DNA of 64,000 bases from a virus: the IMG/VR virus record IMGVR_UViG_3300010400_000005, positions 1 through 64,000 of that record; one strand, 5' to 3'. The notes below the pieces were generated by a model, which saw nothing but the letters and a program-made list of their open reading frames with translations, made no database searches and was not told the DNA's origin. Below, one piece after another: positions 1 to 64,000 of this stretch (position 1 is its first letter; each line of letters opens with the position of its first letter). Made by a program: the position numbers and the translations under genes.

Positions 1-1
1 C

Positions 2-136
2 GGGCAAACTACTTTGGGGATTATAGAGTGTGGAAAATGTGAAGGATTAGCAGGAAACTTAGCTAGTTATACGAAAACTGATAATAGTAAATCAGAAACA
101 AGAATTAGAAATGGTGAAAAAGCAGTGAGAATTTAA
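2..136 (+). CDS. C-terminal end of a cut-off gene (possibly terminase large subunit)
   Basis: An open frame enters from the left edge and stops at TAA 134-136, two bases before the next ATG. The last 44 residues include a CxxC pair (ECGKCEG) and a basic tail ending in KAVRI. The position directly upstream of a zinc-ribbon protein and the portal is where a terminase large subunit often lies, so a terminase C-terminus is the natural guess. No nuclease or ATPase motif lies in the visible part, so the identity is inference only. Confidence 0.55.
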   Translation, partial: GQTTLGIIECGKCEGLAGNLASYTKTDNSKSETRIRNGEKAVRI

Positions 137-138
137 TT

Positions 139-693
139 ATGCCAATTTATGAATTTGAATGTACTAATGAAGATTGTAAATATATTCAAGAAGAAATACT
201 GCCACTTAGAGATGCAGATATAAAAACTGCAACTTGTAACAAGTGCCAATGCAGATCTGAAAAAATTCCATCCAAAACAAATTGGCCTTCTCATGGAAAG
301 CCTACAGTCATATTTAAAAATCCAAGAACAGGTGAAACAGAAGTTGCACTTTTTGAAGGACAAAAAGCTCCTAAAGGATTTATAAAAGAAGAATTAAAAA
401 CTCCATACGAACGAAGTAGATTTGAAAAAGAAGAAACTCAGAAACAAAGAATAGAAGATGAATATAAAACAGAAGAAAGAAAATTTGCTGTTGATTATGC
501 ACGAAAACAGCGCCACGATGATTTAAAAGCTAAAATGTCTTCTATTACTTCAAAAGCAGATAATCCTACTGTAGCTGAGGATTTATTGAAAAAAGCTATG
601 GAGAGAACTAGAAATAAGAAGGTTCCTGCTAAGAGAAGTGAGATGAGGTTAGATGTGAATCATCAAAATAAGAGTAATTTAGATAAAGGATAA
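139..693 (+). CDS. FmdB-type zinc-ribbon protein
   Basis: 184 residues. The N-terminus (MPIYEFEC) with cysteines at 8, 13, 33 and 36 is the typical opening of FmdB-like zinc ribbons, which are small metal-binding modules of uncertain role. Residues from about 85 onward are highly charged, rich in Lys, Glu and Arg, and probably form a long helix or coiled coil. It starts two bases after the previous stop, and its stop is two bases before the next start, so it belongs to the packaging/portal operon. A role in packaging or head assembly is inferred from position only. Confidence 0.7.
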   Translation: MPIYEFECTNEDCKYIQEEILPLRDADIKTATCNKCQCRSEKIPSKTNWPSHGKPTVIFKNPRTGETEVALFEGQKAPKGFIKEELKTPYERSRFEKEETQKQRIEDEYKTEERKFAVDYARKQRHDDLKAKMSSITSKADNPTVAEDLLKKAMERTRNKKVPAKRSEMRLDVNHQNKSNLDKG

Positions 694-695
694 GA

Positions 696-959
696 ATGGA
701 AAATTCTAAGCCAAAGCTTGTTAAAATAAGCGAGAAAGCACAAAATTCGTGCGCTTGGTCGCCATCTGATGCTTTAGAGGATGCTTTAAAAGATATAAGT
801 GAGAAGAATAGAGATCCTTCTGATAGTTTAGTAATACTATTAGATCGTAGAGATGGAAAATATAAAATAAACTGGTATATAGCAGGAATGTCAATTAGTG
901 AAGTTATTGCACTACTAGAAATTTCTAAACAAGAATTCTTTAAAGAGATGGGTTTCTAA
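696..959 (+). CDS. small hypothetical protein before portal
   Basis: 87 residues, not recognised. The start follows an AAAGGATAAGA ribosome-binding stretch and the stop TAA abuts the portal ATG. The middle (LVILLDRRDGKYKINWYIAGM) looks like a beta-hairpin, followed by a C-terminal helix. Its tight packing upstream of the portal gene suggests co-translation and a packaging- or portal-related job. Confidence 0.65.
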   Translation: MENSKPKLVKISEKAQNSCAWSPSDALEDALKDISEKNRDPSDSLVILLDRRDGKYKINWYIAGMSISEVIALLEISKQEFFKEMGF

Positions 960-3125
960 ATGACTAATAAATATACTGAAGCATATGCTCCCCCTTGCAT
1001 TGTTAATTCTGCTGGCGATTTTCATAGTTTAAATAGTTCAAAATACCATGATGAACTACTAGAATATATTCAAGTAGGACTTAACAATGAGAAAACATTT
1101 CTAAGATCTTGTCGCGCATTTCGCCATGCTGAAACTGGAATGTCTGTTTTATACGGCGATGATTTTAAGAAAGAATTCAAAGGTCCATCTAATTTAAGAA
1201 TTCATAAAACTCGCAGGCAAACTAGAGAAGCAATAGCAAATCAATCTGATATTCGCCAAAACTGGCAAATTCGCACTACAAAACCAGATGATAAATTATG
1301 TCAAGATCAAGCAGATGATTTAAACGCTCTAGGTAAAGATTGGTGGAGTAGACTATTTGTAGATAGAGTAGTAAAAGGTGCTCAGCAATACGCGGGTGGT
1401 CATGGAACTGGTTATGTATTTCTGTGGCCAGATAGAGATCCATTAACTGATGAAATAGAAATAATGCCAACTTTTCTAGATTATAAATCAGTTTTAGTTG
1501 GTCATATTCCTCCTGATAACGATATACAAAAGGCATATAGATTAGATATAATTGTAGAAATGCCCTTGCCATTAGCGCATGAGAAATTTCCAGATCATAT
1601 TGGAATAATTCAGGCAGATACGGAAATTCCGTCTAGAATGGCGAGAAATTATGAAAGTAATAAGAAAGTATATAAAGGATTATTTGATTGGTTTCGTAGA
1701 AAGAAACAAGGAAATTCTGAAGTAACTTCTCCTTTTCCATGTGCGCGAATTTACTATACTTTTATCAAAGATAATACAGTTAATGAAACTGGTAATACAA
1801 TCTGCATGGGTGAACATGGAAGTCATTGGTATTACGAAGTACCCTCTTTCGTAGATAACGAAGGAAATATTAATAAAGTAGGAACTGGAGTTTTTGAAAA
1901 TGAACAAGAAGTAATGCGCAATTTCAATAGAAGAGATTGCAGATTATTTCCAAATGGTAGATTAATTATTTCTTGCACAAATGGAGTTATATATGATGGC
2001 CCACCACAATGGGGGGATGGGACATTTCCAGTTGCTCAATTCTATTTTGATAAAGTTGCTGGCGAATTCCTCGCATTTCCGGTAGCAATGGATTCTATAC
2101 CTATTGAGAATTCTGCTAATAATATATTTCAAGCAATGGAAGATTCTGTTGTTGGTAAGATTAATCCGCCTATTGGTATTGATTCTTCTATTCCACAAGA
2201 TATTGCACAAGTTATAAAATCATTAGGATTAAGAGGATTGATTGGGAAAGGATTTCAATATTCAGTTGCACATTTACAAAAGGCAATTATTCCTTTAGTA
2301 GATCACAATTATTTCAACATAGGCGCTGAAGCTTTTAAAGTTCTTGAGTTATTGCAAGCAATGCAAGATTATGTAATGGGAACTCAAGACTGGGCTAGTG
2401 CTGCGCAATTAAAGCAAACTCCATCCGATGAAACACAAGAAGCTTTATTGCGCAAATTAGGAGTTTTATCTACGGATCAAGCAAGAGAGCAAGAAAAATC
2501 ATTTATGATGCTTGGTCGAATCTGGCTATCTTTTGCTGATCAGGTTTATACTTTGAAGAAAAGGTTACAAATTCTAGGGCCAACTGCAATTAAGCCAGAA
2601 TATGTAGATTTTAATCCAAATAAATTTGAACAAGTTTATAAGGATGATCCGCGCCCATCTTGGATTATTCGTAGAGAGCATATGAAGAATTTTTCAGTGT
2701 ATGTTTCTCCAAATTCAGTGCAAGAGCGTCAAGCTACACAGAATAAATTAGCTGCACTTCAGTTGGCAAAAATGGGCAATTCTGCTATTACTGATAGAAT
2801 GATGTATGATTTGATTATTGGTGACGATCAATTTACTAAAAGAAGAGATGAATATTTTGAAGAACAACTGACTAAGGCCAAACATGCAGCTTCCATTCAG
2901 GCAGAAGTTCAGAAAATTATGCAAGCTGCTGGAGTTGGTGCAAATGGTAAAGATAATGCAACTGGAGTAAATAATCCAATTATACAACAAGTAGCTGAAG
3001 CATTAGCAGCTAGATTTGATTCTTCACAATCACAAGTTGGGCGACCGCCAACATTTTCTGCGCCTCCACACTTAGAACAAAAAATGAGGGATGGAATTCC
3101 AGATGTTATATTAGCAAGTTCATAA
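960..3125 (+). CDS. portal protein
   Basis: 721 residues, in the size range of podovirus portal proteins. The portal is the dodecameric ring at one head vertex through which DNA is packaged and ejected. Support comes from length, from position before the scaffold and capsid genes, and from composition: a mixed alpha/beta N-terminal half, aromatic-rich wing segments around residues 270-370, a long helical stretch about 440-520, and a Gln/Ala-rich C-terminal helix (about 610-690) resembling a barrel or crown segment. No short diagnostic motif exists for this family, so the call rests on overall character and context. Confidence 0.82.
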   Translation: MTNKYTEAYAPPCIVNSAGDFHSLNSSKYHDELLEYIQVGLNNEKTFLRSCRAFRHAETGMSVLYGDDFKKEFKGPSNLRIHKTRRQTREAIANQSDIRQNWQIRTTKPDDKLCQDQADDLNALGKDWWSRLFVDRVVKGAQQYAGGHGTGYVFLWPDRDPLTDEIEIMPTFLDYKSVLVGHIPPDNDIQKAYRLDIIVEMPLPLAHEKFPDHIGIIQADTEIPSRMARNYESNKKVYKGLFDWFRRKKQGNSEVTSPFPCARIYYTFIKDNTVNETGNTICMGEHGSHWYYEVPSFVDNEGNINKVGTGVFENEQEVMRNFNRRDCRLFPNGRLIISCTNGVIYDGPPQWGDGTFPVAQFYFDKVAGEFLAFPVAMDSIPIENSANNIFQAMEDSVVGKINPPIGIDSSIPQDIAQVIKSLGLRGLIGKGFQYSVAHLQKAIIPLVDHNYFNIGAEAFKVLELLQAMQDYVMGTQDWASAAQLKQTPSDETQEALLRKLGVLSTDQAREQEKSFMMLGRIWLSFADQVYTLKKRLQILGPTAIKPEYVDFNPNKFEQVYKDDPRPSWIIRREHMKNFSVYVSPNSVQERQATQNKLAALQLAKMGNSAITDRMMYDLIIGDDQFTKRRDEYFEEQLTKAKHAASIQAEVQKIMQAAGVGANGKDNATGVNNPIIQQVAEALAARFDSSQSQVGRPPTFSAPPHLEQKMRDGIPDVILASS

Positions 3126-3129
3126 TCTT

Positions 3130-3513
3130 ATGATGTGCAAAAAATGCTATGCTACTCTAAGAGATCAAGTTCTTCACTTAGCTAATATTGGTTATTTTAG
3201 AGTTGTTAAAGCTGTAAGGATTATAAAAGATAAGCCTAGAAGAAAGAAACTATTATCAAGGAGTGATCTTTGGCGGCTTACTAGAAACAGTAGACTAAGA
3301 AACGATGATAGACATTTAAGGCATGTTGACATTAGCTTTCCTATTATAATTGGACGAACTGATAAAAGATTATTTATATTAGATGGAAATCATAGAGCAT
3401 CTTATTGCTATTATAATAAACTGAAATGTTATGCTTATTATTTGACAGAGTTTGAAACTGGCCAAGTATTCTCATCAAAACCTCCTGCTTGGAAGAAATT
3501 TGTAGCAAACTAA
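3130..3513 (+). CDS. ParB/sulfiredoxin-fold protein
   Basis: 127 residues, with ATG codons at 3130 and 3133. Residues 69-105 (SFPIIIG, then FILDGNHRASYCYYN, then KLKCYAYYL) match the ParB/sulfiredoxin-like fold, in which a DGxHR motif (here DGNHR, 85-89) lies in the nucleotide-binding loop. The N-terminus has a CxxC and a basic stretch (RRKK). Phages often carry such proteins near terminase and portal genes, where they may bind or nick DNA or act as regulators. The ATP/CTP-binding role is family knowledge; the role here is unknown. Confidence 0.6.
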   Translation: MMCKKCYATLRDQVLHLANIGYFRVVKAVRIIKDKPRRKKLLSRSDLWRLTRNSRLRNDDRHLRHVDISFPIIIGRTDKRLFILDGNHRASYCYYNKLKCYAYYLTEFETGQVFSSKPPAWKKFVAN

Positions 3514-3543
3514 TCCTCACATAATTTCTAATTAAAATTAAAC

Positions 3544-3572
3544 TTGACAAGCTAGAAATAACTTGCTAATGT
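3544..3572 (+). promoter_or_regulatory. sigma70-like promoter with extended -10
   Basis: TTGACA at 3544-3549, a 17-base spacer, then TAATGT at 3567-3572 preceded by TG plus one base (extended -10). It lies in the 137-base gap before the 104-residue gene and reads toward it. The 12-mer TTATGGTCTAGT at 3601-3612 in the leader recurs behind the promoter at 24692. Confidence 0.7.
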
Positions 3573-3650
3573 CGAAATGTGCAGAGAATCTAGATCTGTA
3601 TTATGGTCTAGTATTCTCATTTATCTATTTTTTCCTTAAGGAAAGAAAAA

Positions 3651-3965
3651 ATGTCAACTCCACAAGGAATCTTAGGAAGTGCATTAGGTGCTCCAACTTC
3701 TTCTCCCAATATTTATAACCAAGTTTCATCAATGGGAATGAGGAATGATGAAACAGCTAATCCTTCTCAAGAACAACCTCAGATGGAAAGTTTAGTAGAA
3801 AAGGCAACTAAAAGATTTGGAGCTATTTTCAATTCTGTGACTGATTTATTTGAATCATATCCCGGTTCGGATAAAGAAGCACAAATTGTAAAAGATGCAC
3901 TTGCAAATTGGTTTAGAGCTGCCTCTAGCAAAATAAATGAAAGTGGCGGAACCTCTACATACTAG
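3651..3965 (+). CDS. small head-region protein in its own transcription unit
   Basis: 104 residues, not recognised. The N-terminus is rich in Gly, Ser, Pro and Asn and looks flexible; residues about 45-98 are predicted helical (VEKATKRFGAIFNSVTDLF). A strong promoter precedes it and a terminator hairpin overlaps its end, so it seems to be made in amounts independent of its neighbours. The ATG follows TAAGGAAAGAAAAA. A head assembly or minor capsid role is inferred from position between portal and scaffold genes. Confidence 0.65.
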   Translation: MSTPQGILGSALGAPTSSPNIYNQVSSMGMRNDETANPSQEQPQMESLVEKATKRFGAIFNSVTDLFESYPGSDKEAQIVKDALANWFRAASSKINESGGTSTY

Positions 3966-3995
3966 CTATATGAAGAGACAAGCCGCCACTTTTCT
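3940..3995 (+). terminator. rho-independent terminator overlapping a gene end
   Basis: AAAGTGGCGG (3940-3949) pairs perfectly with CCGCCACTTT (3983-3992), followed by further T-rich sequence (TTCTACTTT). An inner CTCT/AGAG pairing closes part of the loop. The left arm is inside the last codons of the 104-residue gene. Confidence 0.7.
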
Positions 3996-4055
3996 ACTTT
4001 GAACTTTTTCTCTCAGGCTTTTATTAATTAGCTAAAATAAAAGAAAGAGTAAAAA

Positions 4056-5093
4056 ATGCCAATTAGTGATAATACTCGTAATGTTCTAAATGAAATGATG
4101 AAATCTGGGGTTGATCCAGCAATCTTAGCGGGACTTGAAAGAGAACTAGACGCAAAATCAGCAGCAGATAAAGCTATAAACGATGGAGTTTTAGCGCAAG
4201 CTTCTTTTAATAATTATAAGAGTAGAAAAGAACAGGAAATTACAGACCTTAGAACTAATCTAACAAAGATGGCATCATTGCAAGGTGCAGTAAATAATCT
4301 TGATGGAGACGTTCAAGCAGAAGCGCAAAGACAGATTTTAGCGCTTAAAGAAGTATTTAAAGCACAAGGATATGATTTAGCAGAAGTAGATGCAGAAGTT
4401 AACAAACTTCTAACTGATCCTTCTGCGCTTAATACTCTTAATACTTCTAAAGAACCTATTATTAATAAGGAGAAAGAAATGCCAAATCAAAATACTCCAT
4501 CAAATAGTAATTTTGTAGATTCTAAAACTTTTGCAGATGTAATGCAAACTGGATTGACAAATGTAGCAGTTGGCGGAATTCATGTTCAAGCTGATATGGT
4601 TCGAGCTTTGCGGGAAGCTGATAGACTTGGAATTGAATTAAGTGATGAGCAATTAAATAATTTAGGAAATATAGTAATAAGTGGCGCTGAAAAAGGTAAG
4701 AAACCATTTGAAGCAATTGCAGAAACTCTAAAATTTGATGAAGTTCGCCAAACTAAGGCGAAAGAAAGTTTAGACGCACAACTCCTAGCTGCCGAAGAAA
4801 GAGGTAGAAGAGAAGCGTTGAAAGAAAGAGGAGTTACAATTGGTGCAAGAGATAAAAAATTGAATCCACACCCTATCTTTGATCGACAAAGAATTGAAGG
4901 TAAAGTTGATTCAAGAATTGAAAAAATAGAGGATCTTCCTAAGAATGAAATGGGAATTCCTGAATATTATAGATTGCGCCGATTTGATCGAGAAACGCGC
5001 CGAACAGAACATTCTGCTAATGCTGCTGAAAGATATAATGAAGTATCTCAGCAATATGATAATGAAGGAATGTTCATAGGTAATCGGCAATAA
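4056..5093 (+). CDS. putative scaffolding protein
   Basis: 345 residues, predicted almost wholly helical and highly charged, with Ala/Lys/Glu/Gln-rich segments (about 30-120) typical of coiled coils and a basic C-terminus (RRFDRETRR). It lies directly before the major capsid gene, the usual place of a scaffold protein, which templates head assembly and is removed before packaging. An internal in-frame ATG near 4480 follows AAGGAGAAAGAA, a strong Shine-Dalgarno sequence, so a shorter C-terminal product (about residues 142-345) may also be made, as known for nested scaffolds. No protease motif is seen. Confidence 0.68.
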   Translation: MPISDNTRNVLNEMMKSGVDPAILAGLERELDAKSAADKAINDGVLAQASFNNYKSRKEQEITDLRTNLTKMASLQGAVNNLDGDVQAEAQRQILALKEVFKAQGYDLAEVDAEVNKLLTDPSALNTLNTSKEPIINKEKEMPNQNTPSNSNFVDSKTFADVMQTGLTNVAVGGIHVQADMVRALREADRLGIELSDEQLNNLGNIVISGAEKGKKPFEAIAETLKFDEVRQTKAKESLDAQLLAAEERGRREALKERGVTIGARDKKLNPHPIFDRQRIEGKVDSRIEKIEDLPKNEMGIPEYYRLRRFDRETRRTEHSANAAERYNEVSQQYDNEGMFIGNRQ

Positions 5094-5128
5094 TAATTAA
5101 TCCTTAAGAGCTTCTTTGGAGTTATTAT

Positions 5129-6244
5129 ATGAACGCTAATAATCCTGTAAATATAGTAGCAAGGCATGAAATCTGGCCTGATCTAATTGACGATTTTTGG
5201 TTTACTGAAGATCCATTTCTAGCGCGAATGCGCGAAAGAATTTATCCATTTACTGGAGGAACCTTCACTAAATCAATTTTTCGTTTTCGTCCTCTAACAA
5301 CTTCGCATTATCGTCCCGGTGCAACTTTTACAATTAGTAAACCGCAAACATTGGGTGAATCTGTATTCGATATGAAATATATCGAAGTTCCTATTTGCGA
5401 ATACAAAGAAGAGTTGCAAGTAGTAGCAAAAGGTCCAGAAGCTGTATTTTCTCTTTTAGATGAAGATATGGAAAATGGACTTTCTTCATTAAGCGATGCA
5501 GTTTCTATTGCAGCTTGGGGCGCTGGACAAGTTGATGAAAGTTTACCTAATGGATTTGCAGAAATGATGGGGCATCCAACTTTACCAAGTTGGGATGGAG
5601 TTGTTTATCCTACTTACGGAGGATCAGATAGAACAGCTTATGCTCGTGGGCAAATTTCTGGTAATGTTTATTGGGTAGGCAATCAAGATGGAACTAAAGG
5701 GCCAATTGATTTTGTTAACTTAGATAAAGCATTTAAGTTGGGAAAACATGGGCCAGATTCACCTGATCTAATTTTAGTAAATAAATCAGGACACTCTTAT
5801 TTATACAATAAGCTAGAACCAGCTTATAGATATACACAAGATGTTCGTGATCCTTTTTGGGGTGGTGATGGATTTAAATTCCACAATGCAATAGTTGTGG
5901 AATCTGAACATATGCCAAGCTTTGAAAATGGTCTTACTGATGATGAAAATTTTGGTAATGGCAATTACAAAACTGCCGCATTTACGAACCCGGTAACTAC
6001 TGCTCTAAATAATTTTCCAGTTGTAGGAAATGCTGCAACTCTAGATCCGGGTGAAGTTATTTTCATTGTTAATACAAATAGAATCGTGATGCGACTATCA
6101 GATGATCCAGAATTTGCGTTTGGATTTACTGGTTTTCAAAAAGCATTCGATTCTAATAAAGTAGTTGGCTTTATTCAAGCTGGCTATAACTTTGAAGGAA
6201 TTGGTTCACGCTATCATGTACAAGTATTAGGTATGGGTAGCTAA
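5129..6244 (+). CDS. major capsid protein
   Basis: 371 residues. Length, position after the scaffold gene and composition support a HK97-fold capsid protein: an N-terminal arm, a long helix around residues 90-120 (EYKEELQVVAKGPEAVFSLL), and a C-terminal beta-rich part containing VIFIVNTNRIVMRL near 310-325. It is followed by a 163-base gap with a strong nested stem structure. No cleavage site is evident. The family assignment is by context and overall character, because capsid proteins share little sequence. Confidence 0.8.
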   Translation: MNANNPVNIVARHEIWPDLIDDFWFTEDPFLARMRERIYPFTGGTFTKSIFRFRPLTTSHYRPGATFTISKPQTLGESVFDMKYIEVPICEYKEELQVVAKGPEAVFSLLDEDMENGLSSLSDAVSIAAWGAGQVDESLPNGFAEMMGHPTLPSWDGVVYPTYGGSDRTAYARGQISGNVYWVGNQDGTKGPIDFVNLDKAFKLGKHGPDSPDLILVNKSGHSYLYNKLEPAYRYTQDVRDPFWGGDGFKFHNAIVVESEHMPSFENGLTDDENFGNGNYKTAAFTNPVTTALNNFPVVGNAATLDPGEVIFIVNTNRIVMRLSDDPEFAFGFTGFQKAFDSNKVVGFIQAGYNFEGIGSRYHVQVLGMGS

Positions 6245-6250
6245 TTTTAT

Positions 6251-6342
6251 GGGGCGCTGTTCCCTCCTGTCTTTATAATTTTTGTTCTAAAATCGGGGCT
6301 GAATGAGAATTATAGAGTCGAGTAAAATCAAAATAGCGCCTC
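6251..6342 (+). promoter_or_regulatory. nested RNA stem structure after the capsid gene
   Basis: The outer stem is GGGGCGCTGTT (6251-6261) with AATAGCGCCTC (6332-6342), all 11 positions pairing if two G-U wobbles are allowed. Inside it CTTTATAATT (6271-6280) pairs with AATTATAGAG (6308-6317) over 10 positions with one G-U. It begins 7 bases after the capsid stop and lies in a gap without a gene. No T-run follows, so it is not a classical terminator; it could slow or process transcripts or protect the capsid mRNA 3' end. Confidence 0.55.
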
Positions 6343-6407
6343 TCCAACTTTCTGGTTCTCCCAAATTTGCCTCCTTCTTTTAATTTATTTGATTTAAGGA
6401 GAAAGAA

Positions 6408-6695
6408 ATGAAAAAATCAGAATATGAAGATAAGAAAGCAAAAGCCAAAAAGAATGCAATGAATCCCTCTGCTATTCAGACTGAAGCTGAGAAATTAGTA
6501 GAAAATTTGGGAGTAGAAGGAACTAAAGAAAGAGTTGAGCGGGATATGACAGTTTTAATTACTGTTCGTGAAACTCTTAAAGTAGTTCATAATGAGCTAA
6601 AAGACTTAGCTACAGAAAAGGGAAATATAGAGCTTATGAAGAAACTTGATTTAGCTGGTCAACAACTAGAATCAATAACTGGAGAAGTTCTTTAA
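6408..6695 (+). CDS. small coiled-coil protein
   Basis: 95 residues, highly charged and predicted helical throughout, with a heptad-like pattern. The ATG follows a good AAGGAGAAAGAA site. It is not recognised. Position between the capsid gene and the decoration-like gene suggests a head accessory role. Confidence 0.62.
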   Translation: MKKSEYEDKKAKAKKNAMNPSAIQTEAEKLVENLGVEGTKERVERDMTVLITVRETLKVVHNELKDLATEKGNIELMKKLDLAGQQLESITGEVL

Positions 6696-6716
6696 TTCTA
6701 TGAAATAAACAATTTT

Positions 6717-6768
6717 CTTAGCCATGAATAAGTGATCAATAAGTATGCTACATCATGGGACTTCTAAG
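6717..6768 (+). promoter_or_regulatory. leader hairpin
   Basis: CTTAGCCATGA (6717-6727) pairs with TCATGG (6753-6758) and, after a 5-base bulge, with CTAAG (6764-6768). It lies in the 102-base gap before the gene at 6798. No T-run follows. Likely a transcript structure of unknown role. Confidence 0.35.
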
Positions 6769-6797
6769 GAATTACTTAGAGTGAAAGGGAGAAAATC

Positions 6798-7454
6798 ATG
6801 GATTTAGTTGAATATCTTGGAACTAAAAAACTCAACGAATTAATTATTGAGAATCCATATAATTCTAGTGGCGTACTAGATATTGCTGCTGGAAAACATA
6901 ATCAGAGAGGTTTAGGATTTCTTGGTCAGGAGTTTAGGCTCTCTGAAAAACAAGGACTTAAACAGAGCAATACAACTGTAGGTACGATTTATTCGTGCGT
7001 AGTAAAAATGGTTAGAGTGCAACCTGATTTTGGAACTGTTGCTCTAACTGATATAGTTGTAGGTCGTCCACTATTTTGGAATGATACTAAGAAGTTCTTT
7101 GTAACTCCGCTTGCAACTGCAACTGCGCGATTAGCAGGAATTTCTCTAGTGACAATGACTTCTGCTAATGCTAAGGGCGATTTAATTCCAATTGTAGTTC
7201 ATGGTGATGTTGGAATTAAAATGGCTGCTGCTATTACAAAAGCAACAGTAGCTATTAATGATCCAATTGTTCTTTCAATTGCTTCTAGTTTAGCAACAGT
7301 GGATGTTCTAGCAGATGCAACTGGTTGGACTAATGTTCAATTGGCATTAAGAGTTGGTAAAATGTTAACAGCAATTGGCACTGGCGGAGATGGTACTGTT
7401 GTTAAATGCTATCTAGACAATGCTGATAGAATCTATAATGATGGTGTAATGTAG
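6798..7454 (+). CDS. putative head decoration protein
   Basis: 218 residues, beta-rich and Ala/Val/Thr-rich. The segment about 70-140 (a turn containing PLFWNDTKKFFVTP, then LAGISL, then IPIVVHGDVGI) resembles small phage surface proteins of the DUF2190/decoration type, which coat the capsid. It follows the capsid gene by one small gene. The start has an AAAGGGAGAAAATC site. The call is moderate: the pattern is recognisable but not diagnostic. Confidence 0.5.
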   Translation: MDLVEYLGTKKLNELIIENPYNSSGVLDIAAGKHNQRGLGFLGQEFRLSEKQGLKQSNTTVGTIYSCVVKMVRVQPDFGTVALTDIVVGRPLFWNDTKKFFVTPLATATARLAGISLVTMTSANAKGDLIPIVVHGDVGIKMAAAITKATVAINDPIVLSIASSLATVDVLADATGWTNVQLALRVGKMLTAIGTGGDGTVVKCYLDNADRIYNDGVM

Positions 7455-7487
7455 TCATAAAATTCTAAAGAAAGGAGATTATTATTT

Positions 7488-7826
7488 ATGGCTACACCTT
7501 GTACACTCAATAGATATTTAAATGGTTATCCACAAGTAAATGGAAACCACAAAAAGAATGCTGCTGTGCTAAATGGTCCAACTGATTATGATGCAGGGGG
7601 AGTTACAATTCCAAGTATTGCTCATGTTGTTAATTTACATGAAATACATGTATTTTCTCGTTCTCTGCTTTATAATGTATATGCAGTAGTTAATACTAGC
7701 AATCCAGTTTTTAAAAGTTCAGATGTTAAAGTTTTCTTCATAGACGTAGCAACTGGACTTCAACCTGCTGATAATACTGATTTATCAGCAATTAAAATTG
7801 GACTAGTATTAGAAGGAACTAATTAA
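7488..7826 (+). CDS. hypothetical head-region protein
   Basis: 112 residues, beta-rich, not recognised. The start follows AAAGGAGATTATTATT. It sits between the decoration-like gene and a connector gene, so it is probably a virion component. Length and beta content would also fit a small surface or decoration protein. Confidence 0.6.
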   Translation: MATPCTLNRYLNGYPQVNGNHKKNAAVLNGPTDYDAGGVTIPSIAHVVNLHEIHVFSRSLLYNVYAVVNTSNPVFKSSDVKVFFIDVATGLQPADNTDLSAIKIGLVLEGTN

Positions 7827-7859
7827 TTTTCAAGTACATAGCTGGATGGGGGAGGCAAT

Positions 7860-8942
7860 ATGTCTTTAACTTTTGCTGATTTAAAAGCGAAGTTGGCAGG
7901 AGCTTTGGATATTCTTCCTCCAGCTATGTTAGGAGATTTAGTAAATGAAGCTCTTTCTGATATCTATAAATCTAATGAGTGGGGATTTTTAACTAAGAAA
8001 GATATAATTAGAACTCCAGCGCTTATTAATACTGGAACAGCAAGTGTTACTAAATATAGTGAAATTGTTACTTTAGATAGTGTAGCTTCAGCAGTAATTG
8101 TTGCTCTTAATGAAAATGATGTTCCTTTAATAGAGCGACAATTTAGAAATGCTTCAGCTTCCGCAAATACGGGCAATTCTTTCTCATATAATATAATTGC
8201 TTTTGATACTACAGATGAAACCGCAGTAACTCTTACATTAGATCAACCTTATTGGGATGAAACTAATACTGCGCTTAGTTATCAAATTGTAAAACAGTTC
8301 TATAATCCTCCCTTTATTACAAACACAAGCGATGATGAAGTAATTGATTTTAAGTTTTGGAAGTATTTCATAAATTTAAAGTTGAATAGAAGATTAATTC
8401 TAACTACAACTTTAAATGTATTAAATAATTTCGATCCTTCGCGGCGCTATCTTGACGATCCTCGACATGTGATTCCTAATCCTCCCTCTTCTGACGAAGA
8501 TTTTCCAAAGTTTGAATTATATCCAGTTCCGAAGTTTGAGAGAATTTATCAAGTTATCTATCAGAGAAAAGGGTTTAGATTAGTTAAAGAGAAAGATGTA
8601 ATTCCACAATCTTTAGATCCAGAATTAATAAGAATTCGCGCAGAATATTGTGGATATAAATGGGCGCTTGCTAATATACATAAGTATCCTGAATTAAAAG
8701 GAAGTTCTGGAAGATTTCAGAATCTCATGGCGCTTTGCATGAACCCCAATGATGAAGGTGCTTATCCTAAATTATTAGCAAGGCAAATTAAATTAGATGA
8801 AGAAAACTATCCAAAAGCCTATTTCGGCGATTACATGAGAATGCCTTACTTTGATTCTTATATAGGAAATTGGCCTTATTTAAACGAATATGAAGGAAGT
8901 GGATTTAATTCACTTTCTAATGTTGTAATTATAGATTTTTAG
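7860..8942 (+). CDS. head-tail connector (adaptor-like) protein
   Basis: 360 residues. The N-terminus (LTFADLKAKLAGALDI, then GDLVNEALSDIYKSNEWGFL) is the helical opening seen in many podovirus adaptor or tail tubular A-like proteins that dock on the portal. The C-terminal half contains an ordered helical region (PELIRIRAEYCGYKWALANIH) followed by an aromatic-rich tail. The start is preceded by GGGGGAGGCAAT. A second protein of similar build lies at 18421. Confidence 0.6.
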   Translation: MSLTFADLKAKLAGALDILPPAMLGDLVNEALSDIYKSNEWGFLTKKDIIRTPALINTGTASVTKYSEIVTLDSVASAVIVALNENDVPLIERQFRNASASANTGNSFSYNIIAFDTTDETAVTLTLDQPYWDETNTALSYQIVKQFYNPPFITNTSDDEVIDFKFWKYFINLKLNRRLILTTTLNVLNNFDPSRRYLDDPRHVIPNPPSSDEDFPKFELYPVPKFERIYQVIYQRKGFRLVKEKDVIPQSLDPELIRIRAEYCGYKWALANIHKYPELKGSSGRFQNLMALCMNPNDEGAYPKLLARQIKLDEENYPKAYFGDYMRMPYFDSYIGNWPYLNEYEGSGFNSLSNVVIIDF

Positions 8943-8952
8943 GAGATTGAAT

Positions 8953-9060
8953 ATGATTAAAGTAGGAGAAATATTAATTCATAGTGGTTTAGTTTGTGTT
9001 GTTATTAGAATTGCTAGTAATAATGAGCCAGTATTGCGCGCAATTGGCGTAGCAATATAA
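8953..9060 (+). CDS. 35-residue hypothetical protein
   Basis: A short frame with an AGGAG site whose A overlaps the stop of the previous gene, six bases before ATG. It encodes a mostly hydrophobic beta-like peptide (IKVGEILIHSGLVCVVIRIA). Too short for family assignment; the tight spacing and strong ribosome site support translation. Confidence 0.5.
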   Translation: MIKVGEILIHSGLVCVVIRIASNNEPVLRAIGVAI

Positions 9061-9090
9061 AATTGAAATTTTTTGTAGGAGAAAGCAAAG

Positions 9091-9405
9091 ATGAATAAAA
9101 TGCGTAGATCAAGAACAGATGCTTCAGAAATAACTGGTGGAGCAATGAAACAAGCTCCAGGTGTTTATGGGAAAGGAGGTGGTCCTGGTTTTGAGAATTA
9201 TCCTCAATCGAAAGGAGCAAATACTATAGTAACTAAAACTGCTGAAACTTCTTTAGGAACCGCCAAAGAAACAGTAAATCAACTTCGCCGTTCTGCTTCT
9301 AATACTAGATTTGGAATGGAAGGAAAACAAGCAACTTCTACGACTATGAAAACCAGCAAGAATAATTATCGTAGATCGCGCACTAGTATTTCTGAAGTTA
9401 AGTAA
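9091..9405 (+). CDS. small basic protein with duplicated RRSRT motif
   Basis: 104 residues, very basic, Ser/Thr/Gly-rich, no predicted hydrophobic core. The two ends carry copies of one motif: MRRSRTDASEIT at residues 4-15 and YRRSRTSISEVK at the C-terminus, with a third weaker copy (LRRSASNTRF) between. This suggests a linear binding peptide, for example for nucleic acid or for a virion partner. The ATG follows GTAGGAGAAAGCAAAG. It sits before the fibre locus; the function is unknown. Confidence 0.6.
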   Translation: MNKMRRSRTDASEITGGAMKQAPGVYGKGGGPGFENYPQSKGANTIVTKTAETSLGTAKETVNQLRRSASNTRFGMEGKQATSTTMKTSKNNYRRSRTSISEVK

Positions 9406-9410
9406 ATAAT

Positions 9411-11225
9411 ATGAAAAATAGAACAGTAGCTTTCCTTTTCTTATTTCTTGCTCTTAGCTGCATCTTTATTTTGAGAAGTTCAAAAGCTGATGTAGTTAAG
9501 AGCAAGTATTTTAATTATGTTGAGAAGGGTGCAAGAGTTGTAAAGACTTCTCCTTCTACTCAATATAAGTTAATGGAAACTTATCCGCAAGCTACTGTGA
9601 CTGTTTACGAAGCTGGTACATTAACACTTGCAAGTTTATGGGTGGATAGGGATGGCCTTGTAATAAAAGCAAATCCATTTACTGCTGATACAGATTCTTT
9701 TTACTATTTCTATGTAGATTGTGGAAAGTACGATATTAAATTTAGTGGAACTGGAATAACTTCACCTTATAGTTATGGTGATATTTTTATTTGTTCCTCA
9801 TTTTCTGATAATGCTTTAACTTTTAATGTAGGAACAAGTGGAACTGATTTTAATGTTTCTCAAGTTGGATCTACTGTAACTTATAATCTACCAGATGCAA
9901 GTTTATTAAATAGAGGCGCTGTTACTATACTAGATCAGAGCTTTAATGGAAATAAAACATTTGATGATAATGTAATAATAGATTCTGGAAATTTGCAATT
10001 CACTGGTTCAACTTCTGGAAGAATCACAATTCAACCAGCTAGTATTGCAGGTACTTATACTTTAACATTACCAGTAGATGATGGAACCTCTAATCAAGTC
10101 CTACAAACAGATGGAAATGGAATTTTAAGTTGGGCTACTGTTAGTGGTGGCGGAAGTAGTGGAACTGTCACTGACTTTTCTGCTGGAAATTTATCTCCAT
10201 TATTTACAACTTCTGTAGCAAATTCTACAACAACTCCAGCTTTAACTTTTAATTTGTCAAATGTAGCGGCCAATACTTATTTTGGTAATAACACTGGCAG
10301 TTCAGCCGCACCATCTTTCATAACACTATCTGCAACTTCTCCAATTGTAATTTCACAAGGAGTTGGAACTACTACTCTATCTTGTCCTACTTGTGGTGGT
10401 GGGACTTTAATTAATCCTACTGATAATAGATTTCCTTATAGATCAAATGCAACTACATTTTTAGATTCTCCATTATGGCGCGAAGATGCAAATACTGCAA
10501 TTTTAAGATCAACTTTAGGATCAGGTCCGGGTTCAACTCAGATTTTTGTAGTTGCAAGAGAATATACATCTAGCTCTAGTTGGCATGGATTGTCAATGAA
10601 TTGCAATAGTACGAATTGTAATCTTGCATTAATTAATAATTCTGGAAACTTAGTAGCACCAGAATTAAATATAGGTGGTGGAGATAAAATTACGTTTTAT
10701 TCTGGCGGTGGACAGGGATGGCAATTTACTACAGCAAGAGATTTCATTCCAAGTGGCTCAAATGGAGCTTTTAGTATTGGAGATGTTGGACATGCTGTAA
10801 ATAAGTTATGGATGAATAAGCAGATTAAATATGTAAATGTAAACGATCTTGCAACAAATTTACCTTGGATCGATCACGTTCAAACTTGGAATGATGCTTG
10901 TGCTGGTTGTGTTACTTTTACTGGATTTAAATCAAACATAACAGATACATCTAGCAATGCTGCATCATTGCTAATGGATTTACAAGTTGGTGGAGTTAGT
11001 AAGTTTAAAATAGATAAGAGTGGAAATGTGACAATAGCAGGATCTACTAATGTAACTTCTCATTGTTATGCAGCGAATGTTTGTGATTTTTTCGGTAGTG
11101 GAAGTCCTGAAACTGTGCTTTCTGCTAATGTTGGCTCAACTTATAGAAGAACAGATGGTGGAGCTAATGCTACATTTTATGTGAAAGAATCTGGTACTGG
11201 TAATACAGGTTGGGCTCCCAAATAA
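9411..11225 (+). CDS. exported tail-fibre-like protein 1
   Basis: 604 residues. The N-terminus is a Sec-type signal peptide: MKNR, a hydrophobic run (TVAFLFLFLALSCIFIL), then RSSKA before Asp as a likely cleavage site. Next is a beta domain seen in phage tail proteins (residues about 45-130), then fibre-type repeats (VGTSGTDFNVSQVGSTVTYNL; DDGTSNQVLQTDGNGILSW) and a C-terminal receptor-type end (VGSTYRRTDGGANATFYVKESG) known from phage fibre proteins. A middle module (about 445-540) is shared with the protein at 12997. A signal peptide on a fibre-like protein is unusual, because virion parts normally assemble in the cytoplasm. It could instead be a secreted or surface protein of the infected cell. 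Confidence 0.75.
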   Translation: MKNRTVAFLFLFLALSCIFILRSSKADVVKSKYFNYVEKGARVVKTSPSTQYKLMETYPQATVTVYEAGTLTLASLWVDRDGLVIKANPFTADTDSFYYFYVDCGKYDIKFSGTGITSPYSYGDIFICSSFSDNALTFNVGTSGTDFNVSQVGSTVTYNLPDASLLNRGAVTILDQSFNGNKTFDDNVIIDSGNLQFTGSTSGRITIQPASIAGTYTLTLPVDDGTSNQVLQTDGNGILSWATVSGGGSSGTVTDFSAGNLSPLFTTSVANSTTTPALTFNLSNVAANTYFGNNTGSSAAPSFITLSATSPIVISQGVGTTTLSCPTCGGGTLINPTDNRFPYRSNATTFLDSPLWREDANTAILRSTLGSGPGSTQIFVVAREYTSSSSWHGLSMNCNSTNCNLALINNSGNLVAPELNIGGGDKITFYSGGGQGWQFTTARDFIPSGSNGAFSIGDVGHAVNKLWMNKQIKYVNVNDLATNLPWIDHVQTWNDACAGCVTFTGFKSNITDTSSNAASLLMDLQVGGVSKFKIDKSGNVTIAGSTNVTSHCYAANVCDFFGSGSPETVLSANVGSTYRRTDGGANATFYVKESGTGNTGWAPK

Positions 11226-11237
11226 ATATCAAAACTT

Positions 11238-11681
11238 ATGAAATCTTGCATAAAATGTAACATTAGAGAAGTTTATGGAGCTAGATATTCATATTGTAAA
11301 GAATGTTAAGCTGAGATTGCTAGGAACTGGAGAGCGGTTAATAGAAATTATATAAGGAAAGTTAAGAAAATAAAATATGCCTCATTGACACCAGATCAAA
11401 AATGGGAAGGACATCTATGGCGACGATATGGATTGACAATTAAGCGTTATAGAAAGTTAGAAGAAGAACAAGGTGGAGTTTGTGCAATTTGCAGTGAGCA
11501 AAGCATTAGATTAAGATTATCAGTTGATCATTGTCATAATACTGGAAAAATTAGAGGATTGTTGTGTGAACGTTGTAATACTTTACTTGGTAGAATTAAA
11601 GATAATCCAATGATTTTACTTTCTGCAATTATTTATTTGGAAGATAATGGAATAAAGATTACAGAGGCAATATCTGAATAA
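11238..11681 (+). pseudogene. endonuclease VII-like HNH gene with in-frame stop
   Basis: From ATG 11238 the frame gives a Cys-rich start (MKSCIKC, then YCKEC), then TAA at 11307-11309, and then continues in the same frame to 11681. The part from 11385 (TTG codon, 98 residues) has the full recombination endonuclease VII/HNH pattern: CAIC, SVDHCHNTGKIRGLLC, ERCNTLLG and a YLED end. The normal N-terminal zinc ribbon is cut off by the stop, which replaces the residue just after CKEC. A single A-to-T change of AAA would explain it. No Shine-Dalgarno sequence precedes the TTG. Such genes are often free-standing mobile elements; this one sits between two fibre genes. It may be inactive, or a shorter protein may be made. 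Confidence 0.7.
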
Positions 11682-11689
11682 AAATTATT

Positions 11690-12991
11690 ATGAAAATAAA
11701 AATAGTTGCTATCTTAATATTATTAAGTATTTCTGCATTAGCCTTTCAAACTTCACCTTATGCGCGGCGAATTCGACCATTTTCATCAACTCCAAGTAGT
11801 TGTCAGGAAAATGAAATTGGTTATAATATGACTGCTCATACTCTACATATTTGTAAAAATTCTGGATATGTAGAATTGACAACTGGAAGCTCAGGTAGTT
11901 TCGCACCAGTAAATGCTACTTATATAACTCAAACAGCAAATGCAACTTTAACTAATGAACAAGCCCTTGCTAGTTTAGCAACTGGAATTTTAAAAAATAC
12001 AACTACGACTGGAATTTTATCTATAGGAACTGCTGGAGATGTTAATTCAATATTACCAACTCAAACTAGCAATAGTGGAAAGTTTTTAACTACAAATGGA
12101 ACTGTTTCTAGTTGGGCTACTATTTCTAGTGGAATAACTAATGCTGCTGGAAATAATGTAATTCCTAAATCTGATGGAACTAATTTAGTTGCAAGTAGAA
12201 TTAGTGATGATGGAACAAATCCAATTAACATAGATCCGAGTGAACTCCCAAGTCCATTGTTAAATATTGGAAGATCCGGAATTGTTGCTACTGGAATATT
12301 TCAAGTTTATGGAACAAGTGGAGATTTTACTACTGGTAATCCAGCAGTTTCTATTCAAGCAGAAACTAACTTAGGAGATGATGATGGGCAAGTAAGAGCA
12401 TTGAAGGTTAGAGCTTTATCATTAAATGGTGGTGACTTAGTTCCCATTGGGGATGTTGTTGGCGGAGACTTTGATGCTAGTGCAGCTAAGAATAGTTCAG
12501 CAGTTTATGCAGTAGTAACGAGTGCTTCAGCAAGTGGAGCTATCACTGTTACTAATATGTGGAGCTTATTAGTTAGTGGTAATATATCTGGTGGAGCAAC
12601 TGTTACTAATAATTATGGAATAGAAGTGCAAGATATCAGTGGTGGTACAAATAATTGGGCAATTAAAACTGGAGTTGGAAGAGTTAGATTTAGCGATGTT
12701 TTAAGCTTAGGTGGAGATTTACAATTAACTAAAACTATAACAGGTAGTGGGACAACTGGTGAACAAACCATTAATAAAAGTTCTGGTTCTGTAAATTTTG
12801 CTGCTGGAGCAACTTCTTTAGTTGTTACAAATTCTTTAGTAACTACTGGTTCAATTGTTCATTGTACAGTTGGTGCCAATGATACAACTTTCAAATCTGC
12901 TCAATGTGTTGCTGGATCTGGAATCTTCACTATTTTTTCTAATGCTGCTGCTACCGATGAAACTAGAGTTAACTTTTTAGTAACTAATTAA
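11690..12991 (+). CDS. exported fibre-like protein 2
   Basis: 433 residues. The signal peptide is MKIKIVAILILLSISALAFQ. It is followed by a module with two cysteines bracketing ENEIGYNMTAHTLHI, shared with the protein at 14761. The body is rich in Gly, Ser, Thr and Asn and beta-prone. The C-terminal about 85 residues (TGEQTINKSSGSVNFAAG to RVNFLVTN) are homologous to the end of the protein at 12997. The gene starts eight bases after the broken HNH gene. Likely a trimeric fibre or surface adhesin; export is inferred from the N-terminus. Confidence 0.7.
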   Translation: MKIKIVAILILLSISALAFQTSPYARRIRPFSSTPSSCQENEIGYNMTAHTLHICKNSGYVELTTGSSGSFAPVNATYITQTANATLTNEQALASLATGILKNTTTTGILSIGTAGDVNSILPTQTSNSGKFLTTNGTVSSWATISSGITNAAGNNVIPKSDGTNLVASRISDDGTNPINIDPSELPSPLLNIGRSGIVATGIFQVYGTSGDFTTGNPAVSIQAETNLGDDDGQVRALKVRALSLNGGDLVPIGDVVGGDFDASAAKNSSAVYAVVTSASASGAITVTNMWSLLVSGNISGGATVTNNYGIEVQDISGGTNNWAIKTGVGRVRFSDVLSLGGDLQLTKTITGSGTTGEQTINKSSGSVNFAAGATSLVVTNSLVTTGSIVHCTVGANDTTFKSAQCVAGSGIFTIFSNAAATDETRVNFLVTN

Positions 12992-12996
12992 ATAAA

Positions 12997-14457
12997 ATGA
13001 AAATTAAATCTTTGTCAATTTTTGCTATTGGAATAATTATTTATTCATTATTCTTATTTCTTTGTTTAGATAACAATCTGACAGCAGAAGCGTTTGCTCA
13101 ATCAGATTCATGTACTGATGGACAAGTACTTGTTATTGATACAATTAATAAAAGATATAAATGCATGGCTATATCTGCTGGAGGATTAGGTTCTGGCAAC
13201 ATTAACATGACAGTAGCTAATGCTTCTTCTGTAGGAACAACTACTGGATTATTAGCAAAATTAACAGGGGCGCCATCTACAGTTAGAAATGCAGAAACTA
13301 CAGATACAGAAAATGCTATTGGAGTTTGTACTTCTGGTTGTGGAACAACGGGAGATGCAACTATAGCAATTGCTGGACAAGTAAATTGTCAATTTGATGG
13401 AAGTACAACTGCTGGCAATTATGTGGTAATTTCAGCAACTTCTGCTGGAAAATGTCACGATAATGGAAGCTCTTTTCCAAATGATAAAGCTGCTTATGGA
13501 AGAGTTTTAACTACAAACGTAGGTGCTGGAACTTATGCAATGACTTTAATGACTCCTGATATTGCTTTTCAAAATGCTGGAAATGGTAAAAGTAGACCAG
13601 GAGGCTCTAATGGACAGTATCAATTTAATGATAGTAACTCATTTAATGGTGGGCCACTAATTCGAGAAAGTGCTAATGTAGTTGCGCAAAGAAATGGAGC
13701 AAGTGGACAACAGTTTAATATCTATAGAGTTTTCAATAATGTATCCAGTTTTGAAAGATTACATTTAGGTTGGGATGGATCTAATTATGGAATTTACGTA
13801 GATAATCAAGCTGGAACTGTTGGAACTGCTGAATTAGCAATTGGCGGCAATCCTATTATCTTCTATACAAATGGTAGCAATAGATGGTCTATAGGAACTA
13901 CTGGACATTTTACTCCAACTGGTTCAAATGGTGGATTTAATATAGGAGATAGTGGACACAGAATTGGTCAGTTGTTTATGTATAAGCAGCTTGACTTTAG
14001 TAATGTAAATGATGCAACTGCTAGTGAGCCTTTTATTACTCATGCAAGAGTATGGAATGCTACTGGTGTAACAATGCATAATTTTACATCTAATGTAACA
14101 AATACAGCAAGTGCTGCTGCTTCTACATTATTTGAATGGCAAGTAGGCGGAACTAATAAATTTGCAATGAATATTGGTGGATTACCAATATTAGATCAAA
14201 CAATAACTACTGGTGGAACTACAGGAGACCAAACAATTAACAAAGCTGCTGGAACAGTGAATGTTGCTGCTGCTGGAACAACTGTTACTGTAACTAATAG
14301 TTTAGTTACTACTTCTTCCACCATTTATGTTTCTCCTAGAACTAATGATTCTACGTGTGCATTTAAAAATGCAGTTCCAGCTTCAGGGAGTTTTACAATA
14401 AATTTAACTGCTGGTTGCACAGCCGAAACGAGCTTTGGATTTTTAGTTATTAATTGA
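12997..14457 (+). CDS. exported fibre-like protein 3
   Basis: 486 residues. The signal peptide is long (MKIKSLSIFAIGIIIYSLFLFLCL) with a probable cut near AEAFAQ. A two-cysteine module follows (SCTDGQVLVIDTINKRYKCM). Residues about 305-395 match a module of the protein at 9411 (FNIGDSGH, then NVND, then WNAT, then WQVGGTNKF), and the C-terminus (TGDQTINKAAGTVNVAAAG to FGFLVIN) matches the protein at 11690. The gene is thus a mosaic of its neighbours, the pattern expected of recombining receptor-binding genes. Five bases separate it from the previous stop. Confidence 0.7.
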   Translation: MKIKSLSIFAIGIIIYSLFLFLCLDNNLTAEAFAQSDSCTDGQVLVIDTINKRYKCMAISAGGLGSGNINMTVANASSVGTTTGLLAKLTGAPSTVRNAETTDTENAIGVCTSGCGTTGDATIAIAGQVNCQFDGSTTAGNYVVISATSAGKCHDNGSSFPNDKAAYGRVLTTNVGAGTYAMTLMTPDIAFQNAGNGKSRPGGSNGQYQFNDSNSFNGGPLIRESANVVAQRNGASGQQFNIYRVFNNVSSFERLHLGWDGSNYGIYVDNQAGTVGTAELAIGGNPIIFYTNGSNRWSIGTTGHFTPTGSNGGFNIGDSGHRIGQLFMYKQLDFSNVNDATASEPFITHARVWNATGVTMHNFTSNVTNTASAAASTLFEWQVGGTNKFAMNIGGLPILDQTITTGGTTGDQTINKAAGTVNVAAAGTTVTVTNSLVTTSSTIYVSPRTNDSTCAFKNAVPASGSFTINLTAGCTAETSFGFLVIN

Positions 14458-14476
14458 GTAAATGGAGTAAATTATT

Positions 14477-14758
14477 ATGCCTTATGAATTAGATATATCT
14501 TCTGAAACTACAAAAGAAGCAAGTGATTTATTGGCAAATCAAGCATTAATTGTAGTTAATGCAACTACTAACACTGCAAAACTAATTGCAAAAGATTCTG
14601 CTGGAGATGCAATTGAAGCTAATTTTATGCCTGCTGCTGTAAGTTTTCTTGCTGATCCAGTCGGTGCTGTGACTGATCAAGATGACGAAGCGAGAGCAGC
14701 AATAATTGCTATTCGAGATAGAATGATTACATTGGGATTAATGGAAGCTGAGGCTTAG
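14477..14758 (+). CDS. small fibre-associated protein
   Basis: 93 residues with no signal peptide, in contrast to its neighbours. The C-terminal segment (TDQDDEARAAIIAIRDRMITLG) resembles the short trimerising helix of phage head-fibre-like proteins. The start follows AATGGAGTAAATTATT. Probably a virion or fibre accessory protein; the precise role is unknown. Confidence 0.55.
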   Translation: MPYELDISSETTKEASDLLANQALIVVNATTNTAKLIAKDSAGDAIEANFMPAAVSFLADPVGAVTDQDDEARAAIIAIRDRMITLGLMEAEA

Positions 14759-14760
14759 TT

Positions 14761-16386
14761 ATGAAGTTTAAATTATTTATTTTATTTATGTTTTTTATTT
14801 GCGTATCTATATTTACCATAGACTCCTATTATGCGCAGCCAAATAAAAGTTCTCCAGCCAGAAGTATATTTGCAGTTAGTGTTAATCCACTAGCATGTAA
14901 GGAAAATGAAATCTTTTATAATATGACTACGCATCAATTTCTAGTATGCACTGGACTTAATACCTTATCAGTAGTCTCATTTGGTGGAGATGGTGGAGGT
15001 TCATTAGCTAGTTTAAATGGACTTTCTACTAGTATTCAATCTTTTACTACTGGAACATCTGGTAGTAATTTTAATATTTCCTCTAGTGGGAGTACACATA
15101 CTTTTAATATTCCAACAGCTAGTGGTGTTAATCGAGGATTGCTTTCTAGTTCTGATTGGCTTATATTTAATAATAAGCAACCAGTATTAGGATTTACGCC
15201 TGAAAATATAGCTAATAAAAATGCTACAAATGGCTATGTAGGATTATCTAGTGGAAAAATTACTAACAGTCAAATGTCAGAAGTTTTAGCAATTACTGAT
15301 CTTTCTGATTATTCTATAGTATCAGGAACTGGAAACACAGCAATTCGTGCAACTTTTACTTCGCTAACAACTAATGATTGTATATTGTGGAATGGAACTA
15401 ATTGGGTTAATTCAAACACATGTGCATCTGGCGCAACTGGAATTACTTCCTTAAATACACTGAGTGCTGCATCACAAATTTTTACTATTGGAACTAGCGG
15501 GAGTGACTTTAATATTTCTAGCTCTAGCTCAACTCATACATTTAATCTTCCATCCGCTTCTGCATCTAATAGAGGACTTTTAACTTCTACTGATTGGTCT
15601 ACTTTTAATAATAAACAGGTAGCTTTGGGATTTACTCCTGAAAATTCTGCAAATAAGAATGCAACTAATGGATATGTTGGTCTCTCATCTGGCAAAGTTG
15701 CTTTAGTACAATTACAAGAAATATTAGGAATTGCGGATTTAACTGATTTTACTGGAAAGTCAGGAAATGGAACAACTGCAATTGGTGCAACTATAACCTC
15801 TATTCAAACAAATGATTGTTTAATTTGGGATGGAAGTAAATGGATAAACTCTGCTTCTTGTGGTAGCGGTGGTGGTGGAAGTGGAGATATGATATTAGCA
15901 GGTATTCAAACTGTTACTGGAGCCAAAACATTTGATGCTGCTAAATTAATAGTTGGAACTTCATTATCTATACCAACTATAGTAGCTAACTCTTTTTATA
16001 GAAACACTACAGATGGAAAATTATATGTAGGTGCAAGTAATGGAGCATCTTGGAATGAAATATTAGAAGCTGGAGTATCTGGTCCAATTTCTGTAGCATC
16101 TGGCGGAAATGGGCTAATTGGAAGTGGCTCTAATGTAGCATCAGCTTCTACTATCTCTATATCTGGAAAGATATTTCATGTAACTGGAACAACCACTATT
16201 ACCTCAATAAGTGGTAGTGGAATTTCTGCTGGAACAGAAGTTACATTAATATTTGATGGAATTTTAACTTTTACTGATGGATCTAATCTTAAGCTAAATG
16301 GAAATTTTGTAACTTCTGCTGATGATACAATAACTTTAGTATGGGATGGAAGTACATGGTATGAAACTTCGAGAAGTTCTAATTAG
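14761..16386 (+). CDS. exported fibre-like protein 4 with tandem repeats
   Basis: 541 residues. The signal peptide is MKFKLFILFMFFICVSIFTI, with a likely cut near YYAQ. The two-cysteine module follows (ACKENEIFYNMTTHQFLVC). Residues about 84-221 and 231-367 are two copies of one fibre repeat (TGTSGSNFNISSSGSTHTF, RGLLSSSDW, FNNKQ, GFTPEN, ATNGYVGLSSGK). The C-terminal part contains a fibre linker (GIQTVTGAKTF) and a short beta domain ending in WDGSTWYETSRSSN. Such repeats form shafts in tail fibres. The stop lies 26 bases inside the next gene. Confidence 0.72.
   Translation: MKFKLFILFMFFICVSIFTIDSYYAQPNKSSPARSIFAVSVNPLACKENEIFYNMTTHQFLVCTGLNTLSVVSFGGDGGGSLASLNGLSTSIQSFTTGTSGSNFNISSSGSTHTFNIPTASGVNRGLLSSSDWLIFNNKQPVLGFTPENIANKNATNGYVGLSSGKITNSQMSEVLAITDLSDYSIVSGTGNTAIRATFTSLTTNDCILWNGTNWVNSNTCASGATGITSLNTLSAASQIFTIGTSGSDFNISSSSSTHTFNLPSASASNRGLLTSTDWSTFNNKQVALGFTPENSANKNATNGYVGLSSGKVALVQLQEILGIADLTDFTGKSGNGTTAIGATITSIQTNDCLIWDGSKWINSASCGSGGGGSGDMILAGIQTVTGAKTFDAAKLIVGTSLSIPTIVANSFYRNTTDGKLYVGASNGASWNEILEAGVSGPISVASGGNGLIGSGSNVASASTISISGKIFHVTGTTTITSISGSGISAGTEVTLIFDGILTFTDGSNLKLNGNFVTSADDTITLVWDGSTWYETSRSSN
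15010..15861 (+). repeat. two tandem fibre repeats inside a gene
   Basis: Two units of roughly 410 bases (about 15010-15423 and 15451-15861) encode homologous 137-residue blocks. Shared peptide markers are HTFN, NRGLL, FNNKQ, ATNGYVGLSSGK and a closing TNDC..W segment. The copies are diverged at DNA level, so the duplication is not recent. Confidence 0.7.
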
Positions 16387-18421
16387 TTTTTTCTTAATTA
16401 TTTTATTTACAACATATACTAAGGCTGCACCAGTTCTTACTAATGTAAGCGCAGTAAGAGTATCTGATGTGACAGCAGGTATTAGTTTAACTACAAATAC
16501 AACTAGTTTCTGCTCTGTTGTTTATGGATTAACTACTTCGTATGGCGCACAAACAATTATTGTTCCTACGCATTTTTTTAATGAGCACTTTATAACTTTA
16601 TATGGGTTAGTTCCAAACTCTCTATATCATTATAAAGTTACATGTACAGATGCAAGTACTACTTCTACAACTGATATTGATAGAACTTTTACTACGCAAG
16701 CAGTTGCTACAGTTCCAAGATTACCAATTCCATTAGATCCGAATTTGCCGAATTTATCTGGAGCAACTGTTAAAACAGTTAGAACTAGTGGTGGAAATTA
16801 TACCTTAGATCAGTTACAAACTGCTATAAATGATGCAATTGCTTCCAGTGGAAACAGAATTATAGATGTTGAGGCTGGACAAGTCATATCTGGTAATTTT
16901 ACTATTGGTGTAAAGGTAGATAATTCCTGTATACAGATAAGAAGCTCTAATTATAATAACTTAAGAATAGGAAAGAGAGTAACTCCAACAGATGTTGCGA
17001 ATTTGGTTAGAATTAGAAGTAATAATATAGCAGATCCAGCATTAGCAGTATTTAGAACCGTTGGAGCTAGTAGGTGTACAATTTTTACTGGGATCGAAAT
17101 AACTATAGATCCCTCTATAATTGCTGACGCTCCAGGCGGAACTAGTCAAACTAAACTAGTAATGCTTGGAACAGCAGCAGAAACTTCTCAATCTCAACTT
17201 CCTTCTAATTTTAGATTTGATAGATGTTGGATTCATGGAATTGATCTTAAGAATACAAAAAGAGGTATTTATGTAAATGCAGAAAAAACTGTATTTATTG
17301 ATTCAACTATAGAAAGATTTCAAGATACAAACGGAGATTCTCAAGCAATCTTAATTGGAACTGCTAAGCAATTATTAGTTTGGAATTGTTATGTAAATGG
17401 TGCTGGAGAAAATGTTTTATCTGGTGGTGTTGATCAAACAATAACTGGTTATGCGACTTCTGATTTAGAATTTAGATATTCAGACTTTCCATGGTTATTA
17501 AAGTGGAAATCTAATGATCCTTCTTGGGATGGTAAAGATTGGGTCACTAAGAATAATTTTGAAATAAAAAAAGGTGAAGCAGTTTTAATATTTGCCTGTA
17601 ATTTTGGTCCTTGGTGGGAATCTGAACAAACTGGTGGAACTATTAGTTTTAAAACATCTAATGATGATCCTAATCCAATTGTAATTGCTAAGGATATTTT
17701 AGTTTACCTATCTAGATTTAGAAATGTTGGTGCAGGAATAGTAATTAATGGTTCTAATAATACACTAGAAGAATCTACTGATCATACTAGAAGAATATCT
17801 TTTCTATATGATTTATTTGAAATAGATGGAATTACATTTAATAATGAAGATAGTGGAAATCCTTCCAGTGGAAATATGTCACTTATTTTAACATCATATC
17901 AAGGCGGAGTAAAACATTATCCAGATGATTTTTCAATAGAGCATTGTACATTTGTTAATTCTCGTGGTGGAAATAGAGTAATACACCTATTTGATACTCC
18001 AGCAACAGGAACTTCTTTAGGAAATGGATTTATATTTAGAAATAATATTCTTACATATAATATATTCGGCATAAAAGCTGATGGAACTGCTGAAGGAACA
18101 GCTTCTTTAAATGTTGCTACTGATAGTGCAACTAGAACTTGGAGTAAGAATTTAATTAATGGAAGTTCTACAAACTATCCAACTGATAATACTTATGTTT
18201 CATCAGCAACAGATATTCAGTTTGTTGATTTTAACAATGGATTTTCTGGTGGAAACTTCAAACTAAGAGCTACAAGTCCTGGGAAAAATGCAGCAAGTGA
18301 TGGAACTGATATGGGATATGATAAGGATAGATTAGATAGAGCTATCTCTGGTACAATAAGTGGAAGTTGGTTAGGAAGTATAAGTCAATGTAATTGGAAT
18401 ACAGATCCTGTGTGTAACTAA
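16361..18421 (+). CDS. exported beta-helix protein, possible spike or depolymerase
   Basis: 686 residues from ATG 16361; this start is preferred because it gives a signal peptide (MKLREVLISFFLIILFTTYTK, then AAP) and follows GGAAGTACATGGT. Residues about 25-112 look like a fibronectin III/purple acid phosphatase N-terminal type domain (LYGLVPNSLYHYKVTC). Residues about 150-620 have the repeating Val/Ile/Asn pattern of a right-handed beta-helix, as in pectate lyase-like folds and phage tailspikes. No catalytic residues can be assigned by eye. It could cut a surface polysaccharide, either on the virion or outside the infected cell. Confidence 0.65.
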   Translation: MKLREVLISFFLIILFTTYTKAAPVLTNVSAVRVSDVTAGISLTTNTTSFCSVVYGLTTSYGAQTIIVPTHFFNEHFITLYGLVPNSLYHYKVTCTDASTTSTTDIDRTFTTQAVATVPRLPIPLDPNLPNLSGATVKTVRTSGGNYTLDQLQTAINDAIASSGNRIIDVEAGQVISGNFTIGVKVDNSCIQIRSSNYNNLRIGKRVTPTDVANLVRIRSNNIADPALAVFRTVGASRCTIFTGIEITIDPSIIADAPGGTSQTKLVMLGTAAETSQSQLPSNFRFDRCWIHGIDLKNTKRGIYVNAEKTVFIDSTIERFQDTNGDSQAILIGTAKQLLVWNCYVNGAGENVLSGGVDQTITGYATSDLEFRYSDFPWLLKWKSNDPSWDGKDWVTKNNFEIKKGEAVLIFACNFGPWWESEQTGGTISFKTSNDDPNPIVIAKDILVYLSRFRNVGAGIVINGSNNTLEESTDHTRRISFLYDLFEIDGITFNNEDSGNPSSGNMSLILTSYQGGVKHYPDDFSIEHCTFVNSRGGNRVIHLFDTPATGTSLGNGFIFRNNILTYNIFGIKADGTAEGTASLNVATDSATRTWSKNLINGSSTNYPTDNTYVSSATDIQFVDFNNGFSGGNFKLRATSPGKNAASDGTDMGYDKDRLDRAISGTISGSWLGSISQCNWNTDPVCN

Positions 18422-19776
18422 TGACCTCTCCAAAATTCCAACATACAACTAGGGCAGCTTTTAAGGATCAGTTCTTTAAAAGAGTTGGAGATTTATCTAA
18501 AAGATTTTGGACTGATGATGAAGCCAATTTATTACTAAAGGAAGCTCTGCATACATTTGGCGCAATTGGGCATATTTGGAGAAATCAAATAGAAATTAAA
18601 ACAATTGCTGGACAGAGTTTTTATGATATAACAACTGATTTGTTTGCTGAGCAAGAGCTAACCTCATTCAATTTAGATTATCAATTTATTCTAGATTGTA
18701 TTAATTTTCATCTAATAGAAAGTATTGGCACAGGAAGTCCAATAAGTGAAATTACAAGTTTAGATGAAATATTAAAATTTGCTCGTAATCGCGTGAATCA
18801 ATTTCAATTTCAAACAGGTCTTATATTGAGTAAGAAGTTATTCAATATGAATCCTCCTAATGATAATAAAGTAGTAATAGACGACGAAGTGTTAGATGTA
18901 GTAAGAGCAGCTTATGTTAATCTAGATGAACTTACAAATCCTGATGAAATATTTCCATTAGGTAGAGAAGATGAAAGTAATGTAGGATATTTTAATAGAA
19001 ATGCATTTAATGAAACTGTAGAAGTTCCTGAATTTTATACAGCAGTTCTTGGTAATTTAAATACTATAAAAATCTATCCACTTCCAGCGAATCTTGGCAA
19101 GTTAGAGATTATATCAGTAAATGGAATTCCTTCTACTACAACACTAGCTTTAGATACTAAAATAGGAATTCCTGATAACTTAGTTTCTTATATAAAATGG
19201 GGAGTTTTGGCAGATATTTATTCAAAAGATGGAATTGCTTACAATCCTTCAATGTCTGCTTATTGTGAAGAAAGATGGAGTGAGGGATTAATTGTTGGTA
19301 AGAATTATACTTCAGTATTAGAAGCTAAATTAAATGGGCTTCCATTACTTATAGATTCTATAGTAAGCGCTGATAACAATCAATATGGATGGCAAAATAA
19401 TATAGATCAACCATCTTTATTACTATCTGCTGGATATAACTTATTTGCAGTTAATTGTATTCCCGATGATATTTACTCAATATTAATGTTTGCAGTTACT
19501 AATGCTTATATCCCAATTGATGATGATGATTTCATAGATGTTAAGATGGAATATATAGAGCCATTATTAGATTATTGTATTCACTTGGCGAGTATAAAAA
19601 ATGGCGCTGAAGCAGTACAAATAACAACCGACGAGAGAAATAATTTTATAAGAACAGGAATTAAAAACAATCTTAGACTTATGAAGAATGGATATTCAGT
19701 AGAAACTATGTTTAAACGAACAAAAAGACAAGAGGAAGATAATTCTATTAGGGTTAAAGAAGAAATGGTTGTGTAA
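18421..19776 (+). CDS. second connector/adaptor-like tail protein
   Basis: 451 residues, with ATG overlapping the previous TAA by one base. The N-terminus (FKDQFFKRVGDLSKRFWTDDEANLLLKEALHTFGAIGHIWRN has the adaptor pattern) is followed by a beta part and two helical segments. The build resembles the protein at 7860, and the gene directly precedes a nozzle-like protein, as with tail tubular A/B pairs. The role in the tail is inferred from that pairing. Confidence 0.5.
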   Translation: MTSPKFQHTTRAAFKDQFFKRVGDLSKRFWTDDEANLLLKEALHTFGAIGHIWRNQIEIKTIAGQSFYDITTDLFAEQELTSFNLDYQFILDCINFHLIESIGTGSPISEITSLDEILKFARNRVNQFQFQTGLILSKKLFNMNPPNDNKVVIDDEVLDVVRAAYVNLDELTNPDEIFPLGREDESNVGYFNRNAFNETVEVPEFYTAVLGNLNTIKIYPLPANLGKLEIISVNGIPSTTTLALDTKIGIPDNLVSYIKWGVLADIYSKDGIAYNPSMSAYCEERWSEGLIVGKNYTSVLEAKLNGLPLLIDSIVSADNNQYGWQNNIDQPSLLLSAGYNLFAVNCIPDDIYSILMFAVTNAYIPIDDDDFIDVKMEYIEPLLDYCIHLASIKNGAEAVQITTDERNNFIRTGIKNNLRLMKNGYSVETMFKRTKRQEEDNSIRVKEEMVV

Positions 19777-22700
19777 TGGCAGATCACAAATATCACTCAC
19801 AAAAAATGCTATGTTCAGGAATGGTACTTGGAGTGGTTTCTGACTTAGTGCCACAGAACAAGTTTAGATTTCTGCAAAATATCCGTGTTGACGTAGAGGG
19901 TGAATTTAAGTCTAGACCAAAGGTTTTTCCATTTCTAAGTTTAAATCCAGCGTTGCCTCAAGTTCCTCATACCATTAAAACTATTGTAAACAAGATAACT
20001 GGAGAAATTAATAGAATTATTGGAGTTGATACAGAAATATATACAGGGAGTGGAGATCCATTAAATCAAAAAGTTGGCGGATTTTCTAATGATCCTTTAA
20101 GCATTGTCGATTTTCGTCCAGAAGAGGCTACAGAAGCTTATGCTTATATTGCTGATAGTCTGAAGATGTGTAAGATTTCTGTTAGTAATATTCTATCAGA
20201 TATAGGAATTAATGCGCCGACAAAAGCACTTTCATTTGCTATTTCCAAACCATTTAGGAAAATAATAGACAATATAACAACAGCAGATGTTGCTGATTGG
20301 GATGATTTAATTGGCAGCGCAGCAACTCCAATTGTTGAAGATAGAATAGATGATACTATAACTGCAATCTTATATGACGATGTTGCTCCTTGTTTCGCCT
20401 CTGTAGTTACTGATGTTCCACCAACTTTACAAACTGGTGCAATTGTTATAATTGATGGAAGCGATGAGCTTATTGTAGAGGAAATTATTCCAGCTAGTTT
20501 ATTAAGTGGAGTTGCTACTATTGAATCTATAAGTTACGATAGTGGAACTAGTGGATTATGCACTATCGTCCTATCAACTTCTGACGTTTCTCTTAGAAGA
20601 AACTCTATCTTATTATTAAATGGAACAGAATATGTGAGAGTGCAAGAAGTTACTAGAAATATAAATAATCTTCCATCAGTTAGAGTTTCTACAGTTGGCA
20701 CATTTGCAGTTGGAAATACGGTAGTAGGTGCAGCTTCTTTGAGAGTATTTGCAACAGTTGGAACTTATGCTGCTGCTGATACTATATTTGCAGAAGGATT
20801 AATTACTTCTGTAGGAGCAGCAGGAATTTCAGCTATAACTAACACGATCGATGTTGATCTAACAAATGCTGATGGACAACCTTTAAAGAATACAGATTAT
20901 TTACACTGTTCATTAAAAGTGAGTAATCCTGCTGTATTAACAGAAATTCAGATTCAGTTAGATTGTGATTCAGCAGTTCCTTTTAATAATTATTTTTATT
21001 ACCCAATAACCCCTAATTATTTTACAAGTTCGGCAGCACAGGAAACCTCTACACTTTCTGCAATTCAACAAACTGTACAAAGAGAAGAACTTATTAATAA
21101 ACTATTAAGATTAGGAGATCAAGAATCATCTGGCGGATTTAGCACTAGACAAGATTTAGGACTAGATCCAATTGTTGATTATTTAGATACGACTTCTCCT
21201 ATTGGTCAAACAGGCTTAGGTGAACAACAGTGGATTGAACTTTATATTAAATTAGGAGATTTAAAACGTGTAGGAACTGATGCTTCTAGGACAAAGAAAG
21301 ATATTAAAGCTATTCGTTTATCTATTAATTGTGCAGCAGCAATTGATGTTGGATTAGACTCAATTTGGGTAGGTGGTGGAAGTGATTTAGAATCTACTAG
21401 AGGAACTTCCAGTTTAATTCCATACAATTATATATGGCGAGTAAGAGATCCGCGAACAAAAGCTATTTCCAATTGGAGTCCTCCTTTAAGAGAAGCAATT
21501 TCTACCTCTAGAAATTCTATAGCACTAACTCCAGTTGATGCAAATACTGATTTCTCTACAGATTTTGTAATAGATATTGCGCGATTTGGTGGATCTTTAA
21601 AAGATTATAGAATTATTGGAACTGTAAAAAACGATGGATCTTCATTTATAGATACTGTATCTGATTTTGTAGCTGCACTAAATGAACCTGCTGGAAGAAG
21701 ATTAAAAGGAGATCAAATTGGAGATGAAGAAGTATTTGATTTTTATAAACCATTTGCTTTTTTAGATACGCCAAAATTAGGAATTTGTAGCGTTATTGGA
21801 ACTAAGTTTACTTGGATCAGTGGAGATCAATTGAATATTTCATATCCTCGTGGAGTGCAAATTTTAATTGATGGAATATTAAATAGATTCTATACGAATC
21901 CCACAGATGTTTCTCATGTTGAACTTGAAAAAGATATGGGAAGCTTATCTAATGTAAACTTTGAAATTAAAGCTCCCTTATTGACAGGTCAACCTTTACC
22001 AATTATATTTGGCCCATTTGGAGAAGGTAATTCAGGACTATTCATATTTGGAGTTGGAAATAAGAAAGCTGCTGGCACAGTTTATTGGTTAGATGGAAAT
22101 TCTCCTGATACACAAAGTGATATTAACTTTCTAGAAATAACTTCTCCTAGTGAAGTTTTACTAACTGGAGTTATGTATGATGGATATGGATTTTTATTTT
22201 CTAATAAGCGCAGCTTCATGTTAATTCCAACTTTTCAGTCTGGTGCTCTTGGCTTTATTGCTAGAGAAAATGCTGGTTCTAGGGGAGTATTTAGTAGATG
22301 GTCAATTTGTGTAGGAAGAGATGCAATTTATTATTTAACAGATAATGCTGATGGAATTGTAAAATCTGCTGGAACTGGAATTCCTCAATATATTACTAAT
22401 GGAAGTTTATATAATTTATTTCCTCATAATGGTGTTGATCCTTTACCAGTTGGCATATCAACAGGGACTGATGGAATTGTTATTCAGCCACCAGATTTTT
22501 CTATTCCAGAAGCAATTAGATTTTTTCATATAAGAGACTATTTATTCTTTAGATTTATAGATTTATCAGGCAATCATATCTGTTTAGTTTATGATGAGAA
22601 GATGAATGATTGGATTTCTTATGATACTTATGCAGATGATAAAATGAACGTTGTTTATACTGAAGAAATAGAATCTTCATCTGATGTTTTAGTAGGAATT

Positions 22701-23705
22701 GAGAGTGGGGTTGGAAAATTCTCAGATGGACTAACTGCAAGAGAAAATGATATTAAATCAATAATAGTTCCTTTCTCTGCTGATCAGGGAGATTCTAGAA
22801 TTTTAAAGTTATATGATGAAATTGTGTTTGATGTTAATTTAGGAATTGGTGGATTAGATTATTCTATATTCTACGATAATGGATTAGCTGGCGAAATTCC
22901 TGCCAATCTTCCAATTGGATCTTTGAGAAGAGAAAAAATTGCTAAGGTTATCAACAGTGGGGATGGAAGATTAGGAAGAAATATAAGCTGTAGAACAGAA
23001 TGGACGCTTGCTAGCAATGTTAGATTATATGAGCAACAGTTTTATTTTCTACCAAGAGCAGATCAAACCAATGATAGATTCTCTGATGTAGAAGATGCTG
23101 GTGTTTTTGGTGATAAGTTCTGGCAAGGTGTTGTTATAGATGCTGATACTTTTGGAGTTGATAAAGAACTTATATTTAAAGATGAAGATGGAAATGTCCG
23201 AGCTACTATAGTTATTAATCACATTGGCAAATCTACTAAATCATATCCATTTGAAACTCCGTGGATTTCTCATAGAATTATAAGAACTTCTGATGATAAT
23301 ACAGAATGGGTACATTATCAGAGTGAGTATAAATTTGATGTTGAGCCTGAATTAGGAAAAGTTTGGGAAACTCAAGAAACATCACATGGAATTCCTGGGT
23401 TTAAGGTGATTGAACGAATTGGAATTGTGGCTAGAACAACTTCTTTAGCTACTTTAAAAATATTTTACGATGACGCTATAGAAGAATATGAACTTGAAGA
23501 TACTAATGGAGATAAAAGGAAGCAGTTCTTTTTCGTAAGGGCAAGAAAGGGAAAATTATTAAAATATAGAATAGAAGCAGAGGAAGATTTTCGTATTTAT
23601 ATGAATGACTTAGAAGTTTGGATTAGGCAATACAATATGCCAAGCTTTTATTCGCCACTTAAACCATTTGGTGATAGAGATTCGCAGACAGGAGCTACTA
23701 TATAA
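19776..23705 (+). CDS. tail nozzle/tubular B-like protein
   Basis: 1309 residues, beta-rich. The opening (CSGMVLGVVSDLVPQNKF, then FLQNIRVDVEGEFKSRP) is typical of podovirus tail nozzle or stabilisation proteins, which form the distal tube through which DNA leaves. Long beta-propeller-like stretches (about 730-960; for example LFIFGVGNKKAAGTVYWLDG and GFLFSNKRSFMLIP) follow, as in this family. The start overlaps the previous stop by one base and the stop overlaps the next start likewise, giving translational coupling with both neighbours. It is longer than T7-type versions, so extra domains are likely. Confidence 0.65.
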   Translation: MADHKYHSQKMLCSGMVLGVVSDLVPQNKFRFLQNIRVDVEGEFKSRPKVFPFLSLNPALPQVPHTIKTIVNKITGEINRIIGVDTEIYTGSGDPLNQKVGGFSNDPLSIVDFRPEEATEAYAYIADSLKMCKISVSNILSDIGINAPTKALSFAISKPFRKIIDNITTADVADWDDLIGSAATPIVEDRIDDTITAILYDDVAPCFASVVTDVPPTLQTGAIVIIDGSDELIVEEIIPASLLSGVATIESISYDSGTSGLCTIVLSTSDVSLRRNSILLLNGTEYVRVQEVTRNINNLPSVRVSTVGTFAVGNTVVGAASLRVFATVGTYAAADTIFAEGLITSVGAAGISAITNTIDVDLTNADGQPLKNTDYLHCSLKVSNPAVLTEIQIQLDCDSAVPFNNYFYYPITPNYFTSSAAQETSTLSAIQQTVQREELINKLLRLGDQESSGGFSTRQDLGLDPIVDYLDTTSPIGQTGLGEQQWIELYIKLGDLKRVGTDASRTKKDIKAIRLSINCAAAIDVGLDSIWVGGGSDLESTRGTSSLIPYNYIWRVRDPRTKAISNWSPPLREAISTSRNSIALTPVDANTDFSTDFVIDIARFGGSLKDYRIIGTVKNDGSSFIDTVSDFVAALNEPAGRRLKGDQIGDEEVFDFYKPFAFLDTPKLGICSVIGTKFTWISGDQLNISYPRGVQILIDGILNRFYTNPTDVSHVELEKDMGSLSNVNFEIKAPLLTGQPLPIIFGPFGEGNSGLFIFGVGNKKAAGTVYWLDGNSPDTQSDINFLEITSPSEVLLTGVMYDGYGFLFSNKRSFMLIPTFQSGALGFIARENAGSRGVFSRWSICVGRDAIYYLTDNADGIVKSAGTGIPQYITNGSLYNLFPHNGVDPLPVGISTGTDGIVIQPPDFSIPEAIRFFHIRDYLFFRFIDLSGNHICLVYDEKMNDWISYDTYADDKMNVVYTEEIESSSDVLVGIESGVGKFSDGLTARENDIKSIIVPFSADQGDSRILKLYDEIVFDVNLGIGGLDYSIFYDNGLAGEIPANLPIGSLRREKIAKVINSGDGRLGRNISCRTEWTLASNVRLYEQQFYFLPRADQTNDRFSDVEDAGVFGDKFWQGVVIDADTFGVDKELIFKDEDGNVRATIVINHIGKSTKSYPFETPWISHRIIRTSDDNTEWVHYQSEYKFDVEPELGKVWETQETSHGIPGFKVIERIGIVARTTSLATLKIFYDDAIEEYELEDTNGDKRKQFFFVRARKGKLLKYRIEAEEDFRIYMNDLEVWIRQYNMPSFYSPLKPFGDRDSQTGATI

Positions 23706-24055
23706 TGAGCACTAAAAATGTAACAGTTGCTTTAGCAGATTGGACTAAACTTTCTACCTTAATTGCAGCAGCTTTACTTGCTGATGATAAGCCTAATTTT
23801 CCTACAGTTTGTCAGAAATTAGAGATTATTTCTCCAGAATCAAATGCTGATGGAACTAGAGTTGATATATCAACTGATCCAGTGGATTTCGATATTGCAT
23901 ATAGATTACTTAAAGAAGAAAAGCAACCTTTTGAAAGTCCTTTAAGAAGTAATAATATTTCTACTATGGACAAATGGATTAGAATAGTAGATGGATCTAC
24001 AGAGGCTGGAATAGTAACTGCTGGAACTGCTAGAATTATTCTCAACTTTGCATAA
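23705..24055 (+). CDS. hypothetical tail protein
   Basis: 116 residues, not recognised, coupled to the nozzle gene by a one-base TAATG overlap. A short helical start is followed by beta segments (KWIRIVDGSTEAGIVTAGTARIILNFA). A structural tail role is inferred from coupling. Confidence 0.6.
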   Translation: MSTKNVTVALADWTKLSTLIAAALLADDKPNFPTVCQKLEIISPESNADGTRVDISTDPVDFDIAYRLLKEEKQPFESPLRSNNISTMDKWIRIVDGSTEAGIVTAGTARIILNFA

Positions 24056-24060
24056 TTAAT

Positions 24061-24678
24061 ATGCCAAAGAATGAATTATTTGACGAAGTAAAGGATTATC
24101 TTCCACAATTACGTGGTAGAGTAGATCCAGAAGTTGATAAAATTTTATATATTGCTTTTCTAAGGATATATGAATACGTAAATGCTAAAACAAGAAAGAT
24201 ATCTGAAGCATCTGTTAAGGAAATAGAAACTAGAACGCAAGAAGTTGTAACTCAAACAACACAACTTGTTAATAATTTCGTAACTAAGTTAATAACAAAT
24301 AAGGGACAAGGAAATAACCCATTAGAGCAGTTAGGTATAGGAACTGTAACTTCTGTTTCTGCAACTGGTAATGCTTTATTTTCAATTAGTGGAAGTCCGA
24401 TTACTGAAAGTGGAACTTTTACCTTTACATTATCTACTCAAGCAGCGAATAGAGTTTTTGCAGGCCCAACTTCAGGTGGAGCAGCTACTCCTACTTTTAG
24501 AACTTTAGTTAAAGAAGATATTAATATCCCATTTAAACTAACAACCTCAACTGCTGCTGATCCTACTGTTGCTGATTATGCTAATGATACTTGGGGGATT
24601 CATCGTAATACTTTAAGTGGAGATATTTTCATTGTCTTTAATGACGCAGGAACTATCAAAAAACTATTACTTGTTTAG
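24061..24678 (+). CDS. short tail-fibre-like protein
   Basis: 205 residues. An N-terminal helical half (residues 1-85, possible virion anchor and coiled coil, ETRTQEVVTQTTQLVNNF) is followed by a fibre-type beta segment (GTVTSVSATGNALFSISGSPITESGTFTFTLS) and a tail (NDTWGIHRNTLSGDIFIVFND) common in phage fibres. It lacks a signal peptide, unlike the fibres at 9411-18421, and so is the better candidate for the fibre actually carried by the virion. No terminator is visible after it. Confidence 0.65.
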   Translation: MPKNELFDEVKDYLPQLRGRVDPEVDKILYIAFLRIYEYVNAKTRKISEASVKEIETRTQEVVTQTTQLVNNFVTKLITNKGQGNNPLEQLGIGTVTSVSATGNALFSISGSPITESGTFTFTLSTQAANRVFAGPTSGGAATPTFRTLVKEDINIPFKLTTSTAADPTVADYANDTWGIHRNTLSGDIFIVFNDAGTIKKLLLV

Positions 24679-24691
24679 CCTGTTTCTATAT

Positions 24692-24721
24692 TTGACAGCT
24701 TATAGCGATATATGCTAAGCT
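24692..24721 (+). promoter_or_regulatory. sigma70-like promoter with extended -10
   Basis: TTGACA at 24692-24697, an 18-base spacer, then TAAGCT at 24716-24721 preceded by TGC. It lies in the 127-base gap before the ejection module. The leader contains TTATGGTCTAGT (24780-24791), identical to that behind the promoter at 3544, and a CCATA/TATGG pairing around it. Confidence 0.55.
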
Positions 24722-24805
24722 GCTAGGGTGGAGGGTGGGAATAGATTAATATATACAAACAGTGTGCCATACCGAATTGTTATGGTCTAGTTAATCAATT
24801 ATCGT

Positions 24806-25207
24806 ATGTCAAGCATACAATACGAATTTTTTACTGGCGAAGAAGCAAACTTATTAGAATTACATAAGTTAGATGAAAGTATAAGAGTTCCTTGGCCGCC
24901 AACTTCTCACATTTTATATGCTATTAATGAAAATAAAGATATAATTGGCCGAATGGGCTTACTACAACTTCCTCATATAGAAGGAACTTGGATTAGGGAA
25001 GATTATAGAAATGGAACTATTGCTGTTAGAATGATTTCTAAAGTAGAAAACTTATTAGTAGAAAACGATAGAACAGCAGCCTTTGCTTTTATACAAACTA
25101 AAGATGAAGATATCCAAAATTATATGGAACGTCTTGGTTATATAGAGCTCCCACTTAAAGTTTATGTAAAAGCATTAATTGATGATAAGAAACAGAAAGT
25201 AGCTTAA
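24806..25207 (+). CDS. GNAT-like acetyltransferase-fold protein
   Basis: 133 residues. The order of segments (ENKDIIGRMGLL, then WIREDYRNGTIAVRMISKVENLL, then AFAFIQTKDEDIQNYMERLGYIELPLKVYVK) follows a small GNAT fold: beta hairpin, helix after the acetyl-CoA strand, and a C-terminal strand. The canonical Q/RxxGxG/A loop is not clear (R-D-Y-R-N-G-T-I), so it may be inactive or use another substrate. GNAT-like genes recur beside ejection proteins in podoviruses. Confidence 0.55.
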   Translation: MSSIQYEFFTGEEANLLELHKLDESIRVPWPPTSHILYAINENKDIIGRMGLLQLPHIEGTWIREDYRNGTIAVRMISKVENLLVENDRTAAFAFIQTKDEDIQNYMERLGYIELPLKVYVKALIDDKKQKVA

Positions 25208-25209
25208 TT

Positions 25210-25842
25210 ATGCCAGTTGTTCCTTTTATCCCATTAATTGCTGGTGCTGTTGGTGGAACTATATTAGGAAGAAGAACATCTTCTCCATCGTCAACTAGTC
25301 AATCAGTTTTAGACTCACAACAGCAAGAATTAATCGATATTCAAAAGAAATTAGCTGAATATGGAATTCCCGCTGGTAAAGCAAATTTTGAAAAAGCAGG
25401 GTCAGCTTATGACACTTCTTTAGATTTTTACAAGAAAATTTTAACTGGTTCTAATGAAGATTTGCTTAGTTTAATAAATGCTGATGAGTATACAAAATCA
25501 GCAGATGAAGCACAAGCAACTGCTTATAGTTTAGCTGGAAGAAGTGGAAATAGGGCAGCTACATTAGCTGGAGTTGAAGAAAGCAGAGCAGGAAATTTAA
25601 ATAGGATACTTACTCAATTAAGAGCTAGTGCGCCCGGAGAAATTTCTAGTATTGGTCAAGCAATTGCAAATATGGGAGCACAACAATTATCTGCTGGTGC
25701 TGGTGGGCTTTCATCTGCCTCTAATTCTTTGTTTGGACTTTCTCAACTAAAACAACAAGATGCAGATAGACGAGCACAACTTATAGGATCGATTATAGGA
25801 ACTGGCGGAACTATTCTTGGAGCTGTTTTAGGTAGCAAATAA
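25210..25842 (+). CDS. internal virion (ejection) protein, small
   Basis: 210 residues with Gly/Ala-rich hydrophobic segments at both ends (IPLIAGAVGGTILG near 7-20; LIGSIIGTGGTILGAVLGS at the C-terminus) around an Ala-rich helical centre. This resembles small podovirus ejection proteins that enter the host membrane during DNA delivery. It starts two bases after the GNAT gene and precedes two larger candidate ejection proteins. Confidence 0.6.
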   Translation: MPVVPFIPLIAGAVGGTILGRRTSSPSSTSQSVLDSQQQELIDIQKKLAEYGIPAGKANFEKAGSAYDTSLDFYKKILTGSNEDLLSLINADEYTKSADEAQATAYSLAGRSGNRAATLAGVEESRAGNLNRILTQLRASAPGEISSIGQAIANMGAQQLSAGAGGLSSASNSLFGLSQLKQQDADRRAQLIGSIIGTGGTILGAVLGSK

Positions 25843-25855
25843 ATAGGAGATTAAA

Positions 25856-27295
25856 ATGGCAAGAGGAGTAGGACTTGGCGTAGGATTAGGCATTGAACAA
25901 GCAACTAGAAATTTTCTAGATACTTATTTTGCTACTAAAAGACATAAAGAAGAGAACAAATATAGAAAACTAGCGCCAATAATGCAAATTATTTATTCTC
26001 AGATTCAAGACGAAAAGACTCCATTAGATCAGAAAATAAAAGCAATGGATTCTCTTGCTCCTTTACTTAATATAAAAACTGATATTCCACTTTCAAAGCA
26101 GCTAGGATTAGATAAATTAGCAGAACAAGGAATTGATATTGGTGAAGAAAGTACTCCTGCTCAGGCTGGTAAATCAATAGAGGATCAAGGTGCTGTTGAT
26201 TTTAATAAGCAACAACAGCAAAGTAATGTAGAACAGATTAACCCTGATTTGCTAAGTACAAATTCTACTTTAGCTACTAATATTCAAACTAAAGGAACTC
26301 AAGCAACCACTAAAAAGTTATTGCGCCGAAGAGGCGAAATGTCTGCTGCTGATATTGACCTTATACAAAGAAAGCAATTAATATCTGCACAACAATCTGA
26401 TGAATTTGAAAGACAATATAAACTTGCTCTGTTAAATGCAAACTTACAAGAGCGAGTAATGAATAAGCAAGGATGGAAAAATAATGGTGATTGGACTTAT
26501 GATAATGAAACTAAATCATGGCAACAAGAATGGTTTAATCCAATAACTAAAGAAAGTTATCAGCAGAAATTACAACCAGGAGTTGTTCCTGAAACTGTTA
26601 TTCTTAAACAAATTCAAGCTGGTGGAAAATCCGGAAGTGGTGGAGTTTCTTTAGCTTATAAAACACTAAGACAATCTATTGCAACTACAATGGGAAAAGA
26701 AATAGATGACCCAGAAGTAGAATTGCAAACTGCTAAAATATGGAAGAATAATTTTGCATTAGGTGTAATTAATAAGCAACAAGATGTAGAAGGAACCACA
26801 CCAATACAACCAAATCAAAAATTTGGTAATAACATGCAGATTTTACAGGCACAGCAAAAACATGGAGAGTTTGTTTCTGCTGCTCAAGCTTCTTTAGATA
26901 ATGTAAATTCTCTATCTGCTAGGAAAGGCGCTGCTTGGCAAGCTGCTGCTGATGCCAAAGCTAACTTTGATAAGATTAAAGAAGATTATGATCCTGATGA
27001 AAAGGAATATCAGCAAGCAGAAAATAACTGGCAAGGTGCAACTAAGACTGCAAATGATTTAGAGAGTGAATATCAGAATGCGCTTAAAGCACATAATAAA
27101 GCGCAGGAGTTAGTCAAGCAAAGTGAAAGTAATTTAAGTAAGGCTGGAGTTGATTTAAATGCTTCACCTGAATCTCAGCAATTTTCACCGCGAATGCGCG
27201 TAGCTATAGATGCTGTAAGAAAAGCTAATCCAAATACCAAATTAACAGACGCACAAATAGCAGAGAGAATTCGAGCAGAAAAAGGAATTCAATAG
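25856..27295 (+). CDS. internal virion (ejection) protein, middle
   Basis: 479 residues, mostly helical and Gln/Asn/Lys-rich. The opening has a Gly-rich stretch (ARGVGLGVGLGIEQATRNFL), and the segment about 330-440 is a probable long coiled coil (ADAKANFDKIKEDYDPDEKEY and onwards). It sits between the small ejection protein and the giant polyvalent protein, in the order small, middle, large typical of podovirus ejection modules. The start follows AATAGGAGATTAAA. Confidence 0.6.
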   Translation: MARGVGLGVGLGIEQATRNFLDTYFATKRHKEENKYRKLAPIMQIIYSQIQDEKTPLDQKIKAMDSLAPLLNIKTDIPLSKQLGLDKLAEQGIDIGEESTPAQAGKSIEDQGAVDFNKQQQQSNVEQINPDLLSTNSTLATNIQTKGTQATTKKLLRRRGEMSAADIDLIQRKQLISAQQSDEFERQYKLALLNANLQERVMNKQGWKNNGDWTYDNETKSWQQEWFNPITKESYQQKLQPGVVPETVILKQIQAGGKSGSGGVSLAYKTLRQSIATTMGKEIDDPEVELQTAKIWKNNFALGVINKQQDVEGTTPIQPNQKFGNNMQILQAQQKHGEFVSAAQASLDNVNSLSARKGAAWQAAADAKANFDKIKEDYDPDEKEYQQAENNWQGATKTANDLESEYQNALKAHNKAQELVKQSESNLSKAGVDLNASPESQQFSPRMRVAIDAVRKANPNTKLTDAQIAERIRAEKGIQ

Positions 27296-27301
27296 GTAAT
27301 C

Positions 27302-30300
27302 ATGCCTACAATTCTTCCCTCAAATACAAGTGATGATCTTGATCTCTCAGTTTTAGATTCATTTAATTTCAATGAACTAGAGCAGCAAGATCAAACTCCT
27401 GCCAAAAAGAAGAGCGAAACTGAATCAGAATCTCTAGATTTATCTTCTTTAGATAATTTATTTCCAAAAGAGATTCAACCATTATCCTTACCACCTTCCA
27501 AAATTACTTCTGGATTTGGAAAGAGAAAAGATCCATATGGACTTGGCGTTAAGTTCCATAATGGAGTTGATATTCCAATTGCTCTTAATACTCCCATTAA
27601 CTCTCTAGGAAAAGGCACTGTTATAGAAGTTGGAGATAGTGGAAATAAAAGCTATGGAAGATTTGTAAAAGTAGATTATGGTGGTGGATTAGTTTTAACT
27701 TATGGACATTTGAATAAAGTAGGAGTTGAAGCTGGAGATAGAATTTCCAGTGAAGCAGTAGTTGGTTTATCTGGATCTACTGGAAGATCAAAAGGTCCAC
27801 ATCTTCATATAAAAGCAGAACTTAATGGTAAACCTGTAAATCCTGTAGATTATTTTGGAAGCATACATGATGTTGCTATTGGTGCTCTTTCAACAGATGA
27901 TGTTGTTAATGAAGCTAAATTAGATCTTTCTGTACTTGATAATCTTGATGAAAATATAATTAAAGCAGAAGAAAATAAAGAGGAACTGGATTTATCTCCA
28001 GTTGATCAAATTGGTGAATTTAATATTAAAGATTTAAAACCATTAGAAGAGAAACCATTTGTAGATAGAAGAACTATTGAAGAAAAAATTGCTGCTGGTG
28101 CTGCTGCTTTGCATCAACCTAATATTACTGGCGCAAATCCAAATCAATTAACTGGAGATAGAATTACTACTATTATTCCAGTTAAAGGAGTTAATCGACC
28201 AGATATTAATACAATAACTGATTATTGGTTAGGCGCAATTGATCCCAATTACTCTCAAGTCAATCAAGAATATCGTGCGCAAACAGGTAGAAATCTAATT
28301 GAATTTACAGGCAGTGCAGAACCTATAGGAGATCATAAATATAAATTAACTGCGCGAATGACTAAGGGTGCGACTGATTTAATTAATGCTTACATAGAAG
28401 GAAGGAGTAAAGGCGGACCACAAGCTGGATGGGAAGCAGCTTATTTAAAATCACAACAAATAAAAAGAGAAGAGCAAGCTGTTAGAAAACAAATAGAAGC
28501 TGCTAAGCAAGCCAATGTAAATGTATTGGCAGAAAAGCATCCTTATATAAAAACTGCTTTTAATATTTTATCTCCAGCAACTTTGATTGATGAAAATGCA
28601 ATTAAATCTGGAATCAGCCAAGCTGGTCTTGCTGATGCACAACTAATTCATAATCTTAGAATGCTTCCTGAAGCTTTATATACTTTATATAGATATGGTG
28701 GCGATTCGCAACAATATCAAGATTTAATTGATAAAGATAGAGAAATACAGAAGAATCTATTCGGCTATCAGAACGAAATCAAACAACCAGAAAGTCTAAG
28801 TGAGAAAGTTGGCGCTGGAATTGTTACTGGTGCTATATCATTTCCAAAATATGCACTTGCTGGAAGTTTAGGCATTGGTGCATTACCTACTCTAACTTAT
28901 GTAGAAAATCTTCATAGAGGAAATATAGAAGCAGCTAAGGCAGCCTTGCCTATGGCATTAATGGTGGGAGCTACACATGGATTAGATAGTTTCTTTAATA
29001 AAGGAACTTCTCTTTATATTACTAAAGAGAAAAATGGAGTTCCTTATATTGAAAGAATAGAAGTTAGTAGGGGACAAGGTAGTGCAGCACCTTTTACAAA
29101 GTCTAAAGTTGAATATAATACATCATTATCTGAATGGATGCAACATTTAAGAAACTATTCTGATGATACAGTTATAGATGCATTTGCTTCTGCTCCACCT
29201 ACTTCTATAGAGTCAATTTCTCCATTAACGCGACAATTCTTAATGAGAGGAACTAATGCTATCTTAGGTGGAGGAACTACCTTAGTTGAAGGTGGAAATG
29301 CTCAAGATGTTGCAAGTAATTTTATTGTAGGATTAACTTTCCCGGTTGGTAAATACAAGGTTGGAGGATTAGAAGAAGGAAGATTTGGATTAATTCCTTA
29401 TGTTCCTTCTAAAGAAATTATTAATGCTGCGCCTTTACAATTAGGACAAAAGAAGGTTTTAATTCCTGTTACTAAGGGTGGAGATATAATTGAAAGTGAC
29501 AGGAAAACTTTATCTATAGATCCATTGGCTAGTAAATTAGAGAAAGGATTTCAAGCTAGAAGTGAAGGGCAGACTCTTTACTTGAATTTAGATACTGCTG
29601 CGCTTAATTTGCTCGATCTAAGACGTGCTGTTGCAGAAAAGAAATTGGGCGGAGCTAATGTTAAAGATGCACTTAATCGGCAAATTTCTGCATTTGCTGC
29701 TATTTCTTTACTAGAGAAACAGATTCCTAAAGAGATAATAGATTATTTTGAGAAGAATGAAGATCTCATTAGAGCAGGATTGAGAACAAATTGGGAGGCT
29801 GTTAGAGCTAAAGAAGAATACTTAGGAAATAAAGAAGTAACTCAAGTTCCAGTTAATCCTGATCAAATTAAAGAAAATCCAAGCATTAATCTAAAGGAAA
29901 CTCCTGTCCAAAGATTAATGCGAGTTATTCAAAGAGTTGGAAACATTAGAGATAATCCAGTTGCAGTAAGAGAAGCTGCTAAGGAAGTATTTGGTAATTC
30001 TGGTGAAATGAATACTTGGCAAACACCAGATAGAACTTTACTTGTATTTGATCATCTACTTAATACTAAGTCAAAGGGAGGAAATACTTTAAGATCAGGG
30101 TTGGATTTAGCTGCTATTGGTAAAGATTTAGTGGAAGGTACTAAAGCAATTTGGGATTTAACGCAAATTTCTACTTTTTATCTAGAGGATTTTTATCATA
30201 GAAAAGTAGAAGCTAATGTAAGTGAATTTGCTAATAAATTAAGAATTGGTTTAGGTGATATTGTTAAGAATTTTACAGACGAAGATTTTCAAATTTTATT

Positions 30301-33300
30301 TCAAAAAGGAAAAGAATATTTAGATAGTAATGTAGCCGATCCATTTTTCTCTAGAATGAAGCAAGATGCTGTAGAGAAATTGCCTAATAGAATGACTGCT
30401 GAGCAAGCAAGAAATGTTTTATTACAGCACAAAGATGAACTTGAATGGACAAGTGGACTTGAGGAATTTTTAGAGAGTAATAAGGATAAGAAAATTAGTA
30501 AGCAAGATTTAGTTGATATTATTCAGAGAGGCCAAGTTAGGGTTGCTGAAAGTATAGCAGAAGAAAATCATCCTGAATTTGTTAAGATTGATCAGCAGTT
30601 AAAAGTCTTAGCTAGTGAGAGAGAAGAAGCTACAAGGAATCATGATGAAAAATTAGCTGCTAAAATAACTGCTCAAATGTCAGATTTATGGAATGCACGT
30701 AAAAAGTTTGATGAAAATGTTCCTAAATATTCTTTAAATTCTTATCCATACGAAAAACTAGAGCTTGCTGGAGCAAAGAATTCTAAAGAAGTCAAACTAA
30801 TATCTCCACCAATGAATACTTTGGAATTCTTAGCAGATCACCCAGAAATTCCAATTGATGTTACAAAATATAAATCTCCACATTGGGATGAAGGAAATAT
30901 AGTCGCACATTATCGAGCTAATGATAGAATTTCTACTGATAATAAAAGGATTTATTTTGGAGAGGAATTTCAAAGTGATTGGAACCATGATATTAGAGAG
31001 AAAGGATTAAGATTATCTCCACAAGAACAAATTAGATATAATGAATTAAATGAGAAATATCAAAGAGTTGAACTTACAAAAGAAGAAACAGAAGAATATG
31101 CACGATTTAATGATAGACGATCATCATTAAGAGGCGCAGTAGAACCAAATCCTTTCATGCAACATAATTGGAAGGAATTAGTTCTTAAAAGATTCTTAAG
31201 AGATGCTGCTATTGCTAAAGATGAAAATGGAAATTATAAATATGATGCTATAGGATGGACTACTGCGAGACAGCAACAGGAGAGATATGGTGGAATTTTA
31301 GAAGGAAAATATTTTAATTGGAAGAAAAATGCTGATGGTACTTATTCATTTGATATGGGAATGCCTGGACATGGAAATTATCAATCTCCACACGAACTTC
31401 AAAATATTTCTCTAGAAAGATTTGCAGAACTTACAACTAAAGAAGCAGCGCAAGAAGTTAGGGATCAGGAAGCTAAACAACAAGCTGAATTAGAAGCATT
31501 AACTAAACAAAGAGATATAATTCGTGGAGTTCCATCTACTGATAATTACGAATTACCAATTGATGTTGAAGTCAAAAACAAGAGTAAATTCAAAGGTCAA
31601 TTCTCTCTCAAAGAAGCAGTAGAACTTCGTTCAGGAATTGGAAAATATTCTGATTATGATGTTGCTTATAAGAATATTGTAAGTAAAATTGGAAAGAGAT
31701 TTGGGGCGAAATATAGTGAGAGAGAAATAATTACTGGCACTAAAACAGGTAAGGAAAGTTTCTGGAGCTTAGGTAGAGCATTAGAAGCTTTAGAAAATGG
31801 TGAGGAAGTATATGGATATACTAAAGATGGAGAATGGAAACAGATAACAGAAAGGCAATCTTTTGATAACTATACTTTATTTGCAACTGAAAAAGAAATA
31901 GCAAAAGAGAAGGTACATTCTCTAGAAATAACTCCTTCAATGCGTGAATCTTTATCTAAAGAAGGACTTCCTTTATATGGAACTGGTGGAAGTGAAATTC
32001 TTAAATATGCAGAAACTGGAGTTAGAAATAGAATTGTAACTGCTGATGCATTTAATTCTGCTAGAGAGGATCTTATTAATAAATTATATGGAGAATTATA
32101 TCATGGTTCACGATACGAGTTTGACATAGCTCATGCAACTGGACGACACCCTGAAGGGTGGACTTATTTTACTAATAATTTAGAATATGCAAAAAGAATA
32201 ACGCAGATAAAACAAACCTCTGCTAACTCTAGTGCTATCTATGCAGATATACCTATAGTATATAAGGCAGAAAAACCACCAATAAAAGCACCTTTAGACT
32301 TGAGAGATTTGAATATATCATTTACTGGAAAAGAATTTATTACCCTTTTAGAAAATAGAAGTATTCATTTGTCTGAGAACTTAAAGAATCAAATGACAAA
32401 ATTTGATTCTAAGGATGATATGATAACTTGGTTGCGTGATCCTAATCTTAGAATGGAACTGCGCGAACAGGCAACTAAGAATAATTATGATGGAATAATA
32501 ATTAAAGATTCTATAGGTGATATAGTTGGCGATTCTTATATAGCGTTTAATCCAACTCCAGTTTCTAAGCATTCAACTATTTTTAATTCTGGCTTAAATC
32601 CAGATGCTTTCATAGATCAAATTAAGTTATTATATTCTGGAATTAGAGATCTAACTGAATTTACAAATAGCTTAGTTGAAAGATATGGCGAACCAATTCG
32701 TCAACATGCAGAAGATTTCTATTTCGCTATTAAACAACAAGCTGCTGATTTTAAAGAAAGGCTTTCTATTCCCATTGAAAGATGGTCTGATAATTTAAAA
32801 CAAGATGAAAATTCTCCAGCTTGGCAGATTCGAGAGTTTATTAAAGACGAAGAAGGTGCGCTTAAACTTCCTAAGTTTCTACGTAAAGATAAAATTCCTG
32901 AACTAGAGAATTATTTAAAAGATCCTGAGAGTCATCAAAAGCCAATTGGATTAGATTATAGAGCATGGCTTAGAGGCGTTGCATTGGCGCAAATTTCTGA
33001 TAAGTTTGGTAGTGTCTATGATACAATGCGAACTTTGCAGAGAGTTGTTGCAGGATATGAAACTAATACTTTGAACGAATTGATGGTTGCTAAGAAACTA
33101 TTAAAAACTAAAGGATTAGATAAACAAGTAGCAGAAGCAATTTATCAAGGCAATGAATGGATAGATCCCGCAACTGGAGATCATAAAGGAAAAATTTGGA
33201 CAGATCCAGAACTAATCGCTAATTTTGGCCTTAATCTACAGCAAGTTGATGCTTATAAGAATATTCGTGCAGCTATTGATAATGTTTTAAATTTAAGATT

Positions 33301-35281
33301 AGAAGGAAAACTATACGCAGTTAGAGAGAAAGCCACTAAACTAACTGCTAAGTTGGCTACTGTAACTCCAGGTTCTCCAGAAGAAATAGCAATTAAAACT
33401 CAATTATTAGATTTGGCAGATGCACAAACTAAGATGATTTCTTATTATGATGATCTTAAATCATCTGGTTATATAACTTTACAAAGAAAAGGAAACATTG
33501 CTGTTTACTTAGAAGATCCTGCCTATCCTGTAGGAGACCCTAATAGGAAAATATATAATCAATTTCAATCTAGAAATCAAGCTGTTAAATGGATTGAAGC
33601 GCAGAAAGCAGCTTTAGGCATTGCTAAAAATACTGTAGCTGGGCGAATGTATGATATTAAGAATCTAAAAGATATTGTACTTAAAGAACAATTAACTCCT
33701 TCACAATTTGAAGATTTAGTAGATAGATCAGGTGCTCATACTACTGATGCAGAAATAGAGAAAATCCGCGCTGAAGTTTACTCTAAGTTTCCATCTTTTA
33801 CATATCAATTAAAAAGAGATTTTGTTAGAGGTTATGATAGAGATTTACAAACTGCGCTTAACTCGACGGTTAATCAGCTAGAGTTATATGCTTCTTCCTT
33901 CTATTCTAAAGTTGGAAGAGAAGAAGGACTTAAAGCTTTAGAAGCTACTGGAATTGAGAAAACAGATCCTAATCTTTACAGAATAACAAGTTCTTATATT
34001 GCAGATGAAACTTCTGCTGCTAATTTAAATTGGCTAAGTAAAGCTGCAATTACCGCTAGAAGAGGAACTTATTTATTTCAATTAGGTTTCGACGTAAATC
34101 AATTATGGATGAACGCGGTCGCTCAACCTATCACACAAACTTATCAATACTTTTATAGAATTACAGATCCCTCTGGAAGTGGTAAACAATTAACTGGATT
34201 AGAACCAGAACATTTCTTTATAAAGGCAGCTAAGGAAACTTTAAATTGGAGAAGGGGAAAATCTTCTACAGAATTTAATGATATAGTTAAAAGATTAGTA
34301 GATGAAAAAGTTTTATCTCCAGAATTTACAAAAACATTTATTGAATCTCAAGTAGGTACTGGTAAGAGTTCCAAGATAGAACATTGGGCAAGTGTTTTCA
34401 TGCGAGAGGGAGAGAAGCAAACTAGATTACATGCTGCTGCTGAAGGATACTTTGTTGGTAAAGAAAAGTTTGGATTAGCTGGCGATGAACTTATTAATTT
34501 TATAGTAAAAGCTGTAGATGCAACACAATCTAATCCAACTCGTGGCGAAAATCCGTTTATAATTCGTCAACTAGGAGAAGGTGGAAAATTATTCTATCAA
34601 TTTGGTGCATTTAATCAAATGTGGTGGGAGAATTTAGCATTAGGAGTTAAACAAAATAAGGGAATTGCTAGAAAATCTTTATTCTTAGCGAGAGACTTAG
34701 CTCCATTAGCAATTATGGGAGGAATTTCAGCTTTACCTTTATCCATGTTTGCTGGAAGTATGTATACTTTAGTAACTGGAAGAGATCCTAAGAAAGATTG
34801 GGATAAATATTTAGGTGATGATACTTTAATTGAACAACTTGCTAGATATGGAATTTTAACTTCTGCTGCAATTAGTAGAAAACTATCTCCGCAAGTTCCT
34901 ATTATAGATAGTGCAATTCAAACTTTAACTTCTCCTACAGCAGATTCATTAGGTGATACATTTTCTGAAAACATTCCATTCTTTGCAACCGCTGAGCAAA
35001 TTAGAAGGGGAATTTCTCAAGTAGCAGGTGGAGATTATTTTAAAGGAATAATTAATCTTTCTCCTAGAGCACTCAGAGGACCACTGAAAATGGTACAAAC
35101 TTCTAATGAAGGATACAAAGCAGGAGAAGATACAACTTTATCAAGAAGAAAGATAACTCCAGTACAAAAGGTTGGACAATTTATTAATATTTCTCCATCT
35201 CCAGTCGTTGAATATTATGATAAAGAAAGAACTAAGAAGTTGAAGAAGGCAAATAGAAAATTAAGGAAGGTACTACGTTAA
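27302..35281 (+). CDS. giant polyvalent ejection protein with M23 peptidase and ART-like domain
   Basis: 2659 residues. Residues about 66-185 are an M23 zinc endopeptidase: FGKRKDP, FHNGVDI near 86, YGHLNKVG near 136, and HLHIK near 167 are the metal and catalytic motifs; it cuts peptidoglycan cross-bridges. Residues about 1170-1310 contain EEFQSDW and FLRDAAIAKDENG..YDAIGWTTARQQQ, the mark of phage polyvalent proteins. Residues about 1598-1755 (ELYHGSRYEF, YFTNNLEYA, NNYDGIIIKD) look like an ADP-ribosyltransferase. The C-terminal third is helical, with a probable membrane segment around 2466-2490. Four copies of an LDLSxLD motif surround the peptidase. It is probably ejected to open a path through the cell wall and to act inside the host. 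Confidence 0.8.
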   Translation: MPTILPSNTSDDLDLSVLDSFNFNELEQQDQTPAKKKSETESESLDLSSLDNLFPKEIQPLSLPPSKITSGFGKRKDPYGLGVKFHNGVDIPIALNTPINSLGKGTVIEVGDSGNKSYGRFVKVDYGGGLVLTYGHLNKVGVEAGDRISSEAVVGLSGSTGRSKGPHLHIKAELNGKPVNPVDYFGSIHDVAIGALSTDDVVNEAKLDLSVLDNLDENIIKAEENKEELDLSPVDQIGEFNIKDLKPLEEKPFVDRRTIEEKIAAGAAALHQPNITGANPNQLTGDRITTIIPVKGVNRPDINTITDYWLGAIDPNYSQVNQEYRAQTGRNLIEFTGSAEPIGDHKYKLTARMTKGATDLINAYIEGRSKGGPQAGWEAAYLKSQQIKREEQAVRKQIEAAKQANVNVLAEKHPYIKTAFNILSPATLIDENAIKSGISQAGLADAQLIHNLRMLPEALYTLYRYGGDSQQYQDLIDKDREIQKNLFGYQNEIKQPESLSEKVGAGIVTGAISFPKYALAGSLGIGALPTLTYVENLHRGNIEAAKAALPMALMVGATHGLDSFFNKGTSLYITKEKNGVPYIERIEVSRGQGSAAPFTKSKVEYNTSLSEWMQHLRNYSDDTVIDAFASAPPTSIESISPLTRQFLMRGTNAILGGGTTLVEGGNAQDVASNFIVGLTFPVGKYKVGGLEEGRFGLIPYVPSKEIINAAPLQLGQKKVLIPVTKGGDIIESDRKTLSIDPLASKLEKGFQARSEGQTLYLNLDTAALNLLDLRRAVAEKKLGGANVKDALNRQISAFAAISLLEKQIPKEIIDYFEKNEDLIRAGLRTNWEAVRAKEEYLGNKEVTQVPVNPDQIKENPSINLKETPVQRLMRVIQRVGNIRDNPVAVREAAKEVFGNSGEMNTWQTPDRTLLVFDHLLNTKSKGGNTLRSGLDLAAIGKDLVEGTKAIWDLTQISTFYLEDFYHRKVEANVSEFANKLRIGLGDIVKNFTDEDFQILFQKGKEYLDSNVADPFFSRMKQDAVEKLPNRMTAEQARNVLLQHKDELEWTSGLEEFLESNKDKKISKQDLVDIIQRGQVRVAESIAEENHPEFVKIDQQLKVLASEREEATRNHDEKLAAKITAQMSDLWNARKKFDENVPKYSLNSYPYEKLELAGAKNSKEVKLISPPMNTLEFLADHPEIPIDVTKYKSPHWDEGNIVAHYRANDRISTDNKRIYFGEEFQSDWNHDIREKGLRLSPQEQIRYNELNEKYQRVELTKEETEEYARFNDRRSSLRGAVEPNPFMQHNWKELVLKRFLRDAAIAKDENGNYKYDAIGWTTARQQQERYGGILEGKYFNWKKNADGTYSFDMGMPGHGNYQSPHELQNISLERFAELTTKEAAQEVRDQEAKQQAELEALTKQRDIIRGVPSTDNYELPIDVEVKNKSKFKGQFSLKEAVELRSGIGKYSDYDVAYKNIVSKIGKRFGAKYSEREIITGTKTGKESFWSLGRALEALENGEEVYGYTKDGEWKQITERQSFDNYTLFATEKEIAKEKVHSLEITPSMRESLSKEGLPLYGTGGSEILKYAETGVRNRIVTADAFNSAREDLINKLYGELYHGSRYEFDIAHATGRHPEGWTYFTNNLEYAKRITQIKQTSANSSAIYADIPIVYKAEKPPIKAPLDLRDLNISFTGKEFITLLENRSIHLSENLKNQMTKFDSKDDMITWLRDPNLRMELREQATKNNYDGIIIKDSIGDIVGDSYIAFNPTPVSKHSTIFNSGLNPDAFIDQIKLLYSGIRDLTEFTNSLVERYGEPIRQHAEDFYFAIKQQAADFKERLSIPIERWSDNLKQDENSPAWQIREFIKDEEGALKLPKFLRKDKIPELENYLKDPESHQKPIGLDYRAWLRGVALAQISDKFGSVYDTMRTLQRVVAGYETNTLNELMVAKKLLKTKGLDKQVAEAIYQGNEWIDPATGDHKGKIWTDPELIANFGLNLQQVDAYKNIRAAIDNVLNLRLEGKLYAVREKATKLTAKLATVTPGSPEEIAIKTQLLDLADAQTKMISYYDDLKSSGYITLQRKGNIAVYLEDPAYPVGDPNRKIYNQFQSRNQAVKWIEAQKAALGIAKNTVAGRMYDIKNLKDIVLKEQLTPSQFEDLVDRSGAHTTDAEIEKIRAEVYSKFPSFTYQLKRDFVRGYDRDLQTALNSTVNQLELYASSFYSKVGREEGLKALEATGIEKTDPNLYRITSSYIADETSAANLNWLSKAAITARRGTYLFQLGFDVNQLWMNAVAQPITQTYQYFYRITDPSGSGKQLTGLEPEHFFIKAAKETLNWRRGKSSTEFNDIVKRLVDEKVLSPEFTKTFIESQVGTGKSSKIEHWASVFMREGEKQTRLHAAAEGYFVGKEKFGLAGDELINFIVKAVDATQSNPTRGENPFIIRQLGEGGKLFYQFGAFNQMWWENLALGVKQNKGIARKSLFLARDLAPLAIMGGISALPLSMFAGSMYTLVTGRDPKKDWDKYLGDDTLIEQLARYGILTSAAISRKLSPQVPIIDSAIQTLTSPTADSLGDTFSENIPFFATAEQIRRGISQVAGGDYFKGIINLSPRALRGPLKMVQTSNEGYKAGEDTTLSRRKITPVQKVGQFINISPSPVVEYYDKERTKKLKKANRKLRKVLR

Positions 35282-35686
35282 ATGCCCGATTCAATTGAAG
35301 GAATTGTTAGCAAACATTTGCAAGTAAAAAATGCAGCTTTAGAAATTCTTGATGAATTATCAGAAGCAGTTATTATTGTAGATGAAGATGGAGTGATTCA
35401 ATTCATAAATAGAAAAGCTGTACATTTGTTTAAATGGCCAAAAGCAATGATAATGGGGAAAAAGCTAGAGGATACTCTTATTCCTGATATGCATAAAGAT
35501 GTTCATGCAAATCATAGGAAAGAGTTTAATCGTTCCCCGCATCCTCGTCCTATGCGTGGAGTTGAGGGAATGACCAGAACTGGTGAGAAATTGAACATAG
35601 ATGTTTCTATTAATGCAGTTGAAACAGATGCAGGAAAGCTATCATTTGCAGTTATAAGAGAAAAAGTAGATGGAGCATCTAAGTAG
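35282..35686 (+). CDS. PAS-domain protein
   Basis: 134 residues forming a single PAS domain: ILDELSEAVIIVDEDGVIQFINRKAVHLF is the classical first half, then MIMGKKLEDTLIP, a His-rich segment (DMHKDVHANHRKEFN), RPMRGVEGMTRTGEKLNIDVSIN and a closing strand. PAS domains sense small ligands, haem, flavin or redox state, or mediate dimerisation; no output domain is attached. It starts directly after the stop of the giant protein and overlaps the next gene by 17 bases. A timing or sensing role in late infection is inference. Confidence 0.8.
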   Translation: MPDSIEGIVSKHLQVKNAALEILDELSEAVIIVDEDGVIQFINRKAVHLFKWPKAMIMGKKLEDTLIPDMHKDVHANHRKEFNRSPHPRPMRGVEGMTRTGEKLNIDVSINAVETDAGKLSFAVIREKVDGASK

Positions 35687-36125
35687 TATACTAGCAAGTA
35701 TAGCTGTTACTGCTGTAACAGGATTATTTATTTATGTATGGAATTCTAATTCAAAAATAACAACTTTAATTTCTCAGGTAGCCAAACTTCCAGATATTGA
35801 AAATGATTTAAAGATAATACGAGTTCTAGAGACTAAAGTTAATATTTTATATGGATTTTGGGAGAAAGAAGTGCAAGCAGCAATAGCTATTGTTCACAAA
35901 CCCCATCCAGAAGCTAAAGAGCTTGATGATCTTTTAGATAAATTTAAGATTTTAATGGACAAATTTAGTAATCAAACTCTAAGTGACGATGAACTTGTTA
36001 GACTTACACAATTGTTGGAAGGAATAAAAGATGATAATACTGCTTTGGCAGGTGATAGATTAGCTGCTAGTAGAGTTTTAAATTACATAGAAATGAGATA
36101 CAAATTGATGCAGTTAGGAGTTTAA
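35670..36125 (+). CDS. membrane-anchored coiled-coil protein
   Basis: 151 residues. An N-terminal transmembrane segment (ILASIAVTAVTGLFIYVW) is followed by a long charged helical domain. The gene overlaps the end of the PAS gene. It could take part in lysis or act as a membrane partner of the PAS protein. No family recognised. Confidence 0.6.
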   Translation: MEHLSSILASIAVTAVTGLFIYVWNSNSKITTLISQVAKLPDIENDLKIIRVLETKVNILYGFWEKEVQAAIAIVHKPHPEAKELDDLLDKFKILMDKFSNQTLSDDELVRLTQLLEGIKDDNTALAGDRLAASRVLNYIEMRYKLMQLGV

Positions 36126-36130
36126 CTCTG

Positions 36131-36535
36131 ATGCTTCCACAACTAAAGAGAGTTGATTACATTGCTGATCCAGATAAGCCTGTGTTAACTCACACCTTAC
36201 TAAGAGACATAGTTAAAACAAGGATCAATAATATGGTTAATAGAGTAAAAGATTCCCCTGTTACAACTTGGGCTGCTCCAGTTCTTTTGGGACTTATTTT
36301 AAGCTATACTGTCTATAACGGACAAGCAACTAACAATGAGCTAAAAGAACTTAATCGAGCAGTTGTTGTTTTACAAACTGAAAAAAATGAGCTTGAGAAA
36401 CAAAATGAGAGAGAAAGACAAGAGAAATTTCAGCTTGTTAGAGAACAAGAAGCATGGAGGGAAAATTTGAAAAATAGCATTATAGAACTTCAATATGCAC
36501 TTAAGGATAAGTTACCTAAACGAAGGGAGAATTGA
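36131..36535 (+). CDS. membrane protein with coiled coil, possible inner-membrane spanin
   Basis: 134 residues. One transmembrane segment near residues 46-64 (WAAPVLLGLILSYTVYNG), then a charged coiled coil (KELNRAVVVLQTEKNELEKQNERERQEK) to the end. A single membrane anchor with a periplasmic coiled coil is the build of an i-spanin, which joins the two membranes at lysis, but the N-terminal part before the anchor is unusually long. The next gene starts three bases after its stop. Confidence 0.5.
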   Translation: MLPQLKRVDYIADPDKPVLTHTLLRDIVKTRINNMVNRVKDSPVTTWAAPVLLGLILSYTVYNGQATNNELKELNRAVVVLQTEKNELEKQNERERQEKFQLVREQEAWRENLKNSIIELQYALKDKLPKRREN

Positions 36536-36537
36536 AA

Positions 36538-36879
36538 ATGGGAGCAGGTGCGTGTCAAATTATAATCACAAATGGTAATCTAGCATATGGTGTAGTAGAA
36601 AATCTTGCTGATGATTATAGGAACATCAGTACGATTAGTTTAGAAGCAGCAATTAATGCTTCTTGTCAATCTACATTACATGCTTCTTTGTATTTTGTTG
36701 GTGAAGGAGCGTATCATAAAATTACAAGTGAGTACACTCAACCCATAATTGACTTACATAATGAAATTATAAATGATCTTCCACTTGTTGAGAAGGGAAA
36801 GGTACAAGAAGCCATTGATGATTTGACGAATAAGCTGATAAGGGCAACTAAGAAATTAGCAGATTTGTTTGATGATTAG
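36538..36879 (+). CDS. hypothetical protein in lysis region
   Basis: 113 residues from ATG 36538, chosen because GGGAG lies eight bases upstream and the TTG at 36532 overlaps the prior stop. The sequence has a beta start (CQIIITNGNLAYGVVENL) and a helical C-terminal half. Not recognised. Confidence 0.6.
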   Translation: MGAGACQIIITNGNLAYGVVENLADDYRNISTISLEAAINASCQSTLHASLYFVGEGAYHKITSEYTQPIIDLHNEIINDLPLVEKGKVQEAIDDLTNKLIRATKKLADLFDD

Positions 36880-36894
36880 GAGGAATTTTTAAAT

Positions 36895-37182
36895 ATGTGG
36901 AACAAAGAACCAACCGTTATTATAAATGGTTTATCTGAACTACTAAGACAGATTATTCCTTTGTTAGTTTTAATGGGAGTAATTAAACTTTCACCAGAGA
37001 AGCAAGCTGGATTAATTTCTATTATAGGATTAATTCTAGCTTTTATCTCAACCACTTTGCTTAGATCACAAGTAGTTTCAACTGGTATTGCAAATTCACA
37101 AATACAAACAGGTATTGATGCTTCACCTAGAGCTACTGTGAAAGAAGTAATAGCCATTGAAAAGGAGAATAGAGAAGGATGA
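36895..37182 (+). CDS. holin-like small membrane protein
   Basis: 95 residues with two hydrophobic segments (IIPLLVLMGVIKL, 20-32, and AGLISIIGLILAFISTTLL, 38-56) and a charged tail ending EKENREG. Size and layout fit a class II holin, which opens the inner membrane at lysis. The start follows GGAGGAATTTTTAAAT and the stop overlaps the next ATG. The call is by topology only. Confidence 0.5.
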   Translation: MWNKEPTVIINGLSELLRQIIPLLVLMGVIKLSPEKQAGLISIIGLILAFISTTLLRSQVVSTGIANSQIQTGIDASPRATVKEVIAIEKENREG

Positions 37183-37643
37183 TTACTAAAAGAAAATTTA
37201 TCTCTTTAATTTTATTGTTGGTAATTGCATATGGAGGCTTGGGTGCAGGTAGTTGTGATTCCAGCAAAACGCGACAATTAACAAAAGCAGAGGACACAAT
37301 TGCTGAGAGTGAACTAAGAATTGCTACTTTTCTAACTGAAGCAAAAGCTAGTGGTACCCTATCACAAAATGACATTAATGCAATTAAGCCATTTCTAATT
37401 GCAGTTAATGATGGAAATAGGGAAGCTATTGTTATTACGAAAGAAATACTAGCAAATCCTACTGTAGACAAACAACAGCAATTACTAGCTGTTGTTTCTA
37501 CTATCTCTAACAATCTTGTTAGATTGAATAATGAGGGAAGTTTAAGGATAAAAGATCCCGCTAAACGTCTTGCATTTAGTGGATTTGTAATTGCATTACA
37601 AGGTGCAGTTTCATCGGCAGTTGTTATTCTTGTAAAGAAATGA
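37179..37643 (+). CDS. exported protein or lipoprotein, possible outer-membrane spanin
   Basis: 154 residues. The N-terminus (MITKRKFISLILLLVIAYGGLGAGSC) is a signal peptide with a weak lipobox (AGSC). The mature part is helical and charged and ends in a hydrophobic stretch (LAFSGFVIALQGAVSSAVVILVKK), which is unusual for a spanin. It overlaps the holin-like gene by four bases. Possible o-spanin partner of the gene at 36131; otherwise an envelope protein of unknown role. Confidence 0.5.
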   Translation: MITKRKFISLILLLVIAYGGLGAGSCDSSKTRQLTKAEDTIAESELRIATFLTEAKASGTLSQNDINAIKPFLIAVNDGNREAIVITKEILANPTVDKQQQLLAVVSTISNNLVRLNNEGSLRIKDPAKRLAFSGFVIALQGAVSSAVVILVKK

Positions 37644-37654
37644 AGGAGTGAGAT

Positions 37655-37834
37655 ATGACAGTTGAAGAACTTGAGAGAATTACTAGATTAATGGCTTTGG
37701 TGCAATTGGGAGCTAAAGAACTAATGTTGCTAATTGCTAGGTTAAGAGAGCAAGGTGGAGAAACAGATGAGCAAATCCTAGCCCATGCAGAAAAAGCAAA
37801 TGCAGAGGCTAGGAAGTTGATTGATGCTCTTTAG
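37655..37834 (+). CDS. 59-residue helical protein, last gene of the plus block
   Basis: ATG at 37655 follows GAAGGAGTGAGAT. The product is an amphipathic helical peptide (ELERITRLMALVQLGAKELMLL). The TAG at 37832-37834 overlaps the stop of the converging gene at 37831, so there is no space between the two gene blocks. Not recognised. Confidence 0.6.
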   Translation: MTVEELERITRLMALVQLGAKELMLLIARLREQGGETDEQILAHAEKANAEARKLIDAL

Positions 37835-38040
37835 ACATTGTTTTTTAAAGTTACTTGATCAATGGGAGCTAATACTAATCTTTGTCCTACTTCCAGATTT
37901 CCAATTAGCATAGTGGCTGGAATTAGATTCATAGATTGTGGAGTTCCCAATTGATCAAATATTGTTATTTCTACCATTAATGGGCGTTCGCTGCCTAATG
38001 CGCGGTGAATTTTTGTTATAACTATGCTAAGACGATTCAT
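37831..38040 (-). CDS. hypothetical protein, last gene of the minus block
   Basis: 69 residues, beta-rich (MVEITIFDQLG, then VGQRLVLAPIDQVTL). The ATG overlaps the stop of the DUF3310 gene by four bases. Not recognised; tight coupling supports it as real. Confidence 0.55.
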   Translation of the reverse strand: MNRLSIVITKIHRALGSERPLMVEITIFDQLGTPQSMNLIPATMLIGNLEVGQRLVLAPIDQVTLKNNV

Positions 38041-38297
38041 TTAATTTCCTCAACAATCTTAGAAATTTCCTCAACAGTCAGTCCAAGTTCCCATAACAGG
38101 TAGAACAGGGCTTTCTTTAAATCTTCTCTTCCATTTTTATCTTTATATCTAGCAGCATATTTAATTACGTTTCCTATTGGAAAATTTAAATCATATTGTT
38201 TAATTAAATATATCGGCGAAGCTTGTCCTGCTTTTGAATAATGATTTGGTAGAACTGGATCGTCTTTTCTCCTTCCTTTCCTTCTCTTTTCTATCAT
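38037..38297 (-). CDS. DUF3310 family protein
   Basis: 86 residues. HYSKAG, IKQYDLNFPIGNVIKYAARYKDKNGREDLKKALFYL is the DUF3310 signature (GNviKY, KnG.eDLkKA), a small family found almost only in phages and often linked to nucleotide metabolism genes. Biochemical function is not established. Overlaps both neighbours by four bases. Confidence 0.75.
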   Translation of the reverse strand: MIEKRRKGRRKDDPVLPNHYSKAGQASPIYLIKQYDLNFPIGNVIKYAARYKDKNGREDLKKALFYLLWELGLTVEEISKIVEEIK

Positions 38298-38647
38298 TGT
38301 AATTCTCCTTGTGTATTTACAAATCGAATTTGAATTGCTAAACTCTCTGCAATTTTCATTTCTTCTCTAATTCCAGTAGATGTATTCCATCCATCAATTG
38401 TAAGAATCCACATTTGATCACAACGAGACAGCATTTTACTGTCAAACTTTCTCCAAAACTCAAAAGCACAATCTTCAGTTCGATTTTCATGCAAAAGAAC
38501 TACTGGATGATTATGCACTATTGGAGAATAAACAATCAAGCCTTGTTCAATTATTAACTTTGCAGTAATTTCTAATACTTTCTCATATCTTTGTTTTCTA
38601 ATATTAGGATCTACATGCGAATAAGATGATGCTAGATATATTAACAT
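38294..38647 (-). CDS. DUF1937 / nucleoside deoxyribosyltransferase-like protein
   Basis: 117 residues. The start IYLASSYSHVDPNIRKQRYEKV and the middle VYSPIVHNHPV match the DUF1937 family, which has a nucleoside 2-deoxyribosyltransferase-type fold (YLAxPYS; later a WxxSTGIREEM segment). Such proteins may hydrolyse or exchange bases of nucleotides. It is coupled to the DUF3310 gene by a four-base overlap, as also seen in other phages where nucleotide genes cluster. Confidence 0.72.
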   Translation of the reverse strand: MLIYLASSYSHVDPNIRKQRYEKVLEITAKLIIEQGLIVYSPIVHNHPVVLLHENRTEDCAFEFWRKFDSKMLSRCDQMWILTIDGWNTSTGIREEMKIAESLAIQIRFVNTQGELQ

Positions 38648-38661
38648 TTATTTTTCCTTAT

Positions 38662-38934
38662 TTATGTTACTCTTCTTGTATCCTCAAACTTTTTCATAGC
38701 TAAAGCAATTTCAAATGCTCCACGTAATTTTTCCTCTGTTGCAGAAAAAAGATTTTCTTTTATCCACTCCATTATAATGGTAGGGCTAGTTTCATCTAAA
38801 GCTCTTAATACGAAAATTAATTCATCATCAAAAGCTTTCTTTAAAACTTCGTTAGATTTTTTTGTTTGTGCTGGAAAGTGAAACTTATAAAGTTCAATTA
38901 CTTCTTCTTTAGTAAAATTGTTCTTTTTTGTCAT
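38662..38934 (-). CDS. small helical hypothetical protein
   Basis: 90 residues from the ATG at 38934, chosen because it directly follows the stop of the small gene at 38936 and has AGGAT upstream; a longer start at 38967 would overlap that gene. Helical, charged (FTKEEVIELYKFHF, then EEKLRGAFEIALAMKKFED). Not recognised. Confidence 0.6.
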   Translation of the reverse strand: MTKKNNFTKEEVIELYKFHFPAQTKKSNEVLKKAFDDELIFVLRALDETSPTIIMEWIKENLFSATEEKLRGAFEIALAMKKFEDTRRVT

Positions 38935-38935
38935 A

Positions 38936-39112
38936 TTATTGAATATCCTGTATTTTTGGCAATACAATTTCTAATTTATGCTTTAACCCACTAATTAATT
39001 CTATTAATTCGCTTCTATCTTCTGTCTGTAAAAGACTAAACGTACCAGTTACTACATCAAATGAAACAAGTTTTAAATAAAAGTCTAGTAGCCATTCATA
39101 TTCTTTATTCAT
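38936..39112 (-). CDS. 58-residue hypothetical protein
   Basis: MNKEYEWLLDFYLKLVSFD start and IQDIQ end, helical and charged. Stop TAA 38936-38938 lies one base before the next ATG; AGAGGAACTT precedes the start. Not recognised; supported by tight fit between neighbours. Confidence 0.6.
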   Translation of the reverse strand: MNKEYEWLLDFYLKLVSFDVVTGTFSLLQTEDRSELIELISGLKHKLEIVLPKIQDIQ

Positions 39113-39125
39113 ATTTTAAGTTCCT

Positions 39126-39296
39126 CTACTTTTGTTCTACGTAATCCCACTTTTGAGTATTTATAATTAGTTTAATTACATATTTATTGTCAATTTTATT
39201 TTTAAAAACTAATTCTCCACGAGAACCAATTTCCATTTTATCTGCACTTATTGTTCTAGGTGTCCTGTTTTTAATTCCAACTTCATATACTGTCAT
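39126..39296 (-). CDS. 56-residue hypothetical protein
   Basis: MTVYEVGIKNRTPRTISADK start, then beta segments (GELVFKNKIDNKYVIKLII). The ATG overlaps the stop of the polymerase gene by four bases, and AAGGAACTTAAGAT inside the polymerase end serves as ribosome site. Not recognised. Confidence 0.6.
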   Translation of the reverse strand: MTVYEVGIKNRTPRTISADKMEIGSRGELVFKNKIDNKYVIKLIINTQKWDYVEQK

Positions 39297-42200
39297 ATCT
39301 TAAGTTCCTTCATACCATCTGGATTATTTGTTTCATGGAATGGTCCCCAATTTCGGCCATATTTCATTTCTACCTGTGTAATAAGTCCTTCAGGCGCTAC
39401 AGAATTCTTTAAATATCTTGCAGGTCTGCTCATAACCTCTTTAATAACTCCTGCTGCTATTTCTACTTTATCTTCATCAACTTCAAAAGTTAAATCATCA
39501 TGTATTTCATTTACTAAACCAAACTCTCTAACATAATTTCTGATAATTCCATCCTTTTGATATTCCCATAGGTCACGCATGGCTTCTTTTTTCTTTCCAA
39601 ACGCGTCATTAGCAGGAAGGAAAGCTATTGCTTTATTAGTATCATTACCTTGTCTTACATGATATAATCTTCCCTTACTTCTAACTAATCTTTCGCCCAA
39701 TCTCATTGATTTTGGCGGCGCATATACTAATCTCCAATCAAACACATCATTGAACCATCTTATGTAACCATACCTAGAAATTAAATATTCATCTCTGTCT
39801 GCTCTTTCTAATATATTTTTGTGGAAATCAACAAATGTTTTTGGGAATAGATTTCTTATTATTTCAATTAATTTCTCACAAGCTTTAACGTCAGGAAATG
39901 AATAGCGATTTAATTTATAAAACTTATGTTCACGCATTCCAAAACCCATGCCTAAGATAGCTGGTTTGGCTTGCGAATTTCGCGTAAATTCAAAGTTCTT
40001 TTTAATCCACTTTAATTGACCCCCTAATTCTTCATCAGACAAAGCTAACCACTGTTGCAAATTTTTAAGTCTATTAAGTGTTTCTTCATATTTAGCAACT
40101 TTGGCAATCCAAGCTTCATGTGTTAACTTATCAGGTTTTTTCGCACGAACTTTAGCAAACTTCATTGGAAGTTCTTCTGCTAAAATATAAGCTGCTACGT
40201 AAGAGTGTACATCTAATCTTACTAATCTCATGTATTCAGCATCTTCAGCTTCAAACCCTAAAGTTAATGCGTGAAATGCTGACCAATCTCCTGATAATAA
40301 TAATTTTCCTGCTCCTGCACAGATTGTTTTTCTAAATTGATTAGCGAGTTCCTTGTAGCCCGGAGAACTAAATCTAGTACCTCTAGCTGGTGCATTATGG
40401 ATCTTACTAGACAACTGACCTGTTGCAGGAATTGGCAAAAAGTCTGCATGAATTCGATTGTCTTTGGAGACAACCCATCCTTTTCGTTTTGAATCGACAT
40501 AAGTTGATTTTAATTTCCTCAATTCTCTAGCATAAACTATATATTCAAATAATTTATCACCAGTGCTATCGAATAACTCACTAATTTTATCTTTAGTAGT
40601 AGTAGGTTTATCACCTTTCCGAAAATCTCTAGTAGTTGGAACTTTATATCCTTTATATTCTATATACTTAATAGTTTGCTGTGGTGATCCGGGCTTATAC
40701 TTCTCCATTCTACACCAGCGTTTTTCCATTTCACCAGCAATATTAAACTCATGGAGTACTAAACCAGTAGTATCTATTTCCTTGGTAACAACAGTTCCAT
40801 CTCTTTTTCTAGATTGTCTTACTCTAGAATTTTGTTCTATATATCTTGCCAGATATTTTTGATAATTCTCTGCATCTCCAAAAATTATATATTGATTACC
40901 ACTACCATTAGTATTTGGCTTTCTATAAAGTTCATTAAATTTAATAGTAAGATCAGTTATTTCCTTTGGAACAAATTTATAACCTTCAGATGGAGTTACC
41001 TTTCTTAATTGAAAAGGATACAGTTCTTGAATAGCTTTATTAGTTTTTCTAATTTCACTAACAAGCATCTTCCGCATTTCTTCTCTAGCTTCCATGTCTA
41101 TTGGTAAACCTCTAGCAGTCATGTCGAGAAGAATTGGGCGAAGATTCACTATATCATCTATGTAGCCTTCGTATAAAGATTTAGTTTCTGGTAAGAATCT
41201 CTTATTCTTTAAAGTTGGAGTTAATCCATTATCAATTCTTTTTACACTATCAACATCTATACAACCATATTCTTTTGGATCACTTTCTGATCTATGTTTC
41301 CATGCTGGTAATTCTGGCGCGAAGAAATTAGCAGCAAATTGTAATGCTCTTCCTACTTTAACAAAATCTGGATTAGCATGTTTCCACTCCCACATTAAGT
41401 CTAAGTTTAAGCCTTTAACGCAACCTTTTCCTAAATGATATTCTAAGTTTGTCTGATCAAATCTCCAGTTATTCCAGCCTAGCTTAGTATTCGGAAGAGA
41501 AAGTATTTTGGCTGCGATATTCGTAAAATCTGCTCCATCCCAGCTAAGAAATATCCCCTTTCCACTTTCACATGAAAATTGAATCGAATTGATATCTCTG
41601 ACCTCGATATTTTCATATTCAATTTCAGTCTCATCTGTTTCCAAAATTGTATCGGGTGTTTCAATATCATAGGATATTGCAAGGTTAGAGTTACGTCTGC
41701 ATATTTCATAGAATTCATTGGCCTGCTCCAAAGTTGGATCTAAAATATAATCATGCTTAAAAGGAAACTCAATTCCTTTTGCTATTTGCATTGCATGAAA
41801 TACATCTCTCTTTAACACGTGGAGCAATAATCTTTCCCCACGAGCAATAAAAGAGGGATGGATAGTGCTAACAATAGGAATACCAAGGATGCTATTAAAT
41901 GTATAACCTCTAAGCGAAGTAGATCCAAGTTTTTTAAGTTGCTTTTTATTCTTCTCAGCTTTAGCATTTTTAACTAGCTCCCCAATTTCAGGACATAAAT
42001 ATCGTAGGGGAAGATTTCCTAATGCTAGGATACATTTTATTTTTCCATAATACTTTTTAAGAACTTCCTGAAAGTGTACGCGACAATGAATAATAGAAGA
42101 CTCTTCATATGGCATGTTTTCTAGAAGATTATTAGGAGGTTGACAAGCTATTAAATTCCATAAGAGAAAATCTAATCTATCGGTTTGTGCAACTCCTTGT

Positions 42201-42406
42201 CTTTCTAATCTTCTAAATACAGTTTGTAGAACGCTACCAGATTCGGCGTATGGGCGCAAAGGAAGTCCATCTTGTTTCTCTTTAGATCCTAAAGCTTCGC
42301 CTATTATCATTACACCATTTGTACAATTACCTTCTGGGCGTGAAAATCCACCTTGCTGATAACCATAGAGAGAACAACCAAAACAGGTCGGTGGCTTAGA
42401 AAGCAC
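39293..42406 (-). CDS. family A DNA polymerase fused to uracil-DNA glycosylase
   Basis: 1037 residues, GTG start with GGAGGTAGAAAATA upstream. Residues 1-210 are a UDG-superfamily domain: cysteines at 8, 11 and 28 fit the iron-sulphur group, GEALG at 36-40 is the active-site loop and STIHPSFIARG near 185 the second motif. A 3'-5' exonuclease follows with DIET near 245, NNWRFDQ and an IDVDS end. Polymerase motif A is GDWSAFHAL near 708, motif B RNSQAKPAILGMGFG near 806-820, motif C IHDDL near 968. It should replicate the phage genome. The glycosylase could read or remove uracil or an analogue; whether it is catalytic is unknown. Similar fusions exist in SPO1-type phages. Confidence 0.9.
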   Translation of the reverse strand: MLSKPPTCFGCSLYGYQQGGFSRPEGNCTNGVMIIGEALGSKEKQDGLPLRPYAESGSVLQTVFRRLERQGVAQTDRLDFLLWNLIACQPPNNLLENMPYEESSIIHCRVHFQEVLKKYYGKIKCILALGNLPLRYLCPEIGELVKNAKAEKNKKQLKKLGSTSLRGYTFNSILGIPIVSTIHPSFIARGERLLLHVLKRDVFHAMQIAKGIEFPFKHDYILDPTLEQANEFYEICRRNSNLAISYDIETPDTILETDETEIEYENIEVRDINSIQFSCESGKGIFLSWDGADFTNIAAKILSLPNTKLGWNNWRFDQTNLEYHLGKGCVKGLNLDLMWEWKHANPDFVKVGRALQFAANFFAPELPAWKHRSESDPKEYGCIDVDSVKRIDNGLTPTLKNKRFLPETKSLYEGYIDDIVNLRPILLDMTARGLPIDMEAREEMRKMLVSEIRKTNKAIQELYPFQLRKVTPSEGYKFVPKEITDLTIKFNELYRKPNTNGSGNQYIIFGDAENYQKYLARYIEQNSRVRQSRKRDGTVVTKEIDTTGLVLHEFNIAGEMEKRWCRMEKYKPGSPQQTIKYIEYKGYKVPTTRDFRKGDKPTTTKDKISELFDSTGDKLFEYIVYARELRKLKSTYVDSKRKGWVVSKDNRIHADFLPIPATGQLSSKIHNAPARGTRFSSPGYKELANQFRKTICAGAGKLLLSGDWSAFHALTLGFEAEDAEYMRLVRLDVHSYVAAYILAEELPMKFAKVRAKKPDKLTHEAWIAKVAKYEETLNRLKNLQQWLALSDEELGGQLKWIKKNFEFTRNSQAKPAILGMGFGMREHKFYKLNRYSFPDVKACEKLIEIIRNLFPKTFVDFHKNILERADRDEYLISRYGYIRWFNDVFDWRLVYAPPKSMRLGERLVRSKGRLYHVRQGNDTNKAIAFLPANDAFGKKKEAMRDLWEYQKDGIIRNYVREFGLVNEIHDDLTFEVDEDKVEIAAGVIKEVMSRPARYLKNSVAPEGLITQVEMKYGRNWGPFHETNNPDGMKELKI

Positions 42407-43148
42407 TATTTTCTACCTCCGCTTGCAATTTGTCTGCAAAATCTATTGCCTCCTGTTTTGAACTGCATGTTTTCCAAATTCTTTTCTTTCCTATTCTCTG
42501 ATTTACAATCCATCTAGACCAGCCTTTTCGATAAAAAATATTATCTCTAAAGTTTCTTTTTTCTCGTGGAAATGGTGTTATTATATTATCAAATGTTAAT
42601 CCTATTATTTTTTGTTTTATGGAGCCAGCTATAGCTAATTCATCATCAAGCTCACCAATCATAATTCCATTTAAATATGTGTCAATAGCAAGTAAATGTA
42701 ACAAGATCCTAAAATTTTCTGCTTCTTCCTTAGTAATAAATCCTTTTATGTAAATTTTATTATTAATTCTAATTTGTGCATACCATTTATTTTCTTTCTT
42801 AGCAAATGCTAATCCAACCCTTCTTCTTATAGAAGTTAATAATTTGTTTTGTTGCTTTGTTGTAATCTGTAAATTTTCGCGTCTATTATCTAATCCATTA
42901 TTAGCAATATGATCAACTTCTTGAATAGCTTTATCAGTTCTTTTACAGATGAGACTATGTAACATTATTATTCTATTGTTGATACTGGTATAAGCATATT
43001 TATTATGTCCATTATCAGCAATATGCCATAATTTATACTTGTTAATTCTATCAAGATCATCAACATCTATAACAGTCCAATATGGCTCATTCTTACACAT
43101 AAGTTTTATAAAGACATAATCACCTGAAATATAGAAATCATTTGTCAT
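42396..43148 (-). CDS. HNH-AP2 homing endonuclease
   Basis: 250 residues. An HNH core lies at about residues 65-105 (LHSLICKRTDKAIQEVDHIANNG, then DNRRENLQ). Two AP2-type DNA-binding repeats follow: WYAQIRINNKIYIKGFITKEEA near 120-145 and WIVNQRIGKKRIWKTCSSKQEA near 210-240. This is the standard build of free-standing phage homing endonucleases. Its stop lies 11 bases inside the polymerase gene, and its final codons supply the polymerase ribosome site, so the insertion is well adapted. Confidence 0.85.
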   Translation of the reverse strand: MTNDFYISGDYVFIKLMCKNEPYWTVIDVDDLDRINKYKLWHIADNGHNKYAYTSINNRIIMLHSLICKRTDKAIQEVDHIANNGLDNRRENLQITTKQQNKLLTSIRRRVGLAFAKKENKWYAQIRINNKIYIKGFITKEEAENFRILLHLLAIDTYLNGIMIGELDDELAIAGSIKQKIIGLTFDNIITPFPREKRNFRDNIFYRKGWSRWIVNQRIGKKRIWKTCSSKQEAIDFADKLQAEVENSAF

Positions 43149-43158
43149 CTATTATATC

Positions 43159-43368
43159 CTATTTATTATATTTATCGTAAATCTGTTCAAGTTTTTCAAT
43201 CTGTAAATCAGTTAAATAACCATCATCTGCATATAAATTAGTTGCTACATCGCCCTGAGTATCTAAAAATTCTTCTTCAAAAGTATTAAAATCTATCTCT
43301 CCTACGTTATATGCATTAACCAGCCAATCATATTTGTCAATTAATTCTTTTCTAGTTTCTGTTGCCAT
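43159..43368 (-). CDS. small acidic hypothetical protein
   Basis: 69 residues, acidic and helical (ETRKELIDKYDWLVNAYNVGEID). Overlaps the upstream gene by 28 bases. Not recognised. Confidence 0.55.
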   Translation of the reverse strand: MATETRKELIDKYDWLVNAYNVGEIDFNTFEEEFLDTQGDVATNLYADDGYLTDLQIEKLEQIYDKYNK

Positions 43369-43532
43369 TCTATTCCTATATTCCCTTCTACTATAACTTC
43401 TAAGTCTGGATCTACATATCGTTCTACGAATTCAACGTCTGATTTAGCATAACATTTGTTAATTTTTTCCCATATAAATCTTCCATCTGGAAATATAAAC
43501 TTGTCATTAATTTTTAGATCTTTGAATTTCAT
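43341..43532 (-). CDS. small hypothetical protein
   Basis: 63 residues, start MKFKDLKINDKFIFPDGRFIWEKI, a beta-barrel-like opening seen in short phage proteins. Overlaps both neighbours (one base with the SLOG gene). Not recognised. Confidence 0.55.
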   Translation of the reverse strand: MKFKDLKINDKFIFPDGRFIWEKINKCYAKSDVEFVERYVDPDLEVIVEGNIGIEWQQKLEKN

Positions 43533-43921
43533 TATAGATTATCTCTCAATTTCATTGGATAACGTTCTATTATGTTAGTTGCTTGATTGTAAACATGTGT
43601 TGTTATTCCTTTTTTAATTGATAATTCAATAGTATTCTTAGATCCATTAGAAAATCCATCCCAAATTATAATTGCTGCTTCTGCATAATCAACCATTTGC
43701 TTATTTCTTTTAAACCCTGCACTTTTTCCATATAGACCCCAACGTGGTCTGAAATATTGTATAGGAACATTGTTCAATCTAGCAAAAGTTTGTCCTAGTT
43801 TATCAACACCGTTTGCCAATCCACAAACAATCTCTGTTAGTTCTATATTAGAATTTCTTATATGATACTCTACAAGATCATAACTTTTTATAGATCTTGA
43901 ACCTGCAATTATAGTTTTCAT
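43532..43921 (-). CDS. SLOG-fold (YspA/DUF2493-like) protein
   Basis: 129 residues. KTIIAGSRSIKSYDLVEYHI at the start, VCGLANGVDKLGQTFARLNN in the middle and IIIWDGFSNGSKNTIELSIKKGI at the end are the motifs of the SLOG superfamily (YspA group), a Rossmann-like fold that binds nucleotides or NAD-derived ligands. Members are found in defence and counter-defence settings and in nucleotide metabolism. The exact ligand is unknown. Coupled to both neighbours by short overlaps. Confidence 0.78.
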   Translation of the reverse strand: MKTIIAGSRSIKSYDLVEYHIRNSNIELTEIVCGLANGVDKLGQTFARLNNVPIQYFRPRWGLYGKSAGFKRNKQMVDYAEAAIIIWDGFSNGSKNTIELSIKKGITTHVYNQATNIIERYPMKLRDNL

Positions 43922-44205
43922 TTTATATCCTCTGGCCTTAATTCAAATACCTTCATACTATCAAAATCACAAACAATAAATGCTCCCCTTATTCCATTTG
44001 AATTTAACATCGTTCGTAATTTAACTAAAGTATCTGGATTAACTCCATCACCACCAATAATTCTCTGCGGTTTTGCAACAAATAAGTACATCATGTAAGG
44101 CTTAAATTCATAAACATCAACATCTACTGGAGATAATTCTTTAGCTTCCTTGACTAAAACTCCCTTTTTGCCTATTGCAATTTTTCCTTCTTTAGACTTT
44201 GACAT
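43918..44205 (-). CDS. hypothetical protein
   Basis: 95 residues with a basic start and a beta-alpha C-terminal part (YLFVAKPQRIIGG, then RGAFIVCDFDSMKVFEL). The overlap with the SLOG gene (four bases) suggests joint translation. Not recognised. Confidence 0.6.
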   Translation of the reverse strand: MSKSKEGKIAIGKKGVLVKEAKELSPVDVDVYEFKPYMMYLFVAKPQRIIGGDGVNPDTLVKLRTMLNSNGIRGAFIVCDFDSMKVFELRPEDIK

Positions 44206-44476
44206 TTTTAATCATCGCAAATCTTTTTGCGTGCTCCTTAATTATATATTCAGCAATTGTTTTTTGTCCCCACATTTGAGCCATTAATGCTGCATTTATT
44301 ATATGCGCAGGGCCAAAATAAATAGTATCTTCTGATGATGTTGCTCCAGAACCAAACGGATTTGCTTTATGTTTATCCACCAGATGATAGAAGAAATCAT
44401 CACCTGAATTACAAATTTCCCCACACAGAAAACAATCGTAAGCTTTAAATAAATCTATTGTTCCATCAGGAAACAT
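44192..44476 (-). CDS. small C2H2-type zinc-finger protein
   Basis: 94 residues. CFLCGEI..FYHLVDKH (residues 15-36) has the spacing CxxC then HxxxxH of a zinc finger. The rest is helical. DNA or RNA binding is possible. Overlaps the next gene by 14 bases. Confidence 0.6.
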   Translation of the reverse strand: MFPDGTIDLFKAYDCFLCGEICNSGDDFFYHLVDKHKANPFGSGATSSEDTIYFGPAHIINAALMAQMWGQKTIAEYIIKEHAKRFAMIKNVKV

Positions 44477-44478
44477 AT

Positions 44479-44898
44479 TTAACCCTCATTTCGTGCCCCG
44501 TAGTAGATTAATTTATGATTACTTAATTTACTTAACTTATTATGTAATGAATTAAATGCTTTTTCTGCTTCTAAGTAAGTATCAAACAGTTTTGCTTTAG
44601 CAGGATCTAAAAGTGATTGTGCAACAGTTGCACCATCTCCTTCTAATCCCTTAAAACTATAAACAAAAACATAATTGTGAACAAAATTCATTCGTTTATC
44701 ATCTAAGTAGACAATTACATTTTTCTCTATATATCGTTTTTCAAAAAAGACTGAAACTTTAGTATCTTTGTTTTCTATTCTAAGATTATAGTTCTTAGTA
44801 GGAAATATTACATTCCCAAATTGCTCAAAGATTTCACCTTTGAATGGTTCACTATATAGATCAATTCCATCTGCAAGTTCCTCATCATCATTAAACAT
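44479..44898 (-). CDS. hypothetical protein
   Basis: 139 residues, beta-rich middle (YNLRIENKDTKVSVFFEKR) and helical end. Its start lies eight bases inside the helicase gene end. Not recognised. Confidence 0.6.
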   Translation of the reverse strand: MFNDDEELADGIDLYSEPFKGEIFEQFGNVIFPTKNYNLRIENKDTKVSVFFEKRYIEKNVIVYLDDKRMNFVHNYVFVYSFKGLEGDGATVAQSLLDPAKAKLFDTYLEAEKAFNSLHNKLSKLSNHKLIYYGARNEG

Positions 44899-46333
44899 AT
44901 TGCATCACACTCTTTTCTGTTTTGATTTTATCAACTAAAGCTGCTTCAGTGCCAATAATAAACAATCCTTCAGGAGTTCTAGCTCTGCTGATTCCTACAT
45001 AAGCCATACCGGGTAAGCCGAAATTCCATGTGTTTATATTTATTTGTAGCTTATCTAAGGATAAACCTTGTGACTTATGAATAGTAGTTGCATAAGCTAA
45101 TCTCAGAGGATGGTATTCTACTTTACCAATTATCCATTTTTTAGTAAATTGATCTACATAAGGAGTAAAATATTTCGTATGGTGCCGTGATTCTGGCTCT
45201 TTTCTTGATAGATTCAATAGTGTACGTCTTTTTATGCTTACTTCTTTATTATTTCTTTTCAGAAGAATTGTAAATCTATCATCTGATTTGTTATAATCTG
45301 TAATAGTTCCACAATCACCATTCACGTAGTCAAAATCTGGACAATTGTTAGCAAGAATCATCACATAAGCGCCTACTTTAAATCTCATAAGATTTGGAAT
45401 TTGTGTTTTCCATTCGCCTAATTGCTCGCCTTTTCTAGATGGAATAGAGTTTATGGTTTCAGCTTGAATCTCCATTAAACGCTTACTATTGTATTCATCT
45501 ACCAAATCATTCTTACCAATCAAAGTTGTACCATCAAACTTATCAATTACTTGATTGATAAATTGTACACCACATTCCTTTAATAAAGGTACAGCATTCC
45601 TTCCATCACCACTTCGTACCAGATTAATGGCTTCTATAAATTTCTCATTTCCTTGTCGCCAGACTTTATTCAATCTAATAGTATTTTGTTGAAAAATAGG
45701 CCAACAATTAGCCTCTGTTACCATATTTGCTTTAACTGGTGGCAATTGGAGCAAATCGCCAATTATATGAAATCCTAATTTTCTAGGATTCTTATCTTCG
45801 TTAATTTCATTTATAGCATCATAGACTAAATCTAATTGATTTGCATCCATCATAGAGATTTCTTCTATACCCAATGCTTGTTTTTCTTCTCTAATATTTC
45901 TAAGTATCCAATGCAAGCGTTGATCTATATAGGAATCTCTTAATGAATCTGTATCGTAGTATTTAAGTAAGGAATTAATTGTTTTAGTATTAAGATTAAT
46001 AGCAGCAATGCCAGTAGTTGCAGCAAGCTCAATATAAGAAGAATCTTCAACATTACGTTTGTTGATAGTAAATGTCTTTCCACTTCCTGCTGGTCCTGTA
46101 ATGAATTGGAATTGTGCATCTTTGTTTATGTAAACTCCATTATCTTCTATAGATGGAATAGTTGCTGCTTTCTCTGGCTGAATTGGCGAATTAACTTCTT
46201 CTACTCTGCCTAAAACTTCTCCCTCATATATTTTATCTAAAGGCTCAAATTTTGGAGGTACACTAATTGATTTAAAATTCTTATCTACTTTCTTAATAAT
46301 TATAGGAATTGTTTCAAATTTAACTTTTGGCAT
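44891..46333 (-). CDS. Pif1/Dda-like SF1 helicase
   Basis: 480 residues. Walker A GPAGSGKT at 80-87, a Walker B-like GIEEISMM near 155 (EE in place of DE), GDLLQLPP near 190, TIHKSQGLSL near 435 and YVGISRAR near 460 define the SF1B Pif1/RecD2/Dda group. The enzyme unwinds DNA 5'-3' using ATP and could start origins, restart forks or clear bound proteins. The N-terminal 75 residues look unstructured and may bind partners. It is upstream of the polymerase in the same leftward block. Confidence 0.85.
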   Translation of the reverse strand: MPKVKFETIPIIIKKVDKNFKSISVPPKFEPLDKIYEGEVLGRVEEVNSPIQPEKAATIPSIEDNGVYINKDAQFQFITGPAGSGKTFTINKRNVEDSSYIELAATTGIAAINLNTKTINSLLKYYDTDSLRDSYIDQRLHWILRNIREEKQALGIEEISMMDANQLDLVYDAINEINEDKNPRKLGFHIIGDLLQLPPVKANMVTEANCWPIFQQNTIRLNKVWRQGNEKFIEAINLVRSGDGRNAVPLLKECGVQFINQVIDKFDGTTLIGKNDLVDEYNSKRLMEIQAETINSIPSRKGEQLGEWKTQIPNLMRFKVGAYVMILANNCPDFDYVNGDCGTITDYNKSDDRFTILLKRNNKEVSIKRRTLLNLSRKEPESRHHTKYFTPYVDQFTKKWIIGKVEYHPLRLAYATTIHKSQGLSLDKLQININTWNFGLPGMAYVGISRARTPEGLFIIGTEAALVDKIKTEKSVMQYV

Positions 46334-46441
46334 TTTTTTACCTTTCTAATAAAGAGCAGGGAGAGAATTCTATCTTGCCCTTTTGATAGCCTTCCCTCCC
46401 CTATCTTGCTAAAATAGCCTCACTACTACTCTAGCAAAAAA

Positions 46442-47107
46442 TTATCTCTTCAAGTGCTGAGCTACGTAAGCTTGAGCATAGACTTCACTACCATCAACTC
46501 TATTCTCAAAGAAATGTCGATAAGATCCATCAGGATTCTTTGGGAAAAATCGCATCTTATTTGCAAGAGTTACATAACCATCTTTATTAGCACGAGGATC
46601 AGCAGGATTCTTCATACTTGCTCGCCATTCTAATTCAATGGTTCCCATTGGTTTCTGTGCCAATGTTTGCTCCATCAAAGTTTTTAATTCTGCCTGAGTT
46701 GCTGTTGGTGGAACAGTTACGCCAATTTTGTAGAGAAAATCGTGAACTGCTGTTGTTGCTACTAGTTTATTATAGATTGAATTGATCCAATCCAAAACTT
46801 GATATTCGTGATATTCAGTTCCTTCTGCTACGATATGACCAACTAAAGGAACTATAATGAAAGTACCAGATTTCTTACTAGCTCTATATTCAATTTCTTT
46901 TTCTCCCAATTCCCACTGAATAATATATTCTTTACCTCCAGTTGGCGGAGGAACTCTTACATTAATATCTTTAGATTGATCAGCAACTTCTACTTTTTGA
47001 TTTGGATCTACTGCTACTTGCTCTTCTTCTGTATCTGCGCCATTTGCAGCAGTTCCTACTGAAGTTGCACCAGCAGCCATATGTGGCATATCTTTTTCTT
47101 GAAACAT
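46442..47107 (-). CDS. hypothetical protein before helicase, possible ssDNA-binding protein
   Basis: 221 residues, AGGAGAAAAACAA before ATG. An unordered acidic start (residues 1-50) leads into beta segments (GKEYIIQWELGEKEIEYRA, GTFIIVPLVGHIV) and a C-terminal domain. Position next to a helicase would suit an accessory ssDNA-binding protein, but no OB-fold signature can be named. A 108-base gap separates it from the helicase and contains a GGGAG/CTCCC and CTATC/GATAG hairpin. Confidence 0.5.
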   Translation of the reverse strand: MFQEKDMPHMAAGATSVGTAANGADTEEEQVAVDPNQKVEVADQSKDINVRVPPPTGGKEYIIQWELGEKEIEYRASKKSGTFIIVPLVGHIVAEGTEYHEYQVLDWINSIYNKLVATTAVHDFLYKIGVTVPPTATQAELKTLMEQTLAQKPMGTIELEWRASMKNPADPRANKDGYVTLANKMRFFPKNPDGSYRHFFENRVDGSEVYAQAYVAQHLKR

Positions 47108-47118
47108 TTGTTTTTCTC

Positions 47119-47352
47119 CTACTTTTTGTTTTTTATTTTAGTTTTCTGTTTTTTGTTTACAATTAAAGGTTTTCGTTTGTCTTCGTGTTTTTGCTTTACA
47201 ATCTTAACTCTGTCTTCATTCGATAAATTCTCCTTTGGAGGTATTGAGATTTCTTCTCCCATGTAATTCATTGGAGTTCTAACTTTAGGGATTTGTTTAG
47301 AACTTGTAAATCGTTGAGGGACTTTTATATCATCTTCTTTTTTCATAGTCAT
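47119..47352 (-). CDS. small basic hypothetical protein
   Basis: 77 residues from ATG 47352, chosen because GCAGGAT lies eight bases upstream; an ATG six bases earlier is too close to that site. Very basic end (KPLIVNKKQKTKIKNKK). Its start overlaps the upstream gene. Possibly nucleic-acid binding. Confidence 0.55.
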   Translation of the reverse strand: MTMKKEDDIKVPQRFTSSKQIPKVRTPMNYMGEEISIPPKENLSNEDRVKIVKQKHEDKRKPLIVNKKQKTKIKNKK

Positions 47353-47695
47353 GTGCATATCCTGCTTCGCAATCTGTTAATGAAACAGTGTCATTTCTCG
47401 ATCTATTAAATCTATTTAAATCTCTATTTTGTTTCTCAATTCTAGAAGCTCTTGCTAAAATTTCTATTGCTTCTATTAAGGTTACATTTCTTTCTCTAAG
47501 CATTGCTATTTCTTCGTGTTGACGATCTACAATCTCTGATGAATTTCCACATTGCCTGTTTGTCATACTAAGAATTTCATCTTGTGCTTTTATCTTTCCT
47601 AATAAATCTTTATTAGCACCTTCTAAAGTCATAATTTTCTGCGTTGGTATTGGATTTTTTCTAGTATAATTTCTTTTGTTTGGTTTCCTTGCCAT
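47330..47695 (-). CDS. basic coiled-coil hypothetical protein
   Basis: 121 residues. Basic N-terminus (ARKPNKRNYTRKNP) followed by a coiled coil (about 30-95). The start follows AAAGGAGATTAA. Not recognised. Confidence 0.6.
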   Translation of the reverse strand: MARKPNKRNYTRKNPIPTQKIMTLEGANKDLLGKIKAQDEILSMTNRQCGNSSEIVDRQHEEIAMLRERNVTLIEAIEILARASRIEKQNRDLNRFNRSRNDTVSLTDCEAGYAHDYEKRR

Positions 47696-47913
47696 TTAAT
47701 CTCCTTTATTAACAATTACAATTTCTTTTGTATCTCCACATTTATTACAAAATAGCATTCCATAAACATTTGGATTTGCTTTATCTCCGTTAGAATCTCT
47801 TTTGTAATACCCTCTAACTTGTCCTTCTTCATCTACTAATGGTTGGAAGTTATGCCCTTTTCGCAGGACATTGGAAATATTGGAACTTCTTTTAGTTGAG
47901 GTTTTCGGGCCAT
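47696..47913 (-). pseudogene. frameshifted small zinc-binding protein gene
   Basis: ATG 47913 has AGGAGAATAA upstream, but its frame ends after 25 codons. The next frame is open from the same place to TAA 47696-47698 with good protein character (FQPLVDEEGQVRGYYKRDS, then MLFCNKCGDTKEIVIV). Total length is 218 bases, one short of a multiple of three. One extra A in the AAAA after CG at the fourth codon would join them into a 72-residue protein with a CxxC pair. Either a true one-base deletion, a sequence error or a -1 slip at AAAA. Confidence 0.55.
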
Positions 47914-47921
47914 TTATTCTC

Positions 47922-48083
47922 CTATTCTTCTACTTTTGTAACTTTAATTTCTCCTTCTATCTCTAAACCACAATCTGGATCTAATGTAACCTCATTCTTA
48001 ATATCTTCTAGATCTAGAGGTTCTTCTTCTAATTCTTCATACTTGTCTACTACTGTAAGCTCAACTTTATATCTGTTTGGCAT
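47922..48083 (-). CDS. 53-residue acidic protein
   Basis: ATG 48083 follows ATAGGAGACTAA. The product is acidic and beta-prone (NRYKVELTVVDKYEELEEEP). Not recognised; strong ribosome site. Confidence 0.6.
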   Translation of the reverse strand: MPNRYKVELTVVDKYEELEEEPLDLEDIKNEVTLDPDCGLEIEGEIKVTKVEE

Positions 48084-48100
48084 TTAGTCTCCTATGTTAA

Positions 48101-48877
48101 TTATTCATCTACAAAGATTTTTTTCCAGTCTTCAGGATTTTTCTCTGGATAGAAGTCAAAATCTGCTCCGCGTAAATGTGCAGAAGTAGACCCACAAACT
48201 ATATCTATTCCAGCGTTAAAGTTAATTTTCATTTGCGAAACTGGCTTGCCATTTTCTACACTTGAAGTTATTCTATATAAATAACCTATAGCATCTGCTC
48301 GTGAACAAGTTATTTCTTTTAACTTACCAGTTAAATTAACATCAATAGAAGTAACTGTATTTCCATTATTATCTACCAAAAATTTATCTTTAACGTGACA
48401 GAGTAAAATCGTAGTATCTGCAAGACTTCTAATATCTTCTAACCATCTACCATAGGCTAAACGTGCCCAATAATAACCAGCGCCATCTGGCAAATTTAGC
48501 ACAGATTCGAGCGCATTCGGATTTGATTTATACTCTTTCTTGCAAACACTAGATTTTAAGTACATTAGTTTTGCATATTCATCTGTCCATTCATTCAATC
48601 TAGTAGTTGTATCCACACAAATATATTTATATGGTCTGCCAGCTTCTACTACCTGTTTGCCTATTTGTGCAAGATGATTTAAATCTTCTACTTCTACCCA
48701 AGGTCCGTCGAAAAAGTGCGCACGTTTTTCTAAATCTAATAGAAGTAGTTTATTGTTGTTAATAACAGAATCTAATTTTAAAACTGCTGGAGTTTTTCCA
48801 ATTTTAGGAGGCCCATAAATTAAAATCAACTTAGGATTCTGCGAAGTTGCTTTTCTATATTCAAATGGTAGGCCCAT
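48101..48877 (-). CDS. Sak4-like single-strand annealing ATPase
   Basis: 258 residues with a RecA-type core: Walker A GPPKIGKT at 22-29, a strand after it (LLLLDLEKRAHFF), Walker B KYICVDTTT near 85-91, and TILLCHVKDKF near 150-160. This single-domain RecA form without the DNA-binding ends is the Sak4 group of phage recombinases, which anneal strands together with an SSB. A Cas4-like nuclease and a helicase in the same block complete a recombination set. Confidence 0.78.
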   Translation of the reverse strand: MGLPFEYRKATSQNPKLILIYGPPKIGKTPAVLKLDSVINNNKLLLLDLEKRAHFFDGPWVEVEDLNHLAQIGKQVVEAGRPYKYICVDTTTRLNEWTDEYAKLMYLKSSVCKKEYKSNPNALESVLNLPDGAGYYWARLAYGRWLEDIRSLADTTILLCHVKDKFLVDNNGNTVTSIDVNLTGKLKEITCSRADAIGYLYRITSSVENGKPVSQMKINFNAGIDIVCGSTSAHLRGADFDFYPEKNPEDWKKIFVDE

Positions 48878-49119
48878 TATTCAGTCTCCACTATAGAATC
48901 GTATGGCCCTTTGCCTATTACAATTTGAAATTCTTTTCTATACCATTTGATTACTCTTGCAAGCATCAATTTATCTGACTCAGACCAATGATCAAGTGAG
49001 TATTCATATGATAATGTTTCATCAAATTTTTTTATTTTGCTTTCTTGTTCTCTTTCTATTGCAAATTCAGCTTGTGGATCTATATCTTCATAATTTGGTT
49101 CTGGATTTAAGCTACACAT
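48877..49119 (-). CDS. small acidic hypothetical protein
   Basis: 80 residues, acidic N-terminus and a helical end (DHWSESDKLMLARVIKWYRKEF). Its stop overlaps the start of the annealing ATPase by one base, giving coupling, so it may be an accessory to it. Confidence 0.6.
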   Translation of the reverse strand: MCSLNPEPNYEDIDPQAEFAIEREQESKIKKFDETLSYEYSLDHWSESDKLMLARVIKWYRKEFQIVIGKGPYDSIVETE

Positions 49120-49266
49120 TTAATAATCTCCTATCCAAACAGCAATTGTTATCCAATAACTAATTTTCTTCCTCAAAATTGGAGCGCATTTAGTAATAGA
49201 TCCATTCTCAACTATAAATCCTGCACATAAGTATTTTGTTTTGACTTGGTAAATGCCATCTTTCAT
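49120..49266 (-). CDS. 48-residue hypothetical phage protein
   Basis: MKDGIYQVKTKYLCAGFIVE, then ITKCAPILRKKISYWITIA. The build (a short beta domain with CAGF and CAPILRKK) is typical of small phage proteins of unknown role. ATG overlaps the HNH stop by four bases; the stop directly abuts the next ATG. Confidence 0.6.
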   Translation of the reverse strand: MKDGIYQVKTKYLCAGFIVENGSITKCAPILRKKISYWITIAVWIGDY

Positions 49267-49676
49267 GTGTTTGTTCTTACTTGTTGATCTGATAATTTTG
49301 GATTTTCATTATTCTCATGTCGCTTAATCCAGTTACAATTGGCACACAAGATTTGAAATCTAATGATTCCATTGTTTAGTTCTCTCAAAACTCTATAATA
49401 ATAAGCTAGTCTCCCTGTAGTTTTTAATTCCTTCACTCCACCACCATTTTTATGATCTATTTGTAGTGCTCTAACATCTGAAAATCCACAACCAACACAA
49501 ACTCCACCTAGTTTTTCTATAATTAGCAAACGGAATCTTTTTTGCCGACATTTATCATGTTCAAGTTGATTGTTTGAAACTTCATATTTTGAAGTTAATG
49601 GTTCTTTACAAACTCTACATATTCTATAGTTTGTTTTTAGTTGATTTAACGGAATTGTACTAATTTTGAATGGCAC
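49263..49676 (-). CDS. HNH endonuclease
   Basis: 137 residues with a GTG start (TGGAG eight bases upstream). N-terminal CRVC pair, then GGVCVGCGFSDVRALQIDHKNGGG and FQILCANCNWIKRHEN: a complete HNH motif with zinc-binding cysteines. Such genes in phages are mostly free-standing mobile nucleases, some serving packaging. It is the first gene after two strong promoters. Confidence 0.82.
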   Translation of the reverse strand: MPFKISTIPLNQLKTNYRICRVCKEPLTSKYEVSNNQLEHDKCRQKRFRLLIIEKLGGVCVGCGFSDVRALQIDHKNGGGVKELKTTGRLAYYYRVLRELNNGIIRFQILCANCNWIKRHENNENPKLSDQQVRTNT

Positions 49677-49716
49677 AGCATTTGCTCCAGTGTGTATTGA
49701 CTACCCATGCCGTGTC

Positions 49717-49745
49717 GTTTTAACACAAATTTCGTTCTATGTCAA
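49717..49745 (-). promoter_or_regulatory. promoter 2 of a tandem pair
   Basis: On the minus strand TTGACA (49745-49740), 17 bases, then TAAAAC (49722-49717) preceded by TGT. It reads leftward into the HNH gene and the block behind it. Confidence 0.6.
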
Positions 49746-49781
49746 CTACTTGTGTCAATATAACTCATCGTTTCTTTCTTC

Positions 49782-49810
49782 ATTATACTGCTCGACGGAA
49801 AACTTGTCAA
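49782..49810 (-). promoter_or_regulatory. consensus sigma70 promoter
   Basis: On the minus strand TTGACA (49810-49805), a 17-base spacer, TATAAT (49787-49782): a full match to the consensus. It reads leftward. It lies in the 147-base gap between the genes at 49676 and 49824. Confidence 0.85.
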
Positions 49811-49823
49811 GTGGTATTTTTAC

Positions 49824-50129
49824 CTAAATATAATGCGTTAAGTTATTTTCAGTCGCCCATTTCTTTTTTAGGAATTCTAACAGATAATTAGGAACCATGA
49901 AGATAATTGTAACTTCCTTCTTCCAGTCTTCATTTAGTTCGTCAATTGGCCCTAAGTTTTCATACATTGTATTCATTACTGATTGAAAATATCTACCTTC
50001 TATTTCTGGCGCAGCATATTTTAATTCGTTTCTTACAGACTCTAGTGATGAAATAAAGTTAACCTCTTGTGAAGGAATTACCTTTAACATATCATCTATT
50101 ACTGTCGATAATCTTCTTTTTTCTGGCAT
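49824..50129 (-). CDS. hypothetical protein after ThyX
   Basis: 101 residues from ATG 50129, chosen because AAGGAAAATTAAA precedes it and the longer frame to 50210 lies in the ThyX gene. Mostly helical (KRRLSTVIDDMLKVIPSQEV). It ends before the promoter gap. Not recognised. Confidence 0.6.
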   Translation of the reverse strand: MPEKRRLSTVIDDMLKVIPSQEVNFISSLESVRNELKYAAPEIEGRYFQSVMNTMYENLGPIDELNEDWKKEVTIIFMVPNYLLEFLKKKWATENNLTHYI

Positions 50130-50130
50130 T

Positions 50131-51237
50131 TTAATTTTCCTTTCTAAAATTTGTACAATTTTCATCTGCAAATTCTTTACGATATTGTTTCCAGCCAATG
50201 AAGTTACCACTTCTTATATTCTCTCTAACTTTAGCGGGACTTTCTACCAACAATGCTACATTTCTATCGTGAAAATATGGAGTAGCAACATGCTCAAAAG
50301 GACTCCAGTGTCCACTTGTTCTTAATCTTTCAAATAATTCTAAATCTTTTTCAATATCTCTTTTCCCATCGTGAGTTAGATAAGAAACTCTAGCACATCG
50401 AGCTACTGATATAGCTTTCTTTATATCTAATTTCATTGGATCTCTAATAAATTTAGTTGGAGTATACCCAAACCATTTTGGTGTTTCCATGTTTTCATCT
50501 AGTATATCATCTACTGATTTACTTATTGCTTCTTCATCTTCCTCATAAACTAATGGACAATGCCATTCTCCAACTTTTAATTTTTGTGGTCTAACTGCTT
50601 CCCAATTATCGCCAGATCTTGATATATAAATTTTTGCTCCTAAATCAAGATTATGTTCTTCATCAAAAGCATGATAAGCTTCATACATTAAATCAGCAAT
50701 TTTTCTAATCTTCCAATCAGCAGCAGAGTTAGTTCTTAACTTAAAGAAATTATCAAACTCTGTTGCTGTAATAATTGCTGTATGCCACATGAAAGGCTCT
50801 AAATATCTATTTAAATCTTCTTTATTAGCAATATCTTTATATTTTCTTACAAAGGTTGTGGTTCTTGATAGATGTTGTTCTACTGCATTTGATAAAATGT
50901 TATGTTCTGCACTATCAACATGCCAATATTCTTTTGCACCCATACCTTTTACTGGTTTACCAAATTGTTCTGGAATAAAAGGATTTTCCTCAACCATTTG
51001 TAACATTTTATTAATAGGAATAGCACGAGAGCTTGCAGAATTCCTACTTAAATTTTCATCTACATTTATTCCTAAGTTATGAATAACCAATTCTTCTACA
51101 TTTCCTCCCCATCCTCGCAAAACTCTGTGTGTTTCTGCTTCTGCTAAAACACAACGAGGAAAAGTTACTTCCATAGTTGTAATTCGTTTTCCAGTTTCAG
51201 AGATTGAATCAAGAAGTATTTTACATGAATAACTCAT
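50131..51237 (-). CDS. thyX: flavin-dependent thymidylate synthase with inserted segment
   Basis: 368 residues. It makes dTMP from dUMP using FAD and methylenetetrahydrofolate. Signature parts are LAEAETHRVL (31-40), SRNSASSRAIP (64-74), GEWHCPLV near 220, GHWSPFEHVATP near 309-320 and GWKQYRKEF near the end. In long phage-type ThyX the motif reads THRxxSRNxxSSRAIP without a gap; here 23 residues (41-63) separate the two halves. The insertion is in frame and hydrophilic with a short helix, so the enzyme may tolerate it. It overlaps the upstream gene by four bases. Confidence 0.85.
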   Translation of the reverse strand: MSYSCKILLDSISETGKRITTMEVTFPRCVLAEAETHRVLRGWGGNVEELVIHNLGINVDENLSRNSASSRAIPINKMLQMVEENPFIPEQFGKPVKGMGAKEYWHVDSAEHNILSNAVEQHLSRTTTFVRKYKDIANKEDLNRYLEPFMWHTAIITATEFDNFFKLRTNSAADWKIRKIADLMYEAYHAFDEEHNLDLGAKIYISRSGDNWEAVRPQKLKVGEWHCPLVYEEDEEAISKSVDDILDENMETPKWFGYTPTKFIRDPMKLDIKKAISVARCARVSYLTHDGKRDIEKDLELFERLRTSGHWSPFEHVATPYFHDRNVALLVESPAKVRENIRSGNFIGWKQYRKEFADENCTNFRKEN

Positions 51238-51446
51238 TTGCTCATCTCCAATTCTATAACAATTTTTTTATCTTTATTATTTATCTTACTTCCCAAGAAT
51301 TCCATTCCGACTTGTGCTCCATGAATATGCTCTACTATATTGCGCGCAAACACAGCAGAAGCGTTGTTAATTTGAATTTCATAATCTAATAGCTCAGCAT
51401 TTCTTTGTTTATGTGTTATCTGATCTATCAACTCTCTTAAAGTCAT
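51234..51446 (-). CDS. small hypothetical protein
   Basis: 70 residues, mixed alpha/beta (MTLRELIDQITHKQRNAELL start). ATGA overlaps with both neighbours. Not recognised. Confidence 0.6.
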   Translation of the reverse strand: MTLRELIDQITHKQRNAELLDYEIQINNASAVFARNIVEHIHGAQVGMEFLGSKINNKDKKIVIELEMSK

Positions 51447-51799
51447 TTTTTCTCACTTTCTTTTGCATCTGCTTTACTACATGCATTATGAACTAGTAAT
51501 TGAACACCAAGACTTGTTTGAGTTAACAATAAATGCTCATGACTTCCAAAATTATCCATAAGTAAACAAAATGCTTGTGTTCCTATATCAACCTTACTAC
51601 TCATTTCTCTTCCATCTGGAGTAATTCCAAAATATTGAATTATCCTTTCGTCAAACTTATGGGATAACTCATGTACTATTTGCCATGCTATTACAGTAGC
51701 AGAAGCAATGTTGTCATTTGTCTTAGCAAGGTAGTATTTTATATTGTCTCTATCTACACTAACTTCTTTATTTGCACAATCTATTAGAATATTAATCAT
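51443..51799 (-). CDS. hypothetical protein
   Basis: 118 residues, alpha/beta; one histidine-rich part (VHELSHKFDERI) recalls HExxH-like helices but lacks the full zinc motif. Overlaps by four bases on each side. Not recognised. Confidence 0.6.
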   Translation of the reverse strand: MINILIDCANKEVSVDRDNIKYYLAKTNDNIASATVIAWQIVHELSHKFDERIIQYFGITPDGREMSSKVDIGTQAFCLLMDNFGSHEHLLLTQTSLGVQLLVHNACSKADAKESEKK

Positions 51800-52011
51800 T
51801 TTTTATATTCACTTTCTTTTGCAATTCGATTTAGAAGTTCTGGATCATTCAACTCAAATGTTTTATGAACTCTCATTACTGGACTATCATCTGGATCACT
51901 ATCAATCCAACGATTAAGAACATTTTCATTTGTTATTACTCCAATAACTGTTTCGTTTGTTTTACTACGTGAATGTAGATCATGCTCAATTAAGACATAT
52001 ACTTTACTCAC
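51796..52011 (-). CDS. small hypothetical protein
   Basis: 71 residues, beginning MSKVYVLIEHDLHSRSKTNE, a beta-alpha start shared with short phage proteins that fold as compact alpha/beta units. Coupled to both neighbours by four-base overlaps. Not recognised. Confidence 0.6.
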   Translation of the reverse strand: MSKVYVLIEHDLHSRSKTNETVIGVITNENVLNRWIDSDPDDSPVMRVHKTFELNDPELLNRIAKESEYKK

Positions 52012-53432
52012 TCCTTAATAAATCCCCTTTCAATATGATAAAGTTTCTCAGGAACATGATGTGGGGTTCTATTTACGTAGACATTTCCTGCTATTAAATC
52101 TCCTAAATTAAATCCTTCATGGCAAACTTTAGTAAACTGACAATCTTTACCATAATAATCCCAACATCTTTGAGTTTCCTTTCTAAATAATTTCATTAAA
52201 GCAATTTCATATTGCTCCCATTTGCCTGTTTTTCTAGCAAATTCAGCGTGTTGTTCCATTATTTCTAAATTCTTAAAAATCTCTTCTTCTTCTTGATATC
52301 TAGTAGAAATTAACCACTCTTTCAATTGAGCGCCATCATTTCTATCTCTAAATATCAAATCAGAAGTAATAATTAATTCATCTAAAGGATTTCCATTTTC
52401 AGTTTGAACTAAACCACTTGCTAACATTTCTACCCAATTCTTGATTCCCATATCTTCCCAAATATTTATCTTAGACCATCCTTTAGGCTGGCGTCCCGCA
52501 TTTACTTTCCACTTATAGTGATCTGGAGTTGCTATGAATTGAGTAGTTGTTTGTGAGAAAATATTGAAAGTAGTCTGTTCTTCATATTTATAAGGATGAA
52601 CTAGGAAATTTTGCCGCTTTCTAAGTCCTGATTTATCGTAATCTTTCCAAGAGCCTGTTATTAAATGTTCATATTGAACTGCATAGACTTTTGGCTTTTG
52701 ATCATTCTTCCAACACCATTCAAAATACCTGTGCCATCTTTCATCACAGAGAATATCTGGACTTTCATCACAATTAACAACTGCTTTGTAATTGTCAAAA
52801 TCTCTATCTAACTTCGCTTGAACTGCCATCCACTCAGAATTCCCCTGCATATCTGTTAGCAAATTTCTAATAGTGTTCTCAGCATATTCACTAGCAGTTT
52901 TTAATGAACAAATTACTACACCTTTAGAATAATCTTTAGTAAGAAATTCAGCGTCAGCCTTACTTTGCCAAATTATACTTTCTGAAAATTCTGGATAGAT
53001 TATATCATTTTCTACTTCAATAACCTCATATTCCTCTAATAAAGAAGGAAGTCTTTTGAGAGAAAAGCATCTAATTAATCCTTCGATTAAGCATTCATGT
53101 TCTGCAATTACGAAACTTATAAAATTAGTTTCACCTTCTTTAAGAGAAATAGAATGTTTTGAAATATCATCTCGAAATAATTTAATAGCAAAATCTACAG
53201 CTTCATTAATACATTGCTCTTCAAACATTCCATCTTGATGATGAATTCTACAATGTTCAAATAAGTGTTGTAAGCCTCTATGCACGGCAGTTCCAGTTTC
53301 TAAATTCATATCTATAGCTTCTGGAGATAAACCATGGCCGCCGTAGTGATTAGAAAGGTATCTTTTTCTAAGGCAAGTTTGTGCTGTTAAAGCAGCAGTT
53401 CTTGATGTAAAACGCTTGATTTCATTTCGCAT
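52008..53432 (-). CDS. Cas4/RecB-like PD-(D/E)XK nuclease
   Basis: 474 residues from ATG 53432, chosen for GTGGAG eight bases upstream; a longer frame to 53480 lies in the next gene. The cysteine at 20 (CLRKRYL) and three C-terminal cysteines (CWDYYGKDCQFTKVC, near 421-436) form an iron-sulphur pattern as in Cas4/AddB. The nuclease core is SKADAEF followed by VVICSLKTAS near 175-184 (D...xxK). Such enzymes trim DNA ends and feed single strands to annealing proteins, here Sak4. Longer than usual Cas4 (about 200), closer to the PDDEXK_1 group. Confidence 0.78.
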   Translation of the reverse strand: MRNEIKRFTSRTAALTAQTCLRKRYLSNHYGGHGLSPEAIDMNLETGTAVHRGLQHLFEHCRIHHQDGMFEEQCINEAVDFAIKLFRDDISKHSISLKEGETNFISFVIAEHECLIEGLIRCFSLKRLPSLLEEYEVIEVENDIIYPEFSESIIWQSKADAEFLTKDYSKGVVICSLKTASEYAENTIRNLLTDMQGNSEWMAVQAKLDRDFDNYKAVVNCDESPDILCDERWHRYFEWCWKNDQKPKVYAVQYEHLITGSWKDYDKSGLRKRQNFLVHPYKYEEQTTFNIFSQTTTQFIATPDHYKWKVNAGRQPKGWSKINIWEDMGIKNWVEMLASGLVQTENGNPLDELIITSDLIFRDRNDGAQLKEWLISTRYQEEEEIFKNLEIMEQHAEFARKTGKWEQYEIALMKLFRKETQRCWDYYGKDCQFTKVCHEGFNLGDLIAGNVYVNRTPHHVPEKLYHIERGFIKE

Positions 53433-53646
53433 GATATTGCTCCACAGTTTCAGTTTCAACAAAGCAATTTGCAGCTCCAATAACTATTCTTAATACTTCT
53501 GCAAACTCTACCGCTTCTTTGTAAGTTTGAAATTCTCTTAGTTCTAGATAACATAAGTTTGTAGGTTCTGATTCTCGTAATGCATTATGAAGTTCTACAG
53601 TAGAACAATCATTATACATATTTATTCTAATTTCGTAATTTATCAT
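53422..53646 (-). CDS. small hypothetical protein
   Basis: 74 residues, alpha/beta (NYEIRINMYNDCSTVELH, then EFQTYKEAVEFAEVLRI). Overlaps the nuclease gene by 11 bases. Not recognised. Confidence 0.58.
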   Translation of the reverse strand: MINYEIRINMYNDCSTVELHNALRESEPTNLCYLELREFQTYKEAVEFAEVLRIVIGAANCFVETETVEQYHAK

Positions 53647-53873
53647 TCTTTTATCTTCATCCTTATCTTAATCTCTCCAATATTCATTTTATGTACGAAA
53701 TCTTTAATCCAGTCAGGAGTAGTAAATAAAATAGAAGGAATTGGAGGATTTAATTTAATTGTAAATATAGGATCGTGAATTCTTGCTCTTCTTCTTATAG
53801 TTAAATGAGAAATTTTCCCATTTCGTTTCCATTTATCAATTACAAATTTGTGTTTTATTTTGTGTTCTGGCAT
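53643..53873 (-). CDS. small basic hypothetical protein
   Basis: 76 residues, basic (HKIKHKFVIDKWKRNGKISH, then IRRRARIHDP), Pro-rich middle. Overlaps both neighbours. Not recognised. Confidence 0.55.
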   Translation of the reverse strand: MPEHKIKHKFVIDKWKRNGKISHLTIRRRARIHDPIFTIKLNPPIPSILFTTPDWIKDFVHKMNIGEIKIRMKIKE

Positions 53874-54441
53874 ATAGTATACTCATGCAATCTTTACACG
53901 TTAATAACTTTTCATCTAAAGTTATTTTTTCATTAGATTGTTTAATTCCACAAGTTATAGTTTCAGTTGCTAATCCAACATCATCTATCCAATGGACTAT
54001 TGGATCATCTATAATTTCCATTTTTACTTTATTTACAATTGCTTTGGTTAGATCTTGTTCTAATATACTTCTCTCATTAACTAAATCTCTATTAATTGCG
54101 CCTTCTTCATTAAATTTTCCCTTATATCTAGCTTGAAGTTTTTTAATTACAGCTGCCCAAATTTCCTCATAACTATTACCTAATTCATCAAGCGCAATTG
54201 CTGTATACCACTGACTATCTCCAATTTCCTCTTTTATATTTACTAAATCTAATTCTTTTCCATAGAAAATATATTTCTTAAGTGCATCCATTAATTCAGC
54301 AGCTTCTGTTACTAAACCCATAGATGCATGAAGTAAGCGGATGATTCTTTCATCTGTTATTCGTTCGTAAATCGCAGGGAAATTACTAGATTCTGTTTTT
54401 ATTGCTTCTTTTATAAACATATCTGAAATTGATTTACTCAT
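53836..54441 (-). CDS. MazG-like nucleotide pyrophosphohydrolase
   Basis: 201 residues. LLHASMGLVTEAAELMDALKK followed by EEIGDSQWYTAIALDELG (residues about 33-80) gives the ExxE..12-28..ExxD helix pattern of MazG-like enzymes, which hydrolyse (d)NTPs to monophosphates. The C-terminal part adds a CGIK..CKDC pair that may bind zinc. It fits the nucleotide-control gene set. Overlaps the next gene by eight bases. Confidence 0.75.
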   Translation of the reverse strand: MSKSISDMFIKEAIKTESSNFPAIYERITDERIIRLLHASMGLVTEAAELMDALKKYIFYGKELDLVNIKEEIGDSQWYTAIALDELGNSYEEIWAAVIKKLQARYKGKFNEEGAINRDLVNERSILEQDLTKAIVNKVKMEIIDDPIVHWIDDVGLATETITCGIKQSNEKITLDEKLLTCKDCMSILYARTQNKTQICN

Positions 54442-54610
54442 TAGTTATTTCTCCAGTCGGCGCTAAATGATGACTTGTTCCTTTATGTGATGTTGTAAAA
54501 GTTGCACAGAATTCCGTGTGAATATTATTGTCACATTGATTGATATAAACAACATCTATATCATCCATATATTCAAACAGTGCTCTAGTTTGCTCAGAGG
54601 TTAATCGCAT
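54434..54610 (-). CDS. 58-residue hypothetical protein
   Basis: ATG 54610, chosen because GGAGG lies nine bases upstream; a TTG six bases earlier is less likely. Short alpha/beta with a His-rich end (HKGTSHHLAP). Not recognised. Confidence 0.55.
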   Translation of the reverse strand: MRLTSEQTRALFEYMDDIDVVYINQCDNNIHTEFCATFTTSHKGTSHHLAPTGEITNE

Positions 54611-54827
54611 CTTCAAATTCCTCCAAAGAATAATATATTAGCATTGGATCTACAGTACCTAATTTAAATATTTCAATTCTAACTATATCATCATTTGAAA
54701 TATTCTTAGTATCAGTCTTCCATCTTGGATGATTAGTAACTAGCTTATTACTATAATCTCCAGTCTGTTTGTTCATAATAGAAATCACAATGAAATCTAT
54801 TGATTTAATATCTTGTTTGCTGCTCAT
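54594..54827 (-). CDS. small hypothetical protein
   Basis: 77 residues, beta-alpha (IKSIDFIVISIMNKQTGDY). Overlaps neighbours by short stretches. Not recognised. Confidence 0.55.
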   Translation of the reverse strand: MSSKQDIKSIDFIVISIMNKQTGDYSNKLVTNHPRWKTDTKNISNDDIVRIEIFKLGTVDPMLIYYSLEEFEDAINL

Positions 54828-55567
54828 AATTTATCTATCTTTCTAGGAACTAAAGGTATAAAAGCTGGTTTTATTACCTTCACTTCAATTGGTTTAGCAA
54901 CTCTATCTGCTTGCTCTTGCATTTCTTTTATTTCTTCTGAGTTCATTAACTTCTCAGTTAGTAAAGCATCCATAGTTGCATAATCTTTTCCTATATATTC
55001 TGCTTCTATTGGTTCTTCTACTAATTTCATTTGTTCCTCTTTCTCTTGCTCTGCCTCAAATTCTGCATCAATTCTATCTAATTCTTCTCTTCTTTCTTTC
55101 TCTATTTTCTTTATCTCTTCTAAAGCTTTTCTTTTCTCATCTGCATATTCAGCTCTTTTCAATCTAATTGCTAAATCCTCTAATTCATGTGGATTTAAAC
55201 TATCAAAAAGCCAAATTTCATCAGATGGAATTATTACTAAGGTTGATTCAAACTCTAAAATAGGAGAAATAAAGTAGAAAAGATCGAAATAGAAATCACT
55301 ATTAGCTTTTCGATACCCGAATTTGCCACACTTAGAGATATAAATTCCTTCATCTGTGCAAGTTTCAGGGAAGTGAATAATAATTTCCCTTTCTTTCTTA
55401 ACTATTGGTTCAAATAGTTCAGAACCAAATAGAAGAGCTTCTGATTCTTTTCTACGTTTATAAAGAGCTTCTTGCTTTCTATCTTTAGCTTTTCTTTCTG
55501 CTCTTTTTTGTTTTTTAACTTCATTTTGCGAGGGTACGATAGGTTTTGTTCCTATTGTGAAAGGCAT
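54824..55567 (-). CDS. charged coiled-coil protein
   Basis: 247 residues. Basic helical start (KKQKRAERKAKDRKQEAL), a small beta domain (about 60-125), then a long coiled coil rich in Glu, Lys and Arg (about 135-185) and a Pro/Val tail. Not recognised; could be a scaffold or DNA-associated protein. Confidence 0.6.
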   Translation of the reverse strand: MPFTIGTKPIVPSQNEVKKQKRAERKAKDRKQEALYKRRKESEALLFGSELFEPIVKKEREIIIHFPETCTDEGIYISKCGKFGYRKANSDFYFDLFYFISPILEFESTLVIIPSDEIWLFDSLNPHELEDLAIRLKRAEYADEKRKALEEIKKIEKERREELDRIDAEFEAEQEKEEQMKLVEEPIEAEYIGKDYATMDALLTEKLMNSEEIKEMQEQADRVAKPIEVKVIKPAFIPLVPRKIDKL

Positions 55568-55633
55568 AATTGATTAGCACTCTTTTCTTTTTTGTCATTA
55601 ACTCTCGCCCCCTTGATTGTTTTTAGTTAATTT

Positions 55634-55786
55634 TTACTTCCTTCTTAATTCATTAAAATCTTGCCATGCTGCAAGAAATATAAATGCTGACATTACAAAG
55701 TATGCAATGTGTTGTGTATCATTAGCAGTTTCTCCAAGTAGTTTATCAATCGCAATTAGAATTGCAATACATATAAAAACTCTCAA
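55634..55786 (-). CDS. 50-residue membrane protein with TTG start
   Basis: TTG 55786 follows AGGAGG at a six-base distance, the best Shine-Dalgarno in the region, and overlaps the previous stop. The product has two hydrophobic segments (VFICIAILIAI and IAYFVMSAFIFLAAW), so it should span the membrane twice. Not recognised. The 66-base gap after it holds nothing clear. Confidence 0.6.
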   Translation of the reverse strand: MRVFICIAILIAIDKLLGETANDTQHIAYFVMSAFIFLAAWQDFNELRRK

Positions 55787-56058
55787 AATAAACCTCCTTC
55801 ATACTTTCTATTATCTGTTTTAATATAATTCTCTGAATAGTCATATATTTCTACACTTCCTTGCTTAAATTCCTCACATATACAATAAGGTGCATCACAT
55901 TTACCTTCACATAATCTATGTGTATAATAAGCATGCCAACATCTACAATTCATTAACTGATCATGTACACTTTTTGTCTTTTTATAATAACTAGTTGTGT
56001 GAAAAGGATTTTCTGGTCGATTTTGTGGGTTTATTATCTCTTTCGTCTTGATTTCCAT
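55783..56058 (-). CDS. cysteine-rich small protein 1
   Basis: 91 residues with a dense cysteine/histidine cluster (CRCWHAYYTHRLCEGKCDAPYCICEEF) that should bind zinc. Its start lies 67 bases inside the next gene upstream, with no clear ribosome site, so the true start may be downstream. Not recognised. Confidence 0.5.
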   Translation of the reverse strand: MEIKTKEIINPQNRPENPFHTTSYYKKTKSVHDQLMNCRCWHAYYTHRLCEGKCDAPYCICEEFKQGSVEIYDYSENYIKTDNRKYEGGLF

Positions 56059-56245
56059 TTTGAATTGTTAAAGCTATTTTAAATTCAAATTTTAATTGAG
56101 TACATTTACAAGCGGAATAAGTAGAACCATCATAGTCTAATGCAAAACATTTAGTTTCTTCATGTTCATCTACACTATGATAACAATTAGAGCAAGCTGT
56201 TTTATTTAGAACTTCTTGATTTGTTTTTCTTTCGCTTATTAGCAT
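55991..56245 (-). CDS. cysteine-rich small protein 2
   Basis: 84 residues with CSNCYHSVDEHEETKC and CKCTQL (about 18-50), a probable zinc site. Its pattern recalls the adjacent protein at 55783, suggesting related functions. Overlaps both neighbours. Confidence 0.55.
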   Translation of the reverse strand: MLISERKTNQEVLNKTACSNCYHSVDEHEETKCFALDYDGSTYSACKCTQLKFEFKIALTIQNGNQDERDNKPTKSTRKSFSHN

Positions 56246-56405
56246 TGTTTTCTCGTTTCATATTTCTTTCTATCCAATCTATTGCTGCTCTATATTCTTG
56301 TATTTCTATTCTTAAATCCATTAATTTACTTTCATATTCTTTCTTTTGAATTTTAAGTGCTTTTAGATTTTTTCTAAAAGAACGAAGAAGCCTCATGTTT
56401 ATCAT
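56202..56405 (-). CDS. small basic coiled-coil protein
   Basis: 67 residues, helical and basic (LKIQKKEYESKLMDLRIEIQEY, ending KRKKNKSRSSK). Overlaps the cysteine-rich gene by 44 bases. Not recognised. Confidence 0.55.
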   Translation of the reverse strand: MINMRLLRSFRKNLKALKIQKKEYESKLMDLRIEIQEYRAAIDWIERNMKRENNANKRKKNKSRSSK

Positions 56406-56528
56406 TTTTTATTCTGCTTTCTTAATTTACTATCATATTCTTCTCTTTCTCCTAGCTTCTTTTCTCTTTTTTCTAAATGCAATTTTGCATTCTAACCATA
56501 ATAGAAAATCTGCTATTCGTTTTTTCAT
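56402..56528 (-). pseudogene. small gene with probable one-base insertion
   Basis: ATG 56528 opens MKKRIADFLLWLECKI, then runs into a basic end and stops after 31 residues. Dropping one A from the AAAA after TGC joins it to a frame reading HLEKREKKLGEREEYDSK, which ends at TGA 56402-56404, overlapping the next ATG in the usual way. The 127-base length is one over a multiple of three. The joined 41-residue product looks more natural. A sequence error, true frameshift or slip is possible. Confidence 0.45.
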
Positions 56529-56530
56529 AA

Positions 56531-56716
56531 TTATAATTCCACTTCATTGGTTTCAAAAATCTCTCGCTTGAAATATAACTGTATTTGATTGTTGGCGATT
56601 GAGACTACAGAAACTAGTTCCCATCCAGATTTACCAGAAATATCTAATTGTTGAATTAATAAAGTTAAATCTGTTGGATTTGAAATTCTTAATATGTTAT
56701 ATTCAAATTTTCTCAT
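56531..56716 (-). CDS. DUF4177-like small protein
   Basis: 61 residues. Pattern MRKFEYNILRI ... GKSGWELVSVVSI ... LYFKRE matches DUF4177 (FEY, GWELV, FKR), a short beta fold of unknown role in bacteria and phages. Confidence 0.68.
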   Translation of the reverse strand: MRKFEYNILRISNPTDLTLLIQQLDISGKSGWELVSVVSIANNQIQLYFKREIFETNEVEL

Positions 56717-56719
56717 TTT

Positions 56720-56902
56720 TTATTCCTCACTTGAGAATAGTGCTTCAAAATCTGGTCGTTTTGGTAATTCTTGTGGTAGTTCATAAGTTGTAATACATTC
56801 TCTTATATGCAAATTACACTCTAAGCAACGAAATTCACCCTTTGAATCATATATTGCATCATGAAACATGAAACAGTAAAGTTTTTTGATTGCTATTAAC
56901 AT
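56720..56902 (-). CDS. small zinc-binding hypothetical protein
   Basis: 60 residues. CFMFHDAIY and CLECNLHIREC give a possible zinc site. Its ATG overlaps the last base of the FtsK-like gene. Not recognised. Confidence 0.55.
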   Translation of the reverse strand: MLIAIKKLYCFMFHDAIYDSKGEFRCLECNLHIRECITTYELPQELPKRPDFEALFSSEE

Positions 56903-58020
56903 TACATTACTCCCAATGCTTCTTTAATTTGTTCTTGTTGTGATAAGATCAACTCAATATCTTCCATTTTAACAAAAGGTGCATGATATCTTTTAAGTTC
57001 ATCAGATACTTCTGATTTAATCAGCATATCTCCCTTACCTAAAAGCATTTCAGCGCCATTTTCATCTAAAATAGTTCTAGAATCTGTTTTAGTAGGTAAT
57101 CTTAGTGCAATTCGCGTAGGAAAATTAACTTTTGTAGTTCCACTAATAACATCTACAGTAGATCTTTGTGTACAAGCAATAACATGCACTCCAGCAGCAC
57201 GACAAACTTGCAAAAGCGCGCATAATCCAGCGATTACGTTTATATCTTTTACTTTTCCTTTGATAATTAAATCTGCAAGTTCATCTATAATAAGAACTTT
57301 GAATTTCATCCTGTTTCCATTTCCGAATTTCTCATTAAATTCTAAAATATTCCTGCATCCTCTTGCTTCTAGAATTCTATTTCTATTTTGCACTTCCATA
57401 TATAGACATTCGATTAATTCTTGCCATTCATCAGCTTCTCTTACCATTCTTTTTACATGAGGAAGATTTTGAAATAAAGTTAGATCTACTCGTTTAGGAT
57501 CTACTAAATACAAATCTAAATCAGATGGTTGCATTTTCATTGATAACGCAGAGATAATTGCGGATTCAAATACACTCTTACCACTTCCTGTAGATCCTGC
57601 TATTAGAATATGTGGCTGTTTTTGTAAATCAATTGCAAATTTTTCGCCCTGAAAATCCATTCCTATTAGAATAGGAACAGACATTTTATTAACTTCTTCA
57701 TCTTTTAAATACCAAAAAAGTGCATCTTTAAAGTCTACAATTTTCCTATCTTCATTTGGAACGAAAATTACTAGATTTCCCTTAACTCTACGAATGTCTA
57801 TTGATTCTACTCCTAAAGCTAGTGCTATATCTTCCTCTTTAGAAAGAATTTTGTTAATAGGAGTTGAAGAATGAAAGGAAATTGGATAACCAGTAATAAT
57901 TGGGCCAATTAAAGGTTCGCCTACTTTTACTTTGTTAATTCCTAAAGCTGTTAGTTTGTAGTAAATTTTTTCAGAAACAGTTTCACCTTTTGGATCAATT
58001 GGTTTTGTTTGGATTTCCAT
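56902..58020 (-). CDS. FtsK/SpoIIIE-like DNA translocase core
   Basis: 372 residues. Residues about 35-105 match the FtsK beta subdomain (IGPIITGYPISF, INKILSKEEDIALALG) and 115-372 the RecA-like motor: GSTGSGKS 142-149, DPKRVDL near 174, VLIIDELAD 242-250 and the diagnostic CRAAGVHVIACTQR, VDVISGTTKVNFPTRIALR, DSRTILDENGAEMLLGKGDML. It has neither the membrane anchor nor the gamma DNA-reading domain. It should form a hexamer that pumps double-stranded DNA in the cytoplasm. A role in genome entry, clearing or resolution is inference. GGAAGCGAAA precedes its ATG. Confidence 0.88.
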   Translation of the reverse strand: MEIQTKPIDPKGETVSEKIYYKLTALGINKVKVGEPLIGPIITGYPISFHSSTPINKILSKEEDIALALGVESIDIRRVKGNLVIFVPNEDRKIVDFKDALFWYLKDEEVNKMSVPILIGMDFQGEKFAIDLQKQPHILIAGSTGSGKSVFESAIISALSMKMQPSDLDLYLVDPKRVDLTLFQNLPHVKRMVREADEWQELIECLYMEVQNRNRILEARGCRNILEFNEKFGNGNRMKFKVLIIDELADLIIKGKVKDINVIAGLCALLQVCRAAGVHVIACTQRSTVDVISGTTKVNFPTRIALRLPTKTDSRTILDENGAEMLLGKGDMLIKSEVSDELKRYHAPFVKMEDIELILSQQEQIKEALGVM

Positions 58021-58216
58021 TTTCGCTTCCTATACTAGAGAATAAGCTCTTTAGTAATTCCAAATCATCAGTATCGAAGCCAACTCCATCTATAGCTGAA
58101 TAGTCTTCTAAACTAAACAAAACTCTATCTTGCTTATTCTTCCTCTGTAGTTGACATACTTGATATTTTTGAAAAATTATAAACTTACCATTCTCAGCTA
58201 AAATATTCCAATTCAT
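57995..58216 (-). CDS. small hypothetical protein before FtsK-like gene
   Basis: 73 residues from ATG 58216, chosen because AAAGGAGATTTT precedes it. Beta start (NWNILAENGKFIIFQKYQ), acidic end. Overlaps the FtsK-like gene by 26 bases. Not recognised. Confidence 0.58.
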   Translation of the reverse strand: MNWNILAENGKFIIFQKYQVCQLQRKNKQDRVLFSLEDYSAIDGVGFDTDDLELLKSLFSSIGSENGNPNKTN

Positions 58217-58247
58217 AAAATCTCCTTTCTCAAAAACTAAATAACTC

Positions 58248-58287
58248 ATAACTTTTCATTCAATTTTTAGAAAGAATGAAAAGCTAT
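58248..58287 (-). terminator. 14-pair hairpin between genes, possible terminator
   Basis: ATAACTTTTCATTC (58248-58261) pairs with GAATGAAAAGCTAT (58274-58287), 13 Watson-Crick pairs and one G-U, loop 12 bases. In the minus-strand transcript it is not followed by a clean U-run, so weak termination, processing or stability are all possible. Confidence 0.45.
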
Positions 58288-58294
58288 CAATTAT

Positions 58295-58507
58295 TCAAAT
58301 TTTTCTCATCTTTCCTGCATCTAGTAAAATCTCTGTTATATCAGCATAGTGCCCCAGACATTGATTAGCAGTCAATTCAAACTTATCTTCAATTTCAAAC
58401 TGAGTAAAACCAGAAACATTTCCTTTGGTATCATTTACTATGTTTTCTGATAGGATTAATTCACTTGAATATAATGTTCCAGCATCATCTGATCTATAAA
58501 CAATCAT
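58295..58507 (-). CDS. small acidic hypothetical protein
   Basis: 70 residues, acidic (MIVYRSDDAGTLYSSE start). GAAGGAGAAGATAACG precedes ATG. Its stop lies just before the hairpin. Not recognised. Confidence 0.58.
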   Translation of the reverse strand: MIVYRSDDAGTLYSSELILSENIVNDTKGNVSGFTQFEIEDKFELTANQCLGHYADITEILLDAGKMRKI

Positions 58508-58541
58508 TCGTTATCTTCTCCTTCCATAGCTTCGCCATTTT

Positions 58542-58706
58542 TTATAATTCATTTCCTTTCTCATCCAAAGTGAATTTATTATCCTCTAGCCCATCTGGGT
58601 ATATAACAATATTTCCACCATTTCCTTCTTCTATTTCGAGAAAATCAATATCGCTAGTAAAATCCTCAATAGCTCCTAACTGTTTAGCTGTTATCTTTAT
58701 TTTCAT
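58542..58706 (-). CDS. 54-residue acidic protein
   Basis: ATG 58706 directly after the VWA gene stop. Product MKIKITAKQLGAIEDFTSD, then a Gly-rich turn and NIVIYPDGLED, acidic. Not recognised; fits the tight gene spacing. Confidence 0.55.
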   Translation of the reverse strand: MKIKITAKQLGAIEDFTSDIDFLEIEEGNGGNIVIYPDGLEDNKFTLDEKGNEL

Positions 58707-58713
58707 TATCTTT

Positions 58714-60057
58714 TTATGCAGTTAAAAACTTAGCTGCTCCTTTCAAAGCATTTCTAATTCCTGAATCTGTTACTTGCAATGACTTATTTCCACTAGCTAA
58801 ATTCTTTAAGAATTCAGCATCAGCATCTTGAGTGCTAATTGTAAAAATTTCAATTCCAGATGCTTTTAACAATCTCCCATATTCTAAAATTTCTTCTTGC
58901 GTTGCATCAGTAGGTTCACCATCTGTAGCAATTAGAATTACTTTCTTAAATCTCTGATAGCTTTTCCACTTATTACTTGCTTCCTTCATTGCTAGAAATA
59001 GTGATGTTGCGCCTCTTGCATAAAGTTGATTGACTGATTTTTCCCAATGTTCATTTATTTCTAATTGCAAATCAGTAATAACTTGCGCTTCATGGTCAAA
59101 TCCAATAACTCCCACGGCAAATTGTTTAGAAATTGCATCTTTAGCAAAATCAATAGAACCTGCCTTTGCTTCTTGCATCTTTCCACCATAAGCCATAGAG
59201 CCTGATCTATCTAATAAAATCCAAACTTCGCCAATTCTATTATCTAATGGTTTATTTTCGTCAACTTGTTTTGAGATTTCAATATTTGCTTGTTTTTGTA
59301 CTTTTTCACTTCGGTTTTTCGCAGTGAAATTAGCATATTTGCGCCCGATATTCTGTACGTCTATATTTTCACCAATTGAAAAATTGAAAATAGCTGCATC
59401 TAAATCAGAATATTTATTTGGCATACTTGCAATAAATTCATCTATGCGATCGAATAAATCTTTATTTTGCTCAATCATTTCTGCATAGTTATCGCGCAAT
59501 TTATTACCAAATCCAAACATGAAATTATCAACAAAGAAATTATCTCCCATCCAAACTTTGGGATATTCAACAAATTTCTTCGCTTTAATATCAAACCCCT
59601 TTTGACCTATCATTTTCTTAGCTTTTTCCATTTCATTATTGCAACATTCTAATGCTATTGAACCTATTTTTTCGTACATTAGAATAGCAATATCTCTATT
59701 GAAGTCTACACCGTAGAAATTCAGCTTCCCATCTCTAGAATCAACTGTAACTTTACATAGATTTCCAATAGCAATAGATGAAGCTAAGAATTCACTCCAA
59801 GGTTTGCGAGTTTCTTTAGGTCGTTTGCTTAGGAATACATTTTCAACTGTAGAAACGCCAATTAAAGGCTTATATTCAATTTCGGGATGAGATTTGAAGA
59901 AATCACTTTCTTCTAATCTATAAGTTGCCATTAAATCGCTGACTTTCTCAGCAATTAATGCAGCGGCACCTTCGTTTCCAAGTTTAGATTCACTATCTGC
60001 AAGATTCATTAATTTTTGAATCTTATCTTTGATTTGTATTAGTTTTTCTGGGTTCAT
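58714..60057 (-). CDS. DUF2786-VWA protein
   Basis: 447 residues. The N-terminus (residues about 8-50, KIQKLMNLADSESKLGNEGAAALIAEKVSDLM) is a DUF2786 module. Residues about 275-440 are a von Willebrand A domain with a complete metal site: DRSGSM, then GATSL, then ATDGEP, and repeating helix-strand pattern. Between them is a domain with cysteines and aromatic residues. VWA domains bind partners through Mg and act in protein assemblies, often with a MoxR-type ATPase; none is seen here. A phage VWA of this build has no known job. It overlaps the next gene by four bases. Confidence 0.82.
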   Translation of the reverse strand: MNPEKLIQIKDKIQKLMNLADSESKLGNEGAAALIAEKVSDLMATYRLEESDFFKSHPEIEYKPLIGVSTVENVFLSKRPKETRKPWSEFLASSIAIGNLCKVTVDSRDGKLNFYGVDFNRDIAILMYEKIGSIALECCNNEMEKAKKMIGQKGFDIKAKKFVEYPKVWMGDNFFVDNFMFGFGNKLRDNYAEMIEQNKDLFDRIDEFIASMPNKYSDLDAAIFNFSIGENIDVQNIGRKYANFTAKNRSEKVQKQANIEISKQVDENKPLDNRIGEVWILLDRSGSMAYGGKMQEAKAGSIDFAKDAISKQFAVGVIGFDHEAQVITDLQLEINEHWEKSVNQLYARGATSLFLAMKEASNKWKSYQRFKKVILIATDGEPTDATQEEILEYGRLLKASGIEIFTISTQDADAEFLKNLASGNKSLQVTDSGIRNALKGAAKFLTA

Positions 60058-60263
60058 TTGCTTAGAATCTCTCTTAATCGAGCTATATTTCCCTGTTCAC
60101 AGATATTTATAATTTCAAAAGATCTTAAATCTGTATTATTTATTAATACTTTATCTAAATTCTTGAGTGTAAAAAATCTTTCTATATCGTGTTTCATTGT
60201 ATCTTCATCTTGCTCAGATTGAGCAATTATTTCTAGTACAACTGTGAATTTTGTTGTTTTCAT
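60054..60263 (-). CDS. small hypothetical protein
   Basis: 69 residues, alpha/beta (TTKFTVVLEIIAQSEQDEDT). Four-base overlap with the VWA gene couples them, so it may be a partner. Not recognised. Confidence 0.58.
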   Translation of the reverse strand: MKTTKFTVVLEIIAQSEQDEDTMKHDIERFFTLKNLDKVLINNTDLRSFEIINICEQGNIARLREILSK

Positions 60264-60270
60264 AGGTTAA

Positions 60271-60347
60271 AATCCTCATTGCTGCTTCTAATTCAATGAA
60301 AAAACAGAGTGTGTATGAATTAGAATTAGAAGCAGGATATGAAGATT
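60271..60347 (-). other. long inverted repeat between genes
   Basis: AATCCTCATTGCTGCTTCTAATTC (left arm 60271-60294; longest perfect part CTGCTTCTAATTC) pairs with 60323-60347 (GAATTAGAAGCAG then GATATGAAGATT). A 13-pair perfect core and a second outer segment of 9 pairs, loop of 28 bases. It occupies the whole gap between the genes at 60263 and 60352. No U-run follows, so processing or binding of a protein seems likelier than termination. Confidence 0.6.
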
Positions 60348-60351
60348 CTTT

Positions 60352-60594
60352 CTATAAGAAGAAACCACACTGAATGATAAAATCAAAATCAAATGGTTTA
60401 GTTGGTGACTCTGTGGTAAATTCTTTACTCAAAGTATCATTTGGATAGAATCTCTCATATACCTTCTTCTGCAAAGAATCATCATCGTTTGCTGAGTTGA
60501 CATAAATCCCATTTAGCTCTCGAAGATCTCCTTCGACTATAGCAAACTTTGGTCGTTCATCTGGAATTTCAGTTAGAATTACTAATGTTTTCAT
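60352..60594 (-). CDS. small hypothetical protein
   Basis: 80 residues from ATG 60594, chosen because GGAGGGAAATAAA precedes it; the longer frame to 60648 lies in the next gene. Beta-rich (MKTLVILTEIPDERPKFAIV). Not recognised. Confidence 0.58.
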   Translation of the reverse strand: MKTLVILTEIPDERPKFAIVEGDLRELNGIYVNSANDDDSLQKKVYERFYPNDTLSKEFTTESPTKPFDFDFIIQCGFFL

Positions 60595-60595
60595 T

Positions 60596-60784
60596 TTATT
60601 TCCCTCCAAAAGCAATATAAAATCGTCTACTACATCTCGCTTGCGCATTCTGATAAATTTTACATAATTTATCAGGAATCATTCCATTAGTTATTGAATT
60701 AGCACATTTAGCCTCTATGATTAAGAAGCTTGCTAATGATTCAGCATGAAGTTGTTCAGCTTTTGTGCGAAAGTAGTTAGGCAT
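60596..60784 (-). CDS. small hypothetical protein
   Basis: 62 residues, helical, with cysteines (AKCANSIT, KLCKIY, RCSRRF) that may bind a metal. AAGGAGTAAAT precedes ATG. Not recognised. Confidence 0.58.
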   Translation of the reverse strand: MPNYFRTKAEQLHAESLASFLIIEAKCANSITNGMIPDKLCKIYQNAQARCSRRFYIAFGGK

Positions 60785-60793
60785 ATTTACTCC

Positions 60794-61018
60794 TTAATTT
60801 CGTAAATTTATAAACATTGGAATTGGACTAAAAAATCCTGAAATTTGATTCATAAATTTGTCAGAATCAAACAATCCTAGATTTCTAGTCTTAACAATGC
60901 CTGTTCTTTCAGCAACAGTATCAAAATCAAGGTCTGTTACCCTCGTTACATTTTGTTTTTCTTCATTCTCAACAAATGAAGCACCTACAGTCATTCTTTG
61001 TTTTTCATTAAGTCGCAT
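60794..61018 (-). CDS. small hypothetical protein
   Basis: 74 residues, mixed (MRLNEKQRMTVGASFVENEE start). AAGGAGGATTT precedes the ATG. Overlaps the next gene by 11 bases. Not recognised. Confidence 0.58.
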   Translation of the reverse strand: MRLNEKQRMTVGASFVENEEKQNVTRVTDLDFDTVAERTGIVKTRNLGLFDSDKFMNQISGFFSPIPMFINLRN

Positions 61019-61514
61019 AAATCCTCCTTAAAGGTTTTGGAAATTCAAAAACAATCCATTGATCTGTGCATTTATGCAAACTTCTCTCAATTTCATCTTC
61101 AAATTGAAATTTACAATCTGCGCAGATAACAAATGGATTATACTCTAATTGTTTCTTCACAATTTCTTGATTTCTTCTAATTTCTGCTAAAGTTTGGAAT
61201 TCATAATTCACATTTGTTGTAAATGAAAATCCACCACTTTGCTTATTAGAAGAAAAATAAAGTGCTAAACAGTGTTGTCTAGCTACTTGACAACCTTTTA
61301 CTGAATTCTCACCTTGAAATACTTCTATTCCTTCACCATCGAAGACTATTATTGTATTTCCAGCTTCGATAGCGTTGAAATGATATTTCTTTAACTTGAT
61401 TTTACCTTTGTCTAATTTCTTAGCAAGGCGAGAGAATTTTTGCTGTGGAGAGAGTTTGATTAACTCTCTTTTTGGTTTTGAAATTATTTTTGCAAATCCA
61501 ATTTGAAATCTCAT
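61008..61514 (-). CDS. hypothetical protein with C-terminal zinc finger
   Basis: 168 residues from ATG 61514 (AAGGA ten bases upstream); a TTG frame to 61598 has no ribosome site. Basic start (KPKRELIKLSPQQKF), beta middle (NTIIVFDGEGIEVFQ) and CADCKFQFEDEIERSLHKC near 133-151, the spacing of a C2HC finger. Not recognised. Confidence 0.58.
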   Translation of the reverse strand: MRFQIGFAKIISKPKRELIKLSPQQKFSRLAKKLDKGKIKLKKYHFNAIEAGNTIIVFDGEGIEVFQGENSVKGCQVARQHCLALYFSSNKQSGGFSFTTNVNYEFQTLAEIRRNQEIVKKQLEYNPFVICADCKFQFEDEIERSLHKCTDQWIVFEFPKPLRRIYAT

Positions 61515-61650
61515 TAGACTCGCTTCCTTACTAAAATTTGAATTCTTATTTTCACGTTTGAATTGTTTATAATTATGCTTATGAAGGAAATTACTCAACT
61601 CAAACGTGATTTATAAATTTTCAAATTTGGTTAATGAGAAAAGGCAGGAA

Positions 61651-61737
61651 TTAGAAACCTAAAGCGCAAACTATTCTATCAAACCATAATTTGAGCCAGT
61701 GCTTTTTGACTTCATTGTAGATTTGTTGGTTTGTCAT
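61651..61737 (-). CDS. 28-residue peptide
   Basis: ATG 61737 with GGGAG ten bases upstream in the end of the gene before; product MTNQQIYNEVKKHWLKLWFD then RIVCALGF. Amphipathic. Such a short frame may be chance, but spacing and ribosome site support it. Confidence 0.4.
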   Translation of the reverse strand: MTNQQIYNEVKKHWLKLWFDRIVCALGF

Positions 61738-61740
61738 CTT

Positions 61741-61968
61741 TTAGAATCTCCCATTCTGCGGACAATCAGCCGCATGTTTGTAAGGTCTGTTTCTAGGTTG
61801 GAGATTACTTAATTTGCTATTCTTACCTATGCGAATTACATAAACTTTGCACATTAAGCATCTTTGCTTGTCTCCAACGATTAAACGCCTAACTGATTTA
61901 TCAGGCATTATTACTTGACGTTTCTGTGGTGTGTAGCGGGAGCTAAACATTTTCTTCTGTTGCCTCAT
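61741..61968 (-). CDS. small basic zinc-binding protein
   Basis: 75 residues, basic, with CLMCKVY and HAADCPQ that can bind zinc. A second ATG 18 bases on is an alternative start. Overlaps the next gene by 26 bases. Not recognised. Confidence 0.55.
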   Translation of the reverse strand: MRQQKKMFSSRYTPQKRQVIMPDKSVRRLIVGDKQRCLMCKVYVIRIGKNSKLSNLQPRNRPYKHAADCPQNGRF

Positions 61969-62128
61969 GTGTTACAAATAATGCATGATGATCTCCTACT
62001 AATTGAAACACATAAATTGTTTGTGTCTTAGTAGCAGAAAGAAGTAATTGTCTAACTTGCTCTGTAGGTTGCCAAAACATACGTTTTACTTCATCTTTTG
62101 TAGAATCTTGTATCTCTACATGATACAT
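61943..62128 (-). CDS. small hypothetical protein
   Basis: 61 residues (MYHVEIQDSTKDEVKRMFWQ). CTGGAGGTTTCTACC precedes the ATG. First gene after the hairpin gap at 62129-62320. Not recognised. Confidence 0.6.
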   Translation of the reverse strand: MYHVEIQDSTKDEVKRMFWQPTEQVRQLLLSATKTQTIYVFQLVGDHHALFVTHEATEENV

Positions 62129-62210
62129 GGTAGAAACCTCCAGAAAAAGACATGCAATTGCCTTGCTTGCTTCTTAAAAATGCTTTACAAGTCAATTGTG
62201 TGAGCAGAAT

Positions 62211-62229
62211 TTCAATCAAAATGATTGAA
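62211..62229. repeat. short perfect hairpin/operator-like palindrome
   Basis: TTCAATCA (62211-62218), AAA, TGATTGAA (62222-62229). It lies in the 192-base gap before the gene at 62128 and may be a protein-binding site or a transcript hairpin. Confidence 0.4.
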
Positions 62230-62245
62230 TTAATCATTTAACAAA

Positions 62246-62277
62246 GAAAGCATGATCTATACGAGCATCATGCTTTC
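62246..62277 (-). terminator. rho-independent terminator candidate
   Basis: GAAAGCATGAT (62246-62256) and ATCATGCTTTC (62267-62277) form a perfect 11-pair stem with a 10-base loop. On the minus strand it is followed by TTTGTT. It lies after the gene at 62321 and would limit read-through into the block. Confidence 0.6.
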
Positions 62278-62320
62278 AAAGCTAAATCATTCAATCTTAC
62301 CCCTATTTGTTCGTTATTAA

Positions 62321-62692
62321 TTAATCCTCTTCCTCTTCCTCTGCTCCTGGCCCTTTAACATTAGTGAATAGCTTAGAAGTATGCAGGAGTTGATTGCCAT
62401 TGCCATCAACTAAAGCAACTTCGGTATTTTCTTGCATCATTGTTAGCGCATAGTTGACCGCGCGGCCTATTGTAGTGCGTGAAGAGACTACTTCATCTTT
62501 ATTTTCAGCCTTGCGTCCCTTACGTTCTACAATTTCCAATTGTGTATCGTCTGGAAAAGGATAGAAAATTTGAACTACTAGCCCATCTACACCATCAGCT
62601 GTATCAATCTTCGCATTTACTATAGCCTTTGGTAGTGCAGGAGCTACTTTTACCTCTTCTTTATTGATTGTTGTCACTGAAAATTTTGCCAT
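62321..62692 (-). CDS. small protein with acidic tail, first gene of the early block
   Basis: 123 residues from ATG 62692 (AGGAAAATTAAGACA upstream); the longer frame to 62728 is less likely. Beta-rich body (KAIVNAKIDTADGVDGLVVQIFYPF) and a strongly acidic end (AEEEEED). An acidic tail is common in phage ssDNA-binding proteins and DNA mimics, but no family is recognised. It is separated from the rest by a terminator, so it is probably an abundant early product. Confidence 0.65.
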   Translation of the reverse strand: MAKFSVTTINKEEVKVAPALPKAIVNAKIDTADGVDGLVVQIFYPFPDDTQLEIVERKGRKAENKDEVVSSRTTIGRAVNYALTMMQENTEVALVDGNGNQLLHTSKLFTNVKGPGAEEEEED

Positions 62693-62728
62693 TGTCTTAA
62701 TTTTCCTTTTCTTCTCATGAGAGAACAA

Positions 62729-63891
62729 TGTGATTGATATTTAGTTATACCGTCAATCAGTTTACGGCGGCTTAGCTGAACCTTTTAGCAAGTTAGCTTA
62801 TCTAAGCTTACTCCTTTTGCAAGAATAAGCTTAGTAAACTGTCAATTGATTTTTCGTCGAGGATTTGCTTTGTTGTGTTGCTTACTTATGAAAAGTCAAG
62901 CTTGTTTGGCTTATTCCTCAGTTTGATACTGTCAATTGATCTTTATTCTCTATCTCAAGAGATTTGATTCAGCTATTCTAATTCAGGTTGCTATACCTAA
63001 GCATTTTCATTGATTAATGCGCGGCTGAATATCGCGGATTAATCTATGCTTCGCTATCTTCCGGCTTTACGGCTATTTTAGCTTAGTGATACTTAAGTCA
63101 AACATGAGCGGCTTTTGTGTCGAATAAAAGCCTCATTAGTTTCTGTCAACGGAATTACATTCGGGTTAGCTAGACTTGCAACTTTTGTGAGAATGAATAA
63201 AAACTCACTGAGCAATTACCAGCTAATTACTGAAATAAATTTTCAAACCGAAAAACCTAAGACTGACAGAAAATAACTGTGCAACTTATGTTCCGCTATC
63301 TGTCTCTCTTACTACGCTGTGCTAATTGTTGATAAATAAGACGCTTGCAAGACTGTTGCTCTATTGACACGTGTTAATTTGGCTCATGATCTATGGAAAT
63401 CTATATTGGATATTTCCAATAGTTCATAAACTCTTATAAATCAATAGTTTAGTATTCAAATTGCTAAATGTGTAATTATTACTTGTATCAATAGGAAACG
63501 CGTGTTATTTCGACACACTTTAGTATGGTATGTAAGTTGCTAGTAATATAAGGATAGTCTCTCATTCTGATTGATAATTAAACATTTAATAAATGTGAGT
63601 AAAATAGTTATTCACTAATAGTCTTCATTATGACGTGTTAAAACTAGCAAGAACTACTGAGGATTAAATAGTCTAATGTTTTTCAAAAAATATAAACTAA
63701 GTTAAAATTCATTCTTCCTTACTAATATGATTATTCTATTATTAAATAATATGAGTAATTCACCATCAAGTTTATTAAATGAAATTGAATATCATTATCA
63801 ATAATCACTAGTAGGTTGTCTAAAGGGTTGTTTTTAGGATTTTGGTATTTTGGTATTTAGAGGTTCATTCGTAAATTTTTAAAATTTTTTT
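62729..63891. other. hairpin-rich region without genes, possible origin or control region
   Basis: About 1.16 kb with no supported gene; a 25-codon frame near 63727 lacks a ribosome site. Hairpins: 62802-62810 with 62826-62834 (CTAAGCTTA, perfect 9 pairs); 63012-63023 with 63033-63044 (12 positions, one mismatch); 63110-63116 with 63126-63132 (GGCTTTT, perfect). The 13-mer ACTGTCAATTGAT occurs at 62838 and 62928, 90 bases apart, with the palindrome TCAATTGA inside. The first half has more G and C than the flanks; the part after about 63350 is extremely AT-rich. Candidate roles are replication origin, packaging site or promoter array. Confidence 0.5.
62838..62940. repeat. 13-base direct repeat with palindromic core
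   Basis: ACTGTCAATTGAT at 62838-62850 and 62928-62940. GTCAATTG also occurs at 62191-62198 in the other gap of this region. Read on the minus strand each contains TTGACA, the -35 sequence, but no good -10 lies at the right distance. Confidence 0.55.
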
Positions 63892-64000
63892 TTATTTTTC
63901 AAGTTTATAATAATCAAACTTACCAATTTCTTCGATTCGTTCCATAATACACATTCCACATAACATTTCTGGTCGATCTGGATAAGTAATAAGATACCAC
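63892..64000 (-). CDS. C-terminal end of a cut-off gene
   Basis: A minus-strand frame enters from the right edge and stops at TAA 63892-63894. The last residues are WYLITYPDRPEMLCGMC, then IMERIEEIGKFDYYKLEK, with a CxxC pair. Too short to identify. Confidence 0.55.
   Translation of the reverse strand, partial: WYLITYPDRPEMLCGMCIMERIEEIGKFDYYKLEK

Follow-up and report, generated by a model that had tools for sequence, protein, structure and literature searches.

A cassette of five fibre and spike genes in a podovirus-like virus is predicted to encode proteins with Sec signal peptides (SPs), and these proteins are probably genuine virion spikes, forming an adsorption apparatus that matures outside the cytoplasm and docks on particles at or after lysis. 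The window analysed here (64,000 nucleotides) is part of the 71,351-base IMG/VR virus record IMGVR_UViG_3300010400_000005. Sec export of the cassette proteins is nearly certain, and the exported spikes would then be added to particles. Support comes from the SPs themselves, their conservation in relatives, a cysteine signature in the mature proteins, the homology of the first domain of spike 1 to known docking domains, and the single copy of that domain.

Genome context of the fibre cassette

This virus is related to two podoviruses in culture on Tunturiibacter (Acidobacteriota), Tunturi 1 and Tunturi 2. Among 50,697 phage records, only these two matched the major capsid protein (gene at 5129), at 25% identity, and relatives of the large virion protein at 19776 point to them as well. 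The genomes share the order capsid, ttpA-like protein (gp11), fibre cassette, structural protein (gp30) and large virion protein (gp31) (Table 1), and the spike 1 gene lies in the tail and adsorption module, between the ttpA-like gene at 7860 and the structural genes at 18421 and 19776, as in Tunturi 1. Tunturi 1 and 2 differ from the window in GC content (56% versus 33%) and, with the exception of the docking domain, in the contents of the cassette. A small endonuclease VII gene (11385, PF02945) and a gene for a 93-residue protein (14477) also sit among the cassette genes. A genome collection searched for relatives of the docking domain and of the ttpA-like protein, as possible prophages that could indicate a host, contained none.

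Table 1. Cassette genes, their predicted parts and the flanking marker genes (window coordinates; a slash marks the predicted cleavage site)
Feature	Coordinates	Strand	Description
ttpA-like tail protein, upstream of cassette	7860..8942	+	Synteny marker; related to Tunturi gp11
Spike/fibre 1, 604 aa	9411..11225	+	SP, tailspike head-binding (docking) domain, and fibre body with 4 further close Cys pairs
SP of spike 1	9411..9488	+	MKNRTVAFLFLFLALSCIFILRSSKA/DVV; rule test
Docking domain of spike 1	9489..9824	+	Most likely assignment; profile matches 9vyg/7eeq; AlphaFold2 model pLDDT 90, same top three in Foldseek
Fibre 2, 433 aa	11690..12991	+	SP, Cys-loop N-terminal domain (SPYARRIRP...C-x16-C) and fibre body; mature protein 4 Cys
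SP of fibre 2	11690..11743	+	MKIKIVAILILLSISALA/FQT; rule test
Fibre 3, 486 aa	12997..14457	+	SP and Cys-loop N-terminus; mature protein 8 Cys
SP of fibre 3	12997..13098	+	Probable site AFA/QSD; alternative LTA/EAF at 13086; chosen by reading the sequence
Fibre 4, 541 aa	14761..16386	+	SP (weakest of the five) and Cys-loop N-terminus resembling fibre 2
SP of fibre 4	14761..14835	+	Uncertain site, putatively YYA/QPN or VS/IFT
Fibre 5, 686 aa	16361..18421	+	SP, fibronectin-III-like module and probable right-handed beta-helix; mature protein 10 Cys
SP of fibre 5	16361..16426	+	MKLREVLISFFLIILFTTYTKA/APV; rule test
Structural protein, downstream of cassette	18421..19776	+	Related to Tunturi gp30; phrog_399 structural protein
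Large virion protein, 1309 aa	19776..23705	+	Relative of Tunturi gp31: 24% identity over 99%, E 1e-88
Short fibre-like protein, 205 aa	24061..24678	+	No SP, no Cys; internal contrast

Signal peptides of the cassette proteins

N-termini were scored with a rule-based test (not SignalP) that requires a charged n-region, a hydrophobic core of at least 9 residues, agreement with the -3/-1 rule and a polar follow-up. A preliminary description of this DNA had placed five genes with SPs at 9411, 11690, 12997, 14761 and 16361; all five exist as placed, and all score above the threshold. The scores are 4.96 for 11690 (ALA/FQ), 4.49 for 16361 (TKA/AP), 4.27 for 9411 (SKA/DV), 3.85 for 12997 (LTA/EA or AFA/QS) and 3.64 for 14761, the weakest. 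Each N-terminus has a positively charged n-region and a long core rich in isoleucine, leucine and phenylalanine, and four of the five have an acceptable -3/-1 cleavage motif, the site in 14761 being non-canonical.

Random shuffling of N-termini gave 85 passes in 4920 (1.7%), and shuffles of the five cassette N-termini themselves passed at rates of 6.5-15%; at these latter rates, five consecutive passes by chance would have a probability of about 1e-5. Among the remaining window genes of at least 250 codons, the sole pass is a weak one at 19776 (3.2). The short fibre-like protein at 24061 fails the test, so that the contrast drawn earlier between this gene and the cassette stands. In the stretches analysed of T7, N4, P22, crAss001 and Tunturi 3, 4 and 5, none of the virion proteins of at least 250 residues, fibres and spikes included, has an SP, and the sole large control protein accepted by the test was P22 GtrC, a membrane protein. 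A trait common to all Acidobacteriota phages can be rejected, given that the stretches of Tunturi 3, 4 and 5 hold no large gene with an SP.

Two other readings of the N-termini were considered and rejected. Lipoprotein SPs cleaved by signal peptidase II would carry a lipobox ([LVI][ASTVI][GAS]C), and reading the five N-termini by eye found none at the cleavage sites; the SPs at 9411, 12997 and 14761 contain cysteines that fall within the hydrophobic core and outside any such motif. Nor are the SPs an artefact of start choice, because no other ATG makes a sensible start and relatives keep them as SPs. For fibre 5, the best start is the ATG at 16361 and not the mechanical first ATG at 16346.

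Conservation of the signal peptides in relatives

A search of related phages for conserved SPs found them in a close relative (L003), in Tunturi 1 and 2, and in about 30 further soil-virus loci, in each case at the genome position of the window's cassette. In L003 (capsid protein 79% identical to that of the window), the corresponding place is taken by a spike with an SP of its own, and the open reading frame at 15997 begins with a diverged SP followed by the mature start FQTSPYARRI, as at 11690. Between the window and L003, SPs are 35-39% identical and the residues after them 66-83% identical (35% versus 83% for spike 1, over the 104 residues that follow its SP, and 39% versus 66% in the other pair). 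A diverging SP in front of a conserved mature N-terminus is the usual pattern of real SPs.

In Tunturi 1, gp12, gp13, gp14, gp16 and gp17 carry SPs that are identical or almost identical in Tunturi 2; some of these genes are annotated as tail spike, tail fiber or pectin lyase. SPs are nowhere mentioned in the paper describing these phages (PMC11924767), nor does that paper present mass spectrometry of virions. A profile of the ttpA-like protein recruited 43 viral loci, and in 30 loci the 12 kb following the ttpA-like gene hold 115 large genes, 38 of them with an SP, compared with 0 of 119 upstream. The number and content of the SP-bearing genes other than the docking spike vary strongly among relatives.

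A probable virion-docking domain behind the signal peptide of spike 1

Directly after the SP of spike 1 is a domain of about 100 residues with the pattern PxATVTVYxAGTxxLAxLxxDxxGxxxxNPFxADxxxFxxFxxxxGxYDIxFSG. This domain also forms the extreme N-terminus of tailspikes or exopolysaccharide depolymerases without an SP in Serratia, Erwinia and Pseudomonas phages. A 50-member profile of the domain matched the tail-spike chains of cyanopodophage Pan3 (9vyg, E 5e-4), and a smaller profile also matched the 'Tailspike head-binding domain' of Pam1 (7eeq, E 0.003). The top three Foldseek matches of an AlphaFold2 (AF2) model of the window's domain (pLDDT 90) were the entries found by the profiles, with probability 1.00, TM 0.49-0.54 and E 0.018-0.024. 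Because both the profile and the Foldseek matches are podophage tailspikes, this predicted domain is most likely a virion-docking domain, a homologue of the head-binding domains in podophage tailspikes. Of 31 full virus records, 30 contain it only once, including those in which it follows an SP, and therefore the exported spike is the phage's only docking spike.

The other cassette proteins are more varied. Fibres 1, 2 and 3 have body segments in common. The C-terminus of fibre 4 weakly matches a phage depolymerase C-terminal domain (PF25692, E 0.0026, below the cut-off). The putative domains of fibre 5 were read from its sequence, with no Pfam match above the cut-off; a single-sequence fold model has a pLDDT of 33, and a sequence search against the PDB and a search for relatives returned no match.

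Export itself would also be expected if the five proteins never entered virions and instead were secreted or surface proteins that alter the infected cell by masking receptors, excluding superinfection, aggregating cells or cutting exopolysaccharide, with adsorption left to others such as the products of 19776 and 24061. Several SP-bearing proteins per genome have no docking domain, and fibre 5 and Tunturi_2 gp14 resemble polysaccharide-active beta-helix proteins (by sequence and by the annotation 'pectin lyase', respectively). We nevertheless consider this explanation, with the effects it proposes, unlikely. For spike 1 the docking domain speaks against it, as a surface effector would not need one: the first gene has a single-copy homologue of tailspike head-binding domains, so that the phage would be left without another docking spike, and siblings with the same domain and no SP occupy the same genome position. 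The preliminary description had offered both host-altering surface proteins and fibres added to the virion after lysis; the head-binding domain, its N-terminal placement in non-exported relatives and its single copy favour the latter and speak against the former for spike 1. The companion proteins may still be active before lysis, for example as secreted polysaccharide-cutting enzymes.

A division of labour, in which spike 1 joins virions and fibres 2-5 are secreted enzymes or adhesins acting on the host matrix before or at lysis, would fit the restriction of the docking domain to one gene per genome (fibres 2-5 lack it) and the strong differences between relatives in the number and content of the other SP-bearing genes. 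We regard it as less likely still, given the body segments common to fibres 1-3 and the general prevalence in phages of branched fibre assemblies docked via a single anchor.

Cysteine signature suggestive of an oxidizing compartment

Large proteins with and without SPs differ in their cysteines, and these differences do not derive from the SP itself. Mature SP-bearing proteins contain 1.9 Cys per 100 residues, compared with 0.68 in the products of large genes without SPs (p 7e-21), although some proteobacterial tailspikes of the cytoplasmic kind reach 1-2 per 100 residues as well. The count is even in 41 of 52 SP-bearing proteins (p 4e-5) and in 122 of 260 of the others. All five mature proteins of the window have even counts (10, 4, 8, 6 and 10 for genes 1-5), and their cysteines are spaced as near neighbours, to a degree reached in 0 of 10,000 shuffles.

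We identified 52 distinct docking-domain genes, 33 with an SP (one, in L059, assigned by eye) and 19 without. A Cys pair in the docking domain, just after the cleavage site (GWCExG...PxCTV), occurs in 30 of the 33, and both cysteines in 0 of the 19; these SP and Cys counts are drawn from related sequences, and a phylogeny-aware test of the association is powerless because there are only about five changes of SP state on the tree. The window and L003 do not have the common pair and carry other cysteines in their docking domains. From these sequence features, the mature proteins look as if they fold in an oxidizing compartment with paired cysteines, and export looks functional. The suggestion of export made in the preliminary description is thus borne out beyond a single window, by SP conservation and by the cysteine signature.

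Evolutionary history of the signal

Docking-domain forms with and without an SP alternate at one genome position, and one genome (L037) has a form of each kind side by side. Methionine is at position +1 after the predicted cleavage site in 5 of 32 SP-bearing proteins, and the mature start resembles the start of relatives that have no SP (MERAQGFCERGG with an SP beside MEKLQGYVEQGG without). Because this methionine matches the start of those relatives, the sequences suggest that an SP may have been placed in front of an old start codon. The canonical cleavage site missing in 14761 and the ATG exactly at the mature N-terminus in five relatives might instead indicate uncleaved hydrophobic segments with a role inside the virion or at the inner membrane face (e.g. 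membrane-inserting tips), or an internal start giving a cytoplasmic form, but -3/-1 motifs in most of the proteins, even Cys counts, the SP-linked Cys pair and the lack of a clear Shine-Dalgarno-like sequence ahead of the internal ATGs make this very improbable.

Proposed maturation of the adsorption apparatus

We propose that the adsorption apparatus consists of one docking tailspike together with accessory fibres and spikes. Each protein would be synthesized with a Sec SP, pass the inner membrane unfolded and be trimmed by signal peptidase. Folding would then take place in an oxidizing compartment, presumably the periplasm, where Cys pairs could form disulfides. After trimming, spike 1 would begin with its docking domain, just like an ordinary tailspike made in the cytoplasm. 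Heads and tails would be built in the cytoplasm and would encounter the finished spikes only when the envelope ruptures at lysis, at which point docking would occur. It is known from P22 spikes and T4 fibres that such proteins can be added in vitro to particles that are already complete. Fibres 2-5 may join via spike 1, or may act as secreted enzymes or adhesins.

We see an even chance that the same holds for a whole lineage of tailed phages with two-compartment assembly, in which heads and tails are cytoplasmic and all receptor-binding spikes are exported, oxidized, retained outside the cytoplasm and loaded only at lysis. Particles of such phages therefore could not bind before leaving the cell.

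Comparison with known systems

Spike 1 resembles podophage tailspikes (Pam1 7eeq, Pan3 9vyg and the P22 gp9 type) in having a docking domain at the mature N-terminus, a C-terminal fibre or beta-helix body and a gene in the tail module. Those tailspikes have no SP (P22 and the Serratia, Erwinia and Pseudomonas relatives tested) and assemble in the cytoplasm, whereas here the docking domain follows an SP, and a Cys pair has been added to that domain in most relatives. Virion proteins with cleavable SPs are familiar from filamentous phages (pIII and pVIII). Filamentous virions, however, are assembled at the membrane during secretion, whereas tailed phages have cytoplasmic heads and exit by lysis; the usual view of tailed phages is that virion assembly is complete, inside the cytoplasm, before the cell lyses.

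Phage lysis proteins also use host Sec before lysis, including SAR endolysins, SP endolysins (fOg44 lysin) and spanins, as described in two articles (PMC4640515, PMC3765740). They differ from the cassette proteins in serving lysis, in contrast to the structural and adsorption role proposed here. Searches of the open-access literature for SPs in tail fibres returned lysis proteins and one accessory esterase but no exported tail spikes, although a report elsewhere is possible. What appears new is a known spike type with an unrecorded maturation route, with no earlier report found in that literature.

Filters that rely on export signals may wrongly assign genuine phage spikes to the secreted proteins of bacteria. 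Tunturi 1 and 2 are cultured, which makes the idea directly testable. If spikes are exported first, part of morphogenesis would take place outside the cytoplasm, with access to disulfide chemistry that is unavailable to cytoplasmic assembly. If true, this would bear on spike stability in soil, on avoidance of binding to the dying host and on the sharing of spikes between co-infecting phages, such that spikes from one infection could arm the particles of another.

Probable and possible attachment modules, and neighbouring genes

Behind the signal peptide, the fibres encoded at 11690, 12997 and 14761 share an N-terminal C-x16-C module (CxENEIxYNMTxHxxxxC), with which the protein at 15997 of the related virus sequence L003 is also listed; a collagen-like protein with a signal peptide in virus sequence L012 (7699) resembles it. 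This is possibly another attachment module, besides the tailspike head-binding-like docking domain. Of two adjacent spikes in virus sequence L037, one has a signal peptide and the cysteine pair and the other is without a signal peptide; the second has a docking domain split by an insertion, and nonetheless 12 cysteines.

Fibre genes 1 and 2 are separated by an inserted HNH gene, probably a mobile homing-type gene. The acetyltransferase has a counterpart at the corresponding position in the cultured Acidobacteriota podovirus Tunturi 1 (gp34), and the annotation of the control phage Tunturi 3 likewise places one in the virion module. The peptidase-bearing protein contains no cysteine; its probable role is to open peptidoglycan, as a virion protein that is either internal or ejected. 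Adjoining the end of the structural module, the small protein with a signal peptide may be a spanin or other lysis protein.

Features of the window and of related virus sequences
Feature	Location	Details
Neighbouring spikes with docking domain	L037 10972-13101 and 13105-15261	
Endonuclease VII-type HNH gene	window 11385-11681	PF02945, E 4e-25
GNAT-type acetyltransferase	window 24806-25207; L004 (virus sequence) 32875-33216	tail module
M23 peptidase protein	window 27302-35281	2659 aa; domain at N-terminus
Small protein with signal peptide	window 37179-37643	begins MITKRKFISLILLLVIAYGG
Uracil-DNA-glycosylase-like domain, then DNA polymerase A	window 39293-42406	fusion; single 1037-aa ORF
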